A DNA stretch of 64,000 bases from a virus. Positions 1-64,000 of this stretch are shown here, in pieces. The notes below the pieces were generated by a model. That model saw only the letters and a list, made by a program, of their open reading frames with translations. It did not search any database and was not told where the DNA came from. The stretch is from positions 1 to 64,000 of IMG/VR virus record IMGVR_UViG_3300032299_001001. One strand, given 5' to 3'. Positions within the stretch are counted from its first letter, which is position 1; the number at the start of each line of letters is the position of its first letter. The position numbers and the translations under genes were made by a program.

Positions 1-19
1 CCGGAAAGGGTGACGCGAT

Positions 20-49
20 GCCGCGGGGTTCAGTCCCCGCGGCTTCTTT
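20..49 (+). terminator. Strong intrinsic terminator hairpin
   Basis: A perfect 9-base-pair stem (GCCGCGGGG at 20-28 with CCCCGCGGC at 35-43) closes a 6-base loop and is followed by TTCTTT. It would end a transcript entering from the left edge. The 110 bases after it are AT-rich with no gene and lead into the first small + strand gene, so a promoter for this arm may lie there; no clear -35/-10 pair was found. Confidence 0.75.
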
Positions 50-161
50 ATGACCACAAGTAATAGGCGCATACCCATACCCTACCACTACATATATTTG
101 ATCACATACCAACAAAGGAAACACCCACATAAACATAAAACACCGTAAGAAAGCCCAAGTG

Positions 162-329
162 ATGACAATCCACCTCACCGAAACCGCCAAACACGAACTC
201 GAACAGACCGCCCATCACTGTTCGATCCCTCCGGAGAAACTTGCCTCCCTATTTGTCGAAGACGGGTTAAGGAGTTATCGTGACTCTCGTGACGAACTCC
301 GAGACTCCCTTGACCACGAAGATAGCTAA
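162..329 (+). CDS. Small hypothetical protein, possible DNA-binding partner
   Basis: An ATG frame of 55 codons ending in TAA at 327-329. The product is charged, with a helical middle (LASLFVEDGLRSYR) and an acidic end. Its last 50 bases overlap the start of the ribbon-helix-helix gene at 280, so the two are probably translated together. The size and pairing recall small antitoxin-like or regulator pairs, but no toxin is evident. Function unknown. Confidence 0.55.
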   Translation: MTIHLTETAKHELEQTAHHCSIPPEKLASLFVEDGLRSYRDSRDELRDSLDHEDS

Positions 330-468
330 CCTTCGCAACCCGAAGTTGATCCGCTCATTCGCCAGCGACCCCGAACTTGAAGACCGGCTAAAAGCTGAGT
401 CCGAAAGTTCGGGTCGCTCGATGAGCGCGGTCATCCGGCTGGCTCTGCGGAAATTCTTCGGGCTGTAG
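280..468 (+). CDS. Ribbon-helix-helix (CopG/Arc-like) regulator
   Basis: 62 residues from a GTG start, with AAGGAG at 269-274 at proper spacing deciding the start. The C-terminal half (about residues 30-62) has the pattern of a ribbon-helix-helix domain: a basic strand, a helix around ELEDRLKAESESSG, the turn RSMSAV and a second helix IRLALRKFFGL. Such proteins bind operators as dimers. It sits at the head of the left arm and may control early transcription. Its TAG stop overlaps a GTAATAAC junction motif. Confidence 0.7.
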   Translation: MTLVTNSETPLTTKIANLRNPKLIRSFASDPELEDRLKAESESSGRSMSAVIRLALRKFFGL

Positions 469-481
469 TAATAACAACATA

Positions 482-769
482 ATGACTTCGATGATCTTGG
501 AGTGTGAGTCCTTCACTGCGACTCCGCTCGAAAGTGGGAAGCTGCGCCTAGAGATCAAGGCTCCGGTCGAGCGGCCCAAGGAAACACTCGGTCCTCGCGA
601 AGCGGCTGAGAGGTTAAGCACCATCTTCGGCAAGCCAGTGCAGAAGCACTCGCTCGGATATTGGCGAGCACGCGGTCTGCCCTACACCCAAGTTGGCGAC
701 CGGAAATTTATCTACCACGAGGTCGCGATCACCCGATGGGCGCAGGGGCTTGGAACTTCGATTCTATGA
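482..769 (+). CDS. Helix-turn-helix protein, MerR/excisionase-like
   Basis: 95 residues. The middle (about residues 36-85) shows a winged-helix pattern: GPREAAERLSTIFGKPV, then YWRARGLPYTQVGDRKFIYH, then ITRWAQGL. This is how phage MerR/Xis-type DNA-binding domains read (helix, recognition helix, wing with a basic residue). It starts 6 bases after GTAATAAC and its stop overlaps the next ATG (ATGA at 766-769), so it is coupled to the nuclease gene. Likely an early regulator; no integrase is present to suggest a true excisionase. Confidence 0.65.
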   Translation: MTSMILECESFTATPLESGKLRLEIKAPVERPKETLGPREAAERLSTIFGKPVQKHSLGYWRARGLPYTQVGDRKFIYHEVAITRWAQGLGTSIL

Positions 770-1221
770 ACTCCAGGCAAAAAGGAAAACGGGTCGAGCG
801 CCTTTGGCGCGACCAACTTCGCGAGGCAGGATTCCTCAAGTCGTTCCGCGGTCAGCAGTATTGCGGTGCGGCCGGCAATGCCGATGTTGTTTGTCCTGAA
901 TTGCCGTCGCTGCACTTCGAAGTGAAGGGAGTGCAGAACTTGAACGTGCTCGCCGCGATGAAGCAGGCGAGCAATGACGCCGGGGATAAGACACCCGTCG
1001 TCGCGCACAAGAAAAACGGCGAGCCCTGGCTCGTCACCATGCTCGCCGCTGATTGGCTTCGTCTCGTGAACGACTCCGATTGGGTCAGTCCAGCAGACTC
1101 CCCAGCAACTCCCGATTCCGTTCAGCCCGCCGTTCTCTATTCGACCGGATTCGTTCCATCACCGCGTCTGATTGATCGGACGAGTAGTAGTAGCGATTGC
1201 CCTGTTTCTGAACATACGTGA
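766..1221 (+). CDS. Resolvase-like PD-(D/E)XK endonuclease
   Basis: 151 residues from the ATG that overlaps the preceding stop. The first 107 residues match the small phage Holliday-junction-resolvase/VSR-like nucleases: a MNSRQKGKRVER start, the GAAGNADVV motif with the catalytic Asp, then LHFEVKGVQ supplying the E-x-K pair, and a LAADWLRLV end. The family acts on branched DNA during recombination or packaging. The family's normal end is near residue 110. The last 40 residues are atypical, and the DNA coding for them is also covered by a minus-strand gene. Confidence 0.75.
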   Translation: MNSRQKGKRVERLWRDQLREAGFLKSFRGQQYCGAAGNADVVCPELPSLHFEVKGVQNLNVLAAMKQASNDAGDKTPVVAHKKNGEPWLVTMLAADWLRLVNDSDWVSPADSPATPDSVQPAVLYSTGFVPSPRLIDRTSSSSDCPVSEHT

Positions 1222-1327
1222 TCCCGTTCGGAGTATTCAGGTCGATCACGTAAAAGTTCCTGTCGCCAGCTAATGCGGTTCCCGTAAGGAGACCCGCTAC
1301 AAGTATTGAGTTAATAATTTTCATCAT
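1085..1327 (-). CDS. Small secreted protein, antisense to nuclease 3' end
   Basis: 80 residues with a textbook signal peptide: Met-Lys start, hydrophobic core around INSILVAGLLTGTALA and an Ala-x-Ala-type cleavage site before GDRNFYVI. The mature part is about 60 residues with a charged arginine-rich C-terminus (RIRSNRERRAERNREL). It is the only minus-strand gene in the first 12 kb and overlaps the nuclease gene over 137 bases. No ribosome site is obvious. It could act in the envelope, for example in superinfection exclusion, but that is inference. Either this gene or the nuclease's unusual tail may be spurious. Confidence 0.55.
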   Translation of the reverse strand: MMKIINSILVAGLLTGTALAGDRNFYVIDLNTPNGITYVQKQGNRYYYSSDQSDAVMERIRSNRERRAERNRELLGSLLD

Positions 1328-1344
1328 TAGGTAAGACTCAGCAC

Positions 1345-3756
1345 ATGCCCACAGCGTTCAAACTCTTCCCATACCAAGAAAAAGCGGTAGCCGAACACCT
1401 CCGGATTCTGGACTCGGTCGGGGCGTCACTCGACGGGACCGGGTGCGGAGGCGGGAAAACGGTCATCGCGAGTGCCCTTGCTGCACGATATGCGTTAAAA
1501 GTGTGCGTTGTATGTCCTAAATCGGTGATTTTGAAATGGACAGAAACCCTGTCCAGCTTCGGGGTGAACCCCCTATTTGTCCTTAATCCCGAAAAGTTAC
1601 GGGTCGGGAACACGCCCTGGCTTAAAAAGACTTCCAAAGGAGGGAAGAAGGTCGCCTTCGAGTGGCAGCTTCCCGAGCGGTGCCTTTTGATTTTCGACGA
1701 AACGCACATGTTCGGGGCCTATAACAGCCAGAACGGGAAGATGCTCGAATCCGCTGCGGGGAACCATGCCGTCCTGATGTTGAGTGCCACGGCCGCAGAA
1801 TCCCCGCTCAAGATGAAGGCGATCGGGGTCAACCTCCGGCTGTTCACGGGCGGCTACTTCTGGAAGTGGGTGCGCGAGATGGGGGCCGAGGAAGGGCGCT
1901 GGGGTGGCCTTGAGTGGAATCCCCGCCGGCCGGAGAACAAGGAGAAGATGGAGCGGCTCCACCATTCGGTATTCGCGAATAGAGGATATCGGGTTTCCGA
2001 GGAGGAGCTACGCGAGCAGTTGCCGGATCTCATGCTCTCCGATGAGCCCCTTTGGCTCTCAGATAAAGACCGCGCTACTGTAAAGGCGCTTTATGACGAA
2101 ATGGCTGATCCGGATGATCCGGGCGGTGTCAAAAACCTCCGGCAGCGCCAAGCCCTTGAAACGGTCAAGGTCGCGTATCTGGTGGAGCGTGCCCAGGAGA
2201 TCGTCGAATCAGGCGGGTCGGTGGTCCTCTTCCTAAATTTCCATGAATCCATCGACCAAGCACGGAAGCTCCTCGAAGACGCGGGTGTCATCGACGGACG
2301 AGAAACGGCCAAAGCCCGAGCGGAAACCCAACGCCGGTTCCAAGAAAACGAACTTCGGTGTGTCATCGTCCAGATCGCGGCGGGTGGCCAATCCATCGAC
2401 CTACACGACGTGGTCGGAGAGTTCCCACGAGTTGCACTTATTTGTCCCCAGTTCTCCGGCCTTGTGGAGGAACAGGCTCTTGGACGGATACGACGGGTCG
2501 GGGCCAAGTCTCGCGCACTCGCTTTAAGGCTCTACGCACCTGGCACCGTGGAGCAGGGAGCCCTGCGTCTGACCGAGGAAAAACGGGAGAATGTAGGAAT
2601 TTTGAATGCAGGGAAAAATAATTTGAACAATGGGGTGGGTACCCCGGTCTCATCTTCCATGTTGGTAATAACGCCATCAACGGAAGAGAGGTTGCACAGC
2701 GAACACTCGCCCTCCTCACTCAAAGAGAAAGCTAAATGCCCAGGATTCCGCAACGACCAAACTCGCGACAAGACCGCCGCAAACCGCGGAAATCTAGGTC
2801 ACCTCGCGACGGAAAAAGAGAACCTCGACATGATTCCGCCGGACGACCCGAAGCTGCGCGAAGCCGTCGAGATGTGCTTGCGTTATCTGTCGGCTCTCCG
2901 CAAGCCCCTCGTAAACGCTCGGGAGCTTCGGGAGCAGCGATACAACATGCTCGACCAGTTCGGGCACGTCGACCACATCATCCTGCACGGCGACAAAGCC
3001 GAGTTGGTCGATTACAAGTTTGCCTTCGGGGAATACGTAGCGGATTCGCCGCAGTTCTGGGCCTATGCCGTCGGGTTGTGGGATGCCCATCCTGAAGTCG
3101 AACAACTGACTGTTCATGTCCTTTTACCTTTCCGGGGGGTCATAGACCGCGAAACGTGGTCCCGGGAAAAAGACTACGATCGTCTGTCAGCGCAAACTGC
3201 CGCCATCATCGCTTCGGCGAGGCGGGATGACCCCTCGACCTATTTAACAGGGGCACACTGCGCTTGGTGCGCCCGCCAAGCCAGTTGCCCGAAACTTTCG
3301 TCTTTGGCCCTGACCATCGCGTCTGAATATAAGGCCGACGAACTCACGCTGCCGGCGCAATACGATCCGGCCAACATCTTTGACCCGCACGTTATTGCGT
3401 TCGCCAAGAAGGCAGCGCCGATCATGCGGTCATGGGCCGATAAGGTCGACGCCCGCGCTCTCGAAATGCGGATGCAAGAAGGAATCGAAATTCCTGGGTT
3501 CGAACTCGCCGAGCGGAAATCCCCTTTCAAGATCACCAACGCCCAAGCCGCGTGGGAGACGGTCAAAGATCAAATTACCCCTGAAGCCTTCGCCGCCTGC
3601 GCCGAGGTCAAGATCGGGGAACTGGAGAAAGCCATCGCACGGACCGCCAAGCGCGGCGAGATGGCCCGCTCCAAAGAACAACTTCGTGACGCATTGGTAG
3701 ACGCCGATGCGGCCAAGTCCGAGGGGACTTATCACTACCTGAAGAAAACCAAGTAA
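1345..3756 (+). CDS. SF2 helicase fused to Cas4/RecB-like (DUF2800) nuclease
   Basis: 803 residues in two parts. Residues 1-430 form a superfamily 2 helicase: Walker A GCGGGKT at 33-39, DETH box near 119, motif III LSAT near 146 and motif VI QALGRIRR near 377. Residues 455-803 resemble DUF2800/Cas4-type exonucleases: a SPSSLKEKAKCPG entry, DHIILHGDKAELVDYK with the D...E-x-K active site near 540-556, and a cluster CAWCARQASC near 639 that with Cys of KCPG could hold an Fe-S cluster. The joint (430-455) is low-quality sequence containing a GTAATAAC motif, so the nuclease may also start internally at ATG 2659 or TTG 2692. Role: recombination or replication end-processing. Confidence 0.85.
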   Translation: MPTAFKLFPYQEKAVAEHLRILDSVGASLDGTGCGGGKTVIASALAARYALKVCVVCPKSVILKWTETLSSFGVNPLFVLNPEKLRVGNTPWLKKTSKGGKKVAFEWQLPERCLLIFDETHMFGAYNSQNGKMLESAAGNHAVLMLSATAAESPLKMKAIGVNLRLFTGGYFWKWVREMGAEEGRWGGLEWNPRRPENKEKMERLHHSVFANRGYRVSEEELREQLPDLMLSDEPLWLSDKDRATVKALYDEMADPDDPGGVKNLRQRQALETVKVAYLVERAQEIVESGGSVVLFLNFHESIDQARKLLEDAGVIDGRETAKARAETQRRFQENELRCVIVQIAAGGQSIDLHDVVGEFPRVALICPQFSGLVEEQALGRIRRVGAKSRALALRLYAPGTVEQGALRLTEEKRENVGILNAGKNNLNNGVGTPVSSSMLVITPSTEERLHSEHSPSSLKEKAKCPGFRNDQTRDKTAANRGNLGHLATEKENLDMIPPDDPKLREAVEMCLRYLSALRKPLVNARELREQRYNMLDQFGHVDHIILHGDKAELVDYKFAFGEYVADSPQFWAYAVGLWDAHPEVEQLTVHVLLPFRGVIDRETWSREKDYDRLSAQTAAIIASARRDDPSTYLTGAHCAWCARQASCPKLSSLALTIASEYKADELTLPAQYDPANIFDPHVIAFAKKAAPIMRSWADKVDARALEMRMQEGIEIPGFELAERKSPFKITNAQAAWETVKDQITPEAFAACAEVKIGELEKAIARTAKRGEMARSKEQLRDALVDADAAKSEGTYHYLKKTK
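2665..2672 (+). promoter_or_regulatory. GTAATAAC junction motif inside fused gene
   Basis: An exact copy of the motif, followed by GCC as at 3753, 8896 and 20372, lying at the domain joint of the helicase-nuclease fusion. It is read in frame as Val-Ile-Thr, so the tandem stops are out of frame. Downstream in-frame TTG at 2692 would give a nuclease beginning MHSEHSPSSL, close to where family members normally begin. Confidence 0.5.
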
Positions 3757-3760
3757 TAAC
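3753..3760 (+). repeat. GTAATAAC gene-junction motif (representative of dispersed family)
   Basis: This 8-mer occurs at gene starts on the coding strand. Exact + copies: 468-475, 2665-2672, 3753-3760, 8896-8903, 15636-15643, 18612-18619, 19639-19646, 22543-22550; TAATAAC variant at 20372-20378. Exact - copies: 29402-29409, 36744-36751, 40901-40908, 45151-45158, 50153-50160, 51992-51999, 52843-52850, 58862-58869; near copies at 55567-55574 and 60921-60928. At several copies TAATAA is the tandem stop of the upstream gene. Most lie 1-40 bases before a start codon. No wrong-strand copies were noticed. Function unknown. Confidence 0.7.
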
Positions 3761-3774
3761 GCCACATACCAATT

Positions 3775-4533
3775 ATGGGAAAAGTATCGTTTGAAGAGGC
3801 CGTTGAGGCCCAAGTCATCGAGGAAGTCAGCAACAAAGCCGTTGCCGTCCGCCCCGAATCGCAGGTCGCCATCATGGGCGAGGACCAAGCAAAAGGAATC
3901 TACGGAGAGTTCGGAGCCGACGACATCAAGTTGCCCCGCCTTAACCTCGTCAACAAAGTCGGCGATCTGTCGAACTTGTTCACACCGGGCACTTATGTTC
4001 TCAACAAAGAACACCAGATCAACGACATCGATCCGAAGAACAAGGGCGCGGCCGTTCCGCTCAAAGTCATCGCCGTTCGTCTGAAGGTCGAATACCAAGA
4101 GTCGCTACCCTACGATCCGGACGTTCGTCCCCGCGTCTTCCAAACGGCCGAGGAAGTTCGGCTGGCCGGTGGCCGCGTCGATTACGGTCGCAAGGAAGGC
4201 ATCTTTGCCAAGGTCGGCCACATCGAGTTCTTGATCCAAGAGCCCGAGACACTTTCGGAAGAAGCGGCTACGTCATTCTTCTACGTGCTCGGTGAAAAAC
4301 GCTACGCACGGGTGATTTTTACCGCGTCGTCGACCGCCTACGCCGAGACCGCAGCGATCCTCTACAACGACTATCGCGTCGGGCATCTCAACAAGACGGG
4401 CCTCTTCGGCGGCTTCTACTCGCTCGGGTCGAAGTTGAAGACCGGAGACAAAGGAACGTGGTGGATTCCGTCGATGAAGACGGCCGGCGAAGTTCCCGCG
4501 GAACTGCAAGCCGAGATCAAAGGACTCCTCTAA
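3775..4533 (+). CDS. Conserved phage replication-module protein, possible ssDNA-binding
   Basis: 252 residues, starting 14 bases after GTAATAAC. After an acidic helical N-terminus (about 1-45) comes a beta-rich body beginning LPRLNLVNKVGDL, with FTPGTYVLN and a repeated aromatic pattern (RYARVIFT, GGFYSLGSK, GTWWIP). No enzyme motif is visible. Its place directly after the helicase-nuclease and before nucleotide and polymerase genes suggests a DNA-binding accessory, such as a single-strand binding or recombination mediator. That is inference from position only. Confidence 0.6.
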   Translation: MGKVSFEEAVEAQVIEEVSNKAVAVRPESQVAIMGEDQAKGIYGEFGADDIKLPRLNLVNKVGDLSNLFTPGTYVLNKEHQINDIDPKNKGAAVPLKVIAVRLKVEYQESLPYDPDVRPRVFQTAEEVRLAGGRVDYGRKEGIFAKVGHIEFLIQEPETLSEEAATSFFYVLGEKRYARVIFTASSTAYAETAAILYNDYRVGHLNKTGLFGGFYSLGSKLKTGDKGTWWIPSMKTAGEVPAELQAEIKGLL

Positions 4534-4540
4534 TGCATTT

Positions 4541-4596
4541 CCCCGGTGGGAGGTTTTCGGCCGCTCGTGGGCCACGGGTTCTTCCTCCCGCCGGGG
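4541..4596 (+). promoter_or_regulatory. Long stem-loop in leader of the nucleotide-metabolism gene
   Basis: CCCCGGTGGGAGG (4541-4553) pairs over all 13 positions with CCTCCCGCCGGGG (4584-4596), with one G-T wobble. The 30-base loop can itself form a GGCC/GGCC stem (4559-4562 with 4570-4573). It fills the 72-base gap between the 3775 gene and ATG 4606, and the right arm is followed by ACCACTTTT then ATG. It could act as terminator, mRNA processing site or translational control element; the T-run is short. Confidence 0.6.
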
Positions 4597-4605
4597 ACCA
4601 CTTTT

Positions 4606-4932
4606 ATGGATACAAATACTGAAGTTCTAACTTACGTCGAGAAGACGGCCGAGGCTCTCGGCATCCAGACCGAAATGGGGCGCAAAGCCTTCCGGTCTTT
4701 CTGTGAGGCTGCTGTTCTCCTCGACACCAAACAGCGCGATTACGGTAGCGCAAACATCTCGGCATTCGGTGAGCGCGGCATCGTCGTTCGCATGAACGAC
4801 AAGGTCGAACGATTGAAAACGCTCGTCTGGAATGACCGTTCGCCGGAGCATGAAAAGGTCAGTGATACGTGGTTGGACATCACCAACTACGGAGTCATCG
4901 GCCTGCTCTGCCACCGCCAAGAGTGGAAATGA
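4606..4932 (+). CDS. DUF1599-type nucleotide modification-associated protein
   Basis: 108 residues from the ATG just after the stem-loop (an upstream in-frame GTG at 4546 would run through the hairpin and is rejected). The body has the family pattern: LLDTKQRDYGSANISAFGERG, then VVRMNDKVERLKTL, then DTWLDITNYGVIGL. This matches the nucleotide modification-associated domain 1 family, thought to act on nucleotides in phages with altered DNA. Here it may serve nucleotide supply together with the dCMP deaminase at 11557. Its stop overlaps the next ATG. Confidence 0.75.
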   Translation: MDTNTEVLTYVEKTAEALGIQTEMGRKAFRSFCEAAVLLDTKQRDYGSANISAFGERGIVVRMNDKVERLKTLVWNDRSPEHEKVSDTWLDITNYGVIGLLCHRQEWK

Positions 4933-5018
4933 TCCCGATCGTCGGACTATTCGTATCTTGGGTCGGTCTATTCGGATTCGGAGCATGGCTCGCCGCCAAG
5001 GGAGGAGACGCTAAATGA
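4929..5018 (+). CDS. Tiny single-pass membrane protein
   Basis: 29 residues starting at the ATGA overlap with the previous gene and ending in an ATGA overlap with the next, so it is coupled on both sides. Residues 3-22 are one hydrophobic span (IVGLFVSWVGLFGFGAWLAA) followed by a short charged tail. AGGGAGGAG inside its end serves as ribosome site for the gene at 5015. Function unknown; small membrane proteins of this kind recur in this arm. Confidence 0.6.
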   Translation: MIPIVGLFVSWVGLFGFGAWLAAKGGDAK

Positions 5019-5287
5019 GAACCTACACCGTCGTTATCGACGAGGACGTTCCTCTTGCCGACAAGAAACCCGGCGAACAGTCGCGGTATCAGCACCCGCT
5101 CTCTTACCTGCTAGGCAATCTGAACGTCGGCGACTCGTTCATGTATCCGGCTTCGACACACGAACACTTCAACGGACTGCGCTCGATCGCTCACAGCATC
5201 GGCCGGCGTGGCAAGAAGAAGTTCGCGACCCGAGTCGTCACCGATGGTGAAGGCGTGGATCGGCTTCGCTTCTGGAGGTTACAATGA
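5015..5287 (+). CDS. Small conserved phage protein with VGDSF motif
   Basis: 90 residues. The pattern (YQHPLSYLLGNLNVGDSF, then GLRSIAHSIGRRGKKKFATR, then RLRFWRL) matches a widespread family of small phage proteins of unknown function, typically reading 'mxVGDSFxxP ... GkkFxtR ... gvRvWR'. GGAGG ten bases upstream and ATGA overlaps at both ends place it in a tightly coupled operon before the polymerase. Confidence 0.65.
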   Translation: MRTYTVVIDEDVPLADKKPGEQSRYQHPLSYLLGNLNVGDSFMYPASTHEHFNGLRSIAHSIGRRGKKKFATRVVTDGEGVDRLRFWRLQ

Positions 5288-5409
5288 ACCCCGAAGGATT
5301 CTTTCTTGTCGGGATGGGCTTCGGGCTGCTGCTCGGCGGGCTCTCAACCTACGGAGCGATGTTCGCCTGGGCTATCAAACGCGGGAGGGAAGACGACGAT
5401 GCCGAGTGA
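5284..5409 (+). CDS. Tiny membrane protein
   Basis: 41 residues starting at the ATGA overlap with the previous gene. Residues 5-30 form one hydrophobic glycine-rich span, followed by a positively then negatively charged tail (IKRGREDDDAE). It overlaps the following gene by 11 bases in another frame. Function unknown. Confidence 0.55.
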   Translation: MNPEGFFLVGMGFGLLLGGLSTYGAMFAWAIKRGREDDDAE

Positions 5410-5572
5410 TCCCGATCAAGACCGCGACGAGGCGCAAGGGATGGACGCTGAAGAGGCTCACTACTGGGCCAGACGCAGCGACCCAATGGAAGAGTATTGC
5501 GAATACTGCGAAGGCTTCTACGGCGAGTGCGAGTGCGAAGAAAAGCGTGAAGCGGCCAAGGAGGAAGAATGA
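5399..5572 (+). CDS. Small acidic protein with cysteine cluster
   Basis: 57 residues, very acidic, from the ATG inside the end of the previous gene; GGGAGGGAAG lies upstream. A central CEYCEGFYGECEC segment has five cysteines including a CxxC pair, which could bind zinc. The next gene also has a CxxC...H finger, so two small putative metal-binding proteins are adjacent. Function unknown. Confidence 0.5.
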   Translation: MPSDPDQDRDEAQGMDAEEAHYWARRSDPMEEYCEYCEGFYGECECEEKREAAKEEE

Positions 5573-5575
5573 GTT

Positions 5576-5833
5576 ATGCCGCACGTTTCGGAGAATCTCG
5601 CTTACGGCCGAGCTTGTTTACGGAAGCGGCCGTTCGAATCCAAGGAAGCGGCATCAGCCGAACGGTCGGAAGATTTCAGGGTTTATCGATGCCAATACTG
5701 CAACAAGTGGCACCGATCCTCACGACCCCACCTCAAACAACGACTACTCGCGCAGAAAAATCGCAGGCGAACGGAGGTGCGGGTCAAAGCCCTGCGAAAA
5801 CGGGCGATTCTGAAACAATTCTATGAACACTGA
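5576..5833 (+). CDS. Small basic zinc-finger-like protein
   Basis: 85 residues. The N-terminal half contains KEAASAERSEDFRVYRCQYC followed by NKWHRSSRPH, a CxxC...WH pattern seen in short phage zinc-finger proteins; the C-terminal half is a basic helix (RRRTEVRVKALRKRAILK). Likely nucleic-acid binding. It starts 3 bases after the previous stop and its end overlaps the next start by 11 bases. Confidence 0.6.
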   Translation: MPHVSENLAYGRACLRKRPFESKEAASAERSEDFRVYRCQYCNKWHRSSRPHLKQRLLAQKNRRRTEVRVKALRKRAILKQFYEH

Positions 5834-6014
5834 CTACACCATCGGTCGCATCAATTTCGGACCGCGTGACTCTTTTACAACGCTCGGACAACTGATCGAC
5901 GAGATCGCCGCCCAAGAGGAACTAGTCGAAGACCTCTGCGTCTTCGCAGGGAATCAACTAACTGAAATCATTTGGGCGCAAGACCACATGCCCGTGGAGG
6001 TTTACGAGCTATGA
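5823..6014 (+). CDS. Small hypothetical protein upstream of polymerase exonuclease part
   Basis: 63 residues, with a helical acidic middle (LGQLIDEIAAQEELVEDLCV). No known motif. It overlaps the previous gene, and its TGA overlaps the ATG of the polymerase exonuclease gene, so it is translated in the same coupled chain. Confidence 0.55.
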   Translation: MNTDYTIGRINFGPRDSFTTLGQLIDEIAAQEELVEDLCVFAGNQLTEIIWAQDHMPVEVYEL

Positions 6015-6496
6015 CTTCGCCGGGGGAGACCACTACATCAAACAACCCGTCTGGGGAGGCGGGGCGTCAACTAGTCCTCCCCCGGCACCCTTCTGTCGCG
6101 ATCGACTTCGAGTCCTACTATGACAAGGACATTAGCGTCACCACTATGGGCGCTTGGAAGTATGCTCGCGAAACCGACATCTATATGGTCGCGATGTATT
6201 TCGACGACGGGACTTGTTTCGTCGGTGCGCCGATCGATGCCCCGTGGCTGCGCTGCCACAAGCGTGACTGGATCATGCACAACGCGGCCTTCGATCTGAC
6301 GCTCTACGAGGCGCTCGCCGAGAAGAAATGGGTCACCCGCGTGGAGCCGCGCTACGTCTTCGATACAGCCGACCTCGCTGCCTACCTCGGCTACCCCAGG
6401 TCGCTCAAAGAAGCAGCTAAACATCTCCTCGGGATCGAGATGAGCAAATCCACCCGAGACAACATGAAAGGAATGAAGTGGACCAAGGACTCTTAA
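6011..6496 (+). CDS. Family-A DNA polymerase, N-terminal part of 3'-5' exonuclease domain
   Basis: 161 residues. AIDFESYYDKD carries the Exo I acidic pair (D-x-E) and WIMHNAAFDLTLYEAL the Exo II N...F-D motif. RYVFDTADLAAYLGYPRSL and LKEAAKHLLGI follow as in polymerase I-type proofreading domains. The protein stops right after GMKWTKDS, before the Exo III motif, which is found at the start of the gene at 7523. The two pieces join naturally and together look like one phage polymerase of about 615 residues, interrupted by four small genes. Confidence 0.8.
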   Translation: MTSPGETTTSNNPSGEAGRQLVLPRHPSVAIDFESYYDKDISVTTMGAWKYARETDIYMVAMYFDDGTCFVGAPIDAPWLRCHKRDWIMHNAAFDLTLYEALAEKKWVTRVEPRYVFDTADLAAYLGYPRSLKEAAKHLLGIEMSKSTRDNMKGMKWTKDS

Positions 6497-6681
6497 AAGT
6501 ATTCCAAGCCATCTCCGGATGGCGCACACCCGAAGAATTCGGCCACGAGAACGATGGCTATGTCACGTTCGAGGAAGACCGCAAAACCCACTGCCGTTCG
6601 GCTTTCTTCTGGAAAGCGGACTACTCCCACGAGCATCTCAACGCGATGTGGCTGGGCGGGCAGACATTTGTGAAGCGATGA
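6478..6681 (+). CDS. Small hypothetical protein inserted in split polymerase
   Basis: 67 residues from a GTG inside the end of the exonuclease gene, overlapping it by 19 bases. It is rich in aromatic and histidine residues (YVTFEEDRKTHCRSAFFWKA, DYSHEHLN). Codon third positions are mostly G or C, as in real genes here. First of four coupled genes that separate the polymerase halves. Function unknown. Confidence 0.5.
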   Translation: MDQGLLKVFQAISGWRTPEEFGHENDGYVTFEEDRKTHCRSAFFWKADYSHEHLNAMWLGGQTFVKR

Positions 6682-6884
6682 AATGGACGACGAACAAACC
6701 GCCCGAGGCGAATCTCGGCGATACCCGACAAGTGACCAGATTCCTCTGGTTCCCAAAGGAAATGGCTGGAACTTGGCGGTGGCTGGAGACGGCCACTTGG
6801 GAACAAGTCTACGTCCTCAAGCCGATGAGCGACTGGCTCTACCTCGGCTGGTGGGATGTCTACGAGAAGGGATGGATTAAATGA
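6678..6884 (+). CDS. Small tryptophan-rich hypothetical protein
   Basis: 68 residues with eight tryptophans, including TWRWLETATWEQVYV and YLGWWDVYEKGW. It starts and ends in ATGA overlaps with its neighbours. The single-domain beta-like pattern resembles short phage proteins of unknown role. Second gene of the polymerase insert. Confidence 0.6.
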   Translation: MKWTTNKPPEANLGDTRQVTRFLWFPKEMAGTWRWLETATWEQVYVLKPMSDWLYLGWWDVYEKGWIK

Positions 6885-7291
6885 GCGACCACCCCCACAC
6901 ACGAGAAGCCATCGAGCGGTGGCGGCAGGGCAAGACTAATGTCTTCGACGCGCTGGCCGAGTTTGAGGATCAGCGAGATGCCGCTCAAGCCGAGTGCTTA
7001 GAACAGGCCCGGTTGCTTGGGATGAGCGCGGAGCGGGAAGCAGACCTGCGATCGAAGCTGGAAAGTATTCGTAAAGGATACCAAGGCACTTGTTATGCCT
7101 GTGAGCCCGCCGCCGAACTAAATCAGGAATACCGGGACACCGTCCGTGAACTAATCCGGCTATTGGAGATCGAGGAGGAGTCGGACAGTGGAACCGTCTT
7201 TAGACCCAACAAGATTTCTTCCTGCCGCGTCATGGACGGGATGCAGATGAACCAATGTCTCAAGACCTTAAAGGAGTTATCTGAACAATGA
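6881..7291 (+). CDS. Coiled-coil hypothetical protein
   Basis: 136 residues, strongly helical and charged. Residues 20-66 (FEDQRDAAQAECLEQARLLG, AEREADLRSKLESIRKGY) and 78-98 are heptad-like. A CYACEP CxxC pair lies between them. Start and stop are ATGA overlaps. Third gene of the polymerase insert; function unknown. Confidence 0.6.
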   Translation: MSDHPHTREAIERWRQGKTNVFDALAEFEDQRDAAQAECLEQARLLGMSAEREADLRSKLESIRKGYQGTCYACEPAAELNQEYRDTVRELIRLLEIEEESDSGTVFRPNKISSCRVMDGMQMNQCLKTLKELSEQ

Positions 7292-7530
7292 GCTACGGAC
7301 TGAAAGATGGGTCTGTCGTGCAACGAACAGCCACCAACCAAGCAAAACAACGCCACGGTATGCCGAAGATCGAGCGCCTCGTTAAGCAGGGCCGGCTCAT
7401 CCCGATCATCGCGAAGTCGGGCGACGACCTGGCCCTCATCGGCTACCGCCGCAAGACGACCAGCCGGAAAGCCAACCAACGGCCGATCCTGCTACCAAGA
7501 CCCTTTGTATTGAAGAAGCCCGATGCCTAA
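7288..7530 (+). CDS. Small basic hypothetical protein
   Basis: 80 residues, basic. A region like a helix-turn-helix or short DNA-binding segment (KQRHGMPKIERLVKQGRLIP) is followed by a strand and a lysine-rich tail. It starts in an ATGA overlap and overlaps the polymerase gene by 8 bases. Fourth gene of the insert. No HNH, GIY or LAGLIDADG homing-nuclease motif is visible. Confidence 0.5.
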   Translation: MSYGLKDGSVVQRTATNQAKQRHGMPKIERLVKQGRLIPIIAKSGDDLALIGYRRKTTSRKANQRPILLPRPFVLKKPDA

Positions 7531-8899
7531 ATCCCCTTACATGACCGACGACTTCAAAAAAGAAGTCAAACACTACGCGCTGCAAGATACCAAAGCGACA
7601 TTCGATCTTTGGGAGAAGCACGGCCATAAGATGCCGATGGATGAATTGTTCATCTCGCAGATCACTCGTGAGATGGGAATGCGCGGGGTGCCGGTCAACA
7701 TGGACCGGCTGATCGAGGCGCGGGATAAACTCATCTTGGAGAAGCGCCGTGCCGAAGCCCTGCTTCCGTGGATCGGTGGCGAGTATCCCCCGCTCTCGCT
7801 GCAAGCGATCCGCGACCAGTGTGAGAAAGAAGGTATCCGGGCTCCCAAGTCTTTTGCCGAGAAGGATCCCGAAGGCGCGGCATGGGAGGCAGAGTTCGCC
7901 GACAAATTTCCTTGGGTGCGGGCGGTGCGAGATTACCGCAAAGCGAATAAACATCTGAACACGGTGACCACGATGATCGCCCGCACCCGCCCCGATGGGC
8001 GTATGCCGTATGAGCTTAAATACTTCGGCGCGACGACCGGACGTGATTCCGGTGGCGGGGGCTGGAACTGTCAGAACATCCCGAAGGGTGAAGTAGCCGG
8101 CGTCGATATCCGCAAACTCATCGAGGCCCCAGAAGGTAAGACGCTCGTCATCTGTGACCTTGCCCAGATCGAAGCACGCTGCCTCCCCTACCTCGCCAAA
8201 GACACTGAGCTTCTCAATCTGATCGCCAGCGGCGTCGACATCTATGAGGCCCACGCTCGTGCGACGATGGGCTACAACGATCCGCGTCCGCTCAAGGAAG
8301 TGGATCCAAAGATGCGCTTTCTCGCCAAGGCCCGCGTCCTGGGTCTCGGCTATGGTTGCGGCCCCGCGAAGTTTGTCGTGGTCGCCAAGATGCTGGCCGG
8401 ACTCGACATTAGTTTCGAAGAAGCGCAACAGATTGTGCAGTCGTATCGCGAGGCCAGTCCGAAGATCATCGCGCTGTGGAAGAAGCTCGACCGGGCGCTG
8501 CGGATCTCCACCGACCCGAATGACCGCGAACTGACCATCCCCCTACCCTCCGGCCGCGAACTCGTCTACCGACAGATCAAGCGCCACAACGGCGAGATCA
8601 CCGGACTCCTGCCCCGTCTCGGCAAAATGATGGAGGTCAAACTTTACGGCGGATTACTCGCTGAAAATGCCACTCAGGCATTCGCCCGCGATGTCTTCAT
8701 GGATCGGTGCATCGCGCTGGAAGACGCTGGTTATGAAATTTTGCTAAGAGTCCACGACGAAGTAGTTTTGCTGGTGGACGAATCCGACGCCGAAGCCCAT
8801 CGCCAAGCCGTCGAGAAAATCATGTGCACACCGCCCTCGTGGTGTAGCGACCTCCCCCTCGGAGCCGAAGCGATCATCTCTAAACAATATACCAAGTAA
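7523..8899 (+). CDS. Family-A DNA polymerase, Exo III plus polymerase domain
   Basis: 458 residues. It begins with the missing Exo III motif (KHYALQDTKATFDLW, Y-x3-D). Then come the polymerase signatures: ATTGRDSGGGGWNCQNIPKG near 170, motif A DLAQIEAR near 212, motif B AKARVLGLGYG near 268 and motif C RVHDEV near 408. All catalytic acids are present. It should replicate the phage genome with the exonuclease piece at 6011 acting in trans. The stop lies in GTAATAAC at 8896. Confidence 0.9.
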   Translation: MPKSPYMTDDFKKEVKHYALQDTKATFDLWEKHGHKMPMDELFISQITREMGMRGVPVNMDRLIEARDKLILEKRRAEALLPWIGGEYPPLSLQAIRDQCEKEGIRAPKSFAEKDPEGAAWEAEFADKFPWVRAVRDYRKANKHLNTVTTMIARTRPDGRMPYELKYFGATTGRDSGGGGWNCQNIPKGEVAGVDIRKLIEAPEGKTLVICDLAQIEARCLPYLAKDTELLNLIASGVDIYEAHARATMGYNDPRPLKEVDPKMRFLAKARVLGLGYGCGPAKFVVVAKMLAGLDISFEEAQQIVQSYREASPKIIALWKKLDRALRISTDPNDRELTIPLPSGRELVYRQIKRHNGEITGLLPRLGKMMEVKLYGGLLAENATQAFARDVFMDRCIALEDAGYEILLRVHDEVVLLVDESDAEAHRQAVEKIMCTPPSWCSDLPLGAEAIISKQYTK

Positions 8900-8909
8900 T
8901 AACGCCTTA

Positions 8910-11228
8910 ATGAACCCCACACCTGAAGAACTCGGAATTAAACCCTGCCCAGCCTCCGGCCAAGGATGCCACTCATGGATGTTCAGGGCAGCGCACGCGC
9001 TGGTTGCTAACTCTTACGATGACCAATTCATCGACCAGTGGATCACTCACTACCTTGAGCGCCCACCCCAACCCCGCGAGATCGCCGACACGGTCTCCAA
9101 AGTCCGCGCCGAGGTCGAGGGGCTGATCGAGCCCAAGGCCCGTGTCTCTCTCAAACGGGCGTTTGATCCCGAGAAGCTCAAGGCCCTGACCGCGGAAGGC
9201 CCGCTTCCGGTGGAAGATTTCCTCCAGTCCTCGCCTGTCGCGGTCGCCGACATCACCGCGTCCGAGTTCCTCCGCCGACTCTACCCAAAGCAGGCGAACA
9301 TCATCTTCACCGACCAGCAGTCCCAGGGGAAGCTCGTCTGGAACGAGACGGTGCCCGACCTATTGGTCGATAACGCGATCACTAAGAACACCGAAGGTGC
9401 GTGGATCATGGTCAACCCGGTGAACGGCAAGTTCCTCGCCATTCCGCGACTCGGTAAGAAGTCTCAACGGGCCGAGGAGAACTTGGTCGCCTACGAATAC
9501 CTCCTCATCGAATCCGATTCGGTCGAGATGGAACTCTGGCTCCGTGTCCTCTCCAAGCTCGACCTCCCGATCGTCACGGTGACGACCTCGGGCTCGAAGT
9601 CCGCTCACGCTCTCGTGCGCGTTGGCCAGAAAGACCGCGAAGGCTACTTGGCCCGTGCCGCGGAGATCGCCGATCTCGTCGTCCCGCTCGGCGCGGACCC
9701 CGCTGCCATGTCCGCGGTGCGCCTGACCCGGGTTCCAGGTTGCATCCGCAAGGACACGGGGAAAGCTCAGACCTTGATCTACTTCAACCCGGAGGCGGGA
9801 GTTTTAATCCCATCGAGCGGGATGGGATTAGAATCAAGCGACGAAGTATCAGATAATGATACAAACTGTCAGGATTCGACAGCTTCTAGCAAACCGTCCA
9901 CTTCCGCAGAGAAGAGTGGACAGTATGACGACATCTACTACGACGGGAAAACCTTCTTCATGCGAGCGGGCGACGGGATCTGGCGCTACGAGATGGTCGC
10001 GATGCTGTCCAGTGAACTCAAATGCCGCAACATCTCCGACCGAGCCCCGAAAGGTGCAGCCATGTCGCCAATGGACCGCGCCAAAGCATTCATCCGCGAA
10101 CACCGCCGGGTCGATGGTGCCGGCCCCAGCCTATACAACCCGAACGAACTTTGGTTTGAGGGGGGCAAGAAATACCTGAACACCGCCAAGAACGTGAAGA
10201 TTATGCCCGCGGCCGAGACCGCCGGAGCTTGGGGTGTCGAGTTCCCCCGCTACGCAGCCATCCTCGACAACGTCTTCGCCCACCTCGACTACCGCGACTT
10301 CTTCATGGCGTGGCTGAAACGCTTCTACGAGTCCGCGGAAAAAGGGAAACTCTGCATGGGGCAAGCCATGATCCTGGTCGGACCCGTCCACTGCTATAAG
10401 ACCTTCTTCATCGAGCGCCTCCTCAAGCCGGCGATGGGCGGCTACGCCGACCTTAGTTCCATCGTCTCGGGCGAGGGCAACGGATTCAACGCCGACCTCT
10501 TCCAGTCCCCGCTCGCGATCATCGACGACACCAAGGCCGCGGAGAGTGAGGCCCAGACCAACCGCTACTCCTCGGCCATCAAGAAGCTCGTGGCGCACGG
10601 CACCCACAAATACCACGAGAAGTATCTGACCCCGATCATGGTCGAATGGCGCGGCCGAGTCGTCATCGCCGCCAACGACGATCCAGTCTCAATCAAAGCG
10701 GTCCCCGCTCTCGATATGTCCAACAAGGACAAGATCATCGCGCTCGCCCTCAAGACCTTCGAGGAAGGGCCGACGGTCGACGATCTCAAGGACGTGGAGA
10801 TCGAACTGCCGGCCTTCCTCGCGTGGCTCAAGGCTTGGGATATCCCCGCCAAATATATCGACGCGGCCAACCGCTACTATGTGATGAGCTACATATCCCC
10901 GGAGGTCATGGAGAAGATCGCCGCGGCCAGCCCGTCCGCGGAACTCCGCGACACGATCAACGCTTGGTGGGACCGCCGGGATGGTAATGAATGGGAAGGC
11001 ACCGCGGTCGAACTCCACCAGTCGTTCAACGATACCTTCGACAATGCGTCCCTGACCCGCCAATGGACGGTGCGCTCGATCGGGCGGCGGTTGGGTGAAC
11101 TCCAGAGCCAAGGTGACCCGAACGTGGAACTCGTCGCGAAACGCTCGGGCAAAGCGAAACTCTACAAATACCGGCTGACCCGACCGAAGATCGAGCCGGA
11201 ACCGGAGCCAGAGCCGGAGGTGTTTTAA
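8910..11228 (+). CDS. Primase-helicase (AEP-like primase + SF3 helicase)
   Basis: 772 residues. The N-terminal 320 residues hold a primase-like part: YEYLLIESDS supplies an acidic strand, TTSGSKSAHALVRV the conserved basic strand, and RLTRVPGCIRKD the downstream motif found in archaeo-eukaryotic-type phage primases. A low-complexity serine/aspartate linker (310-345) follows. Then comes a superfamily 3 helicase: Walker A LVGPVHCYKT near 490, Walker B LAIIDD near 535 and VVIAANDDP near 585, ending in an EPEPEPE tail. It should prime and unwind at the replication fork. Confidence 0.8.
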   Translation: MNPTPEELGIKPCPASGQGCHSWMFRAAHALVANSYDDQFIDQWITHYLERPPQPREIADTVSKVRAEVEGLIEPKARVSLKRAFDPEKLKALTAEGPLPVEDFLQSSPVAVADITASEFLRRLYPKQANIIFTDQQSQGKLVWNETVPDLLVDNAITKNTEGAWIMVNPVNGKFLAIPRLGKKSQRAEENLVAYEYLLIESDSVEMELWLRVLSKLDLPIVTVTTSGSKSAHALVRVGQKDREGYLARAAEIADLVVPLGADPAAMSAVRLTRVPGCIRKDTGKAQTLIYFNPEAGVLIPSSGMGLESSDEVSDNDTNCQDSTASSKPSTSAEKSGQYDDIYYDGKTFFMRAGDGIWRYEMVAMLSSELKCRNISDRAPKGAAMSPMDRAKAFIREHRRVDGAGPSLYNPNELWFEGGKKYLNTAKNVKIMPAAETAGAWGVEFPRYAAILDNVFAHLDYRDFFMAWLKRFYESAEKGKLCMGQAMILVGPVHCYKTFFIERLLKPAMGGYADLSSIVSGEGNGFNADLFQSPLAIIDDTKAAESEAQTNRYSSAIKKLVAHGTHKYHEKYLTPIMVEWRGRVVIAANDDPVSIKAVPALDMSNKDKIIALALKTFEEGPTVDDLKDVEIELPAFLAWLKAWDIPAKYIDAANRYYVMSYISPEVMEKIAAASPSAELRDTINAWWDRRDGNEWEGTAVELHQSFNDTFDNASLTRQWTVRSIGRRLGELQSQGDPNVELVAKRSGKAKLYKYRLTRPKIEPEPEPEPEVF

Positions 11229-11230
11229 CC

Positions 11231-11560
11231 ATGCACAACGCTGGTGAATTAGAAACGCTCCGCGGCATCTGTCGGCTGGCACTGTGCCCCGAAACCTTGG
11301 ACGGGGATTGGCAAAACGCCGCTACCGCGTTCTTCGGATTTTGTCGGGACCGGCAGATCAACCCGTTCAGGATCGAACTACCCAAAGAAGAAAAGAAGGG
11401 TGACTTCGACTTCAAAATGCCGCAGGGGAAACACAAAGGACGGTCTATGCGCTGGATTGTCGAAAATGACGCGCCCTACGCCGAGTGGTGCGTGGAGAAT
11501 ATGAATTCCGCTTGGATCCGAAACAAATTTATAGAGCTTTTCGAGGAAGCCAGCGTATGA
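11231..11560 (+). CDS. DUF3820-like small protein
   Basis: 109 residues. The C-terminal half reads KMPQGKHKGRSMRWIVENDA then PYAEWCVENM, the signature of the DUF3820 family ('fGKyKGk ... dPsYleWvlen'). This module is often joined to exonucleases or found next to replication genes. The N-terminal half is helical. Its stop overlaps the dCMP deaminase start (ATGA), so the two are coupled. Confidence 0.7.
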   Translation: MHNAGELETLRGICRLALCPETLDGDWQNAATAFFGFCRDRQINPFRIELPKEEKKGDFDFKMPQGKHKGRSMRWIVENDAPYAEWCVENMNSAWIRNKFIELFEEASV

Positions 11561-11982
11561 ACGCCAAATGGACCGCGAGGTTTATTAACTTAGCCTCGCA
11601 CGTTGCCACATGGTCCAAGGACCCCAGTAGCCAAGTCGGGGCCGTCATCGTCCGGCCAGACCGCTCGATCGCCTCAGTCGGCTTCAATGGGTTCCCCCGC
11701 GGGGTCGAGGATCGGGTGGATAGAATTAGCGATAGATCTGCAAAACTGTTGTTCACTTTGCACGCCGAGATGAATGCCATCCTCGGGGCCAAGGAGCCCC
11801 TCCAGGGCCACTCGATCTTTGTCTACCCCTTCCAGCCGTGCGCCCACTGCGCGGCTGCTATCGTCCAAGCAGGCATCAAAGAAGTCTACTGCCCGGAGCA
11901 CTCGGTTCCCCGATGGGAGGAGAGCTTCGCTGCCGCACGCACCATGTTCCATGAAGCAGGAACCGTGGTTCGGTGGATCTAG
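11557..11982 (+). CDS. dCMP deaminase family protein
   Basis: 141 residues from the ATG overlapping the previous stop. Typical zinc deaminase: SQVGAVIV and GFNGFPRGVED (substrate loop), HAEMNAI with the zinc His and catalytic Glu near 69-71, and PFQPCAHCAAAIVQAGI with the two zinc cysteines near 94-97. The reaction is dCMP to dUMP, feeding dTTP synthesis. No thymidylate synthase is in the window. It is the last gene before the repeat-rich region. Confidence 0.9.
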   Translation: MNAKWTARFINLASHVATWSKDPSSQVGAVIVRPDRSIASVGFNGFPRGVEDRVDRISDRSAKLLFTLHAEMNAILGAKEPLQGHSIFVYPFQPCAHCAAAIVQAGIKEVYCPEHSVPRWEESFAAARTMFHEAGTVVRWI

Positions 11983-12080
11983 TTCGCTAGAACTACCCAA
12001 ACGCCTCCTCACCTCCTCGCTGGTCGACGGGACAAGCTGCACCGGAAAATGATACATGGTTCCTATGTGCTTATTTAGGG

Positions 12081-12357
12081 GGAACTATGATATTAGTTCC
12101 ACCCTAAGTTCCCTCGCATAACCCAATGCCCGATAGGGGCTTATGCCAAAAGGGAACTGAGGAACTCACTTTTCGGGAAAACCCTACTGTCGTGCGCGTC
12201 CGCGGGGGACGGATTTCGGGGGTATATAATATATTTTCTATGAGAGAAAGTATAAGGGTAAGTTCCTCAGTTCCCTTTTGACGTAAGTATACTGTCCATC
12301 AGCGAGTTAAGTGTGGGAACTATGGGGGGAACTATTAGGGGAACTTTGCATAGTTCC
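12081..12357. repeat. GGAACT/AGTTCC repeat cluster, candidate replication origin
   Basis: Eleven copies of GGAACT or its complement lie within 277 bases. Forward: 12081, 12153, 12161, 12316, 12328, 12340. Reverse: 12095, 12107, 12261, 12269, 12352. They flank an AT-rich core (TATATAATATATTTT near 12224-12238). The 392-base gap from 11983 to 12374 holds no gene. Genes on both sides point into the region, so it need not contain promoters for them. Iterons around an AT-rich core, just after replication genes, are what a phage origin looks like; a structured RNA is the alternative. Confidence 0.6.
12148..12279. repeat. 19-bp perfect inverted repeat around AT-rich core
   Basis: AAAAGGGAACTGAGGAACT (12148-12166) is matched exactly by its reverse complement at 12261-12279. 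The 94 bases between contain a GC-rich part and then the AT-rich core. Each arm holds two GGAACT units spaced 8 bases apart. The separation is too great for a simple terminator. Confidence 0.75.
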
Positions 12358-12374
12358 CATCGGGCACCTCGAAG

Positions 12375-12524
12375 TCAACCCTGCCGGCTGACGATATAGA
12401 GCCCGATCTGGGCGAAAGCATATCCGCCCCACACGATCGCCAACGGCCACTTACCGGATAACGCCATCTCAATCGCAACCCAAGCGTAGGCCACGCCGGT
12501 CGCCGCGATCAGCCAGCCGGACAC
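12375..12524 (-). CDS. Small two-span membrane protein
   Basis: 49 residues from a GTG that overlaps the TAG of the upstream gene (TAGTG). Two hydrophobic spans, WLIAATGVAYAWVAIEMAL and WPLAIVWGGYAFAQIGLYIV, are joined by a short SGK turn. Could be holin-like or an envelope modifier; it is not beside the lysis genes. The longer upstream frame is a shadow of the next gene. Confidence 0.5.
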   Translation of the reverse strand: MSGWLIAATGVAYAWVAIEMALSGKWPLAIVWGGYAFAQIGLYIVSRQG

Positions 12525-12742
12525 TACCAGACCCTCAGATCGCGCTCGGAGAGGATCTCGGCCAGTTTCTCGCGGACCTTGTCGAAGATCGCGTATTCTT
12601 CGGCCGAGTGGTCGGCGTACTTGGTCTCGGACTTGAGGTAGTTGAAGAGGTCGTCGACCGCCCATCGCCAATCGGAGCCCTTCCGGGCGTCGGTCAGGGC
12701 CTCGTCGTCTTGGGGGAGGTTGAACTCCAGGGTGGCTTTCAT
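12524..12742 (-). CDS. Small acidic hypothetical protein
   Basis: 72 residues, helical and acidic (VDDLFNYLKSETKYADHSAE, IFDKVREKLAEILSERDLRV). It is coupled to the membrane protein that follows it on the minus strand. The reading resembles short phage proteins of unknown function. Upstream, 12743-12905 holds no gene and is AT-rich on the left. Confidence 0.6.
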   Translation of the reverse strand: MKATLEFNLPQDDEALTDARKGSDWRWAVDDLFNYLKSETKYADHSAEEYAIFDKVREKLAEILSERDLRVW

Positions 12743-12905
12743 AAAGTGGGATTGTTAATATAGCATCACGCCGGGGAGGTTCCTGCCGGCCCCGAGAAAA
12801 GTTAATAATTCCATTTTGGGTGAAAAAATTTACAGCCCATGATAATGATAGATCTAGGGGCGAGTCGGGTGCCTGGCCCTGACAGTGGTGGGGTGGGTGG
12901 CGGTG

Positions 12906-13412
12906 TCACAAGGGTTCGGAATCTTTGTGTCCGACAGAGTAATCACCCTCTATTGTGTCACTTTGTATACTTTGCAGCGTTGACCCGGAATCGGTGTAAC
13001 TCCCTAACAATGCGATGTTTACCACGTTCTTGTCCTCCTGCCTATCGAGGCCAACAATCTTCCCCGCTATCTCTGTAGCAATCTTTACCTTGTCAGCCTT
13101 GGCAAGCAGTTGGTCTTCAGGTAGTTGCGAAGCATAGGTAGTCATTCGGCTTCCAATGGTGTGGATATTTTCCCGGATAGCTTCCCGGCGCTCTGCCCAA
13201 ATGTCCCGCGCTATCTCCGTGCTTTTCTCTGTAATCTGTTCCTTGCGTTCCTTCTCTGTTCCGACGATCGCGTTCCATCCTTTCTTGGAAGCCTTTGCGC
13301 GTAAGGTATTTGCGTTGATCCCGAAGCGTTCCGAAAGAGTCGCAACCGGGACGCCTTGAAGGTAGAGACCTTTCACCACGTCCCAATCAACCGGAAGAGA
13401 AGCCTTGGGCAT
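12906..13412 (-). CDS. HTH DNA-binding protein, candidate small terminase subunit
   Basis: 168 residues. The N-terminal 50 residues form a helix-turn-helix: DWDVVKGLYLQGVPVATLSE, RFGINANTLRAKASKKGW. A long charged helical region follows (60-130). Short phage proteins of this layout include small terminase subunits and DNA-binding regulators. The large terminase lies at 62.8 kb with no small subunit visible beside it inside the window, so this is one candidate. Its transcription starts at about 13.43 kb, facing away from the cassette array. Confidence 0.55.
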   Translation of the reverse strand: MPKASLPVDWDVVKGLYLQGVPVATLSERFGINANTLRAKASKKGWNAIVGTEKERKEQITEKSTEIARDIWAERREAIRENIHTIGSRMTTYASQLPEDQLLAKADKVKIATEIAGKIVGLDRQEDKNVVNIALLGSYTDSGSTLQSIQSDTIEGDYSVGHKDSEPL

Positions 13413-13472
13413 TGACCCATATTACTCTGTTATGGTGTTATTTCAACCGAGTGCTGGCCGCTTGTTTATGTA

Positions 13473-13703
13473 ATGAGCAAGAAACACTTCATCAAAATCG
13501 CGGCAATGATCCGTGAAACACTCAACGTTGGACGCCGCATCAAAGTCGAAACGCAAGCTGATCCAGTTAAGGCGGAAGACTTCAATCGTGGAGTCGAGTA
13601 TGCCGCGCATGTTATTGCGAGCAATCTCGCCTTCATCTTCAAGCAAGAAAATCCCCGCTTCGACCGTGCACGGTTCCTTGAAGCGTGCAACGTGAACCAC
13701 TGA
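13473..13703 (+). CDS. Small conserved phage protein (KHF...RFLEAC type)
   Basis: 76 residues. Start SKKHFIKIAAMIRE and end NPRFDRARFLEAC are typical of a widespread family of 60-90-residue phage proteins of unknown function. It runs + strand, divergent from the HTH gene, and is the last gene before the first 13-base repeat at 13714. Confidence 0.65.
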   Translation: MSKKHFIKIAAMIRETLNVGRRIKVETQADPVKAEDFNRGVEYAAHVIASNLAFIFKQENPRFDRARFLEACNVNH

Positions 13704-13736
13704 AACAAGAACCTGCTGGCCTCTTAATTACGAACC

Positions 13737-13922
13737 ATGAAAACACTCACTGAAATCGATCGGGAGATCCAAGAGGTGCTCGCCTCCAATGGCGCTCGCA
13801 GCCTGCTCAAAGAAACACTCCGCAAAGGTATCACGGTCGACTGCGTCGACGCCTACTATGACGTGCAGTTTGCCGCCGATCTTCTGAAAGAACGCATGAA
13901 CGCAATCTTGCTGGCCTCTTAA
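13737..13922 (+). CDS. Cassette 1: small hypothetical protein ending in LLAS
   Basis: 61 residues starting MKTLTEIDREIQEV. Helical, with VDCVDAYYDVQFAADLLKER resembling a short phage helix family. The last codons (LLAS-stop) are supplied by the second repeat copy. The repeat plus ATG AAA ACA CT is duplicated at the start of the next gene. Function unknown. Confidence 0.6.
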   Translation: MKTLTEIDREIQEVLASNGARSLLKETLRKGITVDCVDAYYDVQFAADLLKERMNAILLAS

Positions 13923-13931
13923 TTACGAACC

Positions 13932-14321
13932 ATGAAAACACTACCCTCTCACCTCTTCATCACCTCAGAAGGTGATCTCTTCGACACTCGCAATCCGCAT
14001 TGGGCTTCGAGCCCGGTCCGGGAAAAGTATCGTTATCACTTCCGGGAGATCAATACTCCCGGGCAGTTGGCGGCGACTCTCCGCGCCGGGGGAGTCACTT
14101 TTCCGGGATGCTATCCGCTCTACTTCGTCACGCTCGGCGGCGATGCGATCTCGTTTGAATCGGTCGAAGCGAATCCCGGCCGGTATTTCAGTGAGATCCG
14201 GGACGGCGATAGCGACCGGATTATCGGCACCGACATTAACTTCGAGGACGAAAACCTTTACTGCGTCGACTCCGACGAAAAGATCCCATCCGCCTATGGT
14301 CCCGGCAACGACGAAGAGTAG
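13932..14321 (+). CDS. Cassette 2: small hypothetical protein
   Basis: 129 residues starting MKTLPSHLFITSEGDLFDTR. It is beta-rich with an acidic C-terminus; TLRAGGVTFPGCYPLYFVTL reads like a compact phage fold that converts local text to strand-helix-strand. The stop TAG overlaps the third repeat copy. Function unknown. Confidence 0.6.
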   Translation: MKTLPSHLFITSEGDLFDTRNPHWASSPVREKYRYHFREINTPGQLAATLRAGGVTFPGCYPLYFVTLGGDAISFESVEANPGRYFSEIRDGDSDRIIGTDINFEDENLYCVDSDEKIPSAYGPGNDEE

Positions 14322-14343
14322 TGCTGGCCTCTTAAATACGAAC

Positions 14344-14529
14344 ATGAACATCGAAACACTCCAATACGAACAAGACACTGACCCGGCTTATTGCCCGGCG
14401 TGCGACAGTGCGGACGCTCAGATCCTCGGGCAACTTGGCAACCGGATTCACCTCCGGTGCCGGGGATGCGGATGGGATTTCAGCTTCGTCCGTGAGCAAT
14501 CCGAAACCTTCACCTTCAACCAACACTAA
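14344..14529 (+). CDS. Cassette 3a: zinc-ribbon protein
   Basis: 61 residues. Two CxxC knuckles (YCPACDSAD and LRCRGCGWDF) about 20 residues apart form a classic zinc ribbon, followed by a short aromatic tail. It is likely a nucleic-acid or protein-binding accessory factor. It begins 9 bases after the repeat copy at 14322. Confidence 0.65.
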   Translation: MNIETLQYEQDTDPAYCPACDSADAQILGQLGNRIHLRCRGCGWDFSFVREQSETFTFNQH

Positions 14530-14537
14530 TCGAAACC

Positions 14538-14843
14538 ATGAACAAATACGGTAAAGCGATCAAAGAAACTGGAAGCAAATCCAAGTTGGCCCGGGCGGCG
14601 GCGGAGGTTTTCCGCAACCACGGCGACAACTATCCCGAGGATGGACCGATTAAGCTACCCGACAACGTCATTGACGAGATCGCCAAGGATCTCATCCTCG
14701 CCGGGATCCCTTTGAGTGCCGTGCAGGATCTCGACGACCGGCCTTACGAGTTTCTCACCTATGATCTCGCATCGCACATTCACTGGATCTCGCGCCGGTT
14801 CCGTAACTCGGGCGGATGGGATCTCCTCGAAAGCGACCACTGA
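14538..14843 (+). CDS. Cassette 3b: hypothetical protein
   Basis: 101 residues. A basic N-terminus (KYGKAIKETGSKSKLARAAA) is followed by an acidic helical part with VIDEIAKDLILAGIPLSAV and an aromatic end. No known motif. Separated by 8 bases from the zinc-ribbon gene, with AACC before the ATG as at many starts in this array. Confidence 0.55.
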   Translation: MNKYGKAIKETGSKSKLARAAAEVFRNHGDNYPEDGPIKLPDNVIDEIAKDLILAGIPLSAVQDLDDRPYEFLTYDLASHIHWISRRFRNSGGWDLLESDH

Positions 14844-14860
14844 ACCCTGAATCACGCACC

Positions 14861-15079
14861 ATGAACCCGGACATCCTAACCAAGGACCAGAGAATCAAAC
14901 GCACGCGGAAAGTGGCCCGAGTGATCTTGGACTACACGCCCGGCGAAGATGCCGGGACCGGCTTGATTGATTTGCTCACGGACGCCTTGCATCTCTATGG
15001 CGAGGAACAGGTCCGGTTCCATCTGGACTGGGCCTTAGAGCATTATCACGCTGAGACCGGGGAAGTGCTGGCCTCTTAG
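14861..15079 (+). CDS. Cassette 3c: small helical protein ending in VLAS
   Basis: 72 residues: TKDQRIKRTRKVARVILDYT followed by TGLIDLLTDALHLYGEEQV and FHLDWALEHYHAET. This helical layout is common in small phage proteins of unknown role. The final GEVLAS-stop is written by the fourth repeat copy, so the repeat is part of the coding sequence. Confidence 0.6.
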   Translation: MNPDILTKDQRIKRTRKVARVILDYTPGEDAGTGLIDLLTDALHLYGEEQVRFHLDWALEHYHAETGEVLAS

Positions 15080-22796: not shown

Positions 22797-23036
22797 ATGA
22801 TCCACGAGTTCAAAGCACCGATTTCAGTCCACACTCCGCTCGGCCAGGGTGATGCTTTTCTGTTTGTGGACTATGGAATTGTTTCGGCCGGCACTGGGGT
22901 AAACTCCGTCTGGGTAGTGCGCCTTCACCATACTGGCATAGTTAAGCACTTCTTCTCCGAGGATATCCGTATCTACGGCAATCCGATGGACGGGCGAGAG
23001 TGGGATGTCGAGATACCGGAGGATTGGGTGCAATGA
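22797..23036 (+). CDS. Small conserved phage protein
   Basis: 79 residues, starting directly after the previous stop. It is beta-rich: KAPISVHTPLGQGDAFLFVD, YGIVSAGTGVNSVWVVRLHH. This is the pattern of a frequent phage family of unknown function ('v.TplG.G.ai...dyg'). Its end overlaps the next ATG. Confidence 0.65.
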   Translation: MIHEFKAPISVHTPLGQGDAFLFVDYGIVSAGTGVNSVWVVRLHHTGIVKHFFSEDIRIYGNPMDGREWDVEIPEDWVQ

Positions 23037-23293
23037 TTGACCTGAAGAAAAAGATCGAAGACTTGATCGGCGACGACGAAACCGTGCTCCTCGCCGATGG
23101 GTTCGAGGATGCCTTCGTCGGGATTGGCCGTCAGTTCGGCCGGCCGATGGCGGTCTATGACCGGGCGAAGTGCATTCAGATTTTGATGCGCGACGAGATG
23201 GATCACGAAGTCGCCGAAGAGTATTTCCAATTCAACGTCGAAGGCGCTTGGGTCGGCGAACAGACTCCAATCTTTTTGGAGGTAAACGAATGA
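23033..23293 (+). CDS. Small conserved phage protein
   Basis: 86 residues: DETVLLADGFEDAFVGIGRQ, FGRPMAVYDRAKCIQILM, EVAEEYFQFNVEGAWVGEQT. This is a widely spread phage family of unknown function, often next to late or modification genes. GGAGG-like spacing and an ATGA overlap couple it to the glycosyltransferase fusion that follows. Confidence 0.7.
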   Translation: MIDLKKKIEDLIGDDETVLLADGFEDAFVGIGRQFGRPMAVYDRAKCIQILMRDEMDHEVAEEYFQFNVEGAWVGEQTPIFLEVNE

Positions 23294-24480
23294 TTCCCTT
23301 TGTCCATGTCTGTAAACGCGATGAAGGATTTTTCGCGAAGTGGCTGCGTCATGCTCGCGGCCTTGGTCAGTTCCCCGAGATGGTCGTCTGGGCCGAGCCC
23401 GGCGTGAAGGTCGACCACAAGATCGACCGCGTCTTTGTATCGCCCTACGGATATCCCGAGGTCTGCACCCACATGTGGCATGAAGCGTGCACCATGTTGC
23501 GTGAACCCGTGCTCTACTTGGAGACGGACGCCTGGCCCTGTGCCCCGAACTGGTATGAGGTCTTGGCCGCGGACTACGCACAGCGCGAAAACCCTGCGGC
23601 CTTGGTCACTGCATCCTGTCACCCGCCACACGATACGGTCGGCGGGATCGGGATCTACGATGCAAAGAAGCTCCCGCTGCCCAAGACCTACAACGAGTTC
23701 CGCACTTGGGTCCGTGAAGGCGCTGCCTTCGACGAATGGATCGGAACCCTCGGACCGGAGTATGTCTCGAAGACTCCACTCATCCGGCACAGTTACGGCA
23801 TCTACCAAGGGGCCGACCTGATCGGCTACCACGCCTTTGGATCACGGGCGCACTTCGAGAAGATGTGCCGTGGCGCGGCTATCTTCCACAAGGATGCCTA
23901 TGGCACGGTGTCGAAGTGGGTCGGGCCGGATTCACAGCCTGCTCCCCTGCCCTGCGAGGGCGCGACCCCGCCGGACATGAGTGAAACGAGCAAACACCGC
24001 GACTGGTTTTTGCCTTACACGCAGGGTCACGGGATGGATGTCGGCTTCGGCGGCGATGCCCTGACTCCAACGTGTATCACCTTCGACATGCCCCAGCCCT
24101 ACACCTCGGTCGGGACATCAGCCCAACACCTAGGCGGTGACGCCCGCAAGATTCCGCTTAAAGCCGACACTCTCGACTGGCTCTACAACTCGCACTTGAT
24201 CGAGGACTTCACCTACGGCGAACAGATCGCGCTCGTGCTTGAATGGATGCGAGTGCTCAAGCCTGGTGGACGTTTGCTTATCCTAGCCCCCGACCAACAG
24301 CGGTTCTTGGCCCACTGCGCGGCGACGGGTCAGTCGATCAACGACAACCACAAAGAGGCCGACTACTCACTCAAGACTTTCAAAAAGAAAGTGCTCAAGA
24401 CCGGCAACATCCGCGCCCGTGTCGTGGCTGAAGAAGACTTCGCCGACTACTCGTGGGGCGTTGTCTTGGAAAAATTATGA
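23290..24480 (+). CDS. Glycosyltransferase-methyltransferase fusion
   Basis: 396 residues. The N-terminal 230 residues look like a GT-A glycosyltransferase: an inverted strand start, HEACTMLREPVLYLETDAWP with the acidic metal-binding E-T-D near 78-80, and a conserved FDEWIGTLGPEYVSK segment. The C-terminal 150 residues look like a class I methyltransferase of the type-11 kind: GHGMDVGFGGDA (SAM loop), DARKIPLKADTLDWLYNSHL (motif IV region) and LEWMRVLKPGGRLLILAP. The pair may build and cap a sugar on host surface, virion or DNA; the acceptor is unknown. Confidence 0.7.
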   Translation: MIPFVHVCKRDEGFFAKWLRHARGLGQFPEMVVWAEPGVKVDHKIDRVFVSPYGYPEVCTHMWHEACTMLREPVLYLETDAWPCAPNWYEVLAADYAQRENPAALVTASCHPPHDTVGGIGIYDAKKLPLPKTYNEFRTWVREGAAFDEWIGTLGPEYVSKTPLIRHSYGIYQGADLIGYHAFGSRAHFEKMCRGAAIFHKDAYGTVSKWVGPDSQPAPLPCEGATPPDMSETSKHRDWFLPYTQGHGMDVGFGGDALTPTCITFDMPQPYTSVGTSAQHLGGDARKIPLKADTLDWLYNSHLIEDFTYGEQIALVLEWMRVLKPGGRLLILAPDQQRFLAHCAATGQSINDNHKEADYSLKTFKKKVLKTGNIRARVVAEEDFADYSWGVVLEKL

Positions 24481-24785
24481 CTGAAGAAAACACACAATCA
24501 ATCGATGCCCCCATCCACAGCCACAGCCTGAAAGCCGTGGCGACTTACCTCGGTAAGAAGATCGAAGAGACTAAAAACGAAGGCATGTCCGAGGGCGATG
24601 CCCTCCTACAGCAGGTCTTTTTCCAGCAGACGCTTCTTCTTAATGCGATCAATTCCTCGATCAGCCTGTCCAACCAGGTTAATCGCGCTCTCCAGCGGGA
24701 GGTCGCGAAGATGAAGGGGGAAGAGCTTCCGGAGGAGCCCCTGCAAGAGGAGTCGAAACTTATTGTGCCAGACCGATTCCGGTGA
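24477..24785 (+). CDS. Hypothetical helical protein, end of left arm
   Basis: 102 residues. The body HSLKAVATYLGKKIEETKNE then QQVFFQQTLLLNAINSSISL and VNRALQREVAKMKG is helical and amphipathic; the end is acidic. No function can be assigned. Coupled by ATGA overlap to the glycosyltransferase fusion; the tRNA gene follows after 17 bases. Confidence 0.55.
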   Translation: MTEENTQSIDAPIHSHSLKAVATYLGKKIEETKNEGMSEGDALLQQVFFQQTLLLNAINSSISLSNQVNRALQREVAKMKGEELPEEPLQEESKLIVPDRFR

Positions 24786-24802
24786 TTTCATCGGGGTAGT
24801 CT

Positions 24803-24874
24803 GCTCTCGTCGTCTAACGGTTAGGACACAGCCCTCTCAAGGCTGCGATACGGGTTCGATTCCCGTCGGGAGTG
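24803..24874 (+). tRNA. tRNA-Glu (anticodon CTC)
   Basis: A full cloverleaf can be folded. The acceptor GCTCTCG pairs with CGGGAGT (two G-T wobbles), and a D arm sits at 24812-24827. The anticodon stem CAGCC/GGCTG has loop CTCTCAA and anticodon CTC at 24836-24838. The T arm is ACGGG-TTCGATT-CCCGT, with discriminator G; CCA is not encoded. It reads GAG glutamate codons, which are frequent in this phage. The 3' half overlaps the end of the minus-strand gene at 24837, placing it exactly where the two arms converge. Confidence 0.85.
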
Positions 24875-25457
24875 GTTTCTCATTGAGCCAGCACCAGGAT
24901 GGGAAGGTGTAGCCTTGGCTGACCTCTTGAGCGACATCCTGCGGCAACCAGATTTTCGCTTTGATCGCGCAGCCACAGACCCCGCATTGGTTGAGCCGTG
25001 AAGCATAAGCCGTGGTCCGTGCACCGATCAGGTTGAAGAGCCATTCGGCCAACCCCTTGCACCGCCAGCACCCCTTGACCATTGTGTTCAGGGGACATGA
25101 GGCACAGAGCGCGGCCCGGCGTTCGGCTTCGGGTTGATCAACAAGTCCCCTGCCCCTAAGTGCGGAGACCGCGGCTTGGATGAAACGCTTAACGTCCTCC
25201 ATCGTGAAGTGGGTCTTGAGTGCGTAGTCACCCTCGATGACGTGGCTGCAACTCTCACTGCCGATCGGAAGCTGGGCACAGACAAAGTCTTGGATGTCGG
25301 CCGAAGGATCACCCGCCGCAAGACTATTGGACTTACGATGGGTCGCCACCTTCTTGACCAGTTCGCGCAAGGTCGAAGCGGCAAACTCGAAGCCCGTCTC
25401 CGGTTGAACATAACGCCAACCGCCGGGCGGGGTCACTCTGGTATCGGTTACTATCAT
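24837..25457 (-). CDS. Cysteine-rich zinc-binding-like protein
   Basis: 206 residues. The C-terminal half has RRAALCASCPLN, KGCWRCKGLAEW and NQCGVCGCAIKAK, three paired-cysteine units that probably bind zinc. The N-terminal half has a GWRYVQPETGFEF strand motif and FAASTLRELVKKVATHR, seen in small phage proteins. The end (LPTGIEPVSQP) is coded by the antisense of the tRNA. Start overlaps the stop of the giant gene (ATGA), so it is the last gene of the virion operon. Confidence 0.65.
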   Translation of the reverse strand: MIVTDTRVTPPGGWRYVQPETGFEFAASTLRELVKKVATHRKSNSLAAGDPSADIQDFVCAQLPIGSESCSHVIEGDYALKTHFTMEDVKRFIQAAVSALRGRGLVDQPEAERRAALCASCPLNTMVKGCWRCKGLAEWLFNLIGARTTAYASRLNQCGVCGCAIKAKIWLPQDVAQEVSQGYTFPSWCWLNEKPLPTGIEPVSQP

Positions 25458-28400
25458 CGATCGGCAAGGATTTCGCGGGGCACGGCCGAGCGGCGGGCTT
25501 GGTTGTAGGCGGAGACGCGGTCGTTTTTACCGCGGGACCGAACCAAGTCTATGCTCTGCTTGCTCGCGTCGTAGGGTTTGTATATTCCGGTGGTCACCAT
25601 TTTGATGGTGTCGCCGCCGAGACCTCCGTCACGGAGGATCGCTTTGGCCCGCTGCACAGACACCCCGAGACGGATCGCGGCGAGGTAGTCCCTGCGAATT
25701 GAGTCGATCAGGCTGCGCCGGGCGGCGTTGGACCGAGCATAGCCGTCGATCACGTCGCCGGCCGAGCGGGTGCCTTGGGCGGTGAACTCGCGGTTGAAGA
25801 GGGCCGAGGCATCGCGCATCTCGCGCATGAAGCGGGAAGATTTGAACTGGAGTGCCTGCTGCGCGTCGACCGAGGAGACACGCTGGCCGAGTGCGACACT
25901 GGAAAGCTCGTTGATGAGGTTGTAGGAACGTCCGGTCTCGCTCTCGATACCGAAGGCGGCTTTACCGATACGCTCGGCGCTGTTCACGGTGCCGGGGACG
26001 AAAGGATCGTAGAAGATCTTGCGGGCTACATTGAGACCGATGTTCGCTCCGGTGTCCTGCGGGTTGTAGACCTGACGGCCGGCCGCATCACGGTTCCGCA
26101 TCACGTCCATGATCGCTCCGGCGAAGATTTGCTCGCTGGTAAAGGGATCAATGGCTTGGCGCACCATGTCCATCGTGCCCTTGAGTAAGATCTCGTCTGC
26201 ACTGCCGGGACTGCGTATTGAACGCATGAATGCGGTCAAAGGCTTTTTGAAATACTCGTAGGGGTCCAAGAAGCTGACATCGAGAAAGTCGATCTCGCCG
26301 TTTGCTTTGCGGAAGAGGACAAGCTGACTGTTCTTCTGCCAGTCGGGCAGGAAGCGGCGGAGGTCTTCTTCGTCTTCTCCGGAAATGCCCGCCATCGCCA
26401 TAGCGGCGGAGCCGACGGCAAACGGGAGGAAGGCGGCAATAGTCATGCCGCGGACCCGCTTCCAGCCGATTGCTTCGAGTTCTTTGTTGCCCGTGGCTCG
26501 GCCTTCTGTGATCTCCTGGCGGGCCAGCTTTTGCAGATTGTAAGTGGTGCGGATGACTTCGCTCGTGAAGGTCACGAACGGGGCAACGAAGGGGAACTTC
26601 TTGAGATCCTGCACAATGGCCGGGGCCAGTGAGTAGGTCCAGTGGATGTCCCGGGCGATGACTGCGGCTTTCTCCTTGATCTTGTTGTCGTCCCAGTCAG
26701 GAAAGGCTCTCCGGTATTTATCCTGCTCGGCCTCGTAGATCATCACTTTGAACCAGTCGTCACCGGCCGAGTAGGTCTTGACCGCGAAGTCGGCCACCCG
26801 CTTGAAGGGATCTCCGACTTTATTCCAAACGAAGTCCCCGAAGTCAGGGCTCCCGGCGCGGCGGCTGGCCGTGAGGAGATCTTCAAGGAGTCCGGTGGTG
26901 ATCGACTCGCCGACGATACCGCGGCGGATATAGTCGTCGATTTTCACCCGCCACTCGGCGCGGCTCATGTTGCGATATTTCCCGAAGGTGCTGGCCAGCA
27001 CAGTGTCGGTAGAGTTGGCGAACCGTCGCTTAAAGTCGCCGCTGGTAATATCGTCCAACCCCAAGTTCCCGCCTGCGATTAGTGGCATGTAGTTACCGAA
27101 GAAGTTCCGGACCTGGGACGCCACCGATCCGACCGTCTTGGTCGCCATCGAGATGCCGGTCAGCTTCATCAAAGCACGCAGCCAAGCGTAGTGCTCCTCG
27201 GTCGAGCCAACCGGGAACATCTTGAAGAGCCCCTCGGCCAGATCCGGATGCACATACATCCCACCAAGAGGTCTCAGTGAAGGATTCTTCTCGGTTGAAA
27301 TACGGACGTAGCCGGGCGGGTGACGGGTATCGTCGGGGTTGTTCTCACGACTCCAAAGCCAGCCCTCTTGGATACCGAGGTCCCGCAGTTCCTTGAGGAA
27401 GTTATCGTTGGCGATGACGCTGGAGAGCTTCATTACCGTCTTGGCATAGTTGACGCTCGGATCTTCGTAGCGACCCCAAAGGGCTTGGATCTCCGGCGCG
27501 ATGTTGCCGCGCTGGTTGAACATGCTGAGATTCTTCTGCCCGGGGATGCGGCCGGAGAGCACCTCGATCGTCGGGGCCTCTGCGCCGATCGCGAGATAGC
27601 CTTCGAGGAGGTTCTCGACCTCGTCGTCGATCACTGAATCGTTGGCGAGTGCTTCGGCGTCGATACGGGAAAGTGTGCGGCCTTCGTCGGCAGCATCAGC
27701 GATCAGGTCTTGGGCTTTCGCTTTAGCCAAGCTGTTGCGGATATACTTACGGGCCGCGTCCATGACCTTGGCATCTTTTCGCACACGGTCAGTCCACTGC
27801 GGATCATCGAAGATCGCATAGCTACGGTTAAGGTAGGTGCCGAGCGCCTCATCAACTGTGATCGCCAAGTCGCCATTGACCAAACCCTCGTTAGGCAACT
27901 GCCGTGAAAGCGACTCGATGTGTGAGGACATCTCGCGGATCGTCGCAGCCAGTTCTTCCGGCAACTGGGCCAGGGCTTGCGTCTGTTTGTTCTGCTTAAA
28001 GTTGCGGCGGTTGTCGCGGATGTATTGGTCGCGCTTCTTGGCGGCTTGATTGGTCAACCCGCGAGCCCGCAAATCTTCAATTTCGCCGATCTGCTGCTCG
28101 GTGAGCGGGTTGTCCAAGTTACCGAGCGCCGTGTTGATCGTCTCCAGGGGCGGTGTCTCACCTTTGTAGAAATTTTTAATCTGCCGCTCCAACACCCGGG
28201 AGAGGTCTTGGATCTTCGACACATCGACTTTGATCGCCATCCGGCTTGAGCGGTAGAGATCGCCGGCCCGCTTATCGAGAAGCTCGTCGACGGCAAACAT
28301 ACCACCGCGGCTGATTGTGCCTCCCGTCGGCGTGCGGCGGGTCACCGGACGCCAGACTCGCCCGCGGGCTCGGGATTCGTTCGGTTGGTCCACCGCGCCA

Positions 28401-31400
28401 CTAGCTGCGTTCGACTGTATGGAAATTTGAACGTCGAAGGGGACCACGACTTTCTTTTTCCCGATCTTGACGGTCTTTACGTTTCCTGGAACGACATCCC
28501 AAACACGTTGAACCTCACCATTACGAACGCGCACCCAGGATCCATCGTCCTGTTTCGTGAACTTTAACTCATCGCGGAAGTAGCTGTTGATTTCGGGGAT
28601 CGTTGAATCTCTTCCCTTAATGTAGGGTTGCGAGGTGACGATTCGTGGGAAGGGCTCCCCAAGATCGACAAGTCCCTCAAGGCGAATGTCGATGTTGAAA
28701 AGTTTTTTGTGGGCATTGAGATTCGTGAGGTAGTCAAAAACATTGATCGACTGACCGACCACCCCGCTCCCGGTCACATCCGGATTGGTGTATTTGATGA
28801 CACGGTTGGTCGGCTTGTCCGAGTGGACTTGGTGCTCGGAACCGTCGCCGATCTTCTTACGGCCATTAATGACCGTGTTCTCAAAACTCTCAGGATCAAG
28901 GATGAGCCCTTGCTCTTCGAGGACGTTGATGAGTTCCTCGAACGCAGCCGCGCCTTGGGCACGACGGCGCTGTTCTAATCGTTGATCGGCTTGCCCGCCA
29001 GTGTCGGCACGAAACCGGAAGCTCTCGCCTGCGCCGAGATCTCGGCCTCGGTTGGCGGATTCTTGGAGGCGTAGTAAAGCCCTTCCGATGTTCCCTTCAG
29101 GGCTTCCCGTTCGCGGTCGTCCTCGAAGGTTTCCTTCGGCATCTTGGTAGATGAGATTCGGGCTTTCACCGACGGCGCGGCTTTCGTTGAGGTCTTCATT
29201 TGGTAGAGTCAGTCCTGCTTCGGCTGCGAGTTCGGAAAGCCGGGTAGCTCGAACGCTGTCGGGCCGTCCAGTGTCGCGTCCCGCCAACCGGCTTCTTGCA
29301 ATAGCCGATCCCACTGTTCGAGCGTAAGCGGCTCGCCCGGCTTCACGGGAATCTTCGTTGCCGAGGAAGTTGCCGGTTCCTTTGTAATATTTTGTTTCAT
29401 AGTTATTACTTGAGACTAACTCTCTGACGGGCAAAAAGAGCGAGCCGTTCTTATCAAAAATTAAGACACGAGTCCCTCCGTTTTGTTCAATCAAAGTCCG
29501 GAATTGGATCCCGGCTGTCTCTAAAATACCACGGGATTGGTCTGCCGTCTGATTTGGGATAAAGACATCATAAAGTCTAGAAGTGCCTTCTGAGTCTCTC
29601 AGGAATGGAATTACTTGCTTCTGGTTTCTCAGTGCCCCCTTGAGCGCGGCCATTACCTCTACGTCCTCATACGTCAGTCCCGGAGCATAGTGCTCGGTTA
29701 CCGTCGTGGGCTCCGCGCCGTCTGCCCAATCTCCGATAGCGTCACTGACTCGGCTTTGATCTAGCCCGAAAACCGTATGAATCCTACTGGCAAACGCCCT
29801 GAGTTGCTCTTGCTGCGTTCCAGTCAACGCCGCCCGGGCCTGTGCAAATGTCAGATTCTCCCGTTCATTAGGGGAGACAAACTCCATCGCCACCGCCCGA
29901 CTCTCCGTCACAGTGTCCGCAGCCAAGGCACCCCGCCAATCCATGAACTCCTCGGGGAGAAGGGCCACCTTCTGCGTGGCAAAAGGACGCTCGGAAGCAG
30001 GAACCTTGATCCGTGTTCCGTCAGCCGCGTAGTTGTGAGCCCCATAATTGACCCAGGAATTCTGCCCCCGGGTCTCGGTGGTCAGCGCCCTCTGGGCCAG
30101 CGGGGTGAACATCTGGCTGTGCTTGATCCAGGCGTTCTCCTCGCCGCGGGCTCCGAACTGGTAGTCCTCGGCTGCGTGACCGAAGAGATCGTGGATCGCA
30201 CGCAGCTTGTCATTCATCGTCAGCCCGTCGGCATCGGGCTGGTTGAGGAGCGGGTGCGGTTCACCGCCCGTGAAAAACCACAAGTGTTTGTTATCCCGGA
30301 CATCGCGCACCATCTCCCGGGAATTGGCGTAGGGTTGCCCCTCGGTTGTCCACGGCTCGAAGGTGACTCCCATCGTATTGATGGCATAGTCCCACTGCTG
30401 CTGGATCTCGAAGCCCAGTTGCCGGTAGGCGTCCTGGGTCTCCCGACCTTCATCGAGGACCGGGAGTGCGTCATAAGCCGCAGCGATGCTGCGAGCCCGT
30501 TGTTCGTCGACTGGGGCGTAGTGCCCGCGGACTACTTCGCCGAGCCCGTAACGGGCATTGTAGGCACTGACTCCTTCTTGGACGAAGGGGTTTGGCTCGG
30601 CGTTGGGCCGAACTGTTTGCCTTTGAACTTGGTCGCCTCCACTTGCGGATCCCATCCCTGGGGTGGTCGCTTGTAGGGCAGGTTGGTTTCTTCTGTCATT
30701 GGTTGCTCCTTGGTTAGACAAAGCCTCGCGGCTTTCGTTAGAAATTGCTCTCGATTCTTGGGGGGTCTGGATGGTGACCGGCTCTACAAAATCCCGAAGA
30801 TCAGGGATTTCCCACCACCTGACTTGCCGCTGCGGGATAAAGGCGGCGTCCCGCATCTGCGGTGTCAGATCACCCGCCCGCATCCCCGTGGGGAAGATGT
30901 GCACTGGAACCGGGACGGTTCCGTAAACTTCCCGCACGGCATCGATTCTGGACCGACCTTCATGGTCTTTAATTTTCCAGACACCAGCCGTGTCATCCCA
31001 AGTTGCACTGAGGAACGGAGGACCGAGCTTCTCGCCGCGGCTGAGTGCGCCAACAACAAAATCTTTAGTCTCGGTATCGGAAACACCGCCAGGAACGAGA
31101 CGGCGGAACTCGTCCGGTGTCATGTATTTCACGAACCCGAAGTAATTGATGTCAATTTGGTTCGGAACCTGACCGATCCCTTCACGCGAATCAAAAATGT
31201 TTTCGATAGGTGAAGGACTAACCGCCCGACTCATCGTCACCGGATCAGCCAGCGTATCGACATCGGCGTCCGCTTCCTCGACCGTCGCCTCTGCACCCCG
31301 TTCCATGTTCCGTGCAGCCATGAACTCTTGCAGCAAGGCTTCACGTTCCGCGGTCGTGCCGGTCAATCCCCGGGCGATGATCTGGTCTTCAATAAAATTG

Positions 31401-34400
31401 GTTGCTTGGTCGAGGGCGGCGAGATCCTGGGCCAAGGGGTTCGCTCCGATCGGAGGTTTGGCATAGCCCTCGGTCGTGCCTTCGAGAGCACCGAAGGTCG
31501 CGGCCCACGCATCTTGGAAAGCGTTGGCCAGCGGGCTCGTCTCCGCGGTCTTCTTGCCAGAGTTGAGATCGACGATGTCGCCCCAAGCCTCGGCCACGGG
31601 TCCGGACAGCGAGGTCTTCTTGCCTTTGGTCTTGGCTTTACCGAGCCCGAGTTGCAGGGCGAGCTTGAGAAATTCCGGACTCTCCATGAGACCGCGTGCG
31701 GTCTCCTCGGCATTGACCAGATAGGCAAAGCGGCGATCGGCATCGGCTCCGACCACGTTCGGGTTGGAGAGGTCATCGACCTGACGGCTCAACTGCGCCA
31801 GTGTTGTGGGGTTATTACCCGCGGGGACTTCGAGACCGTTGGTCCGGGCGACAGCCTTGAGCATTCGCACACGGAAGGCTTCGATTCCTTTGATCGCGGC
31901 CTTCTCGACGGTGTTGAGTTTTTCCAGTCTGGCGAACTTTGTTTTGGAGAACACATGGGCGATCTCGTGCAACATGGTCAGCCCGATGTCATCGGCCTCA
32001 TGCCAGTTATCGAGGTTGAGCACGACCGAGTAGCGGCCGACTGGCGAAGTCGCGTTCTCGTCGACTCCGAGCACACCGGCCCAAGAGGTCCGCGTCTGTC
32101 CGGTCACAAGATCGAACGCCCGTGCCCGGGCTTCTTTGCCGGCTTGTTTGCGGGTGCGCCCCGACTCACCGCCGAAAGCATACGTCTCCACGCCACCCGG
32201 AGTGGTCACCTCGAAGACACCCTCACCTTCCTCGCCTTGAACTTCCTGCACCCGAGCCCGCACTTCTTCACCGCGCAAAGGCTGGGTCGCGAAGTTGCGG
32301 CGGAAGATACCGACCTGCATCGCGATGTCATCAATGTTGAGACCGAACCGCTGACCCTGGCTCAAGACGACCTTGGCAATCATCCGCATGAACGCCGGTC
32401 GGTCGCCATCTTGCGCCATGAACTCAAGCGCGGCCTTCGGACCTTCGAAGATCCGGCTACGCACGGCCTCTTGGGCATTGCGGCGGATCGCATCGATCCG
32501 CTCACGGTTGGCCATGTAACTGGAAAATTCCTCTTGGTATCCGGCGACGAGTTCTTCAACTGATCGACCCATCAGGTCGGCCATGTTCGCCTCGGTCGCG
32601 GCGACAACGCGGCGTCCCTTGGTCGCGGCGAGAGCGTCGAGGGTGGTCGAGACTGCTTGGTAGATCTTCTCGACGACTGCCTCAGAGAGGCCGGCGACTA
32701 GACTGCGGTCGCCGATGAAGGAGCCGACGAAGGCTCGCCTCGCGGTGCTGGCGTTCCGTTGGTCAGGAGTTCCTCCCAGGCCAAGTCCTCCACCAGATCC
32801 AGCGGGTCCAGCCGGAACAGTTCCGGTTTGGCCATCATCAGTTCGGCCCACACGGTTACGTCCCCGTTGAGTGCCCGCTCGATTACGTCCTCGCCCACGG
32901 CTTTCTGTAGGCCCTCCGGCAGCGACCGGTTGCGCTCCAGTAGTCCGCCCACGAAGATCGTTAGCATTTGCGGGTTGTCCCGAAAGTATTTCTGAACCTT
33001 GTTGGGTTCCTTGGTTGATTTGGTCATAGGTTTTATTCCCTTGGAGATACTCTAGCAGTTCTTCGACACGTTGCTGGTCGCTTTCGCTCAATTCTTCTCC
33101 GCGGAGATGGTCTTTAAGAAGGTCGTCATCCTCTTCACTCAGGCGAGAACGGCGCTCCCGAGCATCCATCGCGGCATCGCTGGTCCGCTCGGCAAACCTC
33201 TCAGCCGGAGTCTGTTGGGGCCGCGCATCTCCGGTCGTCCCCGCGGCGAGATCGGCTTCTGCCGCCCGCTGGTTACGTCCGGTCCGGACCGCCGATTTCT
33301 TGGCGCTCTGCGCCTTGGTCATCGCCGTCTTGATCGGGCTGAAATCTCCGTAGCTCTGCCAACGCTTCACGATCGGCTCGACCGCGGCCGATGCCTGTGC
33401 TGCGGTTTGCCCCGAGGCCACGAGTTCCTCGGTGATCTGACGCGCTGCTTCCTGCACATCGCGACCGGTATCGGCTCCCGTCTCGTTCTCCTGATTGCTC
33501 TCGAAGATATCGAGCATCCGGCTGTTGAACTTTTTGAAGAGCGCGAGATCGCGCACCGGAGGCACACCCTTCTTATCGCGGCCGGCCACCTGTTCGATGA
33601 TCGAGGCATCGGCTTCGTCGGAAGCCATCGCTTTGGCCTCGGGATCGAGGTCGCTGCGACGATCAATGAACCGTGCAGCCCGTGCCCGTGCATCGCCGAC
33701 AAAGAACTGGTCGGCCTCGTCGAGGCTTTCCAGCTTTGACTGCACCGAACCAACGGTTTTGCCCGCGCTCTCTTTCTGTGTCTGCTTGCCCTTGCGAGCC
33801 CGCTCACTGCGAAGTAAACGCTCGGGTGAGTTGAAATAGATATTGTCAAAACCTCCCGGGCCGGTGTTCTCCCCGTTCACCGAAAAGTCATAGGCGGCAT
33901 CTCCGCGGCGATAGGTGTTGCCGTTGTAGACGACCTTAGTCACGACGTTGGCGGTCTGACCGTTCTTCATCGTGCGCGGCTCCACTTGCACACCTTCGGG
34001 AAGATTCTGAAGCTGGTCATCCGGCACCGGGACATCGAGTCCGAGGTTCATCTGACGCACCGTGGTGAAGAGGTTCTTCATCCACTTGCCGAAGTTTACG
34101 ACTTCTTTGACCCCGGGCTCACCTTCCTTGTCGAAGTAGCGCACCTCGCCCGGCACCTTGTTCGTCTTGCCGGGGTTGGCGTAGAGACCATCGTCGAAGA
34201 ACGCCTCTTGCGGCTGACCTTCTTGGTAAGGTGTCCCAAAGACGCGCTCGGCTTTCGCCTTGGTCGGCTTCGGTCCGAGCACCGAATTAACGGCAACATC
34301 GACCGGTGACTGCTTCGGCGTGGGCTGCTTGAACATCCCGAGCCGGTTGTATTGCTGCGGGGTAAAGACGAGCTTCTCTTGGTTGCCCTCGGCATCCGGC

Positions 34401-36721
34401 TCGGTCACCACGACCACGTTGCCATTCGGACGGCGGGCTTCGAAAGTCGCACCGAACGAAAGCGAGTCATCGGCTTTCTCATCCGAGAGGTAGACCGTCA
34501 CCTTGTCCTTGGGTTGCAGGCTCTCGACAAATTGGCGCGACTGATCCGGAGGACGGTTGACCGTTTGCTGTGCGACTTTGACCTGCTCGACTTTGGTATC
34601 GGCGATCGTCTGCTTGCTCTTCTGAATCTCCGCATCGAGTGCCGTCGCTTCGGCCGGCGCTTTGCTTAAAGTGTCTTCGACCTGAACGAGCTTTTGATAC
34701 AGCGGCTCGGTCAGCGTGCTCTTGGCTTCCGGTGCCAGGTCCCGGCGCTCGATCTCCCCGATCGAACTCTCCAGCGTGGTCCGCGCATCTCGCAGCAAGG
34801 TCACCGCATTGCGGTCCAGTGTCTCAGCGGTCTCCGCTGCTTGGTCCACGATCGAGACTTCAGGGCGGGCCAGTGCCGCCTTGGAAATTTCCTCCGCGCC
34901 CATCGTTGCGAGATCGGGCATCGGTGTCGGTTGTTCGACCGGCGGAGTCTGCACTGCCGGGATCGAAGTAGCAGTTAGACGAGTCAGCGCAGGGGCCGCA
35001 ACGATCTCGACTTCGCTCTCCGCAGGAACTTCGACCTCCGTGCCATCATTGGCCCGCAGCAAAAACCTTGCACCGTCTTGGGCCAGTGACCCCTCGTAGC
35101 CATTGAACCGCACATTGGAACCAACCGCCTGACCAGCCGGCGTCATGTCCGGACCATCATCAAGCACCGATTCCGTGGCCGGGGTGCGCGGTTTAGGTTT
35201 CTGGACCGGGGTGCGTTTTACCTGCGTCGATCCGACCTCATCGTCATCGAAGAACCCAAGGGCTTTCTGTGCCAGAGCTTTTTCCGATCGGGTCGGGAGA
35301 TTGAGATACTCGACACCATTAAGCAGCGAGAACACTTCACCCTGCGGAGTTGAAAACCTCGGCAACCCAGAAAACTTTTGTGGATCAGGGTTAAAGATCG
35401 CGACCTTGCCTTCGTCATTACGGCGAAAATCAAAACCCCCAACAACCTTCGGCTCCGACCAGTTACTCTCAAGGACTGTGAGTGGTTGGCCCGACGCCGG
35501 ATCCTCCGGGATGTTGACTAGTGTCTGCTGTGTAGTCCGGCGCAACTTCTCCGCCGTCTGCGGAGCCAGTGCTTCGATGACACTGCCAGCGCCACCCAAA
35601 GCACCGCCGACTGTGGCCCCCGCCAGAGCGGCAATCCGCCGCTCCCGTTCCGCTTCCGGCGTTCCGACCACTTCCTCGATCGTCCGGTTCGGATCGGCCG
35701 CACCGAGAGCGGCTTGCTCCAATCCGGTCTGCACATACTCGGTGCCACCTTCCAAGGTTGCCGCAGCAGGAAGACCAACACCAACGCTTCGGGCCACCCG
35801 GCCAGGAAATGAAATCCCTGTGGCTGTATCGACACCCTCTGCTGCCGCCCGTCCCGTCTTCGTGAAAGGCTTGAGAAATTTCCCCGCGATAAAGACCTCA
35901 CCCAAAGTATCGAGTGCAGCCCCAGGAACAGCAAACGCTGCCGCTGCCAAGGCATCCCCTTCACCCGTCTCTTGGGCGATCTGACCGAAGCTCCCGCCCG
36001 CGATCTGGCCAAAGTTGGCGGCATAAGCACCTCCGATAGCTCCTCGGGTAGCTGCTTTATTGATGAGTTCAGCCCCCTCACCGAGAAGCATTCTTTTCGC
36101 GACCATCCCGGCCACTTCTTTTTCCGCGACATCTTTGGCCAACCCCGCAGTCACCCGCTTGCCAATCTCATTGGCCACAATTTTCTTCGCCACCGTCTTC
36201 GCGGCAAAACCACCGACGCCACCACCGACGGCCGAGACAAGTAACTGCGGGATCTGCTCACCAAGTAACCCAGCCGCATAAGTCGCCGCATCCCCCAGCC
36301 CGCCAATCTCCTCGAAGGGATCCTGCACAGTCGCTTGGTTCTGCGCGGCCTCCTCCATCTTACGGACGTAATTATCCAGCCCGAACTCCTCGATTCCCTC
36401 CACCCCGAGCGCCTGCCCCATGAGCCCGACCAACCCGTAGCCGAGACCTTGGGTCTGGTCGACACCGCGATCTAAACCAGTCGAGAACTCTTCGCGGAGG
36501 GTGCGTTCGGGCGCGGGATTCAGGATCGTCCCGCGTAGAGCAACCCTCGAAGCAAACTCCTCTAAGGGAACAACCACGTCTTCCTCTTCACTTGAAGAAG
36601 CACTGGGGGGTGGAGTGGTTCCGGGCGGACGCGCCGAAAGGCGGTAGAAATCTTCTACTGGGATTATTACATCCTCGGAAGTCTCAGTTGCCGCATCATC
36701 CTCAAGGTCATACCAAGCCAT
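25454..36721 (-). CDS. Giant polyvalent protein (3755 aa), probable ejected virion protein
   Basis: A short acidic N-terminus with a repeated EDVIIPVEDF/EDVVVPLEEF motif leads to a glycine-rich hydrophobic region (about 90-390). Then come linkers and a zincin-like protease segment (TMLHEIAHVF near 1580). A ParB-like segment follows (MTPDEFRRLVP, DHEGRSRIDAVR near 1855-1945), then a domain with IHDLFGHAAEDYQFGARGE near 2140, a kinase-like segment (2590-2765) and a long helical C-terminal part resembling LPD38-type regions. This matches the polyvalent-protein concept: large multi-domain proteins delivered with phage DNA. It lies last after other ejection genes. ESRA-type motifs mark several boundaries, and three small genes overlap linker regions. 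Confidence 0.8.
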   Translation of the reverse strand: MAWYDLEDDAATETSEDVIIPVEDFYRLSARPPGTTPPPSASSSEEEDVVVPLEEFASRVALRGTILNPAPERTLREEFSTGLDRGVDQTQGLGYGLVGLMGQALGVEGIEEFGLDNYVRKMEEAAQNQATVQDPFEEIGGLGDAATYAAGLLGEQIPQLLVSAVGGGVGGFAAKTVAKKIVANEIGKRVTAGLAKDVAEKEVAGMVAKRMLLGEGAELINKAATRGAIGGAYAANFGQIAGGSFGQIAQETGEGDALAAAAFAVPGAALDTLGEVFIAGKFLKPFTKTGRAAAEGVDTATGISFPGRVARSVGVGLPAAATLEGGTEYVQTGLEQAALGAADPNRTIEEVVGTPEAERERRIAALAGATVGGALGGAGSVIEALAPQTAEKLRRTTQQTLVNIPEDPASGQPLTVLESNWSEPKVVGGFDFRRNDEGKVAIFNPDPQKFSGLPRFSTPQGEVFSLLNGVEYLNLPTRSEKALAQKALGFFDDDEVGSTQVKRTPVQKPKPRTPATESVLDDGPDMTPAGQAVGSNVRFNGYEGSLAQDGARFLLRANDGTEVEVPAESEVEIVAAPALTRLTATSIPAVQTPPVEQPTPMPDLATMGAEEISKAALARPEVSIVDQAAETAETLDRNAVTLLRDARTTLESSIGEIERRDLAPEAKSTLTEPLYQKLVQVEDTLSKAPAEATALDAEIQKSKQTIADTKVEQVKVAQQTVNRPPDQSRQFVESLQPKDKVTVYLSDEKADDSLSFGATFEARRPNGNVVVVTEPDAEGNQEKLVFTPQQYNRLGMFKQPTPKQSPVDVAVNSVLGPKPTKAKAERVFGTPYQEGQPQEAFFDDGLYANPGKTNKVPGEVRYFDKEGEPGVKEVVNFGKWMKNLFTTVRQMNLGLDVPVPDDQLQNLPEGVQVEPRTMKNGQTANVVTKVVYNGNTYRRGDAAYDFSVNGENTGPGGFDNIYFNSPERLLRSERARKGKQTQKESAGKTVGSVQSKLESLDEADQFFVGDARARAARFIDRRSDLDPEAKAMASDEADASIIEQVAGRDKKGVPPVRDLALFKKFNSRMLDIFESNQENETGADTGRDVQEAARQITEELVASGQTAAQASAAVEPIVKRWQSYGDFSPIKTAMTKAQSAKKSAVRTGRNQRAAEADLAAGTTGDARPQQTPAERFAERTSDAAMDARERRSRLSEEDDDLLKDHLRGEELSESDQQRVEELLEYLQGNKTYDQINQGTQQGSEILSGQPANANDLRGRTTGAQPVAAGGPTESRGRGRNRAGTQRGRNRVGRTDDGQTGTVPAGPAGSGGGLGLGGTPDQRNASTARRAFVGSFIGDRSLVAGLSEAVVEKIYQAVSTTLDALAATKGRRVVAATEANMADLMGRSVEELVAGYQEEFSSYMANRERIDAIRRNAQEAVRSRIFEGPKAALEFMAQDGDRPAFMRMIAKVVLSQGQRFGLNIDDIAMQVGIFRRNFATQPLRGEEVRARVQEVQGEEGEGVFEVTTPGGVETYAFGGESGRTRKQAGKEARARAFDLVTGQTRTSWAGVLGVDENATSPVGRYSVVLNLDNWHEADDIGLTMLHEIAHVFSKTKFARLEKLNTVEKAAIKGIEAFRVRMLKAVARTNGLEVPAGNNPTTLAQLSRQVDDLSNPNVVGADADRRFAYLVNAEETARGLMESPEFLKLALQLGLGKAKTKGKKTSLSGPVAEAWGDIVDLNSGKKTAETSPLANAFQDAWAATFGALEGTTEGYAKPPIGANPLAQDLAALDQATNFIEDQIIARGLTGTTAEREALLQEFMAARNMERGAEATVEEADADVDTLADPVTMSRAVSPSPIENIFDSREGIGQVPNQIDINYFGFVKYMTPDEFRRLVPGGVSDTETKDFVVGALSRGEKLGPPFLSATWDDTAGVWKIKDHEGRSRIDAVREVYGTVPVPVHIFPTGMRAGDLTPQMRDAAFIPQRQVRWWEIPDLRDFVEPVTIQTPQESRAISNESREALSNQGATNDRRNQPALQATTPGMGSASGGDQVQRQTVRPNAEPNPFVQEGVSAYNARYGLGEVVRGHYAPVDEQRARSIAAAYDALPVLDEGRETQDAYRQLGFEIQQQWDYAINTMGVTFEPWTTEGQPYANSREMVRDVRDNKHLWFFTGGEPHPLLNQPDADGLTMNDKLRAIHDLFGHAAEDYQFGARGEENAWIKHSQMFTPLAQRALTTETRGQNSWVNYGAHNYAADGTRIKVPASERPFATQKVALLPEEFMDWRGALAADTVTESRAVAMEFVSPNERENLTFAQARAALTGTQQEQLRAFASRIHTVFGLDQSRVSDAIGDWADGAEPTTVTEHYAPGLTYEDVEVMAALKGALRNQKQVIPFLRDSEGTSRLYDVFIPNQTADQSRGILETAGIQFRTLIEQNGGTRVLIFDKNGSLFLPVRELVSSNNYETKYYKGTGNFLGNEDSREAGRAAYARTVGSAIARSRLAGRDTGRPDSVRATRLSELAAEAGLTLPNEDLNESRAVGESPNLIYQDAEGNLRGRPRTGSPEGNIGRALLRLQESANRGRDLGAGESFRFRADTGGQADQRLEQRRRAQGAAAFEELINVLEEQGLILDPESFENTVINGRKKIGDGSEHQVHSDKPTNRVIKYTNPDVTGSGVVGQSINVFDYLTNLNAHKKLFNIDIRLEGLVDLGEPFPRIVTSQPYIKGRDSTIPEINSYFRDELKFTKQDDGSWVRVRNGEVQRVWDVVPGNVKTVKIGKKKVVVPFDVQISIQSNAASGAVDQPNESRARGRVWRPVTRRTPTGGTISRGGMFAVDELLDKRAGDLYRSSRMAIKVDVSKIQDLSRVLERQIKNFYKGETPPLETINTALGNLDNPLTEQQIGEIEDLRARGLTNQAAKKRDQYIRDNRRNFKQNKQTQALAQLPEELAATIREMSSHIESLSRQLPNEGLVNGDLAITVDEALGTYLNRSYAIFDDPQWTDRVRKDAKVMDAARKYIRNSLAKAKAQDLIADAADEGRTLSRIDAEALANDSVIDDEVENLLEGYLAIGAEAPTIEVLSGRIPGQKNLSMFNQRGNIAPEIQALWGRYEDPSVNYAKTVMKLSSVIANDNFLKELRDLGIQEGWLWSRENNPDDTRHPPGYVRISTEKNPSLRPLGGMYVHPDLAEGLFKMFPVGSTEEHYAWLRALMKLTGISMATKTVGSVASQVRNFFGNYMPLIAGGNLGLDDITSGDFKRRFANSTDTVLASTFGKYRNMSRAEWRVKIDDYIRRGIVGESITTGLLEDLLTASRRAGSPDFGDFVWNKVGDPFKRVADFAVKTYSAGDDWFKVMIYEAEQDKYRRAFPDWDDNKIKEKAAVIARDIHWTYSLAPAIVQDLKKFPFVAPFVTFTSEVIRTTYNLQKLARQEITEGRATGNKELEAIGWKRVRGMTIAAFLPFAVGSAAMAMAGISGEDEEDLRRFLPDWQKNSQLVLFRKANGEIDFLDVSFLDPYEYFKKPLTAFMRSIRSPGSADEILLKGTMDMVRQAIDPFTSEQIFAGAIMDVMRNRDAAGRQVYNPQDTGANIGLNVARKIFYDPFVPGTVNSAERIGKAAFGIESETGRSYNLINELSSVALGQRVSSVDAQQALQFKSSRFMREMRDASALFNREFTAQGTRSAGDVIDGYARSNAARRSLIDSIRRDYLAAIRLGVSVQRAKAILRDGGLGGDTIKMVTTGIYKPYDASKQSIDLVRSRGKNDRVSAYNQARRSAVPREILADR
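28975..29199 (-). CDS. Nested small gene in +1 frame of giant gene (second of pair)
   Basis: 74 residues from ATG 29199, eight bases after the stop of the nested gene before it, in the same frame. Basic N-terminus, then an acidic helix (KETFEDDREREALKGTSEGL) and YYASKNPPTEAEISAQARAS with VPTLAGKPIND. Third codon positions are mostly G or C, as in real genes here, while the giant protein over the same DNA is arginine/glycine/alanine-rich linker. No motif recognised. Real but unproven. Confidence 0.5.
   Translation of the reverse strand: MKTSTKAAPSVKARISSTKMPKETFEDDREREALKGTSEGLYYASKNPPTEAEISAQARASGFVPTLAGKPIND
29209..29400 (-). CDS. Nested small gene in +1 frame of giant gene (first of pair)
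   Basis: 63 residues from an ATG one base after GTAATAAC (29402-29409). The sequence looks like a normal compact protein: KPGEPLTLEQWDRLLQEAGW then DATLDGPTAFELPGFPN. The giant frame here reads a repetitive arginine-alanine linker (residues about 2441-2504). The junction motif, the start position and the codon bias all favour translation. Function unknown. Confidence 0.6.
   Translation of the reverse strand: MKQNITKEPATSSATKIPVKPGEPLTLEQWDRLLQEAGWRDATLDGPTAFELPGFPNSQPKQD
29402..29409 (-). promoter_or_regulatory. GTAATAAC junction motif inside giant gene
   Basis: Exact minus-strand copy, read by the giant frame as Ser-Asn-Asn, immediately followed by T and the ATG of the nested gene. Every other minus-strand copy found stands between two genes. 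Its presence here is independent support for the nested pair. Confidence 0.55.
32698..33027 (-). CDS. Nested 109-aa gene in +1 frame of giant gene
   Basis: 109 residues with ordinary protein composition: NKVQKYFRDNPQMLTIFVGG, LLERNRSLPEGLQKAVGEDV, VWAELMMAKPELFRLDPLDL. It has hydrophobic helices and G/C-ending codons almost throughout, until a serine/proline-rich tail. AAGGGAATAAAACCT precedes the ATG. The giant protein over the same bases (residues 1232-1341) is glutamine-, glycine- and arginine-rich low-complexity sequence, including TESRGRGRN. This strongly suggests that the nested frame is the older or better-conserved one. Function unknown. Confidence 0.65.
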   Translation of the reverse strand: MTKSTKEPNKVQKYFRDNPQMLTIFVGGLLERNRSLPEGLQKAVGEDVIERALNGDVTVWAELMMAKPELFRLDPLDLVEDLAWEELLTNGTPAPRGEPSSAPSSATAV

Positions 36722-36760
36722 TGGTAAAGGTAGCTGTTAAGAGGTTATTACGCAACGCGA

Positions 36761-38242
36761 TCACTTGGAGTCTTCGTCTTCTTCCTCGGATCCGGTCAAC
36801 TCATTAGTGAAATCCCTCAACCAGCGTGCAGGAACACCTACGCCGGGGATGGCAGTCACGTCGCCGCTCGCCACGCTTTTTGCACCTTGATATAGAGTGT
36901 TGGCTGCAAATTCGTTGGCTTTTCGCAAGCCCTCGACAGATCCGCGCACAGCGTCTTTAGCCAGCCGAGCCACCCCGCGACCGCTCGCATCGTATCCCCG
37001 ACCTGCGAGTCCCAGCGCCAAGCCGCCACCTTCAGCGTCACCTTTTCTAAGCAACTCATACTTAAAAGTCTCTGCCGGCATTAGCTCACCGCTTTGTGAC
37101 ACCACAAGTAATCCGGGCGACTTCTCGGCTCGGGCCGCTACGTCACGATTGATTGCTGAGATGTTGACTCCTTTTTCACTGGTGTGCTCAAGTTCCAAGT
37201 CACGAATGTTCACAACTTTACCCTCTACACTCGGGGTGCGAGCGAGCACTGCTCGCAGACCAACTAGCGTCTCGTTATTTTTGGCGAGCCTCTCCTCGAT
37301 CGCGTCCCCGTCGTAGACTGTCCCGTCCGGAGCAGTATATCTTCCGGCTTTTTTAGCAGCTTGGAGTAGATTGTTTTCATCCAGAAGTCCGAGCGCATTG
37401 TTGAGTTCATTTTTTGGCTGTGCTATGCCGGCTTGCTCCAGCACTGCCTGCGCCTCTTCAGGTCTGCCTAACTCTATCAATCGTTGGGCAACGGTAGTTG
37501 CTTTGTCGGCCATAGCTAAGTCTACAGTGGGGGTTTTCGAGGAAACGTCTTGCCCGACTTTCCAGTCAGTAGTCTGAACCCGACGGTTTTCCTCCGCCGC
37601 TTTGCGGGCTACACTCTCGGCTTCCGATAACGTCAGGCCAAAGACCGGCGCATAGTTGTTGGCGAAGCCGTTGTTCCAATCATCGATAAGTTGTTTGCGG
37701 TCGGCCGACTTCATCGCACCACTGACGCGGCGGCTAAAGTCCAGATAGTCTTGGGAGAAGCCGCGCCACACTTGGTTGACTAAATCATCGGGCAGACCTT
37801 GAGGCTGTTCAGCGGTAGTAGCTTGGGTTCCCCCAGAGGCTTGCCTTTGCGCGATCTCCATCTCCCGAGCTTGCTCTTGGCGGAGCCCACCGGAATCCGG
37901 GAGATCGTCAAACACCGTCCGATTGGCCGGAGTCAAAAGATCAAAACTCCCGCCGTAAGATTCCGCCACGGGGGTTCTTAGATCAGCCTCTTGTGCCCGG
38001 CTGAGATCCACCGTCGCTCCCGCAGGGGCGGCAGGATTATTCGACAGAGAAGCAAACATTTCTTGGGCTTGCCGTGTTTGGGCATCGGGATCGTTCACCG
38101 CTTGAGCGTTGGGGGTGAACGCTTCGGCTGGTTGGGTCCGCATCTGTCTCCAACGAGAACGAGCCTCGTCGTAGATGTCACTGACATCATCGCCCTGCTT
38201 ACGCCCATACTCTTGGGCTACGAATTGTTCGAAAGGTGTCAT
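36761..38242 (-). CDS. Probable internal virion (ejection) protein
   Basis: 493 residues, mostly helical and alanine/glutamate-rich, with WRGFSQDYLDFSRRVSGAMK, DDWNNGFANNYAPVFGLTLS and many coiled stretches; it ends in an acidic EEDEDSK tail. No enzyme motif. It lies between two other helical proteins and the giant protein in one operon, the place of DNA-ejection proteins in podoviruses. Its start overlaps the upstream stop (ATGA) with GGAG before it. GTAATAAC follows it at 36744. Confidence 0.65.
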   Translation of the reverse strand: MTPFEQFVAQEYGRKQGDDVSDIYDEARSRWRQMRTQPAEAFTPNAQAVNDPDAQTRQAQEMFASLSNNPAAPAGATVDLSRAQEADLRTPVAESYGGSFDLLTPANRTVFDDLPDSGGLRQEQAREMEIAQRQASGGTQATTAEQPQGLPDDLVNQVWRGFSQDYLDFSRRVSGAMKSADRKQLIDDWNNGFANNYAPVFGLTLSEAESVARKAAEENRRVQTTDWKVGQDVSSKTPTVDLAMADKATTVAQRLIELGRPEEAQAVLEQAGIAQPKNELNNALGLLDENNLLQAAKKAGRYTAPDGTVYDGDAIEERLAKNNETLVGLRAVLARTPSVEGKVVNIRDLELEHTSEKGVNISAINRDVAARAEKSPGLLVVSQSGELMPAETFKYELLRKGDAEGGGLALGLAGRGYDASGRGVARLAKDAVRGSVEGLRKANEFAANTLYQGAKSVASGDVTAIPGVGVPARWLRDFTNELTGSEEEDEDSK

Positions 38243-38694
38243 TCGTCTCCAGTAAGTCCACTCCCAAGGGTCTTACCGCCACCGCCACTTGCGGCTGCGC
38301 GACCCCCGCTTTGGTAAGACTTAATTAGGTCCGCGACTCCGCCACCGTAGCGACTAGTGGGTGCCGCCGGAGCATTGTTACCCCCACCCCCACTACCACT
38401 CCCACCAGATCTCAGCAGACGACGGCGCTCCTCGATGTCTTCAGTTTGAAGTTTATTGACGAGCGTCAGACGCTCGGTGTCGTAAGCGAGTTTCTTGAGA
38501 TTAAACTCAGCCTCGGCCCGTTTCTGCGGAAGCAAAATTTGAGCAAGCTCGTTTTCCAAATCCATCTTCTCCTGCGCCCGCTGATTCTCCTGCGCGTCAT
38601 TAAACGCGGTCTGGAACGTAGCCGCAGGGTTCCAGCCCCACGGAACGGGGTCCGGGGCTGCGATGGGATAACTTCTGAGCCAAGATTCAGCCAT
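38239..38694 (-). CDS. Small coiled-coil virion protein
   Basis: 151 residues. The N-terminus has WLRSYPIAAPDPVPWGWNPA, then a coiled coil (about 35-95: NELAQILLPQKRAEAEFNLK, KLAYDTERLTLVNKLQTEDI) and a glycine/serine-rich low-complexity tail. It fits a minor internal virion component or ejection-protein partner. ATG follows AGGAG and overlaps nothing upstream. Confidence 0.6.
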   Translation of the reverse strand: MAESWLRSYPIAAPDPVPWGWNPAATFQTAFNDAQENQRAQEKMDLENELAQILLPQKRAEAEFNLKKLAYDTERLTLVNKLQTEDIEERRRLLRSGGSGSGGGGNNAPAAPTSRYGGGVADLIKSYQSGGRAAASGGGGKTLGSGLTGDE

Positions 38695-38696
38695 AA

Positions 38697-40424
38697 TTAT
38701 GCTCCTGTCCCCGCCCCGTAGTCGAAATTATTGAACCCATAGGGGTTACTCGCTTGTCTGTTAACGATACTACTGGCCAGATTCCCAAACACGGTCATCC
38801 CCGAGTTAATCGCTGACCCCACCAAGTTTTGATTGGTCGTTACTTGTGAGGCTTTCCAAGCGTTGTTGTTGGCCCAGTTAGCCATTGTGGCGTCTGCCAT
38901 TGTTGCAGCACCGGCTGTTCTGGCTGCGTTCATCGCGTCAAACACTCCTGTGCGGACGCCTACGGCCGTCCCCAATACCTTGTCGCGAGCGTTGATTCGT
39001 GCAGCCCTGTCTTGATAAATGGCGTTAGCTTTGGTGCCAAAAATACTATTGGCCACATTTGCGTTTGTGCTGGCGATTGAGCGTTCTGTGTTGAGATTCT
39101 CCCCGTAAACGGTCTGCCGACTTTGGAAGTTACGGTCCCAGATGTTAGTCAGCCTATTGCTGTTTCTGGCTGTCCTCTCGGAAATGTTGTCTCGCCGCGC
39201 ATCGAAGCCCAGTCGATTGGTATCAAGTTGTGACTGAAGCACATTGGAGGCGATGCCAAGATCCCCACGCACCCGATCGCCGATCCGGCCCAAGTTACTG
39301 TCGAGAGTCGTTTTGAATGCGCTTTGTCTCTGATCTCGATCGCTGGCTGCGGTATCTATCGACGCACGCATCAGCGAATCTTGACCGGAACGCATTTCAC
39401 CAAACAGACCAAGTGCTTGGGTCCCCAGTCCGGCCACACGAGTGTCGTAGTTGAGTCGACGCTGGTCCTCATACATCTTGGTTCCTTGCTGCATCAGATC
39501 CATCGAAGTCAGTCCCAGGTCACGGGCAGTCAACCCGCGTCCCATTTGACTTGAAGCACCGAAGCCCCCCTGCAAAGCACGCATCGCGCTCGACTTGGCC
39601 ACGTTCGCTTGCACGTCGGCCGAGATCTGACCACTCATCATCGCGGCAGCGTTGTTGTCGACAATGGCGGCAAGCTCTTGGGCGCGTGGGTCAGCTTCGG
39701 CGATAAGCCGTTGATTGGTGTCAAAGATGCTCTTCGTCAACGAATCAAGTGTCGCGGCGGCGTTGTCGGCCGAAATAAAAGATTCAAACTTCCCGAGTGC
39801 TTCGTCGGCTCTCCCCCGAAAAGTATCCCCCAGACTGATACTTTTGGAATCGAAGTCGTTGATTGTCTGGAGAGCCTCTTGGTCTCCTTTTTGGACTACG
39901 TCGGACGCCCGCGAGTCGAATTCGTCGGTGACCGCTTGGGATCGGACATTGAAGTCGTTGAGTGCTGCGGAAAATTCTTCTCTGTCTTGGGTGTCTAGAA
40001 GTGAAGACGCCTCGTTAAGATCTCGGGTGATCTTATCTAGGTCCTCCTGCAATAAAGCATCTTCTTGTTCTTGGGCTCCTCTAAGAGTGTCGCTATACCC
40101 CTTGATACGGTCCAAAAGTTTTTGCTCTTCGGCATCAAGCTCTTTGGCTCCGCTCGCTACTAGTCCGTCTACGTTGGCTACAAACTCGTCGGTAAGCCGT
40201 GTAATTTCCGGAACTAGCGGTGGCGGTTTGTTTCCTTTCCCATACGCCGCGTTACGGATAGCCCGAACATTATCATCAGCGATACGTTGAAGGTCTGCCA
40301 GAGGCACTTGAGTCGGGGAACTTCCGCCGCCGCCACCACCACCACCAAACAAACCTGCTTGGCCTGCTATCCCCGCCCCAACGCCTAGTGCGCTAACTCC
40401 TACGCCTACTGCTGCCCAAGACAT
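38697..40424 (-). CDS. Probable internal virion protein with glycine-rich membrane-like N-terminus
   Basis: 575 residues. It begins with a small-residue hydrophobic stretch (VGVGVSALGVGAGIAGQAGL) followed by a run of glycines, like the membrane-active start of phage internal proteins. The rest is a long helical rod with many Asn/Arg/Asp-rich repeats (LDTNRLGFDARRDNISERTA). Such proteins form the ejectosome core or the inner tail. It overlaps the cupin gene's end by 19 bases. Confidence 0.65.
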   Translation of the reverse strand: MSWAAVGVGVSALGVGAGIAGQAGLFGGGGGGGGSSPTQVPLADLQRIADDNVRAIRNAAYGKGNKPPPLVPEITRLTDEFVANVDGLVASGAKELDAEEQKLLDRIKGYSDTLRGAQEQEDALLQEDLDKITRDLNEASSLLDTQDREEFSAALNDFNVRSQAVTDEFDSRASDVVQKGDQEALQTINDFDSKSISLGDTFRGRADEALGKFESFISADNAAATLDSLTKSIFDTNQRLIAEADPRAQELAAIVDNNAAAMMSGQISADVQANVAKSSAMRALQGGFGASSQMGRGLTARDLGLTSMDLMQQGTKMYEDQRRLNYDTRVAGLGTQALGLFGEMRSGQDSLMRASIDTAASDRDQRQSAFKTTLDSNLGRIGDRVRGDLGIASNVLQSQLDTNRLGFDARRDNISERTARNSNRLTNIWDRNFQSRQTVYGENLNTERSIASTNANVANSIFGTKANAIYQDRAARINARDKVLGTAVGVRTGVFDAMNAARTAGAATMADATMANWANNNAWKASQVTTNQNLVGSAINSGMTVFGNLASSIVNRQASNPYGFNNFDYGAGTGA

Positions 40425-40894
40425 ACGCAGTTTCTCCTCTCTAATGAAGTTTGAAGGCGTGGATTGTGGTGTTTTTCGATGATTCGCTCTTCGATCTCTT
40501 CGACCGTTTTCTCTTCAGCCACATGAAAAGTCGCCCAAATCGTGTCTTCATGGACAAACAACACTCTCCTAGTCCCAGGTTTCGTTATTCCTAGATATGG
40601 GGCCTGATATAGCACTGAACCTTCATTGGCAGACCATACCGAGACAGACCCCTTCAAAAGAACAAATGGGTGCTCCGTCTTATGGATCTTGCTAGTCAAA
40701 ACAGCACCAGCCGGCATGTGGATCTCGCGAATATACATCCCTTCGGTGAATCGATGGACCACCGGAAATTGCTCGCAGTTAAGCACGCCGCCGTTTTCTG
40801 CAATTCGTTCTTCGAGTTTATCGACGAAGTCGTCGGTCGCCTCCCTTAACTCCTCGGGCGTCAGATCTTCACATGATGGTAATACAAGGCTCAT
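40406..40894 (-). CDS. Cupin-fold virion-operon protein
   Basis: 162 residues. The C-terminal two thirds read as a single cupin barrel: YIREIHMPAGAVLTSKIHKT, PFVLLKGSVSVWSANEGS, YQAPYLGITKPGTRRVLFVH, DTIWATFHVAEEK. The G-x5-H-type metal motif is partly present (KIHKTEHP). The N-terminal part has a helical VDKLEERIAENGGV. Cupin proteins appear in several podovirus tail regions with unknown role, perhaps structural. GTAATAAC lies 7 bases before the ATG. Confidence 0.7.
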   Translation of the reverse strand: MSLVLPSCEDLTPEELREATDDFVDKLEERIAENGGVLNCEQFPVVHRFTEGMYIREIHMPAGAVLTSKIHKTEHPFVLLKGSVSVWSANEGSVLYQAPYLGITKPGTRRVLFVHEDTIWATFHVAEEKTVEEIEERIIEKHHNPRLQTSLERRNCVCLGQQ

Positions 40895-40912
40895 TGTGCG
40901 GTTATTACTATA

Positions 40913-43255
40913 TCACCTAAATTGAAGAACGCGACGGGTGTGGGCGGCTCCGCGGTTTCCGGTAAAGTTTTGTTGGGCGATCTGGCTGGCCAGCATCTCC
41001 TTGGCCTTCTCGATATGGGGGGTGATTTGCTCGCCGCCCAGGAGAATCCCCTTGGTCGCCTCGTAGATCGCTTGGTAGTTGCGAAGATACATTTTCTCCG
41101 CATCCGTGGTATGGGGAATAAAGCGGCGTTTGGCCAAGATCCGGACCACCGGAACCACGTTGGGTAGCGTAATCCAATATTTCCGCTTGAGGAAACCGTC
41201 GGACGGATCAATCCCCTCGCCGCGGTCGACCGCGCCTTCACGCCACTTGTCGTCCGTCTCACGGTATCCGGTGCCACCGCGAATCCACTCGTTGAGCCGA
41301 TCGTGCACGGGCTTGGGATCGCCGTCGAAAGACATGTAGAGAATCGTCTCAACCTCACGAGGCAGGAAGAACTCGCCCGTGGCATTCACTGAAAGAGTAT
41401 ACTCGGCCACGGTGCCGACCCACTTGCCGGCGAACATCAGTTGCTCCTCGGCCGCGTTGACCATGCGCTTCACGGCGGAGTTCGAGAGTCGGTAAGCCTC
41501 GGGCAGTTCCAGCCCGATCCGGCCCCAGTGGTAGCCGAAGCTGTCATTAGCCGAAGCGAGCAACGCTTCACGGGTCGAGCGACGGGCGGCTTCGATCGCA
41601 GTCATCACATCGCGTTCGACCGCAGCTAGGGCTTGCTGCTTGAGCGCGGTCGCCACTTCCGGCTGTCCGGCCGAGGTCGCCAGATAGCTTTCGACCAGGA
41701 TCTTCCGCTGCTCGTAGGTCGGTGTCGGTGCGGTGCCGTTGTAGTCTTCGCGGCGTTGGAGGAAATCTTGCTGCGCCCCGATCTCGGTCGAAGCCTGGGA
41801 CAAATAGGTGGTCAACCGTGCCGTCGGGATCGTGACCCCGTTGGGTAGTTCATTGTGCAGCTTGCCCTCGTCGCCGGCCGCAGCCCGACGGGCCGCTTCG
41901 ACTTGGGCCATCAAGTCACGCTCGATCAACGCTTGGCCTTCGGCTTTGAGCGCCGACGCGGCTTCGATTTGACCAGCCCCGGACGCGACATAGCTTTCCA
42001 CGAATTTTTTCCGCACTTCATAGGTAAAAGGATTTGGTTTGGTTCCGCTCGAATAGTTCTCACGGCGGGCCAAGAAGTCCCAGTGAGCGCCAGCCTCGGC
42101 GGCAGCTTGGCTCAGATACTCGTTGATTCTAGCTGTGGCGATCCGCACACCCTCGGGGAGTTCGTTGTGTAGACGCCCCGCCTCTCCGGCCGTAGCACGG
42201 CGTGCGGCTTCGACATTCTGCATCAAGTCACGCTCAATAATGGAGAACGCTTCCTGCTTTTTGGCGTTGGCTACATCAACCGTGCCGCCCAAAGTGGCGA
42301 TATAGGATTCGACCAAAGGCTTGAGCACCTCGTAAGCGAACGGATTGGGCTTCGCTCCACTGGAGTAATCCTCACGGCGGGCCAGAAAGTCGTAGTGCGT
42401 TCCCGCCTCGGTCGCTGCCTGGGAGAGATACGTGGTCAGGCGTGCCGTCGGAATTTGCAAACCTCCGGGCAGTTCATTGTGGAGCCGCCCTTCGGTTCCA
42501 GCCGCATCGCGCCGAGTCTGCTCAACCAAGGTCGTCACATTGCGGTCAATCAACTCGAAGGCTTGCGTCTTGAGCCCCGTGCCATCGCCACCTGCATCAG
42601 TAACGATCAACGACAGGGTCAGGAGTCGGACGACTTCTACCGGAAGAAGCGTGTTGAAAATTGCCACATCAGAAGTCAGGGCTGTGTAAGTAAGCGGTGT
42701 CCTCGACTTATCCTCGCGGCGGCTGACAAAGTTGTGCTGGTCGATCGCTTGCTGGTAAGCCTGATTGATGAGGCTCTTGATCCGACCTTCAGGCAAGCGG
42801 TATTGGACGAGGGTCTCAAGGCCGACACGCCCTGTCAGTCCGCCAAAGGTATTCTGCCCGTTATTTGTCGCAAGCGTCTGGAACGTCGAACGGCGAGCCC
42901 GCTCGACCTCGTTCATCAAGTTGCGCTCGATGTAGGAGTTGGCCTTGGTTTCCAACCCCGTTGCCAGTTCAAGTTGGTTATTCTCCTCGCGCCAGAGCGC
43001 CAAGATCATCGACTTGGTCGCATCCAAGTTGTCTAGGATGAGGCTACCCGTAGCGGGGTTACCAGTCGTGCCGCCTGCGTTCCAAGTCAGCAAGGCTTTC
43101 TCCATCTCCTCGCGGCGGGAGAGGAAGTTGTAGTGGTCGATCAGCCTACGCTGGGCCTCGTCAATCCTCTGGTCGATACGCGCCGTGTCGGTCACCGCCA
43201 CGCCATTATCGACGTAGGGTGCAAGCAAGTTACGCGCTTCGAGGTAAGTCGCCAT
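40913..43255 (-). CDS. Tail adaptor-like protein with five ~105-residue repeats
   Basis: 780 residues. About residues 1-580 consist of five tandem units of roughly 105 residues, each containing a helix ending in (H/Q)xDFL(A/S)RRE(D/E), a strand VESY, then ERDLM...VEAARR and a LHNELP turn at most unit ends. The C-terminal 200 residues (RIGLELPEAYRLSNSAVKRM, LPREVETILYMSFDGDPKPV) resemble podovirus tail tubular A/adaptor proteins. The repeated N-terminal part is unusual and may form a collar extension. Start abuts the upstream stop. Confidence 0.65.
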   Translation of the reverse strand: MATYLEARNLLAPYVDNGVAVTDTARIDQRIDEAQRRLIDHYNFLSRREEMEKALLTWNAGGTTGNPATGSLILDNLDATKSMILALWREENNQLELATGLETKANSYIERNLMNEVERARRSTFQTLATNNGQNTFGGLTGRVGLETLVQYRLPEGRIKSLINQAYQQAIDQHNFVSRREDKSRTPLTYTALTSDVAIFNTLLPVEVVRLLTLSLIVTDAGGDGTGLKTQAFELIDRNVTTLVEQTRRDAAGTEGRLHNELPGGLQIPTARLTTYLSQAATEAGTHYDFLARREDYSSGAKPNPFAYEVLKPLVESYIATLGGTVDVANAKKQEAFSIIERDLMQNVEAARRATAGEAGRLHNELPEGVRIATARINEYLSQAAAEAGAHWDFLARRENYSSGTKPNPFTYEVRKKFVESYVASGAGQIEAASALKAEGQALIERDLMAQVEAARRAAAGDEGKLHNELPNGVTIPTARLTTYLSQASTEIGAQQDFLQRREDYNGTAPTPTYEQRKILVESYLATSAGQPEVATALKQQALAAVERDVMTAIEAARRSTREALLASANDSFGYHWGRIGLELPEAYRLSNSAVKRMVNAAEEQLMFAGKWVGTVAEYTLSVNATGEFFLPREVETILYMSFDGDPKPVHDRLNEWIRGGTGYRETDDKWREGAVDRGEGIDPSDGFLKRKYWITLPNVVPVVRILAKRRFIPHTTDAEKMYLRNYQAIYEATKGILLGGEQITPHIEKAKEMLASQIAQQNFTGNRGAAHTRRVLQFR

Positions 43256-43678
43256 TTACTGAATTCTTGCCCAAGTGCTTGCTGCAACTTTCTGCCATGC
43301 TACTCCGGAAGTAGCCGCCACGTTTGGTGAACCAAATGATGTAGAGTAAACCGTTTGGCTCGTCGCGGTAACCGTCAGCGTGGTAACTGCACTTCTGGCA
43401 AAAACCCGCAAAGTCTGCCCGACCACACTTGTCGCATTTGTCGGCAACACAACGGTCAAGTTTGCGATGGTTCCAGAGTGATCCAGAAAAAGGGTTTCAT
43501 CTTGCCCCCCGGAATTGAAATTAATGGTAGCACCCGTGGCAGGTGTGGCCACTGTAACTGTAGGACGATTCTTCTTCGCCTCGGGGGCCGTGAGGTAGGA
43601 CGCAAACGTATCGAGCAACGACTGGGGGTCGTTGGGATACTTGGTTCCGTTGGGGAGTGTTCCTGGGATGAGTGCCAT
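43256..43678 (-). CDS. Small fibre-like virion protein
   Basis: 140 residues. After an N-terminal LPNGTKYPNDPQSLLDTFAS come threonine/alanine-rich beta repeats (VTVATPATGATINFNSGG, LRVFARSAVTTLTVTATSQT), ending GVAWQKVAASTWARI, as in short phage tail-fibre tips. Lower GC than neighbouring genes. It lies between the long fibre and the adaptor gene. Probable minor fibre or adaptor decoration. Confidence 0.6.
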   Translation of the reverse strand: MALIPGTLPNGTKYPNDPQSLLDTFASYLTAPEAKKNRPTVTVATPATGATINFNSGGQDETLFLDHSGTIANLTVVLPTNATSVVGQTLRVFARSAVTTLTVTATSQTVYSTSFGSPNVAATSGVAWQKVAASTWARIQ

Positions 43679-43681
43679 AAC

Positions 43682-45133
43682 TTAGAATGCGGTTAATACA
43701 AAATCTCTATCGATGCGCGTTCCAGCGGTGTTTCTTAAAATGACAAAACAAGATACATCACCTATACCACTCTTGGATGTAACACTGGGGTAGAGCGAGC
43801 CGACAATAGGTATACAGATTGAGGGGTCAGGACCGCCTCCTTGAGCGCCAGCGTCAGGTAGTCCATTATGTGATGGGGTGACAGTAGCGGAGCTTAACAG
43901 TATCCGACTCCCTTGTGCGTTATTAAAACGAATCCAGTATAATCCCAATGAATCCTTTAATACAACGACGGTTCCCCCGTATCCATTTAGAGATTGCGAG
44001 TTACGAATAGTGCCATTTGCAAATACTTGAACAAATCCTTTAGCTACTAAACCGTTTAGTTTTTCTTGCGTGACATTTCCGTTCTCGATCTTCGCCGTGG
44101 TAATAGCCCCATCCGATACTGTTGAAGCAGTCCCAGCACTGGCAGCATAATTAACACTGAAGTTAGACGGGTTATAGACGTAATGACTACTACCGTCGTT
44201 CCCTCCCCACAGCCAGGTTGGTTGACCTCCTTGACCGGACCAAAAGAAAGTCATCGCCGTGCCGTTTGCTCCTCCTTGGGATAGCGTGCTCGCTTTAGTA
44301 GCCAAGGTTGCAGTGTTTGCGTTTCCGTTCAAAGCTGCCGTCACAGTTCCAGCAGAAAAGTTTCCTGACGCATCGCGGGCTACGATGGCGTTTGCCGTAT
44401 TCGCGCTGGTCGCCGTGGTCGCGGAGTTGGAAACTTTGCCAGCGGTAGAAATCGTCGCCAGTTTTGTATCAACAATGCCAGCATCACTTTTGATGTCCGC
44501 GTTGACGATCGTGTCTGCGGTGATTGCGGACGCAATCGCTATGTTAGCCGAACCGTTGAACGACGTTGCTGTTCCCGTGACATCACCACTGATAGCGATA
44601 GTCCGAGCCGTATGAAGCGTGGTTGCAGTTCCAGCGTTGCCAGTGACATTGCCCGTCAGGTCTCCGGTAAACCCTCCACTCACGCCAAGCGTGCCTGTGA
44701 TCGTCGTATTTCCTGCGGCCAGAGTGCCTGTCGTCGTAATGTTTCCGCTGGTATTGATGGCGGTCGACCCACCGATTGTGCCATCGGTTATAGCTCCACC
44801 ACCGACTTTGCCGCCCGTTGTAATCTTAGCCAGTTTGCCGTCCTCGATCCCCGCTGCTGCCACGATCTTCTCCTTGGTGATTGCTCCGTCCGGAATAAGG
44901 TTCTGGGTCTCAAGCTGACGGATCAAGGAGCCTCGGCGGATAACCACAGTGTCATTTATCTGCGGCGTCCCACCGGGAGTTTTGGTATTAAACATCGCTT
45001 CCTCGACTTGGGCTACCGAAGTCTTCAGCGTGTCCCCGTTCTTGTTCACGACAAATTCATCGGTGGCTGAAAGCGATCCTGTAATAGGGTCTAACGCGCC
45101 GATTTTCTTGTCAGAGGTATAGGAGGTGGCCAT
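43682..45133 (-). CDS. Tail fibre protein with beta repeats
   Basis: 483 residues. The start DKKIGALDPITGSLSATDEF is a typical virion-attachment segment. It is followed by repeated threonine/glycine units (GDLTGNVTGNAGTATTLHTA, NGNANTATLATKAS), the tandem 'GNV.GNA.TAT' pattern of phage fibres, and a globular tip with a KSGIGDVSCFVILRN beta end. AT-richer than surrounding genes, which fits host-range exchange. Starts 17 bases after GTAATAAC. Confidence 0.75.
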   Translation of the reverse strand: MATSYTSDKKIGALDPITGSLSATDEFVVNKNGDTLKTSVAQVEEAMFNTKTPGGTPQINDTVVIRRGSLIRQLETQNLIPDGAITKEKIVAAAGIEDGKLAKITTGGKVGGGAITDGTIGGSTAINTSGNITTTGTLAAGNTTITGTLGVSGGFTGDLTGNVTGNAGTATTLHTARTIAISGDVTGTATSFNGSANIAIASAITADTIVNADIKSDAGIVDTKLATISTAGKVSNSATTATSANTANAIVARDASGNFSAGTVTAALNGNANTATLATKASTLSQGGANGTAMTFFWSGQGGQPTWLWGGNDGSSHYVYNPSNFSVNYAASAGTASTVSDGAITTAKIENGNVTQEKLNGLVAKGFVQVFANGTIRNSQSLNGYGGTVVVLKDSLGLYWIRFNNAQGSRILLSSATVTPSHNGLPDAGAQGGGPDPSICIPIVGSLYPSVTSKSGIGDVSCFVILRNTAGTRIDRDFVLTAF

Positions 45134-45154
45134 TGTTCTTAAATTACGCGGTTA

Positions 45155-45316
45155 TTACTGGATGAGCAACTGGTTGCCCTCGTCATCCAAAAGGAGTTCG
45201 TGGTCGGGGGAAGTCTGAATCTGGAGGGCGTAGCCGTCAGGCAAGTCGTTCCAAGAATTCTGGTCGGCCTCGATGTCAGTATCCAATGTTCTCAGGATTT
45301 TCGGGTCGGCGCTCAT
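45155..45316 (-). CDS. Small acidic virion-operon protein
   Basis: 53 residues from the ATG overlapping the nozzle gene's stop (ATGA), with GGAGGA upstream deciding the start. Sequence ADPKILRTLDTDIEADQNSW then SPDHELLLDDEGNQLLIQ. Acidic, single small domain. Its TAATAA stops form the GTAATAAC motif ahead of the fibre gene. Function unknown. Confidence 0.6.
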   Translation of the reverse strand: MSADPKILRTLDTDIEADQNSWNDLPDGYALQIQTSPDHELLLDDEGNQLLIQ

Positions 45317-48150
45317 AAGGATCCTCCGTTTACGGCTTCGACGACTTTCTGACCATGTAACATGAGTCGGCCGAGTCGGGCATGTCCGGCCCACTCAACC
45401 CGCAGAGTGAAGTCGTGTCCCAAGTAGGCGGGCACGTCGGTTGCCAAGTTGGCGGTCCTAGGCGGGGTCGGGAAGCGAACTTGGGGAGCATAGCCGCGAG
45501 AATAGTTGAGAAGCTGCGGGGGATCGGGGTCGTAAGCCGAGGCGGTGTTGGCCTGTTCCAACTGGGCTCCCCAGACGTAGGCTCCAGCGAATCCATCGCC
45601 CGCGTAAGTCGCACCTCCCGCGGAAGTGGCCAAACCAATCACGCATTCGGTTGTCCCCGCGGTGTTGGTCGTGGCGGTGATCGAGCAGCGATACCAGCCA
45701 TTATCGAGAGCTTCGATACGTGCGGTCGTTCCGGCGCTGGCATTACTCGCTGTTCCGGCAATCCCGCTCAGATGGAACCATGCTTCCCTGTTGGCGCTGA
45801 AAGCCGAGCCTGTGCTGTTCATCCGCAGATAAATACGGTCACGCTCGTCGGGTTTGGCGTAGATAGAAAAAGTGTAGGCGGCACCGGAGACCAGAGTCGG
45901 GCTGGTGTCAGTCGCCGTATGAACGCCGTTGGTTGTCGTGTCAACCAGTTTGTCGGCATCAATCAGTTCCCCGAGCGGGTTGGGCACTTGGTCAACTACC
46001 ACCGTGGCATTGGTCTTGGTCCAAACCGCGTTGTCGATCGCCTCGGTGTAGAAAAGTAAATTCTTATCTTGAAGCAGGAACTCTGTAACGAAGTTGCGCT
46101 GAAACGTCTGCCATGTCGTGAAGTTCGGGTAGTCATCGGGCCGGTAAGCCAGCGATGAAGTGAAAATATTGTCCGGCCCACCGCCGATGTCATCGAACCA
46201 CAAGTCACAGCGCAGCAACTTCTTGAGGCTCATGTTGTCTCTAAAATCGTAAGCCTTGGTTACGATGCTGGCGTTGATGATCCTCGGACCTTCGATCGGA
46301 GTATCGTATTCGTCGTTACGAGTGATCTCCCAGATCTCATTGCGGCGACCCGTCTCGTCTTCATGCAGACAGATAGCGAAACACTTGGGCTCACCGTCGA
46401 ACGTGCCCTGAAGAAGTTTGTAGATGCGAAGGCCGGTCCAGACACCATCGAACACCGCAGCGGCTTTTCCACGTCCGGTGGAAACAGACTGGAAGTCGAG
46501 GACGGCGATACCGTCGTAAAGTGTCGGAATAGGCTCGGCAGCAAACTCATCAGCCTGAGTTTGGTTGGCCGCACGGCGCGGGTATTGCTTGGGGAGACAC
46601 GTCATTAAAAGACGGTTGTCGAAGTTGGCGAAGGTTACTCCGTCGAGCATCCACTGGGTATCCTGCTTGAGCACGGGATCAATCTCCGCACTCACTGGGG
46701 TCAGACCATAGTTGTCAGCCTCGGCCCTGGCGTTCCGGTAGGTGCGGATGCCGTTGCCTTCTCTGCTGCGGAAGAACAAGTCACCGTTGACCGGAATGAC
46801 GCTGTCGCTGGTCGATCCAATATTGTCGAAAAGCACGCGCTGGAATCCTTGGGTATTCTTCCATTGATCGCGGGGGGCAGAGACTTGGAAGGTCACCGCA
46901 CCGCGCTCGCAGAAGGCGATCAAGTCGCCTTGTCCGGTCGACGTGTCCTGCACCGGAAGAAAGACAAGCCCTGTAATCCGGCCGAGTTTGCCGGTCGGGG
47001 CGAAGCTGCCACCTTCGTTGAGGAATGTATTCTCGGTAAATCGAAGAAGGTCGCTGTCTTGCCCCGCATTGAATCGGCTGACAAAGCCCCCGCTGCCCGC
47101 GCTGGTCACTGCAACAGGAATTGTAAACGTAGTCGTGCTCGGTGCCGTCGCTACGGTGTAAGTCGAATTGATCGGCGGCGTGCTGCTGTGACCTTGAATC
47201 GTGATCTGGTCACCCGCGACAAAGCCGTGGGCGCTGGCGGTCGTGATGACGCTCGGATTGGCCGCGCTCGAACTGGTGATCGCCACGTTGGTCGTGGAGC
47301 CGCCAAACACCAAGTCGCCAGCAATAATTTCGGCTCCTTCGTTCACTGCGACAAAGAGCCGCCCTTGCCCGTAAGACATCTGTTTCCCGATCGGGATAAC
47401 TTGCAATCCGTAGTAACTGGCCCGGCGGAGCACGTAGCCGTCATAGACCCGAGGCTCGTCTTTCCCCGTCTGAATGACGACGAACTTTTCCGCTTGGGTC
47501 ATGTAGACCGGAACGTCAGCGGAGATCTCATCCGTCGAGTTGAGCAAGTAGCATGAGGCGTTTTCAAAGTTCAGCGCGTAGATCTTGCCGTCGGCCACAA
47601 CGATCATCTGGGCGGGGTTTCCCTCGCGGGGGTCTTGGTAGACGATTGCGCCTTGGATCAGGGTCGCCCCAATAATGTCGGAGACGCGATTCCGGCTGGT
47701 GTCTCCATCGATCAAGTCGTCCTGATAAGTAGAGTCGACATCCCGGCGTGCTGTGATCGTGCCGGTGACTGATCCAGTCTCGGACGTTGGGAAAGTGTAG
47801 GAATTCGCATCGACGATCGTGATCCGATGGGTGCCGTTGATCCCTGCCGGAGTAGCCCCTGCGATCGTCACTTGGTCTTTGTTGTCGTAACCGTGGGCCA
47901 TGGCCGAGACTGTCGCTTTACCACCAGCAATCGTAATCGTCACCGTCTGCACAGGACGCGGATTGCGCCAGTAGGTCGGCGGGATCTCACGAAACCCAGG
48001 ACGGGTCTTCGGTCCGTTGCCGCCGCGGAAGGTGACGTTAGTGGCATACCAAGCGGCTTCGCTTGGTGTTTGCGGCGGCTCCTTGGAGCCGTCCATCCCC
48101 GCAGGAAGGCCGCGGAAGCCGTCGATCAATCTTTCGGTGTCGGCGATCAT
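45313..48150 (-). CDS. Tail nozzle / tubular-B-like protein with added carbohydrate-binding-like domain
   Basis: 945 residues. The N-terminal 640 residues have the beta-rich repetitive form of podovirus nozzle proteins: RLIDGFRGLPAGMDGSKEPP, NVTFRGGNGPKTRPGFREI, repeated GxTxxxxxAHGxxxGDQVTI units and late SRNRVSD. Around 690-880 a beta-sandwich-like module appears (NLLFYTEAIDNAVWTKTNAT, YTFSIYAKPDERDRIYLRM, GWYRCSITATTNTAGT, GAYVWGAQLEQANTASAY), also present in the fibre at 61223. It should form the tail tip and contact the cell surface. Confidence 0.65.
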   Translation of the reverse strand: MIADTERLIDGFRGLPAGMDGSKEPPQTPSEAAWYATNVTFRGGNGPKTRPGFREIPPTYWRNPRPVQTVTITIAGGKATVSAMAHGYDNKDQVTIAGATPAGINGTHRITIVDANSYTFPTSETGSVTGTITARRDVDSTYQDDLIDGDTSRNRVSDIIGATLIQGAIVYQDPREGNPAQMIVVADGKIYALNFENASCYLLNSTDEISADVPVYMTQAEKFVVIQTGKDEPRVYDGYVLRRASYYGLQVIPIGKQMSYGQGRLFVAVNEGAEIIAGDLVFGGSTTNVAITSSSAANPSVITTASAHGFVAGDQITIQGHSSTPPINSTYTVATAPSTTTFTIPVAVTSAGSGGFVSRFNAGQDSDLLRFTENTFLNEGGSFAPTGKLGRITGLVFLPVQDTSTGQGDLIAFCERGAVTFQVSAPRDQWKNTQGFQRVLFDNIGSTSDSVIPVNGDLFFRSREGNGIRTYRNARAEADNYGLTPVSAEIDPVLKQDTQWMLDGVTFANFDNRLLMTCLPKQYPRRAANQTQADEFAAEPIPTLYDGIAVLDFQSVSTGRGKAAAVFDGVWTGLRIYKLLQGTFDGEPKCFAICLHEDETGRRNEIWEITRNDEYDTPIEGPRIINASIVTKAYDFRDNMSLKKLLRCDLWFDDIGGGPDNIFTSSLAYRPDDYPNFTTWQTFQRNFVTEFLLQDKNLLFYTEAIDNAVWTKTNATVVVDQVPNPLGELIDADKLVDTTTNGVHTATDTSPTLVSGAAYTFSIYAKPDERDRIYLRMNSTGSAFSANREAWFHLSGIAGTASNASAGTTARIEALDNGWYRCSITATTNTAGTTECVIGLATSAGGATYAGDGFAGAYVWGAQLEQANTASAYDPDPPQLLNYSRGYAPQVRFPTPPRTANLATDVPAYLGHDFTLRVEWAGHARLGRLMLHGQKVVEAVNGGSL

Positions 48151-48151
48151 C

Positions 48152-48613
48152 TTAGTGGAGGTCGACCCAAGCAGTATCCGTGCGGACTTGAAGTTTGTTT
48201 GTCGTGCTGTTGTAGACCATGAGCCCGGCTGGGGGGCTGGTGATGGCGTCTCGCTGGGTGGTTGTCATGCGCGGAGGGAGAAAACCTTGGGTTGTGCTGG
48301 TGATATCCAGCATCGCCTTTGAGTTAGGGGTTGATGTTCCGATGCCGACGTTACCAGCACCGATCGGCTCGATGGTCACGCCTGCCTGCCCGCCCACTAC
48401 ACACCGGCCAATCTCAGAATAAATCCCCGGAAATCCCCAAGCGGCACCTACGCGCAACTGCCCAGCTTGTTCGGCATCTCGGAAATAATTACGACCACCA
48501 AGCCCCTCTATTTGAACATTATCCAGATAAAGCCTCCTGCCACTAAAATCACCACCATCATTCCGAAGGACAACGGTCCCCGGAATATTGCTGGAGGTTG
48601 CGGGTATATCCAC
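48152..48613 (-). CDS. Fibre-tip-like protein
   Basis: 153 residues from a GTG preceded by GGAGG. The N-terminal half (GTVVLRNDGGDFSGRRLYLD) is beta-rich. The C-terminal half has GNVGIGTSTPNSKAMLDITS and a PPRMTTTQRDAITSPPAGLM...NKLQVRTDTAWVDL end, the standard tip of phage and prophage fibres with an 'intramolecular chaperone'-like look. Separate from the nozzle gene that follows. Confidence 0.7.
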   Translation of the reverse strand: MDIPATSSNIPGTVVLRNDGGDFSGRRLYLDNVQIEGLGGRNYFRDAEQAGQLRVGAAWGFPGIYSEIGRCVVGGQAGVTIEPIGAGNVGIGTSTPNSKAMLDITSTTQGFLPPRMTTTQRDAITSPPAGLMVYNSTTNKLQVRTDTAWVDLH

Positions 48614-48628
48614 CGCTTGAACCTCCGG

Positions 48629-48856
48629 TTACTCGGTCATTCCGGCGCGGATGGCTTCATCGAAGCCCATCTCTTCACCAGCGGCTTCGGCTTCAGCCTC
48701 GGGAGCTTCCTCGGCAGCACCTTCAACGGGAAGACCGTCAACGGCGACCAAGGTGAGTCCGTCAGCTTCGAGGCGCAGGGTAGCCAGCGCGTCAAAAGTG
48801 GAGCCTTCGGTCACGCCATCGGGCGGAACCATACCTTCGGGAATAGGGAATTTCAT
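48629..48856 (-). CDS. Small acidic hypothetical protein
   Basis: 75 residues: MKFPIPEGMVPPDGVTEGST followed by LATLRLEADGLTLVAVDG and a glutamate/alanine-rich region (GAAEEAPEAEAEAAGEEMGF). It directly follows the major capsid gene in transcription order, where decoration or head-completion proteins often lie. Acidic tail could be disordered. Function unknown. Confidence 0.55.
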   Translation of the reverse strand: MKFPIPEGMVPPDGVTEGSTFDALATLRLEADGLTLVAVDGLPVEGAAEEAPEAEAEAAGEEMGFDEAIRAGMTE

Positions 48857-48909
48857 AATGATTGGTTTTCTTGATCGACGTTACTTTAATGCAGCGCCTC
48901 TGGCACCCC

Positions 48910-48925
48910 GGGAGCCGAAGCTCCC
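48910..48925 (-). terminator. UUCG hairpin after the major capsid gene
   Basis: On the minus strand GGGAGC-TTCG-GCTCCC forms a six-pair stem with the very stable UUCG tetraloop, 24 bases after the capsid stop. An outer CTCTGG/CCAGAG pairing offers an alternative longer fold. No T-run follows, so it may protect the mRNA 3' end or attenuate rather than stop transcription completely. Confidence 0.55.
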
Positions 48926-48948
48926 AGAGTGATGTGAGGTGCTACCTC

Positions 48949-50124
48949 TTAGTAGCAAGCGACCAAGTCGAGGGCACGCTGGCAGCGGCGGTGGCGAACC
49001 ACGAAGCCGAGGTCAGGGCGCTCCACTTTCGGGCCGTAGGCGAACAGCGCACGGAAGAACCCTGAGTTTCCATCGACGTTGCAGTCGCGGTCAGGGATGT
49101 TCCGCCAGACGAATTCACCGGTCCAGCTATACTGGGGGTTATACTTCATCGGGCTGGCTGCTTTCGGCTTGGGCACAAGAACCTTCAACACGTCAGCGTG
49201 ATAAATCACGGTGTCAGTGAATTGGGCGTTCTTATACGCATCCGAAACTTCCCACTTGTGACCCTTCGTCGTCGGCTGTGACGCGAACGGCTGACGGCGA
49301 ACCCATGCACCGCCGACGAAGTCGTAACGGGGCGGGAATTCAACCGTGAAGAAGCGGTAGCCGCGATACACACCGGAGAGACCGGGCGCTCCGAGCATCG
49401 GGGACTGGGTCTCCGATCCTTCGAAAGCGTAACGGAAGTCGTCACGGGTGTTAGCGTCTTGGCGCTTGAGGTCATGGAACGTGAAACGCTCGCCGACTGC
49501 CGCATAAATCGGGGTCATCTCGTCAACACGAGCGAACGGATTCATGCTGCCGCCATTGTAACCAAGCTGCTGGTAGATCTCTTCGAGGATCCCCCAGGTC
49601 AGTTTAGAAGTGGCGGGTGTGACAGGGAAGGTATCCGTGCCGGACGGGAGGTTCGCGGCTGCAACCATTTTGGTGCCGCAAGCCGTGATATACTCGTCCT
49701 GATAAGCATTGGTCCAAACCCATTTCGTGTTCTCGGAAAGAACGCGAACGATGTTTTTGACCTGATCTTCGACCTGCCAAGCGAACTGAAGATCGTCCAG
49801 ACAGATGTCGGGCGAGTTCAGCGCGGCCTTTTTGAGGCTGGTCTGGCGCAGGGTGATGCCGAAGTTGTCGATGTTCTGACCGGCGACTTGGCACTGACCA
49901 CCCGCTTCGCCGTCCGAAGACTCCCATGCATTGAAAGTGACGGGGCTGGACGAGAGCGTGCGCTCGTAGATGGGATAACTATATTCCGTTCCTTGCCCGT
50001 CCATCCACTGCTCACGCGGCAGATACTTCAGGTAGAAATCGGAGTTGATGATGTTCTTCGAGACATTGTTCCGGATAAGGCCGGCATGTTCCACGAAGAG
50101 AGCTTCAATATTATTGCAAGGCAT
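48949..50124 (-). CDS. Major capsid protein
   Basis: 391 residues. It lies directly after the scaffold gene and has a HK97-like capsid reading: ALFVEHAGLIRNNVSKNIIN, a long helix-rich middle (LNSPDICLDDLQFAWQVEDQ) and a C-terminal strand region with RCQRALDLVACY. It has its own upstream region with a terminator, a promoter-like pair and GTAATAAC, as expected for the most heavily made protein. AGGAG lies at proper spacing from ATG. Assigned by position and shape. Confidence 0.75.
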   Translation of the reverse strand: MPCNNIEALFVEHAGLIRNNVSKNIINSDFYLKYLPREQWMDGQGTEYSYPIYERTLSSSPVTFNAWESSDGEAGGQCQVAGQNIDNFGITLRQTSLKKAALNSPDICLDDLQFAWQVEDQVKNIVRVLSENTKWVWTNAYQDEYITACGTKMVAAANLPSGTDTFPVTPATSKLTWGILEEIYQQLGYNGGSMNPFARVDEMTPIYAAVGERFTFHDLKRQDANTRDDFRYAFEGSETQSPMLGAPGLSGVYRGYRFFTVEFPPRYDFVGGAWVRRQPFASQPTTKGHKWEVSDAYKNAQFTDTVIYHADVLKVLVPKPKAASPMKYNPQYSWTGEFVWRNIPDRDCNVDGNSGFFRALFAYGPKVERPDLGFVVRHRRCQRALDLVACY

Positions 50125-50311
50125 AATGCTTGTTTTTCTCCTAATTTGTGGGGTTATTACTTTGCCTTGATCGGGAGACGCACATGCGGTCCGAGGCTAG
50201 TAACAACACCACGATTTTGCTTTTCTCTTCCCGTCGCGGATCGGGCTTCCTCGCGAACCTAACTTTTCTGATTTCTACCGGATGATTGCCGCTACCCGTA
50301 AACGTGAGACT

Positions 50312-50339
50312 AAGTTACGCTCAGTTAAGGGGTTGTCAA
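50312..50339 (-). promoter_or_regulatory. Promoter-like site upstream of major capsid gene
   Basis: On the minus strand a perfect TTGACA (50334-50339) is followed after 16 bases by TAACTT (50312-50317). This sits in the 190-base leader between the scaffold terminator and the capsid start, the only sizeable gap in the virion block. The -10 match is weak. The rest of 50125-50311 holds no gene apart from GTAATAAC at 50153. Confidence 0.4.
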
Positions 50340-50350
50340 ATTACGGGATT

Positions 50351-50391
50351 ATTATAAAAGCAAAGGGAGGGGGCAAAATGTCCCCCTCCCT
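50351..50391 (-). terminator. Intrinsic terminator after the scaffold gene
   Basis: GGGAGGGGG pairs exactly with CCCCCTCCC around an eight-base spacer (10 pairs with the flanking A-T). On the minus strand it is followed by TTTGCTTTT. It stands between the scaffold stop at 50424 and the capsid leader, so capsid transcription may be separately controlled. Confidence 0.75.
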
Positions 50392-50423
50392 CGCGTCCGG
50401 TCACCGAAGTTTCCGGAGGGATT

Positions 50424-51686
50424 TTAAGATAACCCTGACTTGATCGCCGAGAAGAAGTCCTCGTGCTCGACCTTTTCCTCTTGGCCGCTGCCCACGATTG
50501 GGTCGGCTGCTCCCCCACCCGCACCAGGCTTCGCGCTCTGGTATTTCGAGAGGGTCTTGTTTAGCTCGGCCGTCTTGGCGAACAACTGCTGCACCAGACC
50601 ATAGAGGAACGGTGAGGCTGCGGCCCGGAGAGCGACTTCGGCCCGTGCTTGGTCGTTGTCGGCCACCGTGCTCCAATCCAGTCCCGTGGCGAATTGCTCG
50701 ATCTCCCCGATCTTCTGGTTCCACGCATCGTCGCCTTCACGGCGGCGGAAGAGCGGAGCTTTCTCGGAAACATCGCCCCAGATCTTCTCAAGGGCTCCCC
50801 GATACTGCTTGTTGCGCTGCTCGATGAACGCATTCTGCTGCTCGGTGTGATGTTCTTGGATCTTCTCCAGGGCGAGCTTCGCATTATGGCGCACCTTGTT
50901 GGCGATGCCTTCGACCTTCTGCCATTCTTCCGCCATCGCGTAGAAGCGCATCCGGTCGCGGTCATTCATGCCGCTGGCCATATCGACGAGTAGCTCGGTC
51001 TGCTTCTCCGGATCAGCTTCGGCAAACGCCACACGGGCGTCGGCCTCACGAAACTCATACTTCTTGGCGAAGGATTCGAGTTGCCCGTTGATCCGTTCAC
51101 GCGGCACCGCGACCGCATCTTTGAATTCCTTGGTCGCCTCGACCCGCGCAATTTGAAGCTCGCGCTCGTAGGCATCGACCGTTTCACGGAGAGCTTTGAC
51201 CTCGTCGGGTGCGACATCGGTCGACTTCTTCTCCAGTTCGGCCACCTTGGCTTCGAGTTCCTCGCGGCGACGGCGCTCTTCTTTGAGTGCCTTACGCTGC
51301 TCGGCCCACTTCTTCGTGGCACCTTCGGTCATCGCCCCTTCGGGAGGTGCGTCGTCCGGCTCCGGCTTGGCCTCGGCTTTCTTCGGTCCGCCCAGGAGTT
51401 CAGCCAAAGCATCGGCATCGGCCGTGGCCGGGGCTTCTGCTTTGGTCGGTTCCGCAACGGGTTCCGTCTTAGGTGCTTCGGTTTTGGTCTCGGGAGCCTT
51501 GGGGGCTTCCGCCTTGGGTGCCTCGGGCGTGGGAGCGCCGATCGAGTTGAAGGCTTCCGACAGCGAACGAGCCGCGTCGAAAGTCATAGTGCCACCGGCT
51601 TCGGAAAGTTCCGGAGTGACAGTGGGTTGTGTTTGGTTGTCCGACGCCGGGGCGGACGGGTTACTCGGCGTATTGGTTTCTGCCAT
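50424..51686 (-). CDS. Scaffold protein
   Basis: 420 residues. A disordered proline/alanine/lysine-rich N-terminus (repeated EAPKAEAPKAPETKTEAPKT units, about 20-110) leads into a long charged coiled-coil region (130-300, for example KEERRRREELEAKVAELEKK). A basic C-terminal end carries KVEHEDFFSAIKSGLS. This is the standard layout of phage scaffolding proteins, which guide capsid assembly and then leave. It lies just upstream of the capsid gene. Confidence 0.75.
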   Translation of the reverse strand: MAETNTPSNPSAPASDNQTQPTVTPELSEAGGTMTFDAARSLSEAFNSIGAPTPEAPKAEAPKAPETKTEAPKTEPVAEPTKAEAPATADADALAELLGGPKKAEAKPEPDDAPPEGAMTEGATKKWAEQRKALKEERRRREELEAKVAELEKKSTDVAPDEVKALRETVDAYERELQIARVEATKEFKDAVAVPRERINGQLESFAKKYEFREADARVAFAEADPEKQTELLVDMASGMNDRDRMRFYAMAEEWQKVEGIANKVRHNAKLALEKIQEHHTEQQNAFIEQRNKQYRGALEKIWGDVSEKAPLFRRREGDDAWNQKIGEIEQFATGLDWSTVADNDQARAEVALRAAASPFLYGLVQQLFAKTAELNKTLSKYQSAKPGAGGGAADPIVGSGQEEKVEHEDFFSAIKSGLS

Positions 51687-51689
51687 AAA

Positions 51690-51977
51690 TTATTCGTCGA
51701 CCAAGTTCGGCATCAGATCCTTGGTGGACGGGACGACCTTGATCGGGGTCGCCAAGGCTTCGAGGGAACGCAGCGCGTGGAAGAACCCTTCGCGGCGGGC
51801 GTTTTGCAGGGCGTTGAAAATTAGAAAGTCGACATCGCTCGGCACCGGCATCTCGGTCGGCTCTCCCAGATCGCGGAGCACATCCAAGGCGGCTTGCATC
51901 GAGGGGTGGCGCAGCACTTCGGCGAGTCCGCCTTGTAGGAGTTCGTTGCGGCGAAATGAGTTTAGATTGTGTTTCAT
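51690..51977 (-). CDS. Small hypothetical protein
   Basis: 95 residues: LNSFRRNELLQGGLAEVLRH then LIFNALQNARREGFFHALRS and a short tail PSTKDLMPNLVDE. Helical. Found between the endolysin and scaffold genes; comparable proteins near portal or scaffold in other podoviruses have unknown roles. Starts 15 bases after GTAATAAC. Confidence 0.6.
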   Translation of the reverse strand: MKHNLNSFRRNELLQGGLAEVLRHPSMQAALDVLRDLGEPTEMPVPSDVDFLIFNALQNARREGFFHALRSLEALATPIKVVPSTKDLMPNLVDE

Positions 51978-51995
51978 AAAGTGGTTGCGGCGTTA

Positions 51996-52511
51996 TTACG
52001 CCTTGCTCGGATGAATCCGCAGGAAGGCACGAGCCAACGAGACGTTGCGCTTCTTGAGCCAAACCCCGTCGCCCGTCTCGGAGTCACGGTCACCGCGGCC
52101 ATTGGTATTGCCTTCGACTACATCGATCGTCCGAGCCCCCACCCCGACCACGATCCCTGTATGGGAGAAGTCAAAGACGACGATGTCCCCCACCACAGCC
52201 TTGGCCGATTCGGGTAGCACGGTCACGGTGTTCGGACGCTTCTTGGCCCACTCGATCAGACCGAAAGCCAGTGCCGTGGTCGGTCGCCATTTCGCAGGCG
52301 AGCTATGCTTCAAGCCGAGCCACTCCTTCGCTTCAGGATACCCGAGCCACTGCTGCACGCACCAATCGACAAACGCCGCGCACCAAGGCCAGGGTCCGGG
52401 CGGCAAGCTCGATGCGGCTTGGTAGACGCGGATCTTGGCCCCGCGGTTATTGCCACCCGATTCACGCACTCCCACTTGGGACATCGCGACATCCGCCAGC
52501 TTTTGAATCAT
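51996..52511 (-). CDS. CHAP-domain endolysin
   Basis: 171 residues. The catalytic pattern is present: GPWPWCAAFVDWCVQQWL with the nucleophile Cys near 44, DIVVFDFSHTGIVVGVG with the His near 116, and VEGNTNGRGDRDSE with the Asn near 134. CHAP amidase/peptidases cut peptidoglycan cross-bridges. It follows the lipoprotein and membrane genes, completing a lysis cassette. No signal peptide, so release should depend on a holin. Confidence 0.85.
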   Translation of the reverse strand: MIQKLADVAMSQVGVRESGGNNRGAKIRVYQAASSLPPGPWPWCAAFVDWCVQQWLGYPEAKEWLGLKHSSPAKWRPTTALAFGLIEWAKKRPNTVTVLPESAKAVVGDIVVFDFSHTGIVVGVGARTIDVVEGNTNGRGDRDSETGDGVWLKKRNVSLARAFLRIHPSKA

Positions 52512-52512
52512 A

Positions 52513-52656
52513 CTACTCAGGCTTAACCACTTTTTTCCCGTCGCCCGGCTCGACCGAGACCGTCACCCTTTTATTGAGGAAGTCGTAGCCGAACCCGATT
52601 TTCGGGGTCACGCAGCCGGTGAGGAGCAAAGCCACCGCAGCGACCGCGTATTTCAT
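52513..52656 (-). CDS. Rz1-like lipoprotein
   Basis: 47 residues with a lipoprotein signal: KYAVAAVALLLTGC, where LLTG-C is a lipobox. The mature 33 residues are short and proline/glycine-containing. ATG overlaps the stop of the preceding membrane gene. In this position between holin-like genes and the endolysin it is probably an outer-membrane spanin subunit (no Rz partner seen) or a small lipoprotein of similar role. Confidence 0.65.
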   Translation of the reverse strand: MKYAVAAVALLLTGCVTPKIGFGYDFLNKRVTVSVEPGDGKKVVKPE

Positions 52657-52829
52657 TTGCGGGAGAACTTCGCGACGATGTCGGCGACCGCCTTGAGCGT
52701 CTTCTCCGGCTGCTCGCCGGGGATGAGCGCGAAGATCGCGATCAAGGCGAGGATGAGGCCGTAGGCCGCTCCGAGGATTTCCAGCCAATTAAGCTGGCTG
52801 ACGATTTGGATGATGTTGGTGATGTCCAT
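52653..52829 (-). CDS. Small membrane protein, holin candidate
   Basis: 58 residues. A short amphipathic start, then one hydrophobic span (WLEILGAAYGLILALIAIFA) and a charged C-terminal helix (PEKTLKAVADIVAKFSRK). The length and position before the lipoprotein and endolysin fit a class III-like holin or pinholin. GTAATAAC stands 14 bases upstream. Confidence 0.6.
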   Translation of the reverse strand: MDITNIIQIVSQLNWLEILGAAYGLILALIAIFALIPGEQPEKTLKAVADIVAKFSRK

Positions 52830-52849
52830 ATTATGTTGTGTGGTTATTA

Positions 52850-53137
52850 CTATCGTTGCAAAATTGCCGCCCGCAACCCGTCCATGATGAAAGCCGAGAG
52901 CGCCCCGATCGCGGCGGCGATCCCGTAGATCGTCGACTTGGTATTCTCCAAGTGCTTGAGCCGGTCGTCATGTTTTTCGAACGATCTCCGGAAGGACTCC
53001 TGGTGCTCCAAGATCAGGTCGACCTTGGTCTCAAGCCGCGCCAGTCTTTCACCATCGAAGCTCATCGACAGAGATTCTTCCTTCCGTCGGCGAGAACCGT
53101 CGGGGGCCAACATGTTGAGCGGGTCGGAGACATTCAT
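52850..53137 (-). CDS. XhlA-like holin-associated protein
   Basis: 95 residues: a charged coiled coil (ERLARLETKVDLILEHQESF, FEKHDDRLKHLENTKST) followed by a single C-terminal span (IYGIAAAIGALSAFIMDGL). This is the layout of XhlA-type hemolysin/holin partners. Its TAG and following TAA stops merge with GTAATAAC. First gene of the lysis cassette. Confidence 0.7.
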   Translation of the reverse strand: MNVSDPLNMLAPDGSRRRKEESLSMSFDGERLARLETKVDLILEHQESFRRSFEKHDDRLKHLENTKSTIYGIAAAIGALSAFIMDGLRAAILQR

Positions 53138-53182
53138 TGTTAATATGCTTCTGGATCAGGACTCCTGCAACTGAGGCTCACA

Positions 53183-53599
53183 TTAGCTATTCAGTGCGTT
53201 CATGGCCGACTGGACAGCGGCTTCAAAAGTGACGCTGGGATTCGGCCAGTCGTTACGCGGCGTCGGATTGGCGGCGAACATGGCGAGGATCTGCTGCAAG
53301 TAGGCTTCGACGGCGTTTAGCTCGGCGCATGTTTTGCCTGCGGCGATGAGTGATTGGCGCAAATACAAAAGTGTGGGCTGGCGGTCGCCTGCGAGGCCGA
53401 CACTACGGAGGTGTTCTTCGGCGGTAATCATCTCGGCTTCCAGCTTTATTTGGTTGACCTCTTCTGGCGTGGGTTGTTGTCCCAATGTAGAGTGCCATCT
53501 GACAATTTTGTCATTCACTACTTGCCATAGTTGCAGCGGACCAACTATGCCGTTTCGCTGCCGAACTATAACACACACCTTTTTGTAAAAATCGCTCAT
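53183..53599 (-). CDS. Hypothetical protein after C1q-like fibre
   Basis: 138 residues from the ATG overlapping the fibre stop (ATGA). YKKVCVIVRQRNGIVGPLQL then VNQIKLEAEMITAEEHLRSV, a predominantly helical protein. Its coupling to the fibre gene suggests a fibre assembly factor or neck component, but no family is recognised. AT-richer than the virion core, as the fibre is. Confidence 0.5.
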   Translation of the reverse strand: MSDFYKKVCVIVRQRNGIVGPLQLWQVVNDKIVRWHSTLGQQPTPEEVNQIKLEAEMITAEEHLRSVGLAGDRQPTLLYLRQSLIAAGKTCAELNAVEAYLQQILAMFAANPTPRNDWPNPSVTFEAAVQSAMNALNS

Positions 53600-55332
53600 A
53601 ATTGCACTCCAGTGAACCAACTAACTCCGTTGTCAGACCTGACAGCGGCATTCTGATCGCCAAAAAAGTTCACTCTTACGGTTACTACATCGTTTTCCTC
53701 CATAGGTATGATTCCAAATACCTGTGCCTGTCCTTGCGTCCCGTCAAAAGTTCCTGTGTAAAAAGCTCGCACTCTCAGATTGTTAACGTAAATCCCAAGC
53801 TCAACCTGCGTATCCGAAGGAAGATCGTAATAGATTGCGGCGTTAAAGGCATACAGGCCCGCCTTTCCTGTTGGCACGACAAAACGATTATTTGCCACGT
53901 CAAATCCTCCAGTCGTATCGAATCCTGAGTTTGCCCACTGAACTAAACCTGCATTAGATCCTGTAGCAGGTTCGCGACTGAAGCCTCCTGAAGATCCCGT
54001 AGCCGCAAGCTGCCCTCCCGAAATGCTCAAGCCGCCGCCAATCGAAGTCCACTTGAGGTCATAATTAGAGTCTGAATCTGGAACAACGGCTAACACTTGG
54101 TTCGGGCCATTTGGCGGACTCAAAGATTGCAAACAGCCCTGATTTGCGACAGTCATGGAATTAGTCCACGAATAATTCCACACTGGCGTCACCGATTTTT
54201 GGCTAACCGCGCTTGGGCCACCCCCCGTTATTTGGGAAAGCAAAGCGATGCTCACGTAATCGCCGTCGCTATTTGAAGTAGTTTGGACAATCTTAAAACT
54301 ACTCAAGTGACCCCCAGTTGTAGGTCGGAAAGAGAAATTTATAGTCGGACCCAATACCGCAGTCTGCGCGATTAAGTTTGCCGTGGCGAAACTGCTTGTA
54401 GTTGCGGTCCAGAGTTCAAGCTGCTCTGGGCCGGAAGCTGCATTTCCAGTGGAAGGATAATCAACAACATAAGCGTATTGCGTTCCGCCTGCGGTGAAAA
54501 ACTGCATTACCTTGCGCGAACCTCCTCCTTGCACCGGAACAGTGCCGCCTGACTGTGCAAACTGAGGCGCGGTAGGCTGGCCTGTCGGAGAGGTGACGCC
54601 AATATTGTCGTAAGAATAATATCGCCTCAACGTAGCCAGTGCTTGGCTACCAAAATACGGCAAAGTCGGGCTGTAACGCAGCGTTACAAAGACTTGATCG
54701 TTATTGTCGGAGGCCGACCATTCAAGTTGGTTCTGGAAATACTTGAGGTTTAATTGATTGTCTCTTGACGGTTTCAGCACGAGTGTGCCGCCTAACTGAA
54801 CACGCGGTATGCTTGTTCTAATGTCAGGTAGACCTAAACGAAACAGTTGGGCAAAATCTTCGTCCAGATTAAAATATGGAACCGGAGTCGTGGCGCTAAA
54901 TTCTGGCGGATCGAACGTGGTGGTGGCAACCGCACTGTCCAGCTTGTTTTTATCGGCAACCGAAAGAAACCCGGCTGCTAACGCGGTTGCGTCGGGGTGG
55001 GTATGAACCGTCGGAGCAGCGCCAACATCAGTCGCGTCGAGTGTGACCGCGCCGGTCTCGCCGTTGACCGAAGTCACTGGGTAGTCGCCGCCATATTCCC
55101 AGTCTGTCGCCAGCCCAGCATTGTTGCGTCGAATATAAATACCCGCTTGCCGTCTGTTTACCAGCCAGACGCCGGTAGAATCCCGCACGAGATATGCGGC
55201 CCCGATGGCAGGATCGCCGACCGTAACGGGTAAATCGGCAAAGGTGGGGACTTCACCCTCGAAAACTACGGTGCCCCCTCCCGACCCAACGAGATCGAGG
55301 TTTCCGGTAAAGGGGTTGAAGCTCCAACTCAT
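53596..55332 (-). CDS. Tail fibre with C1q/TNF-like tip
   Basis: 578 residues. The N-terminal part carries a fibre repeat (YPVTSVNGETGAVTLDATDV) and HTHPDATALAAGFLSVADKN, common to short tail fibres. The long middle is beta-rich. The last 110 residues look like a C1q-type globular head: RFVVPTGKAGLYAFNAAIYY, then VELGIYVNNLRVRAFY and VTVRVNFFGDQNAAVRSDNG. Such heads bind surface sugars or proteins, so this is a probable receptor-binding protein. Clearly AT-richer than flanking genes. Confidence 0.7.
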   Translation of the reverse strand: MSWSFNPFTGNLDLVGSGGGTVVFEGEVPTFADLPVTVGDPAIGAAYLVRDSTGVWLVNRRQAGIYIRRNNAGLATDWEYGGDYPVTSVNGETGAVTLDATDVGAAPTVHTHPDATALAAGFLSVADKNKLDSAVATTTFDPPEFSATTPVPYFNLDEDFAQLFRLGLPDIRTSIPRVQLGGTLVLKPSRDNQLNLKYFQNQLEWSASDNNDQVFVTLRYSPTLPYFGSQALATLRRYYSYDNIGVTSPTGQPTAPQFAQSGGTVPVQGGGSRKVMQFFTAGGTQYAYVVDYPSTGNAASGPEQLELWTATTSSFATANLIAQTAVLGPTINFSFRPTTGGHLSSFKIVQTTSNSDGDYVSIALLSQITGGGPSAVSQKSVTPVWNYSWTNSMTVANQGCLQSLSPPNGPNQVLAVVPDSDSNYDLKWTSIGGGLSISGGQLAATGSSGGFSREPATGSNAGLVQWANSGFDTTGGFDVANNRFVVPTGKAGLYAFNAAIYYDLPSDTQVELGIYVNNLRVRAFYTGTFDGTQGQAQVFGIIPMEENDVVTVRVNFFGDQNAAVRSDNGVSWFTGVQL

Positions 55333-55566
55333 CTAGCTCTTCAGAACTCGGGTGAGATTAGTTCCGGTGTAGGAGAAGTTGCGGGTCTCGACGATCTGGC
55401 CGTTCAACTTATACTCTACCTTCGTCAGGTTGCTCCCCGCGTAGGTAAGCGCAATGTCGTCCCAGGTCGGGTTGGTGCCGTAGAGCACCGAATTGATCTT
55501 CTGGAGCGACCGCTCGGTGTAGTCCTCACGCAGGGGCGTGTCTCCTTCTGGATAATAAGCTGGCAT
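55333..55566 (-). CDS. Small virion protein with MPxYxPEGDTPL start
   Basis: 77 residues. MPAYYPEGDTPLREDYTERS is shared with the proteins starting at 62741 and 62566. The rest is a YAGSNLTKVEYKLNGQIVET...YTGTNLTRVL beta repeat of two similar units. ATG follows GTAATAAT directly. It precedes a fibre gene, as does the one at 62559. Confidence 0.65.
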   Translation of the reverse strand: MPAYYPEGDTPLREDYTERSLQKINSVLYGTNPTWDDIALTYAGSNLTKVEYKLNGQIVETRNFSYTGTNLTRVLKS

Positions 55567-55570
55567 ATTA

Positions 55571-55783
55571 TTACTTAATACTCCGGTTCACGGACCTCGG
55601 CAACACGGCCAGGTTACTGGAGTGGTTGCTCATTCCGTTTTTATGGTGCACGTCCTTGCCGTCGCCTTTAGAGACGCGGCCGGCACGCTCCATCTTACGA
55701 CGGGCGGCGTTGCGCTGGGCACGACGCTTCTTCTGCTCGGGGGACGAGTGGTAAAGATATTCCTGTGCGTAGTCTCTTGGCAT
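55571..55783 (-). CDS. HNH-like small protein
   Basis: 70 residues, basic. KKRRAQRNAARRKMERAGR then KGDGKDVHHKNGMSNHSSNL and AVLPRSVNRS resemble the last part of HNH endonucleases (histidine pair followed by N...NL). It may be a short phage structural or packaging-associated nuclease. Its tandem stop forms the GTAATAAT motif. Downstream of portal in the operon. Confidence 0.65.
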   Translation of the reverse strand: MPRDYAQEYLYHSSPEQKKRRAQRNAARRKMERAGRVSKGDGKDVHHKNGMSNHSSNLAVLPRSVNRSIK

Positions 55784-55786
55784 AGG

Positions 55787-58099
55787 TCACATCGGTTGCG
55801 CCGGACCAATCTTCGCAGCGGTCTGGGCATCTTTGAGGGCGAGATCCTGCATCGTCTTGGCTTGCTTGGTCTGCATATCGACTTGGTGCTTCTCGATCTG
55901 CATCTGGAGCTTCGCTCTGCGTTCGGCCAAGTCGGCTTGGGCCTTCGGACTTAGCATCTGGGCATCGGCCAACTGACGCTCCATGTCGGCGATGCGAGCT
56001 TGCTCGGCTTCGATGGCGCGAGCTTGCTCGGCCTCTTGGGCTTTGGCTTGCTGCTCGGCGGCGGCTTGCAACTCATCGGCGAGTCGCTGGCCGGAAGCGT
56101 TCAACTGCTGGAACCGTTGGCGCATGAGCCCAATCTGGTCCTGACGGGCAACATCGGGAGCGAGCAATTCCAAGTGTTCACCGAGATGCGGCAACATCGT
56201 CTGGTAAGCGGCGAGCGCGGCGGCAGGGTCGGCCTGACCTTGCGAGATCGCTTGGTCGAGACCGTCGAGCGCCGTCAGGTGACGCGAAGCGTGGATGAAG
56301 TGGTTCTCGCCGGAGGAGACGGGCAGCGCCGTGCCAGCCGACATCGTGGCATTCTCCAAGAGCGCGATCTTGTCATCGATCGGGGTGCGGAGCGTGGTCG
56401 CAGGCGAGGGCAGATAGCGGTCGACCACTTCCTGCCCAAAGCGGGCGGCAATGCGGTCGCGCAAGAGATTGACCCGACCCATCTCGTCCAAGGAACCGAA
56501 GATCTGCATCGTCTCATCGATAGCGGCCGAGCGCATCCCAGGGCTTCCGTAACCAATGGCGCGAACGGGCTCGACTGTAGAGAAACGATGGATCGCTTCG
56601 GTCGGCACTCCGCGGGCCAAGCAACGCCTCTTGAAGTCGACGGCTTCGCGACCGCCGGGTTCATTGGCAGCATAATCACGAGCCGCGAGTCGGCGGTAGG
56701 CTTCCCGAAGGAGACGTTTCCACGGGTGGTAGAAAAGATTGATCGCCGCGGCACCGAGCACGGCTTCTTGCTGCAACTGGGCACGAACCTCATACGCAGT
56801 GCGGCTTTGACCATCCGGAGTGATCGAGCGGGACTGGTAGCCGATCGTCCGGTTCTGCATGTTCATGGTGAGGTCGTTCAAGACCGGCATGAGGTTCTGG
56901 TTGTAGTTCGGGATCGCCTTCTCGACGATCTTCAGCCCCGGAGGAAAGAGTGCGTAGGGGCCGTAGTAGGAAAGGGTCAGGTCTTCGAGGGCGCGGGAAC
57001 CATTGTCGCCGGGCTGGACGATCAGGGCCGAGGAGAGCAACGCACCATCGACCATGCCGCAGCGCAGACGATTCAAAAGCTGGATGTGTGGATACACCTT
57101 GTATCCAAGCCCGCGGATGCCGTGGTAGGTGCCGTTGCCGACGCCATAGCAAAAAGTAACGAAGCAATTCGTCGGGGCGGCGAAACGATTCGGGCGCTTG
57201 AAGAGGAAGTCCTCTTCCTTGGCGTTCTCGTCCGAGCCGATCGGATCCTTGAGGAACATGAGGTGACTGACCTTGCCGTCGAACTCGCGCACCCACATGT
57301 GGACGACATGGACTTTCTTGCCACGGCTATTGCCGTAAAGGAGGTCGTTATTTTTAAGTTCGACTTCGAGCTTCTCCCACTCGCCGGCCTCTTGAAACGA
57401 ACTGTCGCGGCAAGCGCGGATCAACGCCTGTTTCACCATCTTCACGTTCCATCCGAGGTCTTTAGCCACGGAGGGATCTTCGATGAATTTGTAAAGCTGG
57501 TGGGCTTGGTATTCGCGATCAACCGTGGCGACCTCGATCTCCCACTCGGAAGCGCGTGTTCCACGCGGCAACCGGAACTCGGAGAGCCCGGCCACACGCC
57601 AACGCCAGTCGACCTCGTCCTCAAAATAACAAACCCCGACGCCATGCGAGACGAACTGGTCGGCAAGCATCTGGTGATTGAACTCGAATTCCTGCCACTC
57701 TTTGAGGGTCCGCGTGAATTCCTCGGCGAGGATGCGCTCCCACTCGACCTTCTGCTCGGGGGAACCGTAATCGATCGAGATACGAGCCAAGACATCGACG
57801 GACGATGTGAGGTCGTAGTATCCGGCGAGGGCTTGTTCTTTCAGGGCGGCAGCTTCGCCGAAATCGAGGTTCGTGCGCTCACCTTGGCCCATCTCGATGA
57901 GGTCTTGCTGATTGAAGGGGGCGGCACCATTGAACATCGCGTCAACTAGGGCGCGGTTTTTACTGGAGCCTTGGTCGGAATCCTTGATCGCTTTGTAGAT
58001 CGATCGAGCCGAATTGACGTTGTCGACGCGCATCTTCGGAGCCTTTCCGTTTTCGTCGAGGCCGAGGATTTCAAGAGGGGCTAGTTCGGAATTTGTCAT
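55787..58099 (-). CDS. Portal protein
   Basis: 770 residues. The large middle part reads as a podovirus portal: QDLIEMGQGERTNLDFGEAA, KEWQEFEFNHQMLADQFVSH, GVCYFEDEVDWRWRVAGLSE, FRLPRGTR, and the region around IGYQSRSITPDGQSRTAYEV. The C-terminal 120 residues are a helical coiled coil (QQAKAQEAEQARAIEAEQAR) ending near QMLSPKAQADLAERRAKLQM. It forms the vertex ring for DNA entry. Position after terminase-side genes and before scaffold and capsid fits. Confidence 0.8.
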   Translation of the reverse strand: MTNSELAPLEILGLDENGKAPKMRVDNVNSARSIYKAIKDSDQGSSKNRALVDAMFNGAAPFNQQDLIEMGQGERTNLDFGEAAALKEQALAGYYDLTSSVDVLARISIDYGSPEQKVEWERILAEEFTRTLKEWQEFEFNHQMLADQFVSHGVGVCYFEDEVDWRWRVAGLSEFRLPRGTRASEWEIEVATVDREYQAHQLYKFIEDPSVAKDLGWNVKMVKQALIRACRDSSFQEAGEWEKLEVELKNNDLLYGNSRGKKVHVVHMWVREFDGKVSHLMFLKDPIGSDENAKEEDFLFKRPNRFAAPTNCFVTFCYGVGNGTYHGIRGLGYKVYPHIQLLNRLRCGMVDGALLSSALIVQPGDNGSRALEDLTLSYYGPYALFPPGLKIVEKAIPNYNQNLMPVLNDLTMNMQNRTIGYQSRSITPDGQSRTAYEVRAQLQQEAVLGAAAINLFYHPWKRLLREAYRRLAARDYAANEPGGREAVDFKRRCLARGVPTEAIHRFSTVEPVRAIGYGSPGMRSAAIDETMQIFGSLDEMGRVNLLRDRIAARFGQEVVDRYLPSPATTLRTPIDDKIALLENATMSAGTALPVSSGENHFIHASRHLTALDGLDQAISQGQADPAAALAAYQTMLPHLGEHLELLAPDVARQDQIGLMRQRFQQLNASGQRLADELQAAAEQQAKAQEAEQARAIEAEQARIADMERQLADAQMLSPKAQADLAERRAKLQMQIEKHQVDMQTKQAKTMQDLALKDAQTAAKIGPAQPM

Positions 58100-58851
58100 T
58101 TTTGCAGGGCTTCGATAAGTGAGCCGTCTTTACAACCGTGGACGACGGCGGCGTTGGTCGGCACAGGGCCGTAGACCGATTTGTCGTCGATCGGATCGCA
58201 GTAGATGCGCCCGTCTTCATCGATCTCGTAGTTCTTGGTGCGCCAGTTGTTGTGTATCAACTGTGATACCGCGGTGTTCGGGCGCATCTCGTGGCGGAGG
58301 TAAACGTCGAAGGGCTCGACATTCGGGCCGTCGTCGGTGCGGACATAGCTCCACAAGAGCGAGCGGGTCGGAAAGTCAGCCGGATAGACACAGGTGCCGA
58401 TGACATGCTCGCCGTCGACTTTGACGAATTCGCCGGTCTTACGATCCAGCATCCGGGTCACTTGGGTGGCTCCCAAGAAAGGCTTCTGGGCTTGGTTGTA
58501 TTCGGTCTCGATCGCGTCGAGCCAATCCTCGCGGATCGGGGTGTTGTCGGCCTCGAACCAATACCAAGTGTCCTTATTCCCGCTGTGCTGGAGGTGGCGC
58601 ACGGTGCGAGCCCAAAGGTGGTTGGCCGATTGGGGCCAGCCGAGTTCGCACTCGCTATCAGGAATAAAGAGATCGGCCGAGGCAAAGCTCGGGGCCAGGC
58701 TCTCTTTCAAAGAGGCGGCTTCGTCTTTCGTATTGTAGGCCCCGACGACGAGCAGCTTGTGCCGGGAAAGGTTCCCCAAAAGGGCCATGTGCCCGGCCAG
58801 CTTGGTGGCGAGCTTGAGGTCGACTTGGGAAACAGGCAGGACGAGGAGCAT
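58096..58851 (-). CDS. GT-A glycosyltransferase-like protein
   Basis: 251 residues. LLVLPVSQVDLKLATKLAGH gives the first strand, then KDTWYWFEADNTPIREDWLD with an acidic E-x-D metal motif, and MRPNTAVSQLIHNNWRTKNY. The lengths and motifs match phage glycosyltransferases next to portal genes. Overlaps the portal gene's start (ATGA). Acceptor unknown: virion protein, host glycan or DNA. Confidence 0.65.
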   Translation of the reverse strand: MLLVLPVSQVDLKLATKLAGHMALLGNLSRHKLLVVGAYNTKDEAASLKESLAPSFASADLFIPDSECELGWPQSANHLWARTVRHLQHSGNKDTWYWFEADNTPIREDWLDAIETEYNQAQKPFLGATQVTRMLDRKTGEFVKVDGEHVIGTCVYPADFPTRSLLWSYVRTDDGPNVEPFDVYLRHEMRPNTAVSQLIHNNWRTKNYEIDEDGRIYCDPIDDKSVYGPVPTNAAVVHGCKDGSLIEALQK

Positions 58852-58865
58852 GGTTTACGGAGTTA

Positions 58866-59258
58866 TTACTTTAACACAGTGTCGAGCAAATCCCAATTAT
58901 CGGGCTGACGGTGCAGCCGCGGCGAATAGCAAATCTTCTTCCTCTTCTTAATCTCGTCAAATCGCCAGAGGACGAACTGCTTCAAGTCGGGGAGCCAAGC
59001 GGCGAGAATCTGGAAGTCGCCGCGAGCATAAGCCTTCTTGGTTTTCTTACCGCGGCTCGTCATCACTCCGTAGTTATTGCGGTGCGGGTTAAAGGTCGCG
59101 GTTTTTACCTGAACACTGATGGGTCGTTTCGGGGGACGGAGAATAACGAGGTCGGCGGCATGGGCATGACCGAGCGGCACGTAGACTTTCCAGCCACGCC
59201 CATCGGCTTCATAAATAAACCTCACCTCGGCCGAGGTGCCTTTTTCACAGTCAGTCAT
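58866..59258 (-). CDS. PD-(D/E)XK-family endonuclease-like protein
   Basis: 130 residues. The N-terminus TSAEVRFIYEADGRGWKVYV is followed by HAHAADLVILRPPKRPISVQ and VKTATFNPHRNNYGVM. This is the D...(Q)VK-type active core of small PD-(D/E)XK nucleases related to those carried by self-splicing introns and by phages. The C-terminus is basic. It sits between two glycosyltransferase genes, ends in GTAATAAC (58862), and overlaps the next gene by an ATGA. Confidence 0.6.
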   Translation of the reverse strand: MTDCEKGTSAEVRFIYEADGRGWKVYVPLGHAHAADLVILRPPKRPISVQVKTATFNPHRNNYGVMTSRGKKTKKAYARGDFQILAAWLPDLKQFVLWRFDEIKKRKKICYSPRLHRQPDNWDLLDTVLK

Positions 59259-60229
59259 GCAGCAACGGCGTGGACTAGAGGAGCCACTTTGCCGAAGATT
59301 TCAAAAGTCGAGTTGCGCCGGACGAGATGCGGTATGCGGAGGGCGTTTTGCCGATCGACCTCTTGAGCCGCTTGTTCTTCGGTGGAATGGCGGTCGGTCT
59401 TGTAGAGGTGGCGGGTCGCGGCACGGTGGCTCTTGAGCGTGACACGCTCGCCCGTGCTGCGTGAGACCACTTGCCAATCTCCGGGCGGGAGCACATTGCG
59501 GTCGACATCCGGCGGAGGAATGAACGGCGGGATCTCAAAGTGGGATATCCCACCGTCATAACAATAGGTGCCGTCTTTTCGCGGGTAGAGACAGTCCGGC
59601 GTCCAAAGGCAGGTCTCCTGGATGAAGGGCACCCCGAGACCAATGGCCAAGCCCATCGGGGATGACTGGTTGCCGATGAAAAGATCAGACCCCGCAATCA
59701 GCTTGGCTAGTTCGAGGTAGTCGTTGGTCACGGCATATTCCGCGTGGACTGAGGTCACTTTGCGGAGTTCTTCGACCTCCTGCGGCAACCCGACAAAGAG
59801 CATCTTCGTGCCGAGCTTTTCGCCTATGAGATCCCACCGGAAGTAAGGGTTGTGGTAGCGCGGACTGCGGTGACAGACGACCCGTCCCCGAGCCCGCACC
59901 GAGGGGGAAACTTTCAGCCAAGGATCGGGCACCGCGTTGGCGCTGACCCAATCACTTTGCAGTTCCATCAAGCTGACCCCGTAGATCAACCCACCATTAC
60001 GAAAGGTGGAGAAATTAACGCAGTGCTCGTTGGCTGGCGCATCCCCGTGAATCACCTTGCCGACGTAGTCCTGGGCTTCCAAAAGCGGACGCAACACCGC
60101 CGCCCGTTGCTCGGTCATCTTCGCCGTCCAAGGCCGCGAGTTGAGATACAGATTCCCGCGCCCGAGTTCCCTCATCGAGGGCAGCGCGTAGAGGACATCC
60201 CCTAAGTCTCCGGAGTGGAAATAATTCAC
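59255..60229 (-). CDS. GT-B (heptosyltransferase-like) glycosyltransferase
   Basis: 324 residues. The N-terminal FHSGDLGDVLYALPSM is a family 9-type entry motif. A second half contains LFVGLPQEVEELRKV and SDLFIGNQSSPMGLAIGLGV with PFIQETCLW, the nucleotide-sugar-binding pattern. Heptosyltransferases of this type build the inner core of bacterial lipopolysaccharide; phage versions may glycosylate the virion or alter the host surface. ATGA overlap upstream and downstream. Confidence 0.7.
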   Translation of the reverse strand: MNYFHSGDLGDVLYALPSMRELGRGNLYLNSRPWTAKMTEQRAAVLRPLLEAQDYVGKVIHGDAPANEHCVNFSTFRNGGLIYGVSLMELQSDWVSANAVPDPWLKVSPSVRARGRVVCHRSPRYHNPYFRWDLIGEKLGTKMLFVGLPQEVEELRKVTSVHAEYAVTNDYLELAKLIAGSDLFIGNQSSPMGLAIGLGVPFIQETCLWTPDCLYPRKDGTYCYDGGISHFEIPPFIPPPDVDRNVLPPGDWQVVSRSTGERVTLKSHRAATRHLYKTDRHSTEEQAAQEVDRQNALRIPHLVRRNSTFEIFGKVAPLVHAVAA

Positions 60230-60729
60230 GGGGTCTTCTGGATGCCGCGCATCACTGACTTGATGAAATCGGGCGATTCCTTCTCCTCAAGCATCGCAGC
60301 AATCCGAGCCGCCTCGGCCTTCTGCTCCGGAGTAACGCCCGGCACTTTATCGACCCCGATCCGCGAAATGATCGACTTCTTGAACGCAAGATCATCTTCC
60401 GCGTAAGCCTTGCTCGCTTCGTCCTTGCCGAACTCTTTTTTGCGCCACTCCTGCTGCTCTTCAGAAAGCTCGAACTCAGGCGTGTATCCAGTCTCTTCCA
60501 TCAAGTGCCGGGCCGCTTCGATTTTGAGAAGACCCTGCATCTTGTTCGGGTCGGCCATGTTACGGTTGAACGGGTTGGCCACGATTACCCGCGGCTCTTT
60601 GGGGTCACTTCCATTGAGTCCTGCGCCCCACGCCAAACCAGCGGTATTTGTATTCTTGCGGAACCACTCGGTCAGCCCGAGTTCGTCGGCTGTCTTGACC
60701 GGATACCCGTATGAAGTTCCCAGCGGCAT
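60226..60729 (-). CDS. Conserved hypothetical phage protein
   Basis: 167 residues from the ATG overlapping the upstream stop (TAATG). MPLGTSYGYPVKTADELG, a disordered middle with ARHLMEETGYTPEFELSEEQ, and helical charged ends (DEASKAYAEDDLAFKKSIIS, TPEQKAEAARIAAML). Proteins of this form occur between terminase and portal genes of podoviruses; role unknown. Coupled to the glycosyltransferase by ATGA. Confidence 0.6.
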   Translation of the reverse strand: MPLGTSYGYPVKTADELGLTEWFRKNTNTAGLAWGAGLNGSDPKEPRVIVANPFNRNMADPNKMQGLLKIEAARHLMEETGYTPEFELSEEQQEWRKKEFGKDEASKAYAEDDLAFKKSIISRIGVDKVPGVTPEQKAEAARIAAMLEEKESPDFIKSVMRGIQKTP

Positions 60730-60914
60730 TATACCCAATCGTCGTTAGCTTCTTCGCGTGTTTCGGTCTCGTCCTGTTGGAACATGGTGTCCTCCTTGGA
60801 CAACACCTCAGTCACCGCATCGACGGCCTGAAGCCAATCCGGCGCGGTCAGCGAAATCATCCGCAGCGGTGGCGCATTCTTCCGCAACTCCTCAACTGTG
60901 ACGCGATACGACAT
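60729..60914 (-). CDS. Small hypothetical protein
   Basis: 61 residues: MSYRVTVEELRKNAPPLRMI, SLTAPDWLQAVDAVTEVLSK, with an acidic tail. The upstream GTAATAAT-like site lies 6 bases before ATG. Helical, small. Function unknown. Confidence 0.6.
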   Translation of the reverse strand: MSYRVTVEELRKNAPPLRMISLTAPDWLQAVDAVTEVLSKEDTMFQQDETETREEANDDWV

Positions 60915-60942
60915 TGTGCGGTTATTATACCGCTAGATCAGT

Positions 60943-61218
60943 TCACAACCAAACGCGGCGTTGCTGCGTCGGCGTGATGGCATACTCTGCCGCCGGATCT
61001 GGCCGGTCGTCAGTCACGCGCAGGTTGAGGTGCCAGCCGTCGAGCAGCGTGCTGACTGGATTCTCGGGGTCGCTGTTGTCTACGTCTGCCAGCAGGCCCA
61101 CGGGATCAAGCGCATAGCCCTCGCCGCTGGTTTTCCAGCCGTTCTCGGCATCGTAGTAATCGGCCATCGCGGCTTGCGCTGTGGCCTCGTCGGGGAATTT
61201 GTAGAGGTAGTCCGTCAT
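60943..61218 (-). CDS. Small conserved phage protein
   Basis: 91 residues: MTDYLYKFPDEATAQAAMAD, YALDPVGLLADVDNSDPENP, TLLDGWHLNLRVTDDRPDPA. This strand-helix pattern ('yl..F.de..a.aa') is typical of small phage tail-region proteins; perhaps a fibre-related small subunit. It follows the fibre gene in transcription order. Function unknown. Confidence 0.6.
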   Translation of the reverse strand: MTDYLYKFPDEATAQAAMADYYDAENGWKTSGEGYALDPVGLLADVDNSDPENPVSTLLDGWHLNLRVTDDRPDPAAEYAITPTQQRRVWL

Positions 61219-61222
61219 GGCT

Positions 61223-62566
61223 TTAGGTGGTTAGCTGTTGGAGCAGCGTGTTGCTCAAGCGGCGGGGCCAGTAGGCGATCTTGCGGATGTGGCCGTTGTA
61301 GCCAAGAGATGGGCTTGATCCTACGCGCAGATGCGTAATTCCCGATGGGACGCTTCCTGCGGTGTCTGAAACAACTGAAGCCCCGTTGACAGACATAGAA
61401 AAGTCGTTGGCAGCGATTGTGGCCGCCTGCTTCATCACGCTGCCGAGTGTGATGCTTCCAGCGTTGACGCTAGCTTGTGGGGCGCCGCCAGAATCCACAT
61501 ACAGCCTTACCTTGTCTGGAGATGTCTCCGTCAATAATAAGACTTGGTTGAGCGCAAAATTTGCATCGAAGCTAACAAGAGCTTTGTTTCCAGCCTGCGA
61601 GAAAGTCTGGACAAACTCCGCAAACAACGTCCCCTCGCTCTGATTGTAGAACGAACTAATCGGCGTGACGACCGCCGAGTCCGCTGCGCGTGTAGCGGTG
61701 GCGGTGGTCGTCGGGATGTAGCTGGTGGGGAAGCCGCCTGCTTCTATTTGGGCGCCCCAGACGTAGAGGCCGGAGGTGCCGTCGCCTGCAAACGATGCAG
61801 CGCCTGACGCATTAAAGACGTAAACAAACATCCCATAGCTCGTCAGTGCGCTCACGGCTCCGGTAAGGTCAGCGCGATACCATCCATTGCCTACCGAAGT
61901 AATGTTTGCGGAAGCCACCGTAGCGCCTGTTCCGTATTCAGCCGCGCTGGTTGAAATGGTCCCATTGGACAAATTAACTCCTACTTGAAACGCCGTCGTT
62001 TCAAGAGCGTTTCCGCATCTTAAAAGAGCGAAGTTATAGCCCCCAGCCTTGAAATACACGCTTGCTGTGACTGTTGCTCCAGCGGCAACGGAGCCGCCAA
62101 CTTGAGCCACGCGATGCGTAGAAACATTGCTTGTGGTTGGAATGACCAATTCGGCAGAAGTCGTTCCATCAGGAGCCGTGGTCGCGTTGGCAGAAACGGT
62201 GGCATCGCCTTTTACCCAGCTTGCATTATCCAACTCCGCGCTCCGCACCAACAGATTCGTCCGCTGCTCCTCTATCAGTAACCCACGCGATGCACCAGTC
62301 ACCGGATCGTGGTCGAAGCGCGGCGTGTCGTTGCTGGCCGTTTGCAGCACACCAGATGCGTCGAAGAAGGTGGCGTTGCTGGCGCGGGTGAAGGTGATCG
62401 CGGGCCCAATCCCGTGATTAAGCGTCTTATTACTGACAAAATTCCGGTAGAATGAACCGAACATGAAATCCAAAGCCGGAGGCAAACCGCCCACAACTTT
62501 GGCCATTGAACGCTCCAAAGAGTCGCCGGCCAACGCCGCGTTATTCTCTGGGAAATAGCTAGGCAT
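61223..62566 (-). CDS. Tail fibre/spike with LamG- or CBM-like modules
   Basis: 447 residues from the ATG giving MPSYFPENNAALAGDSLERS, the same start as two other small proteins. Then IGPAITFTRASNATFFDASG, a NLLVRSAELDNASWVKGDAT module, GWYRADLTG and SGLYVWGAQIEAGGFPTSYI, shared with the nozzle protein. Then a concanavalin-like end (FAEFVQTFSQAGNKALVSFD, YNGHIRKIAYWPRRLSNTLL). It is probably a carbohydrate-binding fibre. Eight-base overlap with the upstream gene; AT-richer than flanks. Confidence 0.65.
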   Translation of the reverse strand: MPSYFPENNAALAGDSLERSMAKVVGGLPPALDFMFGSFYRNFVSNKTLNHGIGPAITFTRASNATFFDASGVLQTASNDTPRFDHDPVTGASRGLLIEEQRTNLLVRSAELDNASWVKGDATVSANATTAPDGTTSAELVIPTTSNVSTHRVAQVGGSVAAGATVTASVYFKAGGYNFALLRCGNALETTAFQVGVNLSNGTISTSAAEYGTGATVASANITSVGNGWYRADLTGAVSALTSYGMFVYVFNASGAASFAGDGTSGLYVWGAQIEAGGFPTSYIPTTTATATRAADSAVVTPISSFYNQSEGTLFAEFVQTFSQAGNKALVSFDANFALNQVLLLTETSPDKVRLYVDSGGAPQASVNAGSITLGSVMKQAATIAANDFSMSVNGASVVSDTAGSVPSGITHLRVGSSPSLGYNGHIRKIAYWPRRLSNTLLQQLTT

Positions 62567-62741
62567 TAAGCTCGTTGAGGGCGCTGACAAACTTGAACAT
62601 CAGCGTCTCGTTGGAGTCGACCGGAAGCGGTGCATAGGACCCGTTCAGCTTTTTGCTGACAAGCGACAGAGCTTTCTGCAAAAGCCGCTCGAAGCTGTCG
62701 CTCGGCAATGGGGTGTCACCTTCTGGAAAGTATGATGGCAT
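62559..62741 (-). CDS. Small protein with MPSYFPEGDTPL motif
   Basis: 60 residues from the ATG beginning the motif (start chosen by its match with the homologous starts at 55566 and 62566). MPSYFPEGDTPLPSDSFERL then QKALSLVSKKLNG and a short helix. In the same gene order as 55333: short protein followed by a fibre. Possibly a virion-docking or fibre-base protein. Confidence 0.6.
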   Translation of the reverse strand: MPSYFPEGDTPLPSDSFERLLQKALSLVSKKLNGSYAPLPVDSNETLMFKFVSALNELNA

Positions 62742-62761
62742 TAGGGTGTTATGATACATCC

Positions 62762-64000
62762 TCAAAATGATTGGAGCAACTGACCTGACCGCCGCGGGGC
62801 ATACTTCGAAGTCATCGTCGACTTCCAACTGCTCATCCCGCGGCGACTCCCGCCCGTCTCTTGAGGAGGACGAAGCCCGAACCGCTCGCGGACAACATCG
62901 AGCATGACGAAGGCCGCGTCGGCTACGTCGGGCGATCGGCCGATCCTGGCTTTCATGTCGGTCTTACTCTCGACGACGACCTTCATCGATCCGGATTTGC
63001 GCGTGTCGTAGTTCCGGCTGGTCATCTCCCGAGCAAGATCCGGACCGATCCCTCTTAGTTGATTATTCTGCAAAAACTCCTTCGCCCCGAACCAAAGCTC
63101 GGTGACGCGGTTCACATACTTATCCTGGGCCGCAGTCGCATCGTAAGCCGAGAGTGAGCGCCCCGAGGGAGCCCCGCCGAAGTGGACCCGCAGAAACTCG
63201 TTGGACCCGCAGACCGTGGCCATCGCATCGCAGAAGGGCACACCGCCGCCCGTCACGTCGACCCCGATGTTGCGCCACGGCACCCCAGCTTTGACCACGA
63301 TGTCTTTGATCTTCTTGGCGATCTGGAAGGTGCGCGGCTCGGGGTTGCTCGCCTCCTCGTCGAGGTAGTGGAACTCATCGAACGAAACCTGATCGACCCC
63401 ATCTTTATTCTGGCCAAACGAGCCCAAATAAATGACACACCTATCCCCGCCGCTCACAAAGGAGGGGTCGATGCCGACAATTCGTTCGACGCGGCCCCTC
63501 CACACGGGCTTCTGGTCGGCTTGGAAGCGAATGATTTCGGCCTCGCTGTAGATCGCTTTGCTGACCGCCTGGGGTGGCCAGAACCCCCGATAGTCACGCC
63601 AAAAGATCGGATTGTCCTCGCCGAGTCGTTCACGCGCCTCATCGATCTTCTCCCATCTCTGGATCGGCCATTTGTTCTCGCCGGCCAAGTAGTTCGGATT
63701 CTTGAGGGCATCGAGGTGCAGACAGACCCCACCCAGCTTCGTCTCCCACTTCTCATCATTGACCGTGATGCTCCCCCACCCGTTCGTCGGCTCGACGAAG
63801 CGCCCGAAGGGGTCGTAGTAGGAGACAGGGTTCGCCGCCGCGCAGATGTGGAGAAACGGGTTGTTCGAGAGGTTGGACATCGCCGTGTCGAGGAAGGCAT
63901 GACCCAACTCACTCAACTCGTCGGCCGCGACGATGACCCGCGGTGCCTTCATGCCTCGCATTTTGCCGGTCACCTCCGAGGTCTTTCGCGCCTCGGCCGG
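62762..64000 (-). CDS. terL: Terminase large subunit, C-terminal part (cut by window edge)
   Basis: At least 412 residues; the frame stays open to the right edge, so the N-terminal Walker A lies outside. RVIVAADELSEL is the ATPase Walker B region. The nuclease half has VGIDPSFVSGGDRCVIYL (first catalytic Asp), IGVDVTGGGVPFCDAM, and SPDVADAAFVMLDVVRERFG (last Asp). These are hallmarks of the packaging motor-nuclease. It would be the first gene of the virion arm; a small subunit is not seen next to it. The GTG at 63973 is internal to the frame. Confidence 0.85.
   Translation of the reverse strand, partial: PAEARKTSEVTGKMRGMKAPRVIVAADELSELGHAFLDTAMSNLSNNPFLHICAAANPVSYYDPFGRFVEPTNGWGSITVNDEKWETKLGGVCLHLDALKNPNYLAGENKWPIQRWEKIDEARERLGEDNPIFWRDYRGFWPPQAVSKAIYSEAEIIRFQADQKPVWRGRVERIVGIDPSFVSGGDRCVIYLGSFGQNKDGVDQVSFDEFHYLDEEASNPEPRTFQIAKKIKDIVVKAGVPWRNIGVDVTGGGVPFCDAMATVCGSNEFLRVHFGGAPSGRSLSAYDATAAQDKYVNRVTELWFGAKEFLQNNQLRGIGPDLAREMTSRNYDTRKSGSMKVVVESKTDMKARIGRSPDVADAAFVMLDVVRERFGLRPPQETGGSRRGMSSWKSTMTSKYAPRRSGQLLQSF

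Follow-up and report, generated by a model that had tools for sequence, protein, structure and literature searches.

The Rep protein of the SaPIs and Cch2 of SCCmec bind iterons downstream of their genes through a C-terminal domain (PMC7581432). The α protein of the satellite phage P4 unites primase and helicase in one polypeptide with a winged helix at its C-terminus, which is the part that binds repeats (PMC4234260). The replication proteins of pRN1 (ORF904) and of the BIP-1 phage combine an AEP primase with an SF3 helicase and carry a winged helix at the C-terminus; their origins lie 3′ of the gene (PMC4234260). For pRN1, iterons were not found, and a stem-loop was proposed as the origin; the motifs bound by AEP-SF3-winged-helix initiators were reported in 2014 as yet to be identified (PMC4234260). 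For the V. cholerae PLE, experiments have shown that the DNA-binding domain of RepA changes in step with the origin, the two being exchanged as a module and the remainder of the protein being conserved; a nuclease directed at the origin is the suspected selective agent behind the swaps (PMC8263062).

The origins of most uncultivated phages are not known. We describe an array of GGAACT repeats in a phage of about 70 kb, found in the 64,000-base stretch analysed here (the window), which covers the greater part of a virus record of 66,433 bases. Very probably, the array is the replication origin of the phage, of the iteron type, and is read by the C-terminal winged helix of an initiator that joins an AEP primase to an SF3-like helicase.

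The GGAACT array and its surroundings

The first-pass annotation pointed to eleven GGAACT/AGTTCC units, in both orientations, within 277 bases and around an AT-rich core, and suggested an iteron origin. Exact matching finds the same eleven units at 12081–12357, and the core is present as described (Table 1). Across the whole 64 kb the hexamer occurs 62 times, against 34.7 expected, and 500 Markov-1 simulations of the window gave at most four units in any 277-bp stretch. The best count of any 6-mer per 277 bp was usually 5–7 and never above 9 in 60 simulations; the real maximum is 11, and unrelated 6-mers in the real window all stay below 7. The density of the array is far above chance expectation. 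Multiple short repeats adjoining an AT-rich region are a hallmark of iteron origins, and this arrangement is present here.

The units are ordered (+,−,−), 46 bp, (+,+), about 100 bp, (−,−), 47 bp, (+,+,+,−), with the inner pairs lying inside a 30-nt inverted repeat whose arms are 90% complementary. As single-stranded DNA, the segment 12140–12290 folds strongly (z −7.5) because the units are inverted, the stem being largely made of them. A base-by-base dyad score for the whole array (z 4.04) did not rise above that of shuffled sequences (maximum 4.23); the symmetry therefore resides in the placement of the units and in the inner arms, not in every base.

The site is intergenic and lies 0.85 kb past the primase-helicase gene, with a deaminase gene in between, an order that had been given correctly. 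The convergence of the flanking genes also holds: the dCMP deaminase gene (+) ends at 11982, and facing it are small minus-strand ORFs, whose ends are at 12375 and 12524. A search of the array region against Rfam gave no match, and a promoter and terminator scan of it found no promoter-like or terminator-like site.

Table 1. Features of the array locus (window coordinates).
Feature	Position	Strand	Remarks
Primase-helicase, 772 aa, proposed initiator	8910..11228	+	
Predicted C-terminal winged-helix domain, aa 676-759, proposed origin-binding domain	10935..11186	+	predicted fold, co-variation
dCMP deaminase, between initiator gene and array	11485..11982	+	
Variant unit GGAACC (AGGAACC), possible twelfth site	12058..12063	-	
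Left outer group: units 12081(+), 12095(-), 12107(-)	12081..12112		
Left spacer	12113..12152		46 bp start-to-start between outer and inner units; 44-47 bp in relatives
Left inverted-repeat arm with inner pair 12153(+), 12161(+)	12140..12169	+	pair 8 bp apart
GC-rich (62%) part of centre	12170..12219		small hairpin potential
AT-rich core, 26% GC	12220..12257		candidate unwinding element
Right inverted-repeat arm with inner pair 12261(-), 12269(-)	12258..12287	-	pair 8 bp apart
Right spacer	12288..12315		47 bp start-to-start between inner and outer units; 45-47 bp in relatives
Right outer group: units 12316(+), 12328(+), 12340(+), 12352(-)	12316..12357		units 12 bp apart
Two small ORFs, about 12375-12527 and 12524-12742	12375..12742	-	pointing toward array

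Several points count against this reading, among them the small number of relatives (12, several near-identical) and the lack of a significant match between the C-terminus of the proposed initiator and known origin-binding families. Another is that the deaminase gene intervenes between the initiator gene and the array. A further one is GC skew, for which a switch near 12.2 kb had been anticipated: in seven of seven genomes the skew is negative to the left and to the right of the array (5-kb flanks −0.02 to −0.10), and the cumulative-skew extremes of these genomes lie away from it. With a switch at the array in none of the seven, skew was dropped as an origin marker; it is a weak test for short mosaic phage genomes.

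Other genes of the window deserve mention. The HTH protein encoded at 12906–13412 (−) has weak terminase-small-subunit-like matches. A single ORF of 3755 aa at 25454–36721 (−) has no confident family match. The product of 18645–19325 (+) weakly matches ocr-like anti-restriction proteins (phrog_2568, E 3e-4), and a single ORF at 1345–3756 (+) combines a helicase-like N-terminal half with a DUF2800/exonuclease-like C-terminal half.

Conserved layout, switched spelling and the co-varying protein segment

About 15 close relatives were recovered from viral contigs when the primase-helicase and the deaminase served as queries. Several of these are contigs of 68–74 kb that are probably complete, because their ends overlap or the start sequence recurs. 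The array is at the same location in nearly all relatives that are readable beyond the deaminase (about a dozen), and its layout is near-fixed, with about 6 + 6 sites, outer groups of 3–4 and spacers of 44–47 bp; L021, L026, L052 and L076 have twelve exact units, six per side. The spelling of the units has switched in two lineages, L020 and L022/L023. The L020 array has the same layout spelled GGGGGT, those of L022 and L023 are spelled GGGGGT or GGGGGA, and L098 mixes both spellings. The inner pairs are spaced by 8 bp in GGAACT arrays and by 8–10 bp in switched arrays. The paired motif GGAACTNNGGAACT is restricted to the array locus in GGAACT genomes and absent from the two switched genomes searched, and GGGGGTGAGGGGG is confined to these two. 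Every unit of an array, distant outer ones included, shares the change in spelling. A constant layout combined with joint respelling is the pattern expected of sites that are all read by a single protein.

The more distant deaminase relatives (L029–L051, L054–L068) have neither this primase nor the array. In cellular genomes, a primase profile search found zero relatives, and the paired-unit pattern was found on 26 contigs with a different 8-bp tandem element that lacks the outer groups. MAGs of Spartobacteria/Chthoniobacterales, together with some further bacterial contigs (L160–L182, L185), have several dispersed intergenic elements per genome in which (GGAACTCA)n and its inverse flank about 100 bp; their layout is unrelated to the array, and they are possibly REP- or MITE-like. 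Several GGAACTTTGGAACTTT pairs occur in one region, around 10910–11235, of the phage contig IMGVR_UViG_3300010411_000008 (L186), and the piece examined contains no relative of this initiator. The 17.9-kb contig L117 (G010; listed also as L159, 565–855; IMGVR_UViG_3300032607_001598) has the same 11-unit array with the exact 8- and 47-bp spacings. Its genes include an integrase, a terminase, its own CHC2-type primase and a D5-type helicase, and no relative of the AEP-type initiator is found on it. This array may be a captured origin, or the contig may be a phage fragment whose initiator sits elsewhere.

Sliding DNA identity reveals two linked islands of divergence, one at the 3′ end of the primase gene and the other at the array, whereas the deaminase gene between them behaves differently. 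Among 12 relatives, several of them near-identical, array similarity correlates with similarity of the primase-helicase C-terminus (aa 676–759, 84 aa), with a Mantel rho of 0.52 for identity and 0.66 for 5-mers (p = 0.0002 for both); given the other seven segments, the partial r is 0.52 and 0.67, respectively. When the set is reduced to 8 representatives, rho for the C-terminus is 0.61 (p = 0.02). Over the same 12 relatives, the AEP domain, the polymerase, the deaminase (rho −0.03) and the downstream ORFs give values near zero, and the helicase core correlates weakly (0.23–0.30, falling to 0.05–0.19 after accounting for the C-terminus). When 461 segments, drawn from 143 ORFs of seven genomes, are compared, the C-terminus ranks first, and the third rank is held by an antisense shadow ORF of the same C-terminus. 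Natural swaps are seen in both directions. L005 and L016 have deaminases 95% identical, C-termini 50% identical and differing arrays; in L014 and L007, the deaminases are 61% identical, the C-termini 89%, and the arrays are similar.

The predicted C-terminal winged helix is the only neighbouring segment that co-varies clearly with the array, which points to the two being a cognate protein–DNA pair. Of the two binders that had been put forward, the primase-helicase thus gains support from this specific co-variation, and the iteron reading gains it also from the place and layout conserved in a dozen relatives. For the HTH protein at 12906, co-variation is absent among the 8 representatives (rho 0.00), and on this ground it was rejected as the binder.

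The proposed initiator and its alternatives

The order of domains in the primase-helicase is an AEP-like primase at about aa 113–305, an SF3-like helicase segment (DUF5906, aa 489–591) and the C-terminal winged helix. The protein matches the profile phrog_2597, DNA primase, and its N-terminal part models as an AEP primase: modelled residues 113–297 align with RepB′ of RSF1010 (3h20, Z 8.8) and with the PrimPol of cyanophage S-2L (6zp9, Z 8.7). In Pfam, DUF5906 alone was above the cut-off, and no SF3 profile matched. The middle part nevertheless appears SF3-like by its typical motifs, the invariant stretches being a Walker A-like GPVHCxKT, a Walker B-like LAIIDD and a motif C-like VVIAANDD; the assignment rests on the motifs because the structure model of this region is poor. 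The C-terminus models as helix–strand–helix–helix–helix–hairpin (H-E-H-H-H-E-E, pLDDT about 80), and its best structural matches are mostly winged-helix proteins (Z 5.5–6.7); hence the predicted winged helix. At wing residues 744–746, GGAACT lineages have KRS or KRC, and L005, L019 and L015 have RRY or RRF, a small-sample hint of how specificity may be set. Comparison of the C-terminus with known origin-binding families gave no significant match. Its structure matches included neither Cch2 nor the origin-binding domain of P4, although little can be read into such an absence, and the Pfam matches of 13 family members included no RepA_N domain.

We propose that the C-terminal winged helix of the primase-helicase binds the GGAACT units, and that the roughly six units on each side of the centre of about 100 bp would allow two oppositely facing helicase hexamers to assemble. 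The hexamers would melt the AT-rich core, the AEP domain would prime, and the phage PolA-type polymerase would extend, with synthesis probably bidirectional. Binding of the units by the C-terminal domains has strong but indirect support, from co-variation; loading of hexamers, melting, priming and direction we infer from the domain content and from SaPI Rep/Cch2.

A different role for the same binding is conceivable. The primase-helicase might bind an array that mainly regulates something else, for example partition, late transcription or, as the crr site of P4 does, copy number, with replication starting elsewhere. The co-variation indicates a cognate pair and is silent on the pair's role, and the skew that does not switch would also suit such an array. 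We consider this unlikely, since the array is the sole one of its kind in these genomes, its AT-rich core lies inside the dyad, its proposed binder has primase and helicase domains, and the scan found nothing promoter-like there. It is more improbable still that the region acts as a folded structure, be it a large stem-loop, a cruciform or a terminator serving the convergent genes, in which the units are incidental. The strong fold would fit, and a stem-loop origin has been proposed for pRN1-type initiators (PMC4234260), but the stem is mostly built of units, the outer units switch as well, and neither a terminator-like site nor an Rfam family was found.

The co-variation itself might be produced by recombination that swaps both segments jointly, without protein–DNA contact, as these phages are mosaic and the segments are about 0.9 kb apart. 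The intervening deaminase should then travel with them even more often, yet it is uncorrelated with the array, and all the units, including the distant outer ones, are respelled together; recombination by itself is a very improbable source. Scarcely any likelihood attaches to a packaging (pac/cos) site or an operator for the HTH protein at 12906. Its gene is only 0.5 kb off and its weak matches are of the terminase type, but besides failing to co-vary, the protein is 92–96% identical between phages with different units and just 72% identical to that of L004, which has nearly the same array.

Comparison with described initiators and origins

The proposed origin and its initiator resemble SaPI Rep/Cch2 in the predicted use of a helicase that loads itself and recognizes, through its C-terminal domain, short repeats located downstream of its gene. 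They differ in that the initiator is fused to an AEP-like primase, belongs to a phage of about 70 kb with its own polymerase, and is separated from the array by the deaminase gene; the sites, about 12, have near-fixed spacing. No significant sequence match to Rep/Cch2 was found, and the DUF927 or Primase_Cterm/D5 expected of such proteins did not appear beside DUF5906 above the Pfam cut-off. P4 α likewise joins primase, helicase and C-terminal winged helix in one protein, but its primase is of the bacterial (TOPRIM) type, that of the phage being AEP by model. The order of AEP, SF3-like helicase and predicted C-terminal winged helix, and a proposed origin 3′ of the gene, are as in pRN1 ORF904/BIP-1. 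Unlike in pRN1, the stem arms are made of repeated sites that continue outside the stem; where a stem-loop origin has been proposed for AEP-SF3-winged-helix initiators, repeats would offer an alternative. The phages resemble PLE RepA in that the predicted DNA-binding domain and the proposed origin co-vary as a module and the other parts of the protein are conserved; RepA, in contrast, is a satellite-borne RepA_N protein without helicase or primase, and its iterons are about 30 bp.

The relatives amount to a natural specificity experiment, in which one layout has several spellings, each with a different predicted winged helix. The recognition code should be accessible with short duplexes (GGGAACTGAGGAACTC, GGGAACTTGGGAACTC and GGGGGTGAGGGGGTGA; GGAACT versus GGGGGTGA). 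As a tentative and rather doubtful extension, the origin spelling and the winged helix may have changed repeatedly as one matched module in a replisome that is conserved in other respects. Rivals or defences that attack origins or steal initiators may have driven these changes, and L117 is conceivably one such rival that uses the initiator of the phage in trans. Co-varying initiators and origins (PLE), C-terminal reading of repeats (SaPI) and AEP-SF3-winged-helix initiators (pRN1 and some phages) are already known. What we call new is the combination, in phages, of the AEP-SF3-winged-helix order with a predicted repeat-based, mirror-arranged origin and natural switching of its specificity.

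What the first reader, a model, noticed from the sequence alone, without database searches (positions are those of the whole stretch)
25454..36721. 3755-residue polyvalent protein with protease-, ParB- and kinase-like parts
Seen: HEIAH, a ParB-like MTPDEFRRL...DHEGRSRIDAVRE segment, a DLFGHAAEDY domain, a kinase-like segment and a long helical end. Polyvalent proteins of phages and conjugative elements are thought to counter host defences after delivery with DNA. The combination here, and its place after ejection proteins, suggests a delivered multi-effector. Several segments (residues about 390-1580 and 2765-3050) match nothing I recognise and could hold new effector domains.
Basis: partly seen in the sequence, partly recalled or inferred. 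Interest (0 to 1): 0.7.

Follow-up and report, generated by a model that had tools for sequence, protein, structure and literature searches.

The report
Phage giant protein with swappable cassettes
A phage of unknown host encodes a 3,755-residue protein whose end is related to a protein found in virus particles and whose middle carries interchangeable enzyme-like domains, each bounded by the same short motif (S-R-A); this suggests a delivered 'polyprotein' of host-targeting domains that may be cut apart at those marks.

Summary
The ORF is real: minus strand, 25454-36721, 3755 aa, with orthologues in at least 11 viral contigs. It is a phage polyvalent protein. Residues 1-395 and 2786-3755 are conserved. 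The C-terminal module occurs in at least 530 contigs and in Cellulophaga phi18:3 gp123, a protein annotated as virion from MS/MS. Residues 396-1830 are allelic and hold an HExxH motif kept in every orthologue. Residues 1831-2785 are a cargo bay. Here it holds a ParB-like segment, a DLFGH domain (phrog_3170, function unknown), an unknown domain and a degenerate kinase. Relatives hold ART-PolyVal, LPD37, other domains or nothing.

The main new observation is that every cargo boundary carries S-R-A (S-V-A in one clade). Domain gains and losses between close relatives join inside this motif. Its synonymous codons have diverged, so the peptide is kept, not the DNA. I infer linker cleavage sites, possibly for the embedded HExxH domain; cleavage is not shown. 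Other phage giants carry their own repeated linker peptides. Function against host defences is untested.

The parts
25454..36721 (-). 3755-aa giant polyvalent protein (whole ORF, stop included)
   Evidence: orthologues
35537..36721 (-). Conserved N-terminal region, residues 1-395 (mostly 60-100% identical in orthologues beyond residue 100)
31232..35536 (-). Core, residues 396-1830: present in all orthologues, about 98% identical in L001/L002, 25-35% in the others (allelic exchange)
31322..32284 (-). Putative zincin-like metallopeptidase, residues 1480-1800; HEIAH at 1585-1589, conserved Glu in a later helix
   Evidence: low-confidence model; Pfam MPTase-PolyVal not matched
31223..31231 (-). 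Boundary motif 1: S1831-R-A (TMSRA), start of cargo
30755..31222 (-). Cassette slot A, residues 1834-1989: ParB-like segment (HEGRSR motif); absent from L001, ART-PolyVal in L002
30746..30754 (-). Boundary motif 2: S1990-R-A (QESRA)
29942..30610 (-). DLFGH domain, residues 2038-2260 (phrog_3170)
29894..29902 (-). Boundary motif 3: S2274-R-A (TESRA)
29183..29893 (-). Domain X, residues 2277-2513; lies before the DLFGH domain in L037/L018; contains a PII/ACT-like alpha/beta subdomain (weak)
29174..29182 (-). Boundary motif 4: S2514-R-A (NESRA)
28526..28882 (-). Degenerate polyvalent-type protein kinase, residues about 2614-2732
   Evidence: L002 equivalent matches PF18762 above cut-off; 73% identity
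28367..28375 (-). Boundary motif 5: S2783-R-A (NESRARGRVW), cargo/carrier junction; S-R-A or S-V-A in all 10 orthologues compared
25457..28366 (-). C-terminal carrier module, residues 2786-3755 (phrog_22602 family); homologous to phi18:3 gp123, detected by virion MS/MS

Best explanation
It is a virion-carried polyvalent protein built like a polyprotein. A conserved C-terminal carrier module puts it into the virion, and it enters the cell with the DNA (inferred by homology). A bay of 0 to about 950 residues just before the carrier holds one to four enzyme-like domains. Related phages swap these domains as whole cassettes. Each cassette is bounded by the tetrapeptide [E/M/Q/Y/F]-S-R-A (shown). 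The motif is most likely a protease recognition site that lets the domains be freed, probably by the HExxH domain in the protein's own core, either in the particle or after delivery (inferred). Freed kinase, ART, ParB-like and DLFGH domains would then act on host targets at the start of infection (inferred from known polyvalent families).
For: Mosaic: ends conserved and middle replaced, in 10 orthologues. Cassette swap at DNA level: between positions 5498 and 5974 of the gene, ParB-like in the window, nothing in L001, ART-PolyVal in L002, with flanks 92-97% identical. LPD37 is absent from L004 and joined cleanly relative to L009. S-R-A: 5 in the 975-aa cargo against 0.42 expected, 0 of 20,000 shuffles. 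All five homology-defined boundaries lie within 10 aa of a site, 0 of 100,000 random placements. All 8 curated Pfam domain instances in six relatives lie between such sites. Codons of the five copies are no more alike than random synonyms (0.56 against 0.64), so the peptide is conserved. In L003/L005 both flanking sites are S-V-A. All four modelled sites fall in stretches of pLDDT under 50. HExxH is invariant. Among carrier-module proteins HExxH is in 15 of 20 of at least 2000 aa (0.3 expected by shuffling) and 2 of 15 shorter ones. Virion MS/MS for a carrier homologue.
Against: No cleavage has been seen. The putative protease matches no Pfam peptidase above cut-off and its model is low confidence with no zincin match. 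N4 virion RNAP, another polyvalent protein with an MPTase, is packaged uncleaved (PMC5512222). S-R-A is not enriched in distant giants overall. One S-R-A lies inside the LPD37 domain of L003/L005 and one inside the carrier. Five of 20 long carrier proteins have no HExxH.
Confidence: 0.5

Rival explanations
1. The S-R-A sites are cut, but by another protease: the phage head-maturation protease or a host protease. The HExxH domain is itself an effector.
For: Phage P1 DarA and its major capsid protein are cut by prohead protease Pro (PMC12810830). Iyer et al. allow MPTases to be effectors.
Against: S-R-A is not at comparable places in the other virion-region proteins of this phage. No prohead protease was recognised among the window genes scanned.
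Confidence: 0.2
2. S-R-A is a recombination tag: short DNA homology at linkers drives cassette exchange and the peptide has no role.
For: Both resolved crossovers lie inside or beside the motif; cassettes swap exactly there.
Against: The copies use both Ser and both Arg codon families and share only 56% of bases, less than random synonyms; the same is seen for most other giants' linker peptides.
Confidence: 0.12
3. S-R-A linkers are flexible hinges or unfolding breakpoints that help a giant chain thread through the portal and tail; nothing is cut.
For: Sites fall in predicted disordered linkers.
Against: A hinge needs no exact tripeptide; here three residues are fixed against great codon divergence, and R changes to V at both sites together in one clade.
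Confidence: 0.13
4. The whole protein is an ordinary internal virion/ejection protein; the cargo is structural.
For: phrog_22602 is a virion structural family; short family members of 1000-1500 aa exist.
Against: Cargo slots hold ART-PolyVal and Kinase-PolyVal families above their curated cut-offs; the cargo is dispensable (L004).
Confidence: 0.05

Closest known systems
Polyvalent proteins of phages and conjugative elements (Iyer et al. 2017, PMC5512222)
   Same: Several unrelated enzyme-like domains in one chain; virion-gene neighbourhood; HExxH domain; kinase and ART families that define the class are present in close orthologues.
   Different: A constant C-terminal carrier plus an exchangeable bay; a repeated boundary peptide at every junction; a domain (DLFGH) with no Pfam family. 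That paper proposed autoproteolysis and, for Verrucomicrobium, possible cassette recombination, but the text I read and searched names no repeated boundary motif.
Cellulophaga phage phi18:3 gp123 (AGO48635.1, 1935 aa)
   Same: Homologous C-terminal module, 24.5% identity over 78% of it; annotated structural from MS/MS.
   Different: Shorter; no HExxH, no S-R-A array, no recognised cargo.
Pseudoalteromonas phage vB_PunP_Y3 (OR779980)
   Same: Carrier homologue with an ART-like region (27% identity, 81% of the module); a neighbouring gene encodes ddrB-ParB, ART, methyltransferase, LPD1 and LPD5.
   Different: Cargo and carrier are two separate genes; no repeated linker motif.
Phage P1 DarA/DarB/DdrB internal proteins
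   Same: Co-injected; ParB-like and MPTase domains in DdrB; some are proteolytically processed (PMC5512222, PMC12810830).
   Different: Separate genes; sequence homology to this protein was not tested.
Polymorphic toxins
   Same: Constant delivery part with swappable effector cassettes.
   Different: Carrier is C-terminal and cargo internal; delivered by a phage particle (inferred); boundary peptide repeated several times per protein.

Membership tests
Polyvalent protein (Iyer et al. 2017) | Two or more domains with disparate activities in one polypeptide | tested here: met
   Orthologue L002: ART-PolyVal and Kinase-PolyVal in one chain, above cut-off; L007: LPD37 and ART-PolyVal. In the window protein itself the domain calls rest on homology and motifs.
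Polyvalent protein (Iyer et al. 2017) | Encoded near phage late/virion genes | tested here: met
   Last large gene of a minus-strand block with tail, fibre and endolysin families
Polyvalent protein (Iyer et al. 2017) | Packaged and injected with the DNA | not testable with these tools
   Only indirect: carrier homologue phi18:3 gp123 found by virion MS/MS
MPTase-PolyVal (PF18818) | Match to the Pfam model | tested here: not met
   No match at E<=1 in the window record and four relatives
Zincin-like metallopeptidase | HExxH helix plus downstream helix with a conserved Glu | tested here: met
   HExxH invariant in 10 of 10; conserved Glu (A6 column E194) in a predicted helix (low-confidence model)
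Zincin-like metallopeptidase | Zincin fold | tested here: inconclusive
   Model of low confidence; no zincin among fold hits
Kinase-PolyVal (PF18762) | Match above curated cut-off | tested here: inconclusive
   Window protein: no match; orthologue L002 in the same slot (73% identical): yes
ParB superfamily / ddrB-ParB (PF18763) | Match to a Pfam model | tested here: inconclusive
   Pfam scan of the segment gave none; HEGRSR-type motif only; no relative found in viral contigs
Biopterin-dependent aromatic amino-acid hydroxylase (for the DLFGH domain) | Sequence match to the family | tested here: not met
   No Biopterin_H among the listed Pfam matches of 63 members; no hydroxylase in PDB profile search
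Biopterin-dependent aromatic amino-acid hydroxylase (for the DLFGH domain) | Same fold | tested here: inconclusive
   Hydroxylases are the best Foldseek hits (ranks 1-5) but E 0.5-2, TM about 0.2, rmsd 17-20; not in the second look
phrog_3170 (DLFGH domain) | Profile match | tested here: met
   E 1.2e-23, residues 2037-2228
LPD38 (for the carrier module) | Match to PF18857 | tested here: not met
   No match in this gene or in relatives at E<=10

The most novel reading that the evidence does not exclude
Phage polyvalent giants are true polyproteins: each lineage marks its domain joints with its own peptide (ESRA here; PQFSK, QFAAR, ATQFGA, FSVPK, GLQSAI, ASFSPK elsewhere) that its embedded protease recognises. 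The joints double as the sites where effector cassettes are exchanged, so new effectors could be found by reading between the marks. The DLFGH domain would be a new metalloenzyme effector, also used alone as an early gene by T7-like phages.
Probability: 0.35. Interest if true: 0.85.

Novelty: new variant of a known kind. Interest (0 to 1): 0.66.

Why it matters
Autoproteolysis of polyvalent proteins was proposed in 2017, but no cleavage sites were known to me or named in the text I searched. If the boundary peptides are cleavage sites, the question becomes directly testable with one linker substrate and one HExxH mutant. The motif also gives an objective way to cut giant phage proteins into effector cassettes, and it flags a widespread, uncharacterised, strongly conserved domain (DLFGH).

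Tried and rejected
Whole-protein Pfam, NCBIfam and PDB sequence searches gave no accepted family. PADLOC gave only weak hits. LPD38 for the carrier and MPTase-PolyVal for the core: not matched. Aromatic hydroxylase for the DLFGH domain: a suggestive motif (HDLFGH...E) and a string of top but non-significant Foldseek hits with poor superposition, so kept only as a lead. Domain X as phage SAM lyase/PII-like: Z 6.3, tied with many unrelated ferredoxin-like folds. S-R-A as a universal motif: not enriched across distant giants, though [FY]S[RK] is mildly enriched in carrier-module giants (84 against 51). S-R-A as a genome-wide virion processing site: not seen in other genes. Relatives of the ParB-like segment in viral contigs: none. 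DNA match to known phages: none.

Full report
What is there. The ORF 25454-36721 is on the minus strand, starts with ATG and encodes 3755 residues without interruption. It is the last large gene of a minus-strand block that contains tail, fibre and endolysin families. The record is a 66,433-base virus contig. It has no megablast match among 50,697 phage records for 36-60 kb. Eleven viral-contig loci encode orthologues.

Anatomy from comparison. Aligning ten orthologues splits the protein into four parts. Residues 1-395 and 2786-3755 are conserved (about 60-100% and 66-100% identity in most blocks). Residues 396-1830 are present in all but come in alleles: about 98% identical to L001/L002, only 25-35% to the others. 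Residues 1831-2785 are replaced wholesale. This is a cargo bay of up to about 950 residues, and it is essentially empty in L004.

The carrier. The C-terminal module matches phrog_22602 'virion structural protein' at E 1e-32. By tblastn it matches Cellulophaga phages phi13:2, phi18:3 and phi19:3, Pelagibacter phage HTVC027P and Pseudoalteromonas phage vB_PunP_Y3. The phi18:3 protein gp123 is annotated 'structural protein ... experimental MS/MS proteomics analysis'. At least 530 viral contigs encode the module. In 32 of 35 non-redundant ORFs it ends within 100 residues of the C-terminus. In Y3 cargo and carrier are two neighbouring genes, with ddrB-ParB, ART, methyltransferase, LPD1 and LPD5 in the first and an ART-like region before the carrier in the second.

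The cargo. Pfam scans of orthologue cargo gave LPD37 (L003, L005, L007, L008, L009), ART-PolyVal (L002, L007) and Kinase-PolyVal (L002), all above curated cut-offs. The window protein's kinase segment is 73% identical to the L002 kinase segment, so it is very probably the same domain, though it does not itself reach the Pfam cut-off. These families define polyvalent proteins (PMC5512222).

The boundary motif. The tripeptide S-R-A stands at residues 1831, 1990, 2274, 2514 and 2783, that is, before the ParB-like segment, after it, between the DLFGH domain and domain X, between X and the kinase, and at the carrier junction. Five copies in 975 residues compare with 0.42 in shuffles, and none of 20,000 shuffles reached five. 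Boundaries defined by homology breaks lie 0.5 to 10 residues from a site; none of 100,000 random placements did so. In six relatives all eight curated Pfam domain instances lie between two such sites. At the carrier junction the peptide is SRARGRVW in eight of ten orthologues and SVARGRVW in L003 and L005. In those two the site on the other side of LPD37 is also S-V-A. Exceptions: one S-R-A lies inside LPD37 of L003/L005, and one lies inside the carrier (residue 3253).

Cassette exchange at the motif. The window, L001 and L002 are 92-97% identical in DNA on both sides of slot A, but the slot holds a ParB-like segment, nothing, or ART-PolyVal. The L001 joint reads ...gacgatgAGTCGGGC-Aatttctaac..., which is the window's left S-R-A fused to its right S-R-A within the alanine codon. 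L004 equals L009 with LPD37 absent between its two SRARGRV copies. Domain X follows the DLFGH domain here but precedes it in L037/L018 at 50% identity.

Peptide, not DNA. The five copies are AGTCGGGCG, TCGAGAGCA, AGTCGGGCG, AGCCGCGCC and TCCCGAGCC. Mean pairwise base identity is 0.56, below the 0.64 expected for random synonymous codons. A purely DNA-level tag is therefore unlikely. Selection on the peptide is the simplest reading, and a protease site is a common reason for such a pattern between domains. That step is inference. All four sites in the modelled stretch fall where pLDDT is under 50, as expected of exposed linkers; 38% of the model is that low and the alignment is shallow, so this is weak support.

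Which protease. HExxH is invariant in ten orthologues whose surrounding region is only about 35% identical between alleles. A conserved glutamate lies in a later predicted helix. Among non-redundant carrier proteins, 15 of 20 of at least 2000 aa have HExxH (0.3 expected from shuffles) against 2 of 15 shorter ones. However, MPTase-PolyVal is not matched and the low-confidence model retrieved no zincin. The assignment of this domain as the processing enzyme is plausible, not shown.

Not unique. Among 54 non-redundant giants with a DLFGH domain, 19 five-residue words recur three or more times at spacings of at least 80 residues, against 0.85 in shuffles. Several lie at the DLFGH domain's edges: PQFSK (L100), QFAAR (L076), ATQFGA (L038), GLQSAI (L096), FSVPK (L043). 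Most of these use varied codons; ESAR (L033), DLHPR (L055) and SNDIR (L041) do not. S-R-A itself is not enriched across distant giants, so the marks appear lineage-specific.

The DLFGH domain. A scan found 476 viral-contig stretches encoding relatives, mostly inside ORFs over 1000 aa. In 63 sequences H, D and H of HDxxGH and several other polar residues are invariant, and ETRGQNS is nearly so. The model is confident (pLDDT 94.8). No PDB fold matched significantly. The top Foldseek rows are tryptophan and phenylalanine hydroxylases at E 0.5-2 with TM about 0.2, and the second look found nothing. The motif recalls their HELLGH iron site (my knowledge), so a metal-dependent enzyme is a reasonable guess and no more. 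Viral fold search also found solo 160-206-aa proteins. The LKA1 protein ORF7 has relatives in 123 phage records; in phi15 and Voja-1 they are the second and first gene. Profile comparison aligns the motifs (probability 62%, pairwise E 7e-5).

The parts are real and the polyvalent label is right. Delivery is well supported by homology, not shown. 2765-3050 is carrier, not effector, apart from its first residues. Counter-defence is untested.

Noticed in passing
L116:3662-4225 (LKA1 ORF7), L117:1329-1817, L118:621-1118: Solo relatives of the DLFGH domain are early genes of autographiviruses (first gene in Voja-1, second in phi15), upstream of the RNA polymerase gene.
   Followed up: partly
L100, L076, L038, L043, L096, L066 (giant ORFs): Unrelated phage giants carry their own repeated 5-6-residue linker peptides (PQFSK, QFAAR, ATQFGA, FSVPK, GLQSAI, ASFSPK), several at the edges of the DLFGH domain, with varied synonymous codons.
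   Followed up: partly
40913-43255 (-): The 780-aa protein here is 783 to 1199 aa in relatives; L001 against L002 shows many shifted matches within this gene, so it looks like a repeat-expanding virion protein.
   Followed up: no
24802-24875 (+): tRNA-Glu (CTC) overlaps the 3' end of the 206-aa ORF 24837-25457 on the opposite strand, which itself overlaps the giant gene's stop by four bases.
   Followed up: no
L013:960-14331 (OR779980, phage Y3): Cargo and carrier are split into two adjacent genes; the paper lists the carrier gene, as ADP-ribosyltransferase, among auxiliary metabolic genes.
   Followed up: partly
29183-29893 (-), residues 2375-2453: Domain X contains a predicted PII/ACT-like alpha/beta subdomain (best Z 7.4); phage SAM lyase 6zm9 is among many tied matches (Z 6.3).
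   Followed up: partly
residue 1273, about 32897-32905 (-): A variant ESRGRGR occurs in a locally diverged stretch of the core (68-84% against 96-100% either side in L001/L002), possibly a further joint.
   Followed up: no

Follow-up and report, generated by a model that had tools for sequence, protein, structure and literature searches.

Probable overprinted small genes at the module joints of a giant phage gene

Do two small open reading frames inside a giant phage gene represent genes, and if so, were they swallowed by the large frame or written over it? The question arises from a window of 64,000 nucleotides, positions 1 to 64,000 of the IMG/VR virus record IMGVR_UViG_3300032299_001001 (66,433 bases), whose minus strand carries a giant gene of 3,755 codons at 25454..36721. 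A preliminary description had noted two ORFs nested in this gene behind an octamer, GTAATAAC, and had read them as a small operon engulfed when once-separate domain genes fused. The ORFs themselves are as it claimed: N63 (29209..29400, minus strand) and N74 (28975..29199, minus strand), of 63 and 74 codons, are complete, with start and stop inside another gene on the same strand, and both are read in the +1 frame relative to the giant ORF (36721-25454). At a module joint they follow one another head to tail in their shared frame, in the manner of a small operon, and the octamer indeed stands at 29402-29409 (minus strand), one base ahead of the N63 ATG at 29400. The two ORFs are separated by 9 bases (CTCTACCAA), not by the 8 given earlier.

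The giant protein is modular and resembles polyvalent proteins, and its C-terminal part matches a virion structural family. Profile searches gave matches to phrog_22602 (virion structural; E 1e-32) and to phrog_3170 (function unknown; E 1e-23), the latter defining module 2 at 29933..30610 (minus strand). Nothing in Pfam or NCBIfam matched the window giant significantly, and the domains known from polyvalent proteins (LPD, ART-PolyVal and others) were not encountered there. A putative HExxH metallopeptidase-type motif, HEIAH, can be read at 31955..31969 (minus strand).

Two phages are close relatives, one represented by loci L010, L011 and L013 (contig IMGVR_UViG_3300032304_001448) and the other by L012 and L020 (IMGVR_UViG_3300044643_001926). 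Their giants are 82-97% identical to the window giant over the aligned length, and whole cassettes differ. Cassette 1 (30755..31231, minus strand; SRA 1831 to SRA 1990) has different content in L020 and is cleanly missing from L013, which reads TMSRA directly followed by ISNES. Cassette 3 (29183..29902, minus strand; between SRA 2274 and SRA 2514) is swapped for another cassette in L020 and recurs, at 49% identity, in a different place of the giant of a further relative, L014. Module 4 (28376..29182, minus strand; between SRA 2514 and SRA 2783) carries N74 at its 5' edge; a suspected kinase identity for this module was confirmed by no profile. A search of cassette 3 and module 2 against genome contigs gave no match. 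The window giant is, in short, a very large multidomain phage protein with exchangeable domains, as polyvalent proteins are.

Because the cassette breaks among close relatives coincide with SRA/ESRA, ESRA is, by alignment, a module seam in the giant family formed by the window and these relatives; it does not hold as a seam marker in more distant giants. The ESRA that the preliminary description had seen beneath the nested ORFs occupies giant residues 2513-2516 (29185-29174), inside N74 and at the joint; N63 and N74 appear to straddle the junction of cassette 3 with module 4, where the ESRA codons lie. The same description had called the giant protein here an Arg/Ala/Gly-rich linker; this is correct in part, as the first ~25 giant codons under N63 encode a conserved domain tail. 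In the giants of three related phages, SRA/ESRA tripeptides coincide exactly with cassette seams, in the window at 30746-30754, 29894-29902, 29174-29182, 28367-28375 and 31223-31231 (minus strand); they might represent recombination seams or sites for a protease.

Do the nested frames read like genes? We scored the codon content of the alternative frames along the giant gene against simple re-codings in which the giant protein was held fixed and its codons were re-drawn by genome usage or permuted locally. The top +1 score in the gene, 26.7, belonged to N109 (32698..33027, minus strand), a nested ORF of 109 amino acids in a Gly/Arg-rich giant linker, followed by N74 (23.1), N63 (14.8) and a further nested gene, N55 (9.8). 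With the null 95% line at 14.7, N63 sits at that line and N55 just above the median of the codon-shuffle null. In the +2 frame of the giant gene no signal rose above its own 95% line, and among the other long ORFs of the window the +1 score exceeded the null marginally at most, save for one: a long GTG ORF at 23170-24480 (plus strand), whose +1 frame scores strongly as coding and which is probably a wrong-frame ORF over another gene. N109, N63 and N74 each exceeded all 2,000 genome-usage re-codings (P<0.0005 for the latter two); N55 scored at P=0.0075. Under local codon permutation, P was 0.03-0.08 for N109, 0.03 for N63, 0.08 for N55 and 0.002 for N74, with 0.001 for the L020 copy of N74. Compared with L020, N109 shows a ratio of synonymous to nonsynonymous changes of 13:17 in the nested frame and 7:26 in the giant frame. 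The nested proteins had no credible match in Pfam or PHROGs, and AlphaFold models of N109 and N74 were of low confidence (pLDDT 52 and 67), too weak for a fold search.

Perhaps N63 and N74 are merely chance open +1 frames above a linker that is rich in Arg, Ala and Gly and odd in its codon usage, and only N55 and a family described below, WN, are real? With the giant protein fixed, the +1 frame stays open in ~49% of synonymous re-codings over N63 and in ~17% over N74, so chance alone often produces such frames (P 0.49 and 0.17); the scores are explained in part by local codon permutation; and the conservation of N63 with L014 is not significant. However, the genome-usage re-codings never reached the codon content of either ORF, better-supported nested genes adjoin, and N74 has been kept by relatives. 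Its ATG and TAG are present in both close relatives, L013 and L020, and the L020 copy retains a protein-like sequence. Identity with L020 is 51/75 in the nested frame and 53/76 in the giant frame (68-69% nested); since a giant-only null that evolves fast predicts nested values as high as this one (P 0.28), the case for N74 rests instead on codon content, on the kept start and stop, and on depressed synonymous change. Over N74, 9 of the 53 unchanged giant residues carry a synonymous change relative to L020, compared with 58 of 145 in the adjacent module (p=0.0023), and differences at the three giant codon positions number 20/10/18 over N74 and 44/23/84 next door. At an early stage we had read the nested ORFs as refuted, on the grounds that L020 has another cassette and that substitutions outside the islands fall on giant codon position 3; the frame comparison reversed that reading. 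We therefore regard N74 as a probable overlapping gene with fair support, and the explanation of the pair by chance as improbable, though far from negligible.

N63 is a likely overlapping gene, with the weakest support of the nested set. No Shine-Dalgarno site precedes it, and the need to encode the giant peptide NYE goes some way towards forcing its ATG. Lying at the 3' end of cassette 3, it moves with that cassette to L014, where the homolog has the same ATG and an open frame that is fused in frame to an N55 core; nested-frame conservation between the two gives P values of 0.06-0.36, which are not significant. The giant frame under N63 is the domain tail KGTGxFLGxxDSR, and because this tail also occurs in a separate 596-amino-acid protein (L032) with no N63-like start, the giant frame appears to be the older of the two, and the best reading of N63 is a gene written over coding sequence that already existed rather than a swallowed one.

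This bears directly on the earlier model of a small operon that stood between separate domain genes and was engulfed on fusion. In its favour, 9 bases separate the N63 stop from the N74 start, the nested genes do lie at module borders, and the giant linker over N55 is less conserved than the N55 frame. Against it, a search of viral contigs and of 50,697 phage records gave no free-standing homolog of the tested nested proteins, and the age of the giant frame under N63 runs the wrong way for it. We consider this origin unlikely. The preliminary description had also named, as evidence against itself, a relative that keeps the giant frame and lacks the nested starts and the octamer. L020 goes half that way. 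Its cassette 3 has been replaced, and the octamer and N63 are gone with it, but the start and stop of N74 are kept, and another nested ORF takes the place of N63. The replacement cassette has its own unrelated 86-codon +1 ORF, over giant residues 2409-2494 (locus 10986-11246), whose stop lies 3 bases before the N74 start.

Is the octamer a start signal for N63? In the window, GTAATAAC occurs 17 times, with 0.46 copies expected, and in the sense of the genes. Fourteen of these copies are non-internal; most of them lie just upstream of a gene start, and the extension NCCRCAA is common to the group. The extended gene-sense motif, GTAATAACNCCRCAA, stands a short distance upstream of many genes on both arms, for example at 18612-18626 (plus strand), 50146-50160 (minus strand) and 31804-31818 (minus strand), and may serve this phage group as a promoter or a start element. 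The copy before N63 (29402..29409, minus strand) lacks the extension: its flanks score -2.4 (P=0.15), and those of the 14 non-internal copies score between 1.9 and 8.7. It spells AGT AAT AAC, codons of a conserved SNNY peptide, which L014 writes as TCC AAC AAC; the homologous cassette there has SNNY and the nested ATG and no octamer. A tie between octamer and nested genes is thus not supported on either count, and we rejected this copy as a start signal for N63; it is probably not functional here. A perfect copy elsewhere inside the giant gene, GTAATAACCCCACAA at 31811..31818 (minus strand), has the best flanks of all copies relative to the extended motif (P=1.5e-4) and is a possible regulatory element. 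Behind it lies a 137-amino-acid +1 ORF, possibly the "first island" of the preliminary description, which we rejected as a gene: it is Arg/Ser/Pro-rich, codon signal is absent, and substitutions there fall on giant codon position 3.

On sequence comparison, N55 (30532..30699, minus strand) is the best-supported nested gene of the window. It belongs to a family marked by the core RPPxGW, has AGGAG 6 nucleotides before its ATG, and extends into the phrog_3170 module. In the 28 codons before the module, the nested frame is identical to that of L015 at 18 of 27 positions and the giant frame at 8 of 28. Re-coding under the giant frame only yields 7.8 +/- 2.0 nested identities, with a maximum of 15 in 3,000 trials (P<0.001). 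The comparison with L014 gives 20/27 and 15/28, respectively. The RPPxGW core is kept in the window, L015, L018 and L016/17 and nearly kept in L014, and four other distinct giants retain N55, whose frame is generally the more conserved. It is present in 9 of 10 records, each time nested and single. Further protein-like +1 linker ORFs were noticed over giant residues 1596-1692 of L017 (shared with L016), 1374-1464 of L021 and 2733-2789 of L014. The L017 ORF weakly resembles a nested ORF of L018, and that of L021 resembles the stretch just before N55 in L015.

The same +1 scan was run on giants of public phages, chosen partly for module 2 and an LPD38-bearing C terminus; LPD38 is present in the giants of other phages compared. 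Linker peaks appeared in the +1 frame and never strongly in +2. MinM2 and ct7L0027 have small +1 ORFs in linkers, both just upstream of the phrog_3170 module and with AGGAGG before the ATG, and phiARM81mr and Ruegeria phage 45A6 also have small +1 ORFs in giant-gene linkers. Scanning PTXU04 and Pascal gave no nested genes, and a +1 peak in Mel-JY33 was dropped as insufficiently protein-like. By tblastn, the 120-amino-acid protein of 45A6 found homologs at 32-36% identity (E 5e-12 to 5e-10) in Serratia phage Parlo, Pseudomonas phage Skulduggery, Klebsiella phage ZX1, and Vibrio phages D274 and 1.232.O, the last of which the scan alone had missed. These proteins form a family, WN, of 120-131 amino acids, common to Ruegeria, Serratia, Pseudomonas, Klebsiella and Vibrio phages and found in neither PHROGs nor Pfam. 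By record coordinates all lie in the +1 frame of a giant CDS, the only annotation there. Their start methionines align (M[YHF]Q[VA]P..WN), and the upstream bases include GAGG, AAGGA or AAGGAG. Relative to re-codings that keep the giant proteins alone, their nested BLOSUM similarity reaches z = 7.6-12.2. The giant segment that 45A6 shares with the other WN phages starts near the nested gene and runs into a helicase module.

N55 and WN are conserved far beyond what the giant frame explains; for both, the nested frame is, judged from the alignments, the more conserved one. Purifying selection on the nested frame beyond that on the host frame is thus seen for N55 and WN, partially for N74 and N109, and not significantly for N63. 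That every nested ORF lies in the +1 frame might suggest programmed frameshifting, which would give giant isoforms with other C termini instead of separate small proteins. But long phase-1 overlaps outnumber phase-2 ones anyway (PMC2542354), so a +1 excess is expected, and the WN ATG is conserved at a homologous place with Shine-Dalgarno-like sites, as are found in the AGGAGG of MinM2 and ct7L0027; we hold frameshifting to be quite improbable. Alternatively, two compensating indels could have displaced an ancestral in-frame stretch from its frame, leaving a relic that would, we infer, likewise yield protein-like +1 sequence in a low-complexity giant linker. Yet WN and N55 are out of frame in every lineage seen and still under purifying selection, and no relative carrying a nested sequence in its giant frame was seen. 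We give this last explanation hardly any weight.

We conclude, with a confidence of about three in four, that the giant gene is a chain of exchangeable modules, several of whose joints would be read in two frames, with small +1 genes that include N63 and N74. As a set, the nested genes are probably real, with uneven support. The giant frame would pass through these joints as a loose linker or a domain tail, while the +1 frame would encode a small gene with its own ATG and stop and a product of 55-109 amino acids. Such proteins would arise by internal initiation on the giant-gene mRNA; several of the starts have a Shine-Dalgarno-like site. For each of the three families that have relatives, the 5' border of a co-travelling module is where the nested gene is found: N55 with phrog_3170, N74 with module 4, and WN with the helicase module. 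By analogy, we would guess, quite tentatively, that each small protein is a partner of its own module or of the giant protein, and either holds an injected effector inactive or aids its packaging. A broader generalization, about which we are similarly doubtful, is that giant polyvalent phage genes are built of cassettes, each a module plus its own overprinted +1 gene at the 5' border whose product serves or restrains it. If so, swapping a module would also swap its small partner. If the nested genes are translated, giant phage proteins have small partners, and nested genes can be used to locate the borders of exchangeable modules. Skulduggery, Parlo, ZX1 and 45A6 are recorded isolates with known hosts, so the prediction is directly testable.

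We found no report in the open-access literature of overlapping small genes in linkers of giant phage genes, and the genes are missing from the annotations that we checked because gene callers drop any ORF that is contained in a long gene. How do they compare with known systems? The polyvalent proteins of phages and conjugative elements (Iyer et al. 2017, PMC5512222) are alike in being very long and multidomain, in HExxH motifs and swapped modules, in LPD38-bearing relatives by architecture and in possible cassette exchange; that study treats cassette exchange and self-processing and does not mention overlapping linker genes. The Rpn intragenic antitoxins (PMC10327210), small proteins made from inside the gene for a toxic protein on which they act, are the model for our guess at function, but they are an in-frame C-terminal domain, whereas the nested genes here lie in the +1 frame. 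The embedded gene in lysA of mycobacteriophage Ms6 (PMC3111421) is likewise contained entirely within a phage gene, again in frame there and +1 here. The nearest likeness in form is to overprinted viral genes (reviewed in PMC8227390; OLGenie test method, PMC7531306), in which two frames of the same strand are used and a small nested gene lies over a poorly constrained part of its host. What sets the present case apart from them is that several such genes lie at the module joints of one giant gene, travel with its modules and recur in unrelated giants.

Follow-up and report, generated by a model that had tools for sequence, protein, structure and literature searches.

The 64,000-nucleotide window analyzed here comes from a viral contig of 66,433 bp. 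Located after the structural and tail-gene region is a giant open reading frame (ORF), in which a small ORF (ORF1) is fully nested in the +1 frame. The giant ORF and the features within it are:

25454..36721, minus strand: giant host ORF, 3,755 aa, of polyvalent or internal virion type, with a C-terminal region that matches phrog_22602
33028..33047, minus strand: ORF1 upstream region, TCTCCAAGGGAATAAAACCT, with a Shine-Dalgarno-like AAGGGA about 10 nt before the ATG
32698..33027, minus strand: ORF1, putative nested gene of 109 codons in the +1 frame of the giant ORF, with its ATG at 33027 and a TAG ending at 32698
32759..33010, minus strand: giant segment across ORF1, predicted to be disordered (residues 114-197 of a 431-aa model, pLDDT about 26-30)
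31322..32089, minus strand: giant HExxH domain downstream of the linker, with LTMLHEIAHVFSK at 31981-31943; zincin-like metallopeptidase candidate
30532..30699, minus strand: ORF3, weak candidate nested +1 ORF of 55 codons with AAGGAG upstream, also present in relative L005, with few substitutions
29209..29400, minus strand: ORF2a, candidate second nested +1 ORF of 63 codons, its ATG directly after AGTAATAAC, found only in the window and relative L004
28975..29199, minus strand: ORF2b, candidate third nested +1 ORF of 74 codons, also in L004 and L005, dN/dS 0.48 (0.27-0.86)

A 109-residue ORF had been predicted at exactly the coordinates of ORF1 with the strand, which is minus, left unstated; the predicted +1 relation to the giant ORF (36721..25454) was confirmed.

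The C-terminal third of the giant protein matches the virion structural family phrog_22602 (E 1e-32), and its C-terminal region is 24-27% identical to late structural or ADP-ribosyltransferase-annotated proteins of Pseudoalteromonas phage vB_PunP_Y3, Cellulophaga phages phi13:2, phi18:3, and phi19:3, and Pelagibacter phage HTVC027P. The N-terminal half had no match in the phage collection, and no Pfam domain scored above the cut-off in the giant. The giants of relatives are uninterrupted and 2,884-3,913 aa long. HExxH is conserved in all 16 giants compared; because Pfam matched nothing, the name zincin-like peptidase is drawn from this motif together with the published account of polyvalent proteins (PMC5512222). 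Residues from about 1800 to 2780 of the giant are hypervariable, with whole modules replaced, while the C-terminal module of the same relatives is 78-99% identical. In the window giant, an ESRA motif recurs where modules meet (near residues 1989, 2273, 2513, and 2782), and these repeats are possibly processing or recombination joints. We rejected ESRA as a set of cleavage sites: there are four copies against 0.7 expected in the window giant, a pattern that is not consistent across relatives.

Across ORF1, the giant frame consists to 69% of G, S, R, Q, N, T, and P, in agreement with the low-complexity linker described in the original prediction. The modelled giant stretch has helices on both sides of the disordered segment, and as modelled the giant across ORF1 is a disordered, basic Gly/Arg/Gln/Ser linker between folded parts. 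The ORF1 translation is MTKSTKEPNKVQKYFRDNPQMLTIFVGGLLERNRSLPEGLQKAVGEDVIERALNGDVTVWAELMMAKPELFRLDPLDLVEDLAWEELLTNGTPAPRGEPSSAPSSATAV; it includes the stretch VWAELMMAKPELF and has the motif GDxTVWAxLxxxxPELFR...ExDLAxxxLL. An AlphaFold2 model of ORF1 built with 14 homologs has seven helices and a mean pLDDT of 80.5, with values >90 across much of residues 20-90. The small protein had been expected to consist of hydrophobic helices; the helices are indeed predicted, but they are amphipathic rather than notably hydrophobic, and the product is acidic, with a net charge of -5 in the window and of -4 to -21 in the 16 genomes compared, all 16 acidic. The final ~20 ORF1 residues, poorly ordered in the ORF1 model, overlie the next giant helix, and the models of both frames therefore imply that the two products take turns, one being structured where the other is disordered. 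The window protein matched no Pfam or PHROG family at E<=1, the best family match among its relatives being RelB_like_antitoxin (0.025). Against PDB sequences, the best E was 0.6; in Foldseek, the best E values were 5.2 and 1.3, and all matches in the Foldseek and VIA-align searches were at noise level. No match from the homolog, domain, and fold searches indicates a function.

The nested frame has the codon usage of an ordinary gene of this genome. Scored with a codon model derived from 15 other window genes, it reaches 0.22 bits/codon, compared with 0.28 +/- 0.12 for 327-nt pieces of real genes and -0.49 +/- 0.12 (maximum -0.23) for the +1 frames of real genes. Its GC content at codon positions 1/2/3 is gene-like at 0.66/0.42/0.73, with similar values in relatives, while nearly all other long +1 ORFs of the window giant have high GC2 (0.55-0.77). 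The normal-looking codons originally noticed in the small frame are thus genome-typical; those of the giant frame over the overlap are not. Judged by synonymous choice, 15 of the 16 genomes (all except L045) have better codon usage in the nested frame than in the giant frame across the overlap; the nested values are close to the giant's own average. Openness of the +1 frame alone is unremarkable because about 52% of synonymous resamplings of the window giant leave it open (8-53% across genomes). What goes beyond chance in ORF1 is its composition, conservation, and substitution pattern, not its openness.

Searches of IMG/VR yielded 18 viral contigs besides the window that contain this part of the giant, and in all 18 a +1 ORF of 91-137 codons is nested at the same border. 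ORF1 identity to the window protein is 79% in close relatives and 22-38% in deeper ones; the deepest homologs (22-30% identical) were recovered by six-frame HMM search at E 1e-11 to 1e-21, with profile E values of 3.7e-21 for L050, 3e-19 for L048, 1.5e-13 for L045, and 5e-12 for L047. Among 32 whole phage records searched, each of the 11 clade records contained one nested copy and none of the 21 outgroups did. Stops or poor conservation in the nested frame, which would have spoken against the small gene, were looked for and were absent in every relative found. The layout has a negligible probability of being an assembly or sequencing artefact in which the real giant protein continues through the nested frame, masked by two indels: the nested frame does code better than the giant frame across 327 nt, but stops close it on both sides, and the artefact is refuted because the same arrangement occurs in 18 separately assembled, divergent contigs.

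A free-standing counterpart of the 109-residue product, for which a search had been suggested with the original prediction, did not turn up among phages, IMG/VR, 84,980 prokaryote genomes, or the 32 whole phage records. One candidate, HTVC027P gp86 (HMM E 0.04), was rejected as a chance match, which lies mostly upstream of the gp86 start; gp86 also belongs to a different small-protein family. Weak ORF1 matches in L053, L057, L061, L062, and L079 (E 3-20) had no convincing common sequence or position on inspection, and tblastn matches in a microvirus and a Gordonia phage (E 0.4 and 9) are chance.

The codon-position rates reverse within the overlap. In six pairs of genomes, differences at giant codon positions 1/2/3 number 85/61/47 in the overlap versus 121/89/322 in 150-codon flanks (chi2 74, p 8e-17), the third position being the fastest in the flanks (322/532 differences) and the slowest in the overlap (47/193). 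With the most divergent pair removed, the counts are 44/26/20 versus 43/30/180 (p 6e-15). A blind scan of the whole giant for slowed third positions returned the ORF1 site in 4 of 4 pairs (window/L005, L006/L011, L008/L012, and L009/L010). The giant synonymous rate is 0.08 in the overlap core versus 0.25-0.61 in seven flanking control windows, and giant-frame dN/dS is 1.16 (0.83-1.63) in the core versus 0.13-0.39 in flanking windows, so giant amino acids there are close to neutral. By comparison, dN/dS in the nested frame is 0.47 (CI 0.34-0.64), a value that by itself is weak and not decisive because flanking control windows without a gene give 0.58-1.35. Change that is nonsynonymous in the giant and synonymous in the nested frame rises to 0.20 in the overlap versus 0.06-0.18 in controls. 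The drop of the giant synonymous rate and this rise are the decisive signals; the pattern is frame-specific and indicates that the nested ORF1 protein is under purifying selection. The proposal that the small frame is the constrained one is accordingly borne out by codon usage, by reversed codon-position rates, and by a giant dN/dS near 1 only in the overlap, with conservation in every relative found and the predicted fold as additional support.

The giant frame is also maintained. When the nested protein was held fixed and its synonymous codons were drawn from each genome's own usage, 3-6 giant-frame stops were expected and the frame stayed open in 0-3% of draws per genome, whereas it is actually open in all 16 genomes. 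We infer that the giant frame is kept open by selection while its amino acids drift almost freely. The locus thus has the selective pattern of an overlapping gene pair, two open frames on common DNA that are both maintained by selection. That ORF1 is instead a chance ORF, open merely through the GC-rich, repetitive giant linker, agrees with the half of the synonymous resamplings that stay open but is highly improbable: it is refuted by the substitution pattern, and other findings stand against it as well, namely that the protein is conserved at identities of 22-79%, codon-position rates are reversed, codon usage is like that of a gene, and a fold is predicted. Four lines that we consider independent, namely coding signal, conservation, substitution pattern, and fold, favor ORF1 as a gene, and we conclude that it is almost certainly a genuine protein-coding gene.

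The ribosome site of the AAGGGA type that had been noted before the ATG is present; CCAAGGGAATAAAACCT-ATG is a modest Shine-Dalgarno match with a duplex dG of -4.6. Relatives L006, L007, L008, L011, and L012 have AGGAG upstream (dG -7.4), and L010 has AAAGGA. No Shine-Dalgarno sequence is found at the nested ATG of the deep relatives L045, L047, L050, and L051, and many ordinary genes of the window phage likewise have none. The nested start is ATG in all genomes but L009, which has GTG or a later ATG. ORF1 would most likely be translated by internal initiation at its ATG from the giant's own mRNA. The ORF1 frame could otherwise be read only within a frameshift product, the N-terminal part of the giant joined to ORF1, with no start of its own, as the four deep relatives lacking a Shine-Dalgarno sequence might suggest. 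Such an origin is very unlikely because a stop precedes the nested ATG by one codon in the L006-type genomes, where only 3 nt would remain for slippage; the almost universal ATG and the lack of an apparent common slippery sequence also argue against it.

The original prediction had gone further, proposing that an older gene was read through to give the giant its linker. Codon usage and composition favor this order, in which the giant linker was added over an older small gene, and we lean toward it as somewhat probable; it is not proven, and the missing free homolog counts against it. The reverse order, in which ORF1 is an old de novo gene born in an existing giant linker by classic overprinting, its codon usage normalized with age, is plausible at somewhat under an even chance. 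It fits the fact that no free-standing homolog of ORF1 turned up anywhere searched and that ORF1 is confined to this giant module, whereas the giant's N- and C-terminal modules are more widespread; in addition, de novo genes arise most often in the +1 frame, and old ones show typical codon usage (PMC8227390). On the other hand, ORF1 is acidic, unlike the usual +1 de novo protein, which is hydrophobic and has few acidic residues, and the giant segment, being basic and low in hydrophobic residues, resembles what de novo +2 frames typically encode (PMC8227390). In the outgroup giants L057, L059, L063, and L068, the N- and C-terminal modules are joined in one chain without the ORF1-bearing block, which counts against the small-gene-first order. 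The correlation of linker composition with the shadow of an ordinary gene (0.67-0.77) is no better than with ordinary proteins and was therefore not used as evidence.

Further nested genes may occupy the same giant, whose other linkers contain additional +1 ORFs with a gene-like signal (ORF2a, ORF2b, and perhaps ORF3). In L006, L008, L010, L011, L012, L048, and L049, the second slot contains a different, mutually homologous ORF of 74-76 codons, a family with a nested dN/dS of 0.63 (0.43-0.89). In view of the nested-ratio range of the control windows, ORF2b and this second-slot family are candidates rather than established genes. The presence of unrelated ORFs in different phages suggests that the second slot is an exchangeable site. 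A broader generalization, that giant linkers are systematic hosts of +1 small genes (one certain, with one to three exchangeable candidate slots) and that the giant arose as small genes were read out of frame and their shadow translations came to serve as spacers joining domains, is speculative and rather unlikely.

The motif AGTAATAAC, extended as rGTAATAACnCCrCA, occurs 12 times in the window against 0.09 expected, at 467, 3752, 8895, 18611, 19638, and 22542 on the plus strand and at 29402, 40901, 45151, 50153, 52843, and 58862 on the minus strand. Most copies precede a gene start by 6-30 nt on the coding strand, in both arms; a shorter match at 36744 (minus strand) lies just before the giant gene, and the motif is also found in several relatives. 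It may be a promoter-like or initiation motif of the phage.

Overall, ORF1 is very probably a real gene that lies, in the +1 frame, wholly within a tailed-phage gene for a giant internal virion protein of the polyvalent type. It is always found with this giant module and nowhere else, just before the conserved HExxH domain. The main rival to a role as a partner of the giant is that ORF1 is an unrelated, independent accessory protein, for example for host takeover or anti-defense, housed there for compactness. Nested genes of unrelated function are common in viruses and the second slot contains differing ORFs in different phages, and we give this possibility not far short of an even chance, against which stands the strict pairing of one ORF1 with one giant module throughout the genomes found. 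Our preferred specific reading, tentative and at less than even odds, with function inferred from position and product type, is that of a cis-encoded partner: the ORF1 product would be a small acidic helical protein, supplied by the giant's own transcript, that acts on the giant as a chaperone, assembly factor, or inhibitor. Its likely client would be the HExxH domain just downstream, whose activity might be blocked up to the time of packaging or ejection; processing by zincin-like peptidases is a theme described for polyvalent phage proteins (PMC5512222). The opposite charges of ORF1 and the linker may follow from the frame relation and are therefore poor evidence of binding.

The literature searched appears to hold no description of a nested gene that has the dominant frame within the gene for a giant virion-type phage protein, is maintained throughout a deep clade, and may be one of several slots. 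To our knowledge, tailed phages have few fully nested genes longer than 100 codons apart from those in lysis cassettes, and gene callers often overlook such genes. This hidden gene is recognizable from sequence alone because the constrained frame switches, which suggests that the linkers of other giant phage proteins are worth scanning for hidden genes. Out-of-frame reading of a small gene may be a route by which giant multidomain proteins acquire spacers.

Overlapping genes are themselves a known kind, the nearest cases being Rz1 in Rz (PMC6139136) and the hepadnavirus spacer (PMC8227390). Like ORF1, lambda Rz1 is a fully embedded, shifted-frame gene of tailed phages, and embedded two-component spanin genes are often missed by gene callers (PMC6139136). 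Rz1, however, is a short outer-membrane lipoprotein encoded inside a lysis gene, whereas ORF1 has no homology to it, starts MTKSTKEPNKVQKYF, has no cysteine and therefore no lipobox, and lies in a virion-type giant gene; ORF1 is not an embedded spanin. The giant, which adjoins tail and structural genes, resembles the polyvalent and giant internal virion proteins of the P1 DdrB/DarB type (PMC5512222) in its very large multidomain architecture, HExxH candidate peptidase, and disordered linkers; it differs in having no Pfam match above the cut-off, and a word search of the main text of PMC5512222 found no mention of nested genes. The DdrB-like or ADP-ribosyltransferase-annotated genes of Pseudoalteromonas phage vB_PunP_Y3 (Poorviridae) are homologous to the giant C-terminal module (27% identity, E 4e-74), but there the counterpart is split into two genes and the genome has no ORF1 homolog. 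In the hepadnavirus polymerase spacer/preS overlap, as at ORF1, a small gene lies over the weakly constrained spacer of a multidomain protein, and the spacer frame is modelled as having been born within the small gene and having fused the flanking domains (PMC8227390). ORF1 differs in belonging to a tailed dsDNA phage, in the far larger host protein, in its full nesting, and in its soluble-type helical product, with no homology implied, and together with the giant it provides a testable dsDNA-phage case for linker birth of the type proposed for hepadnaviruses.
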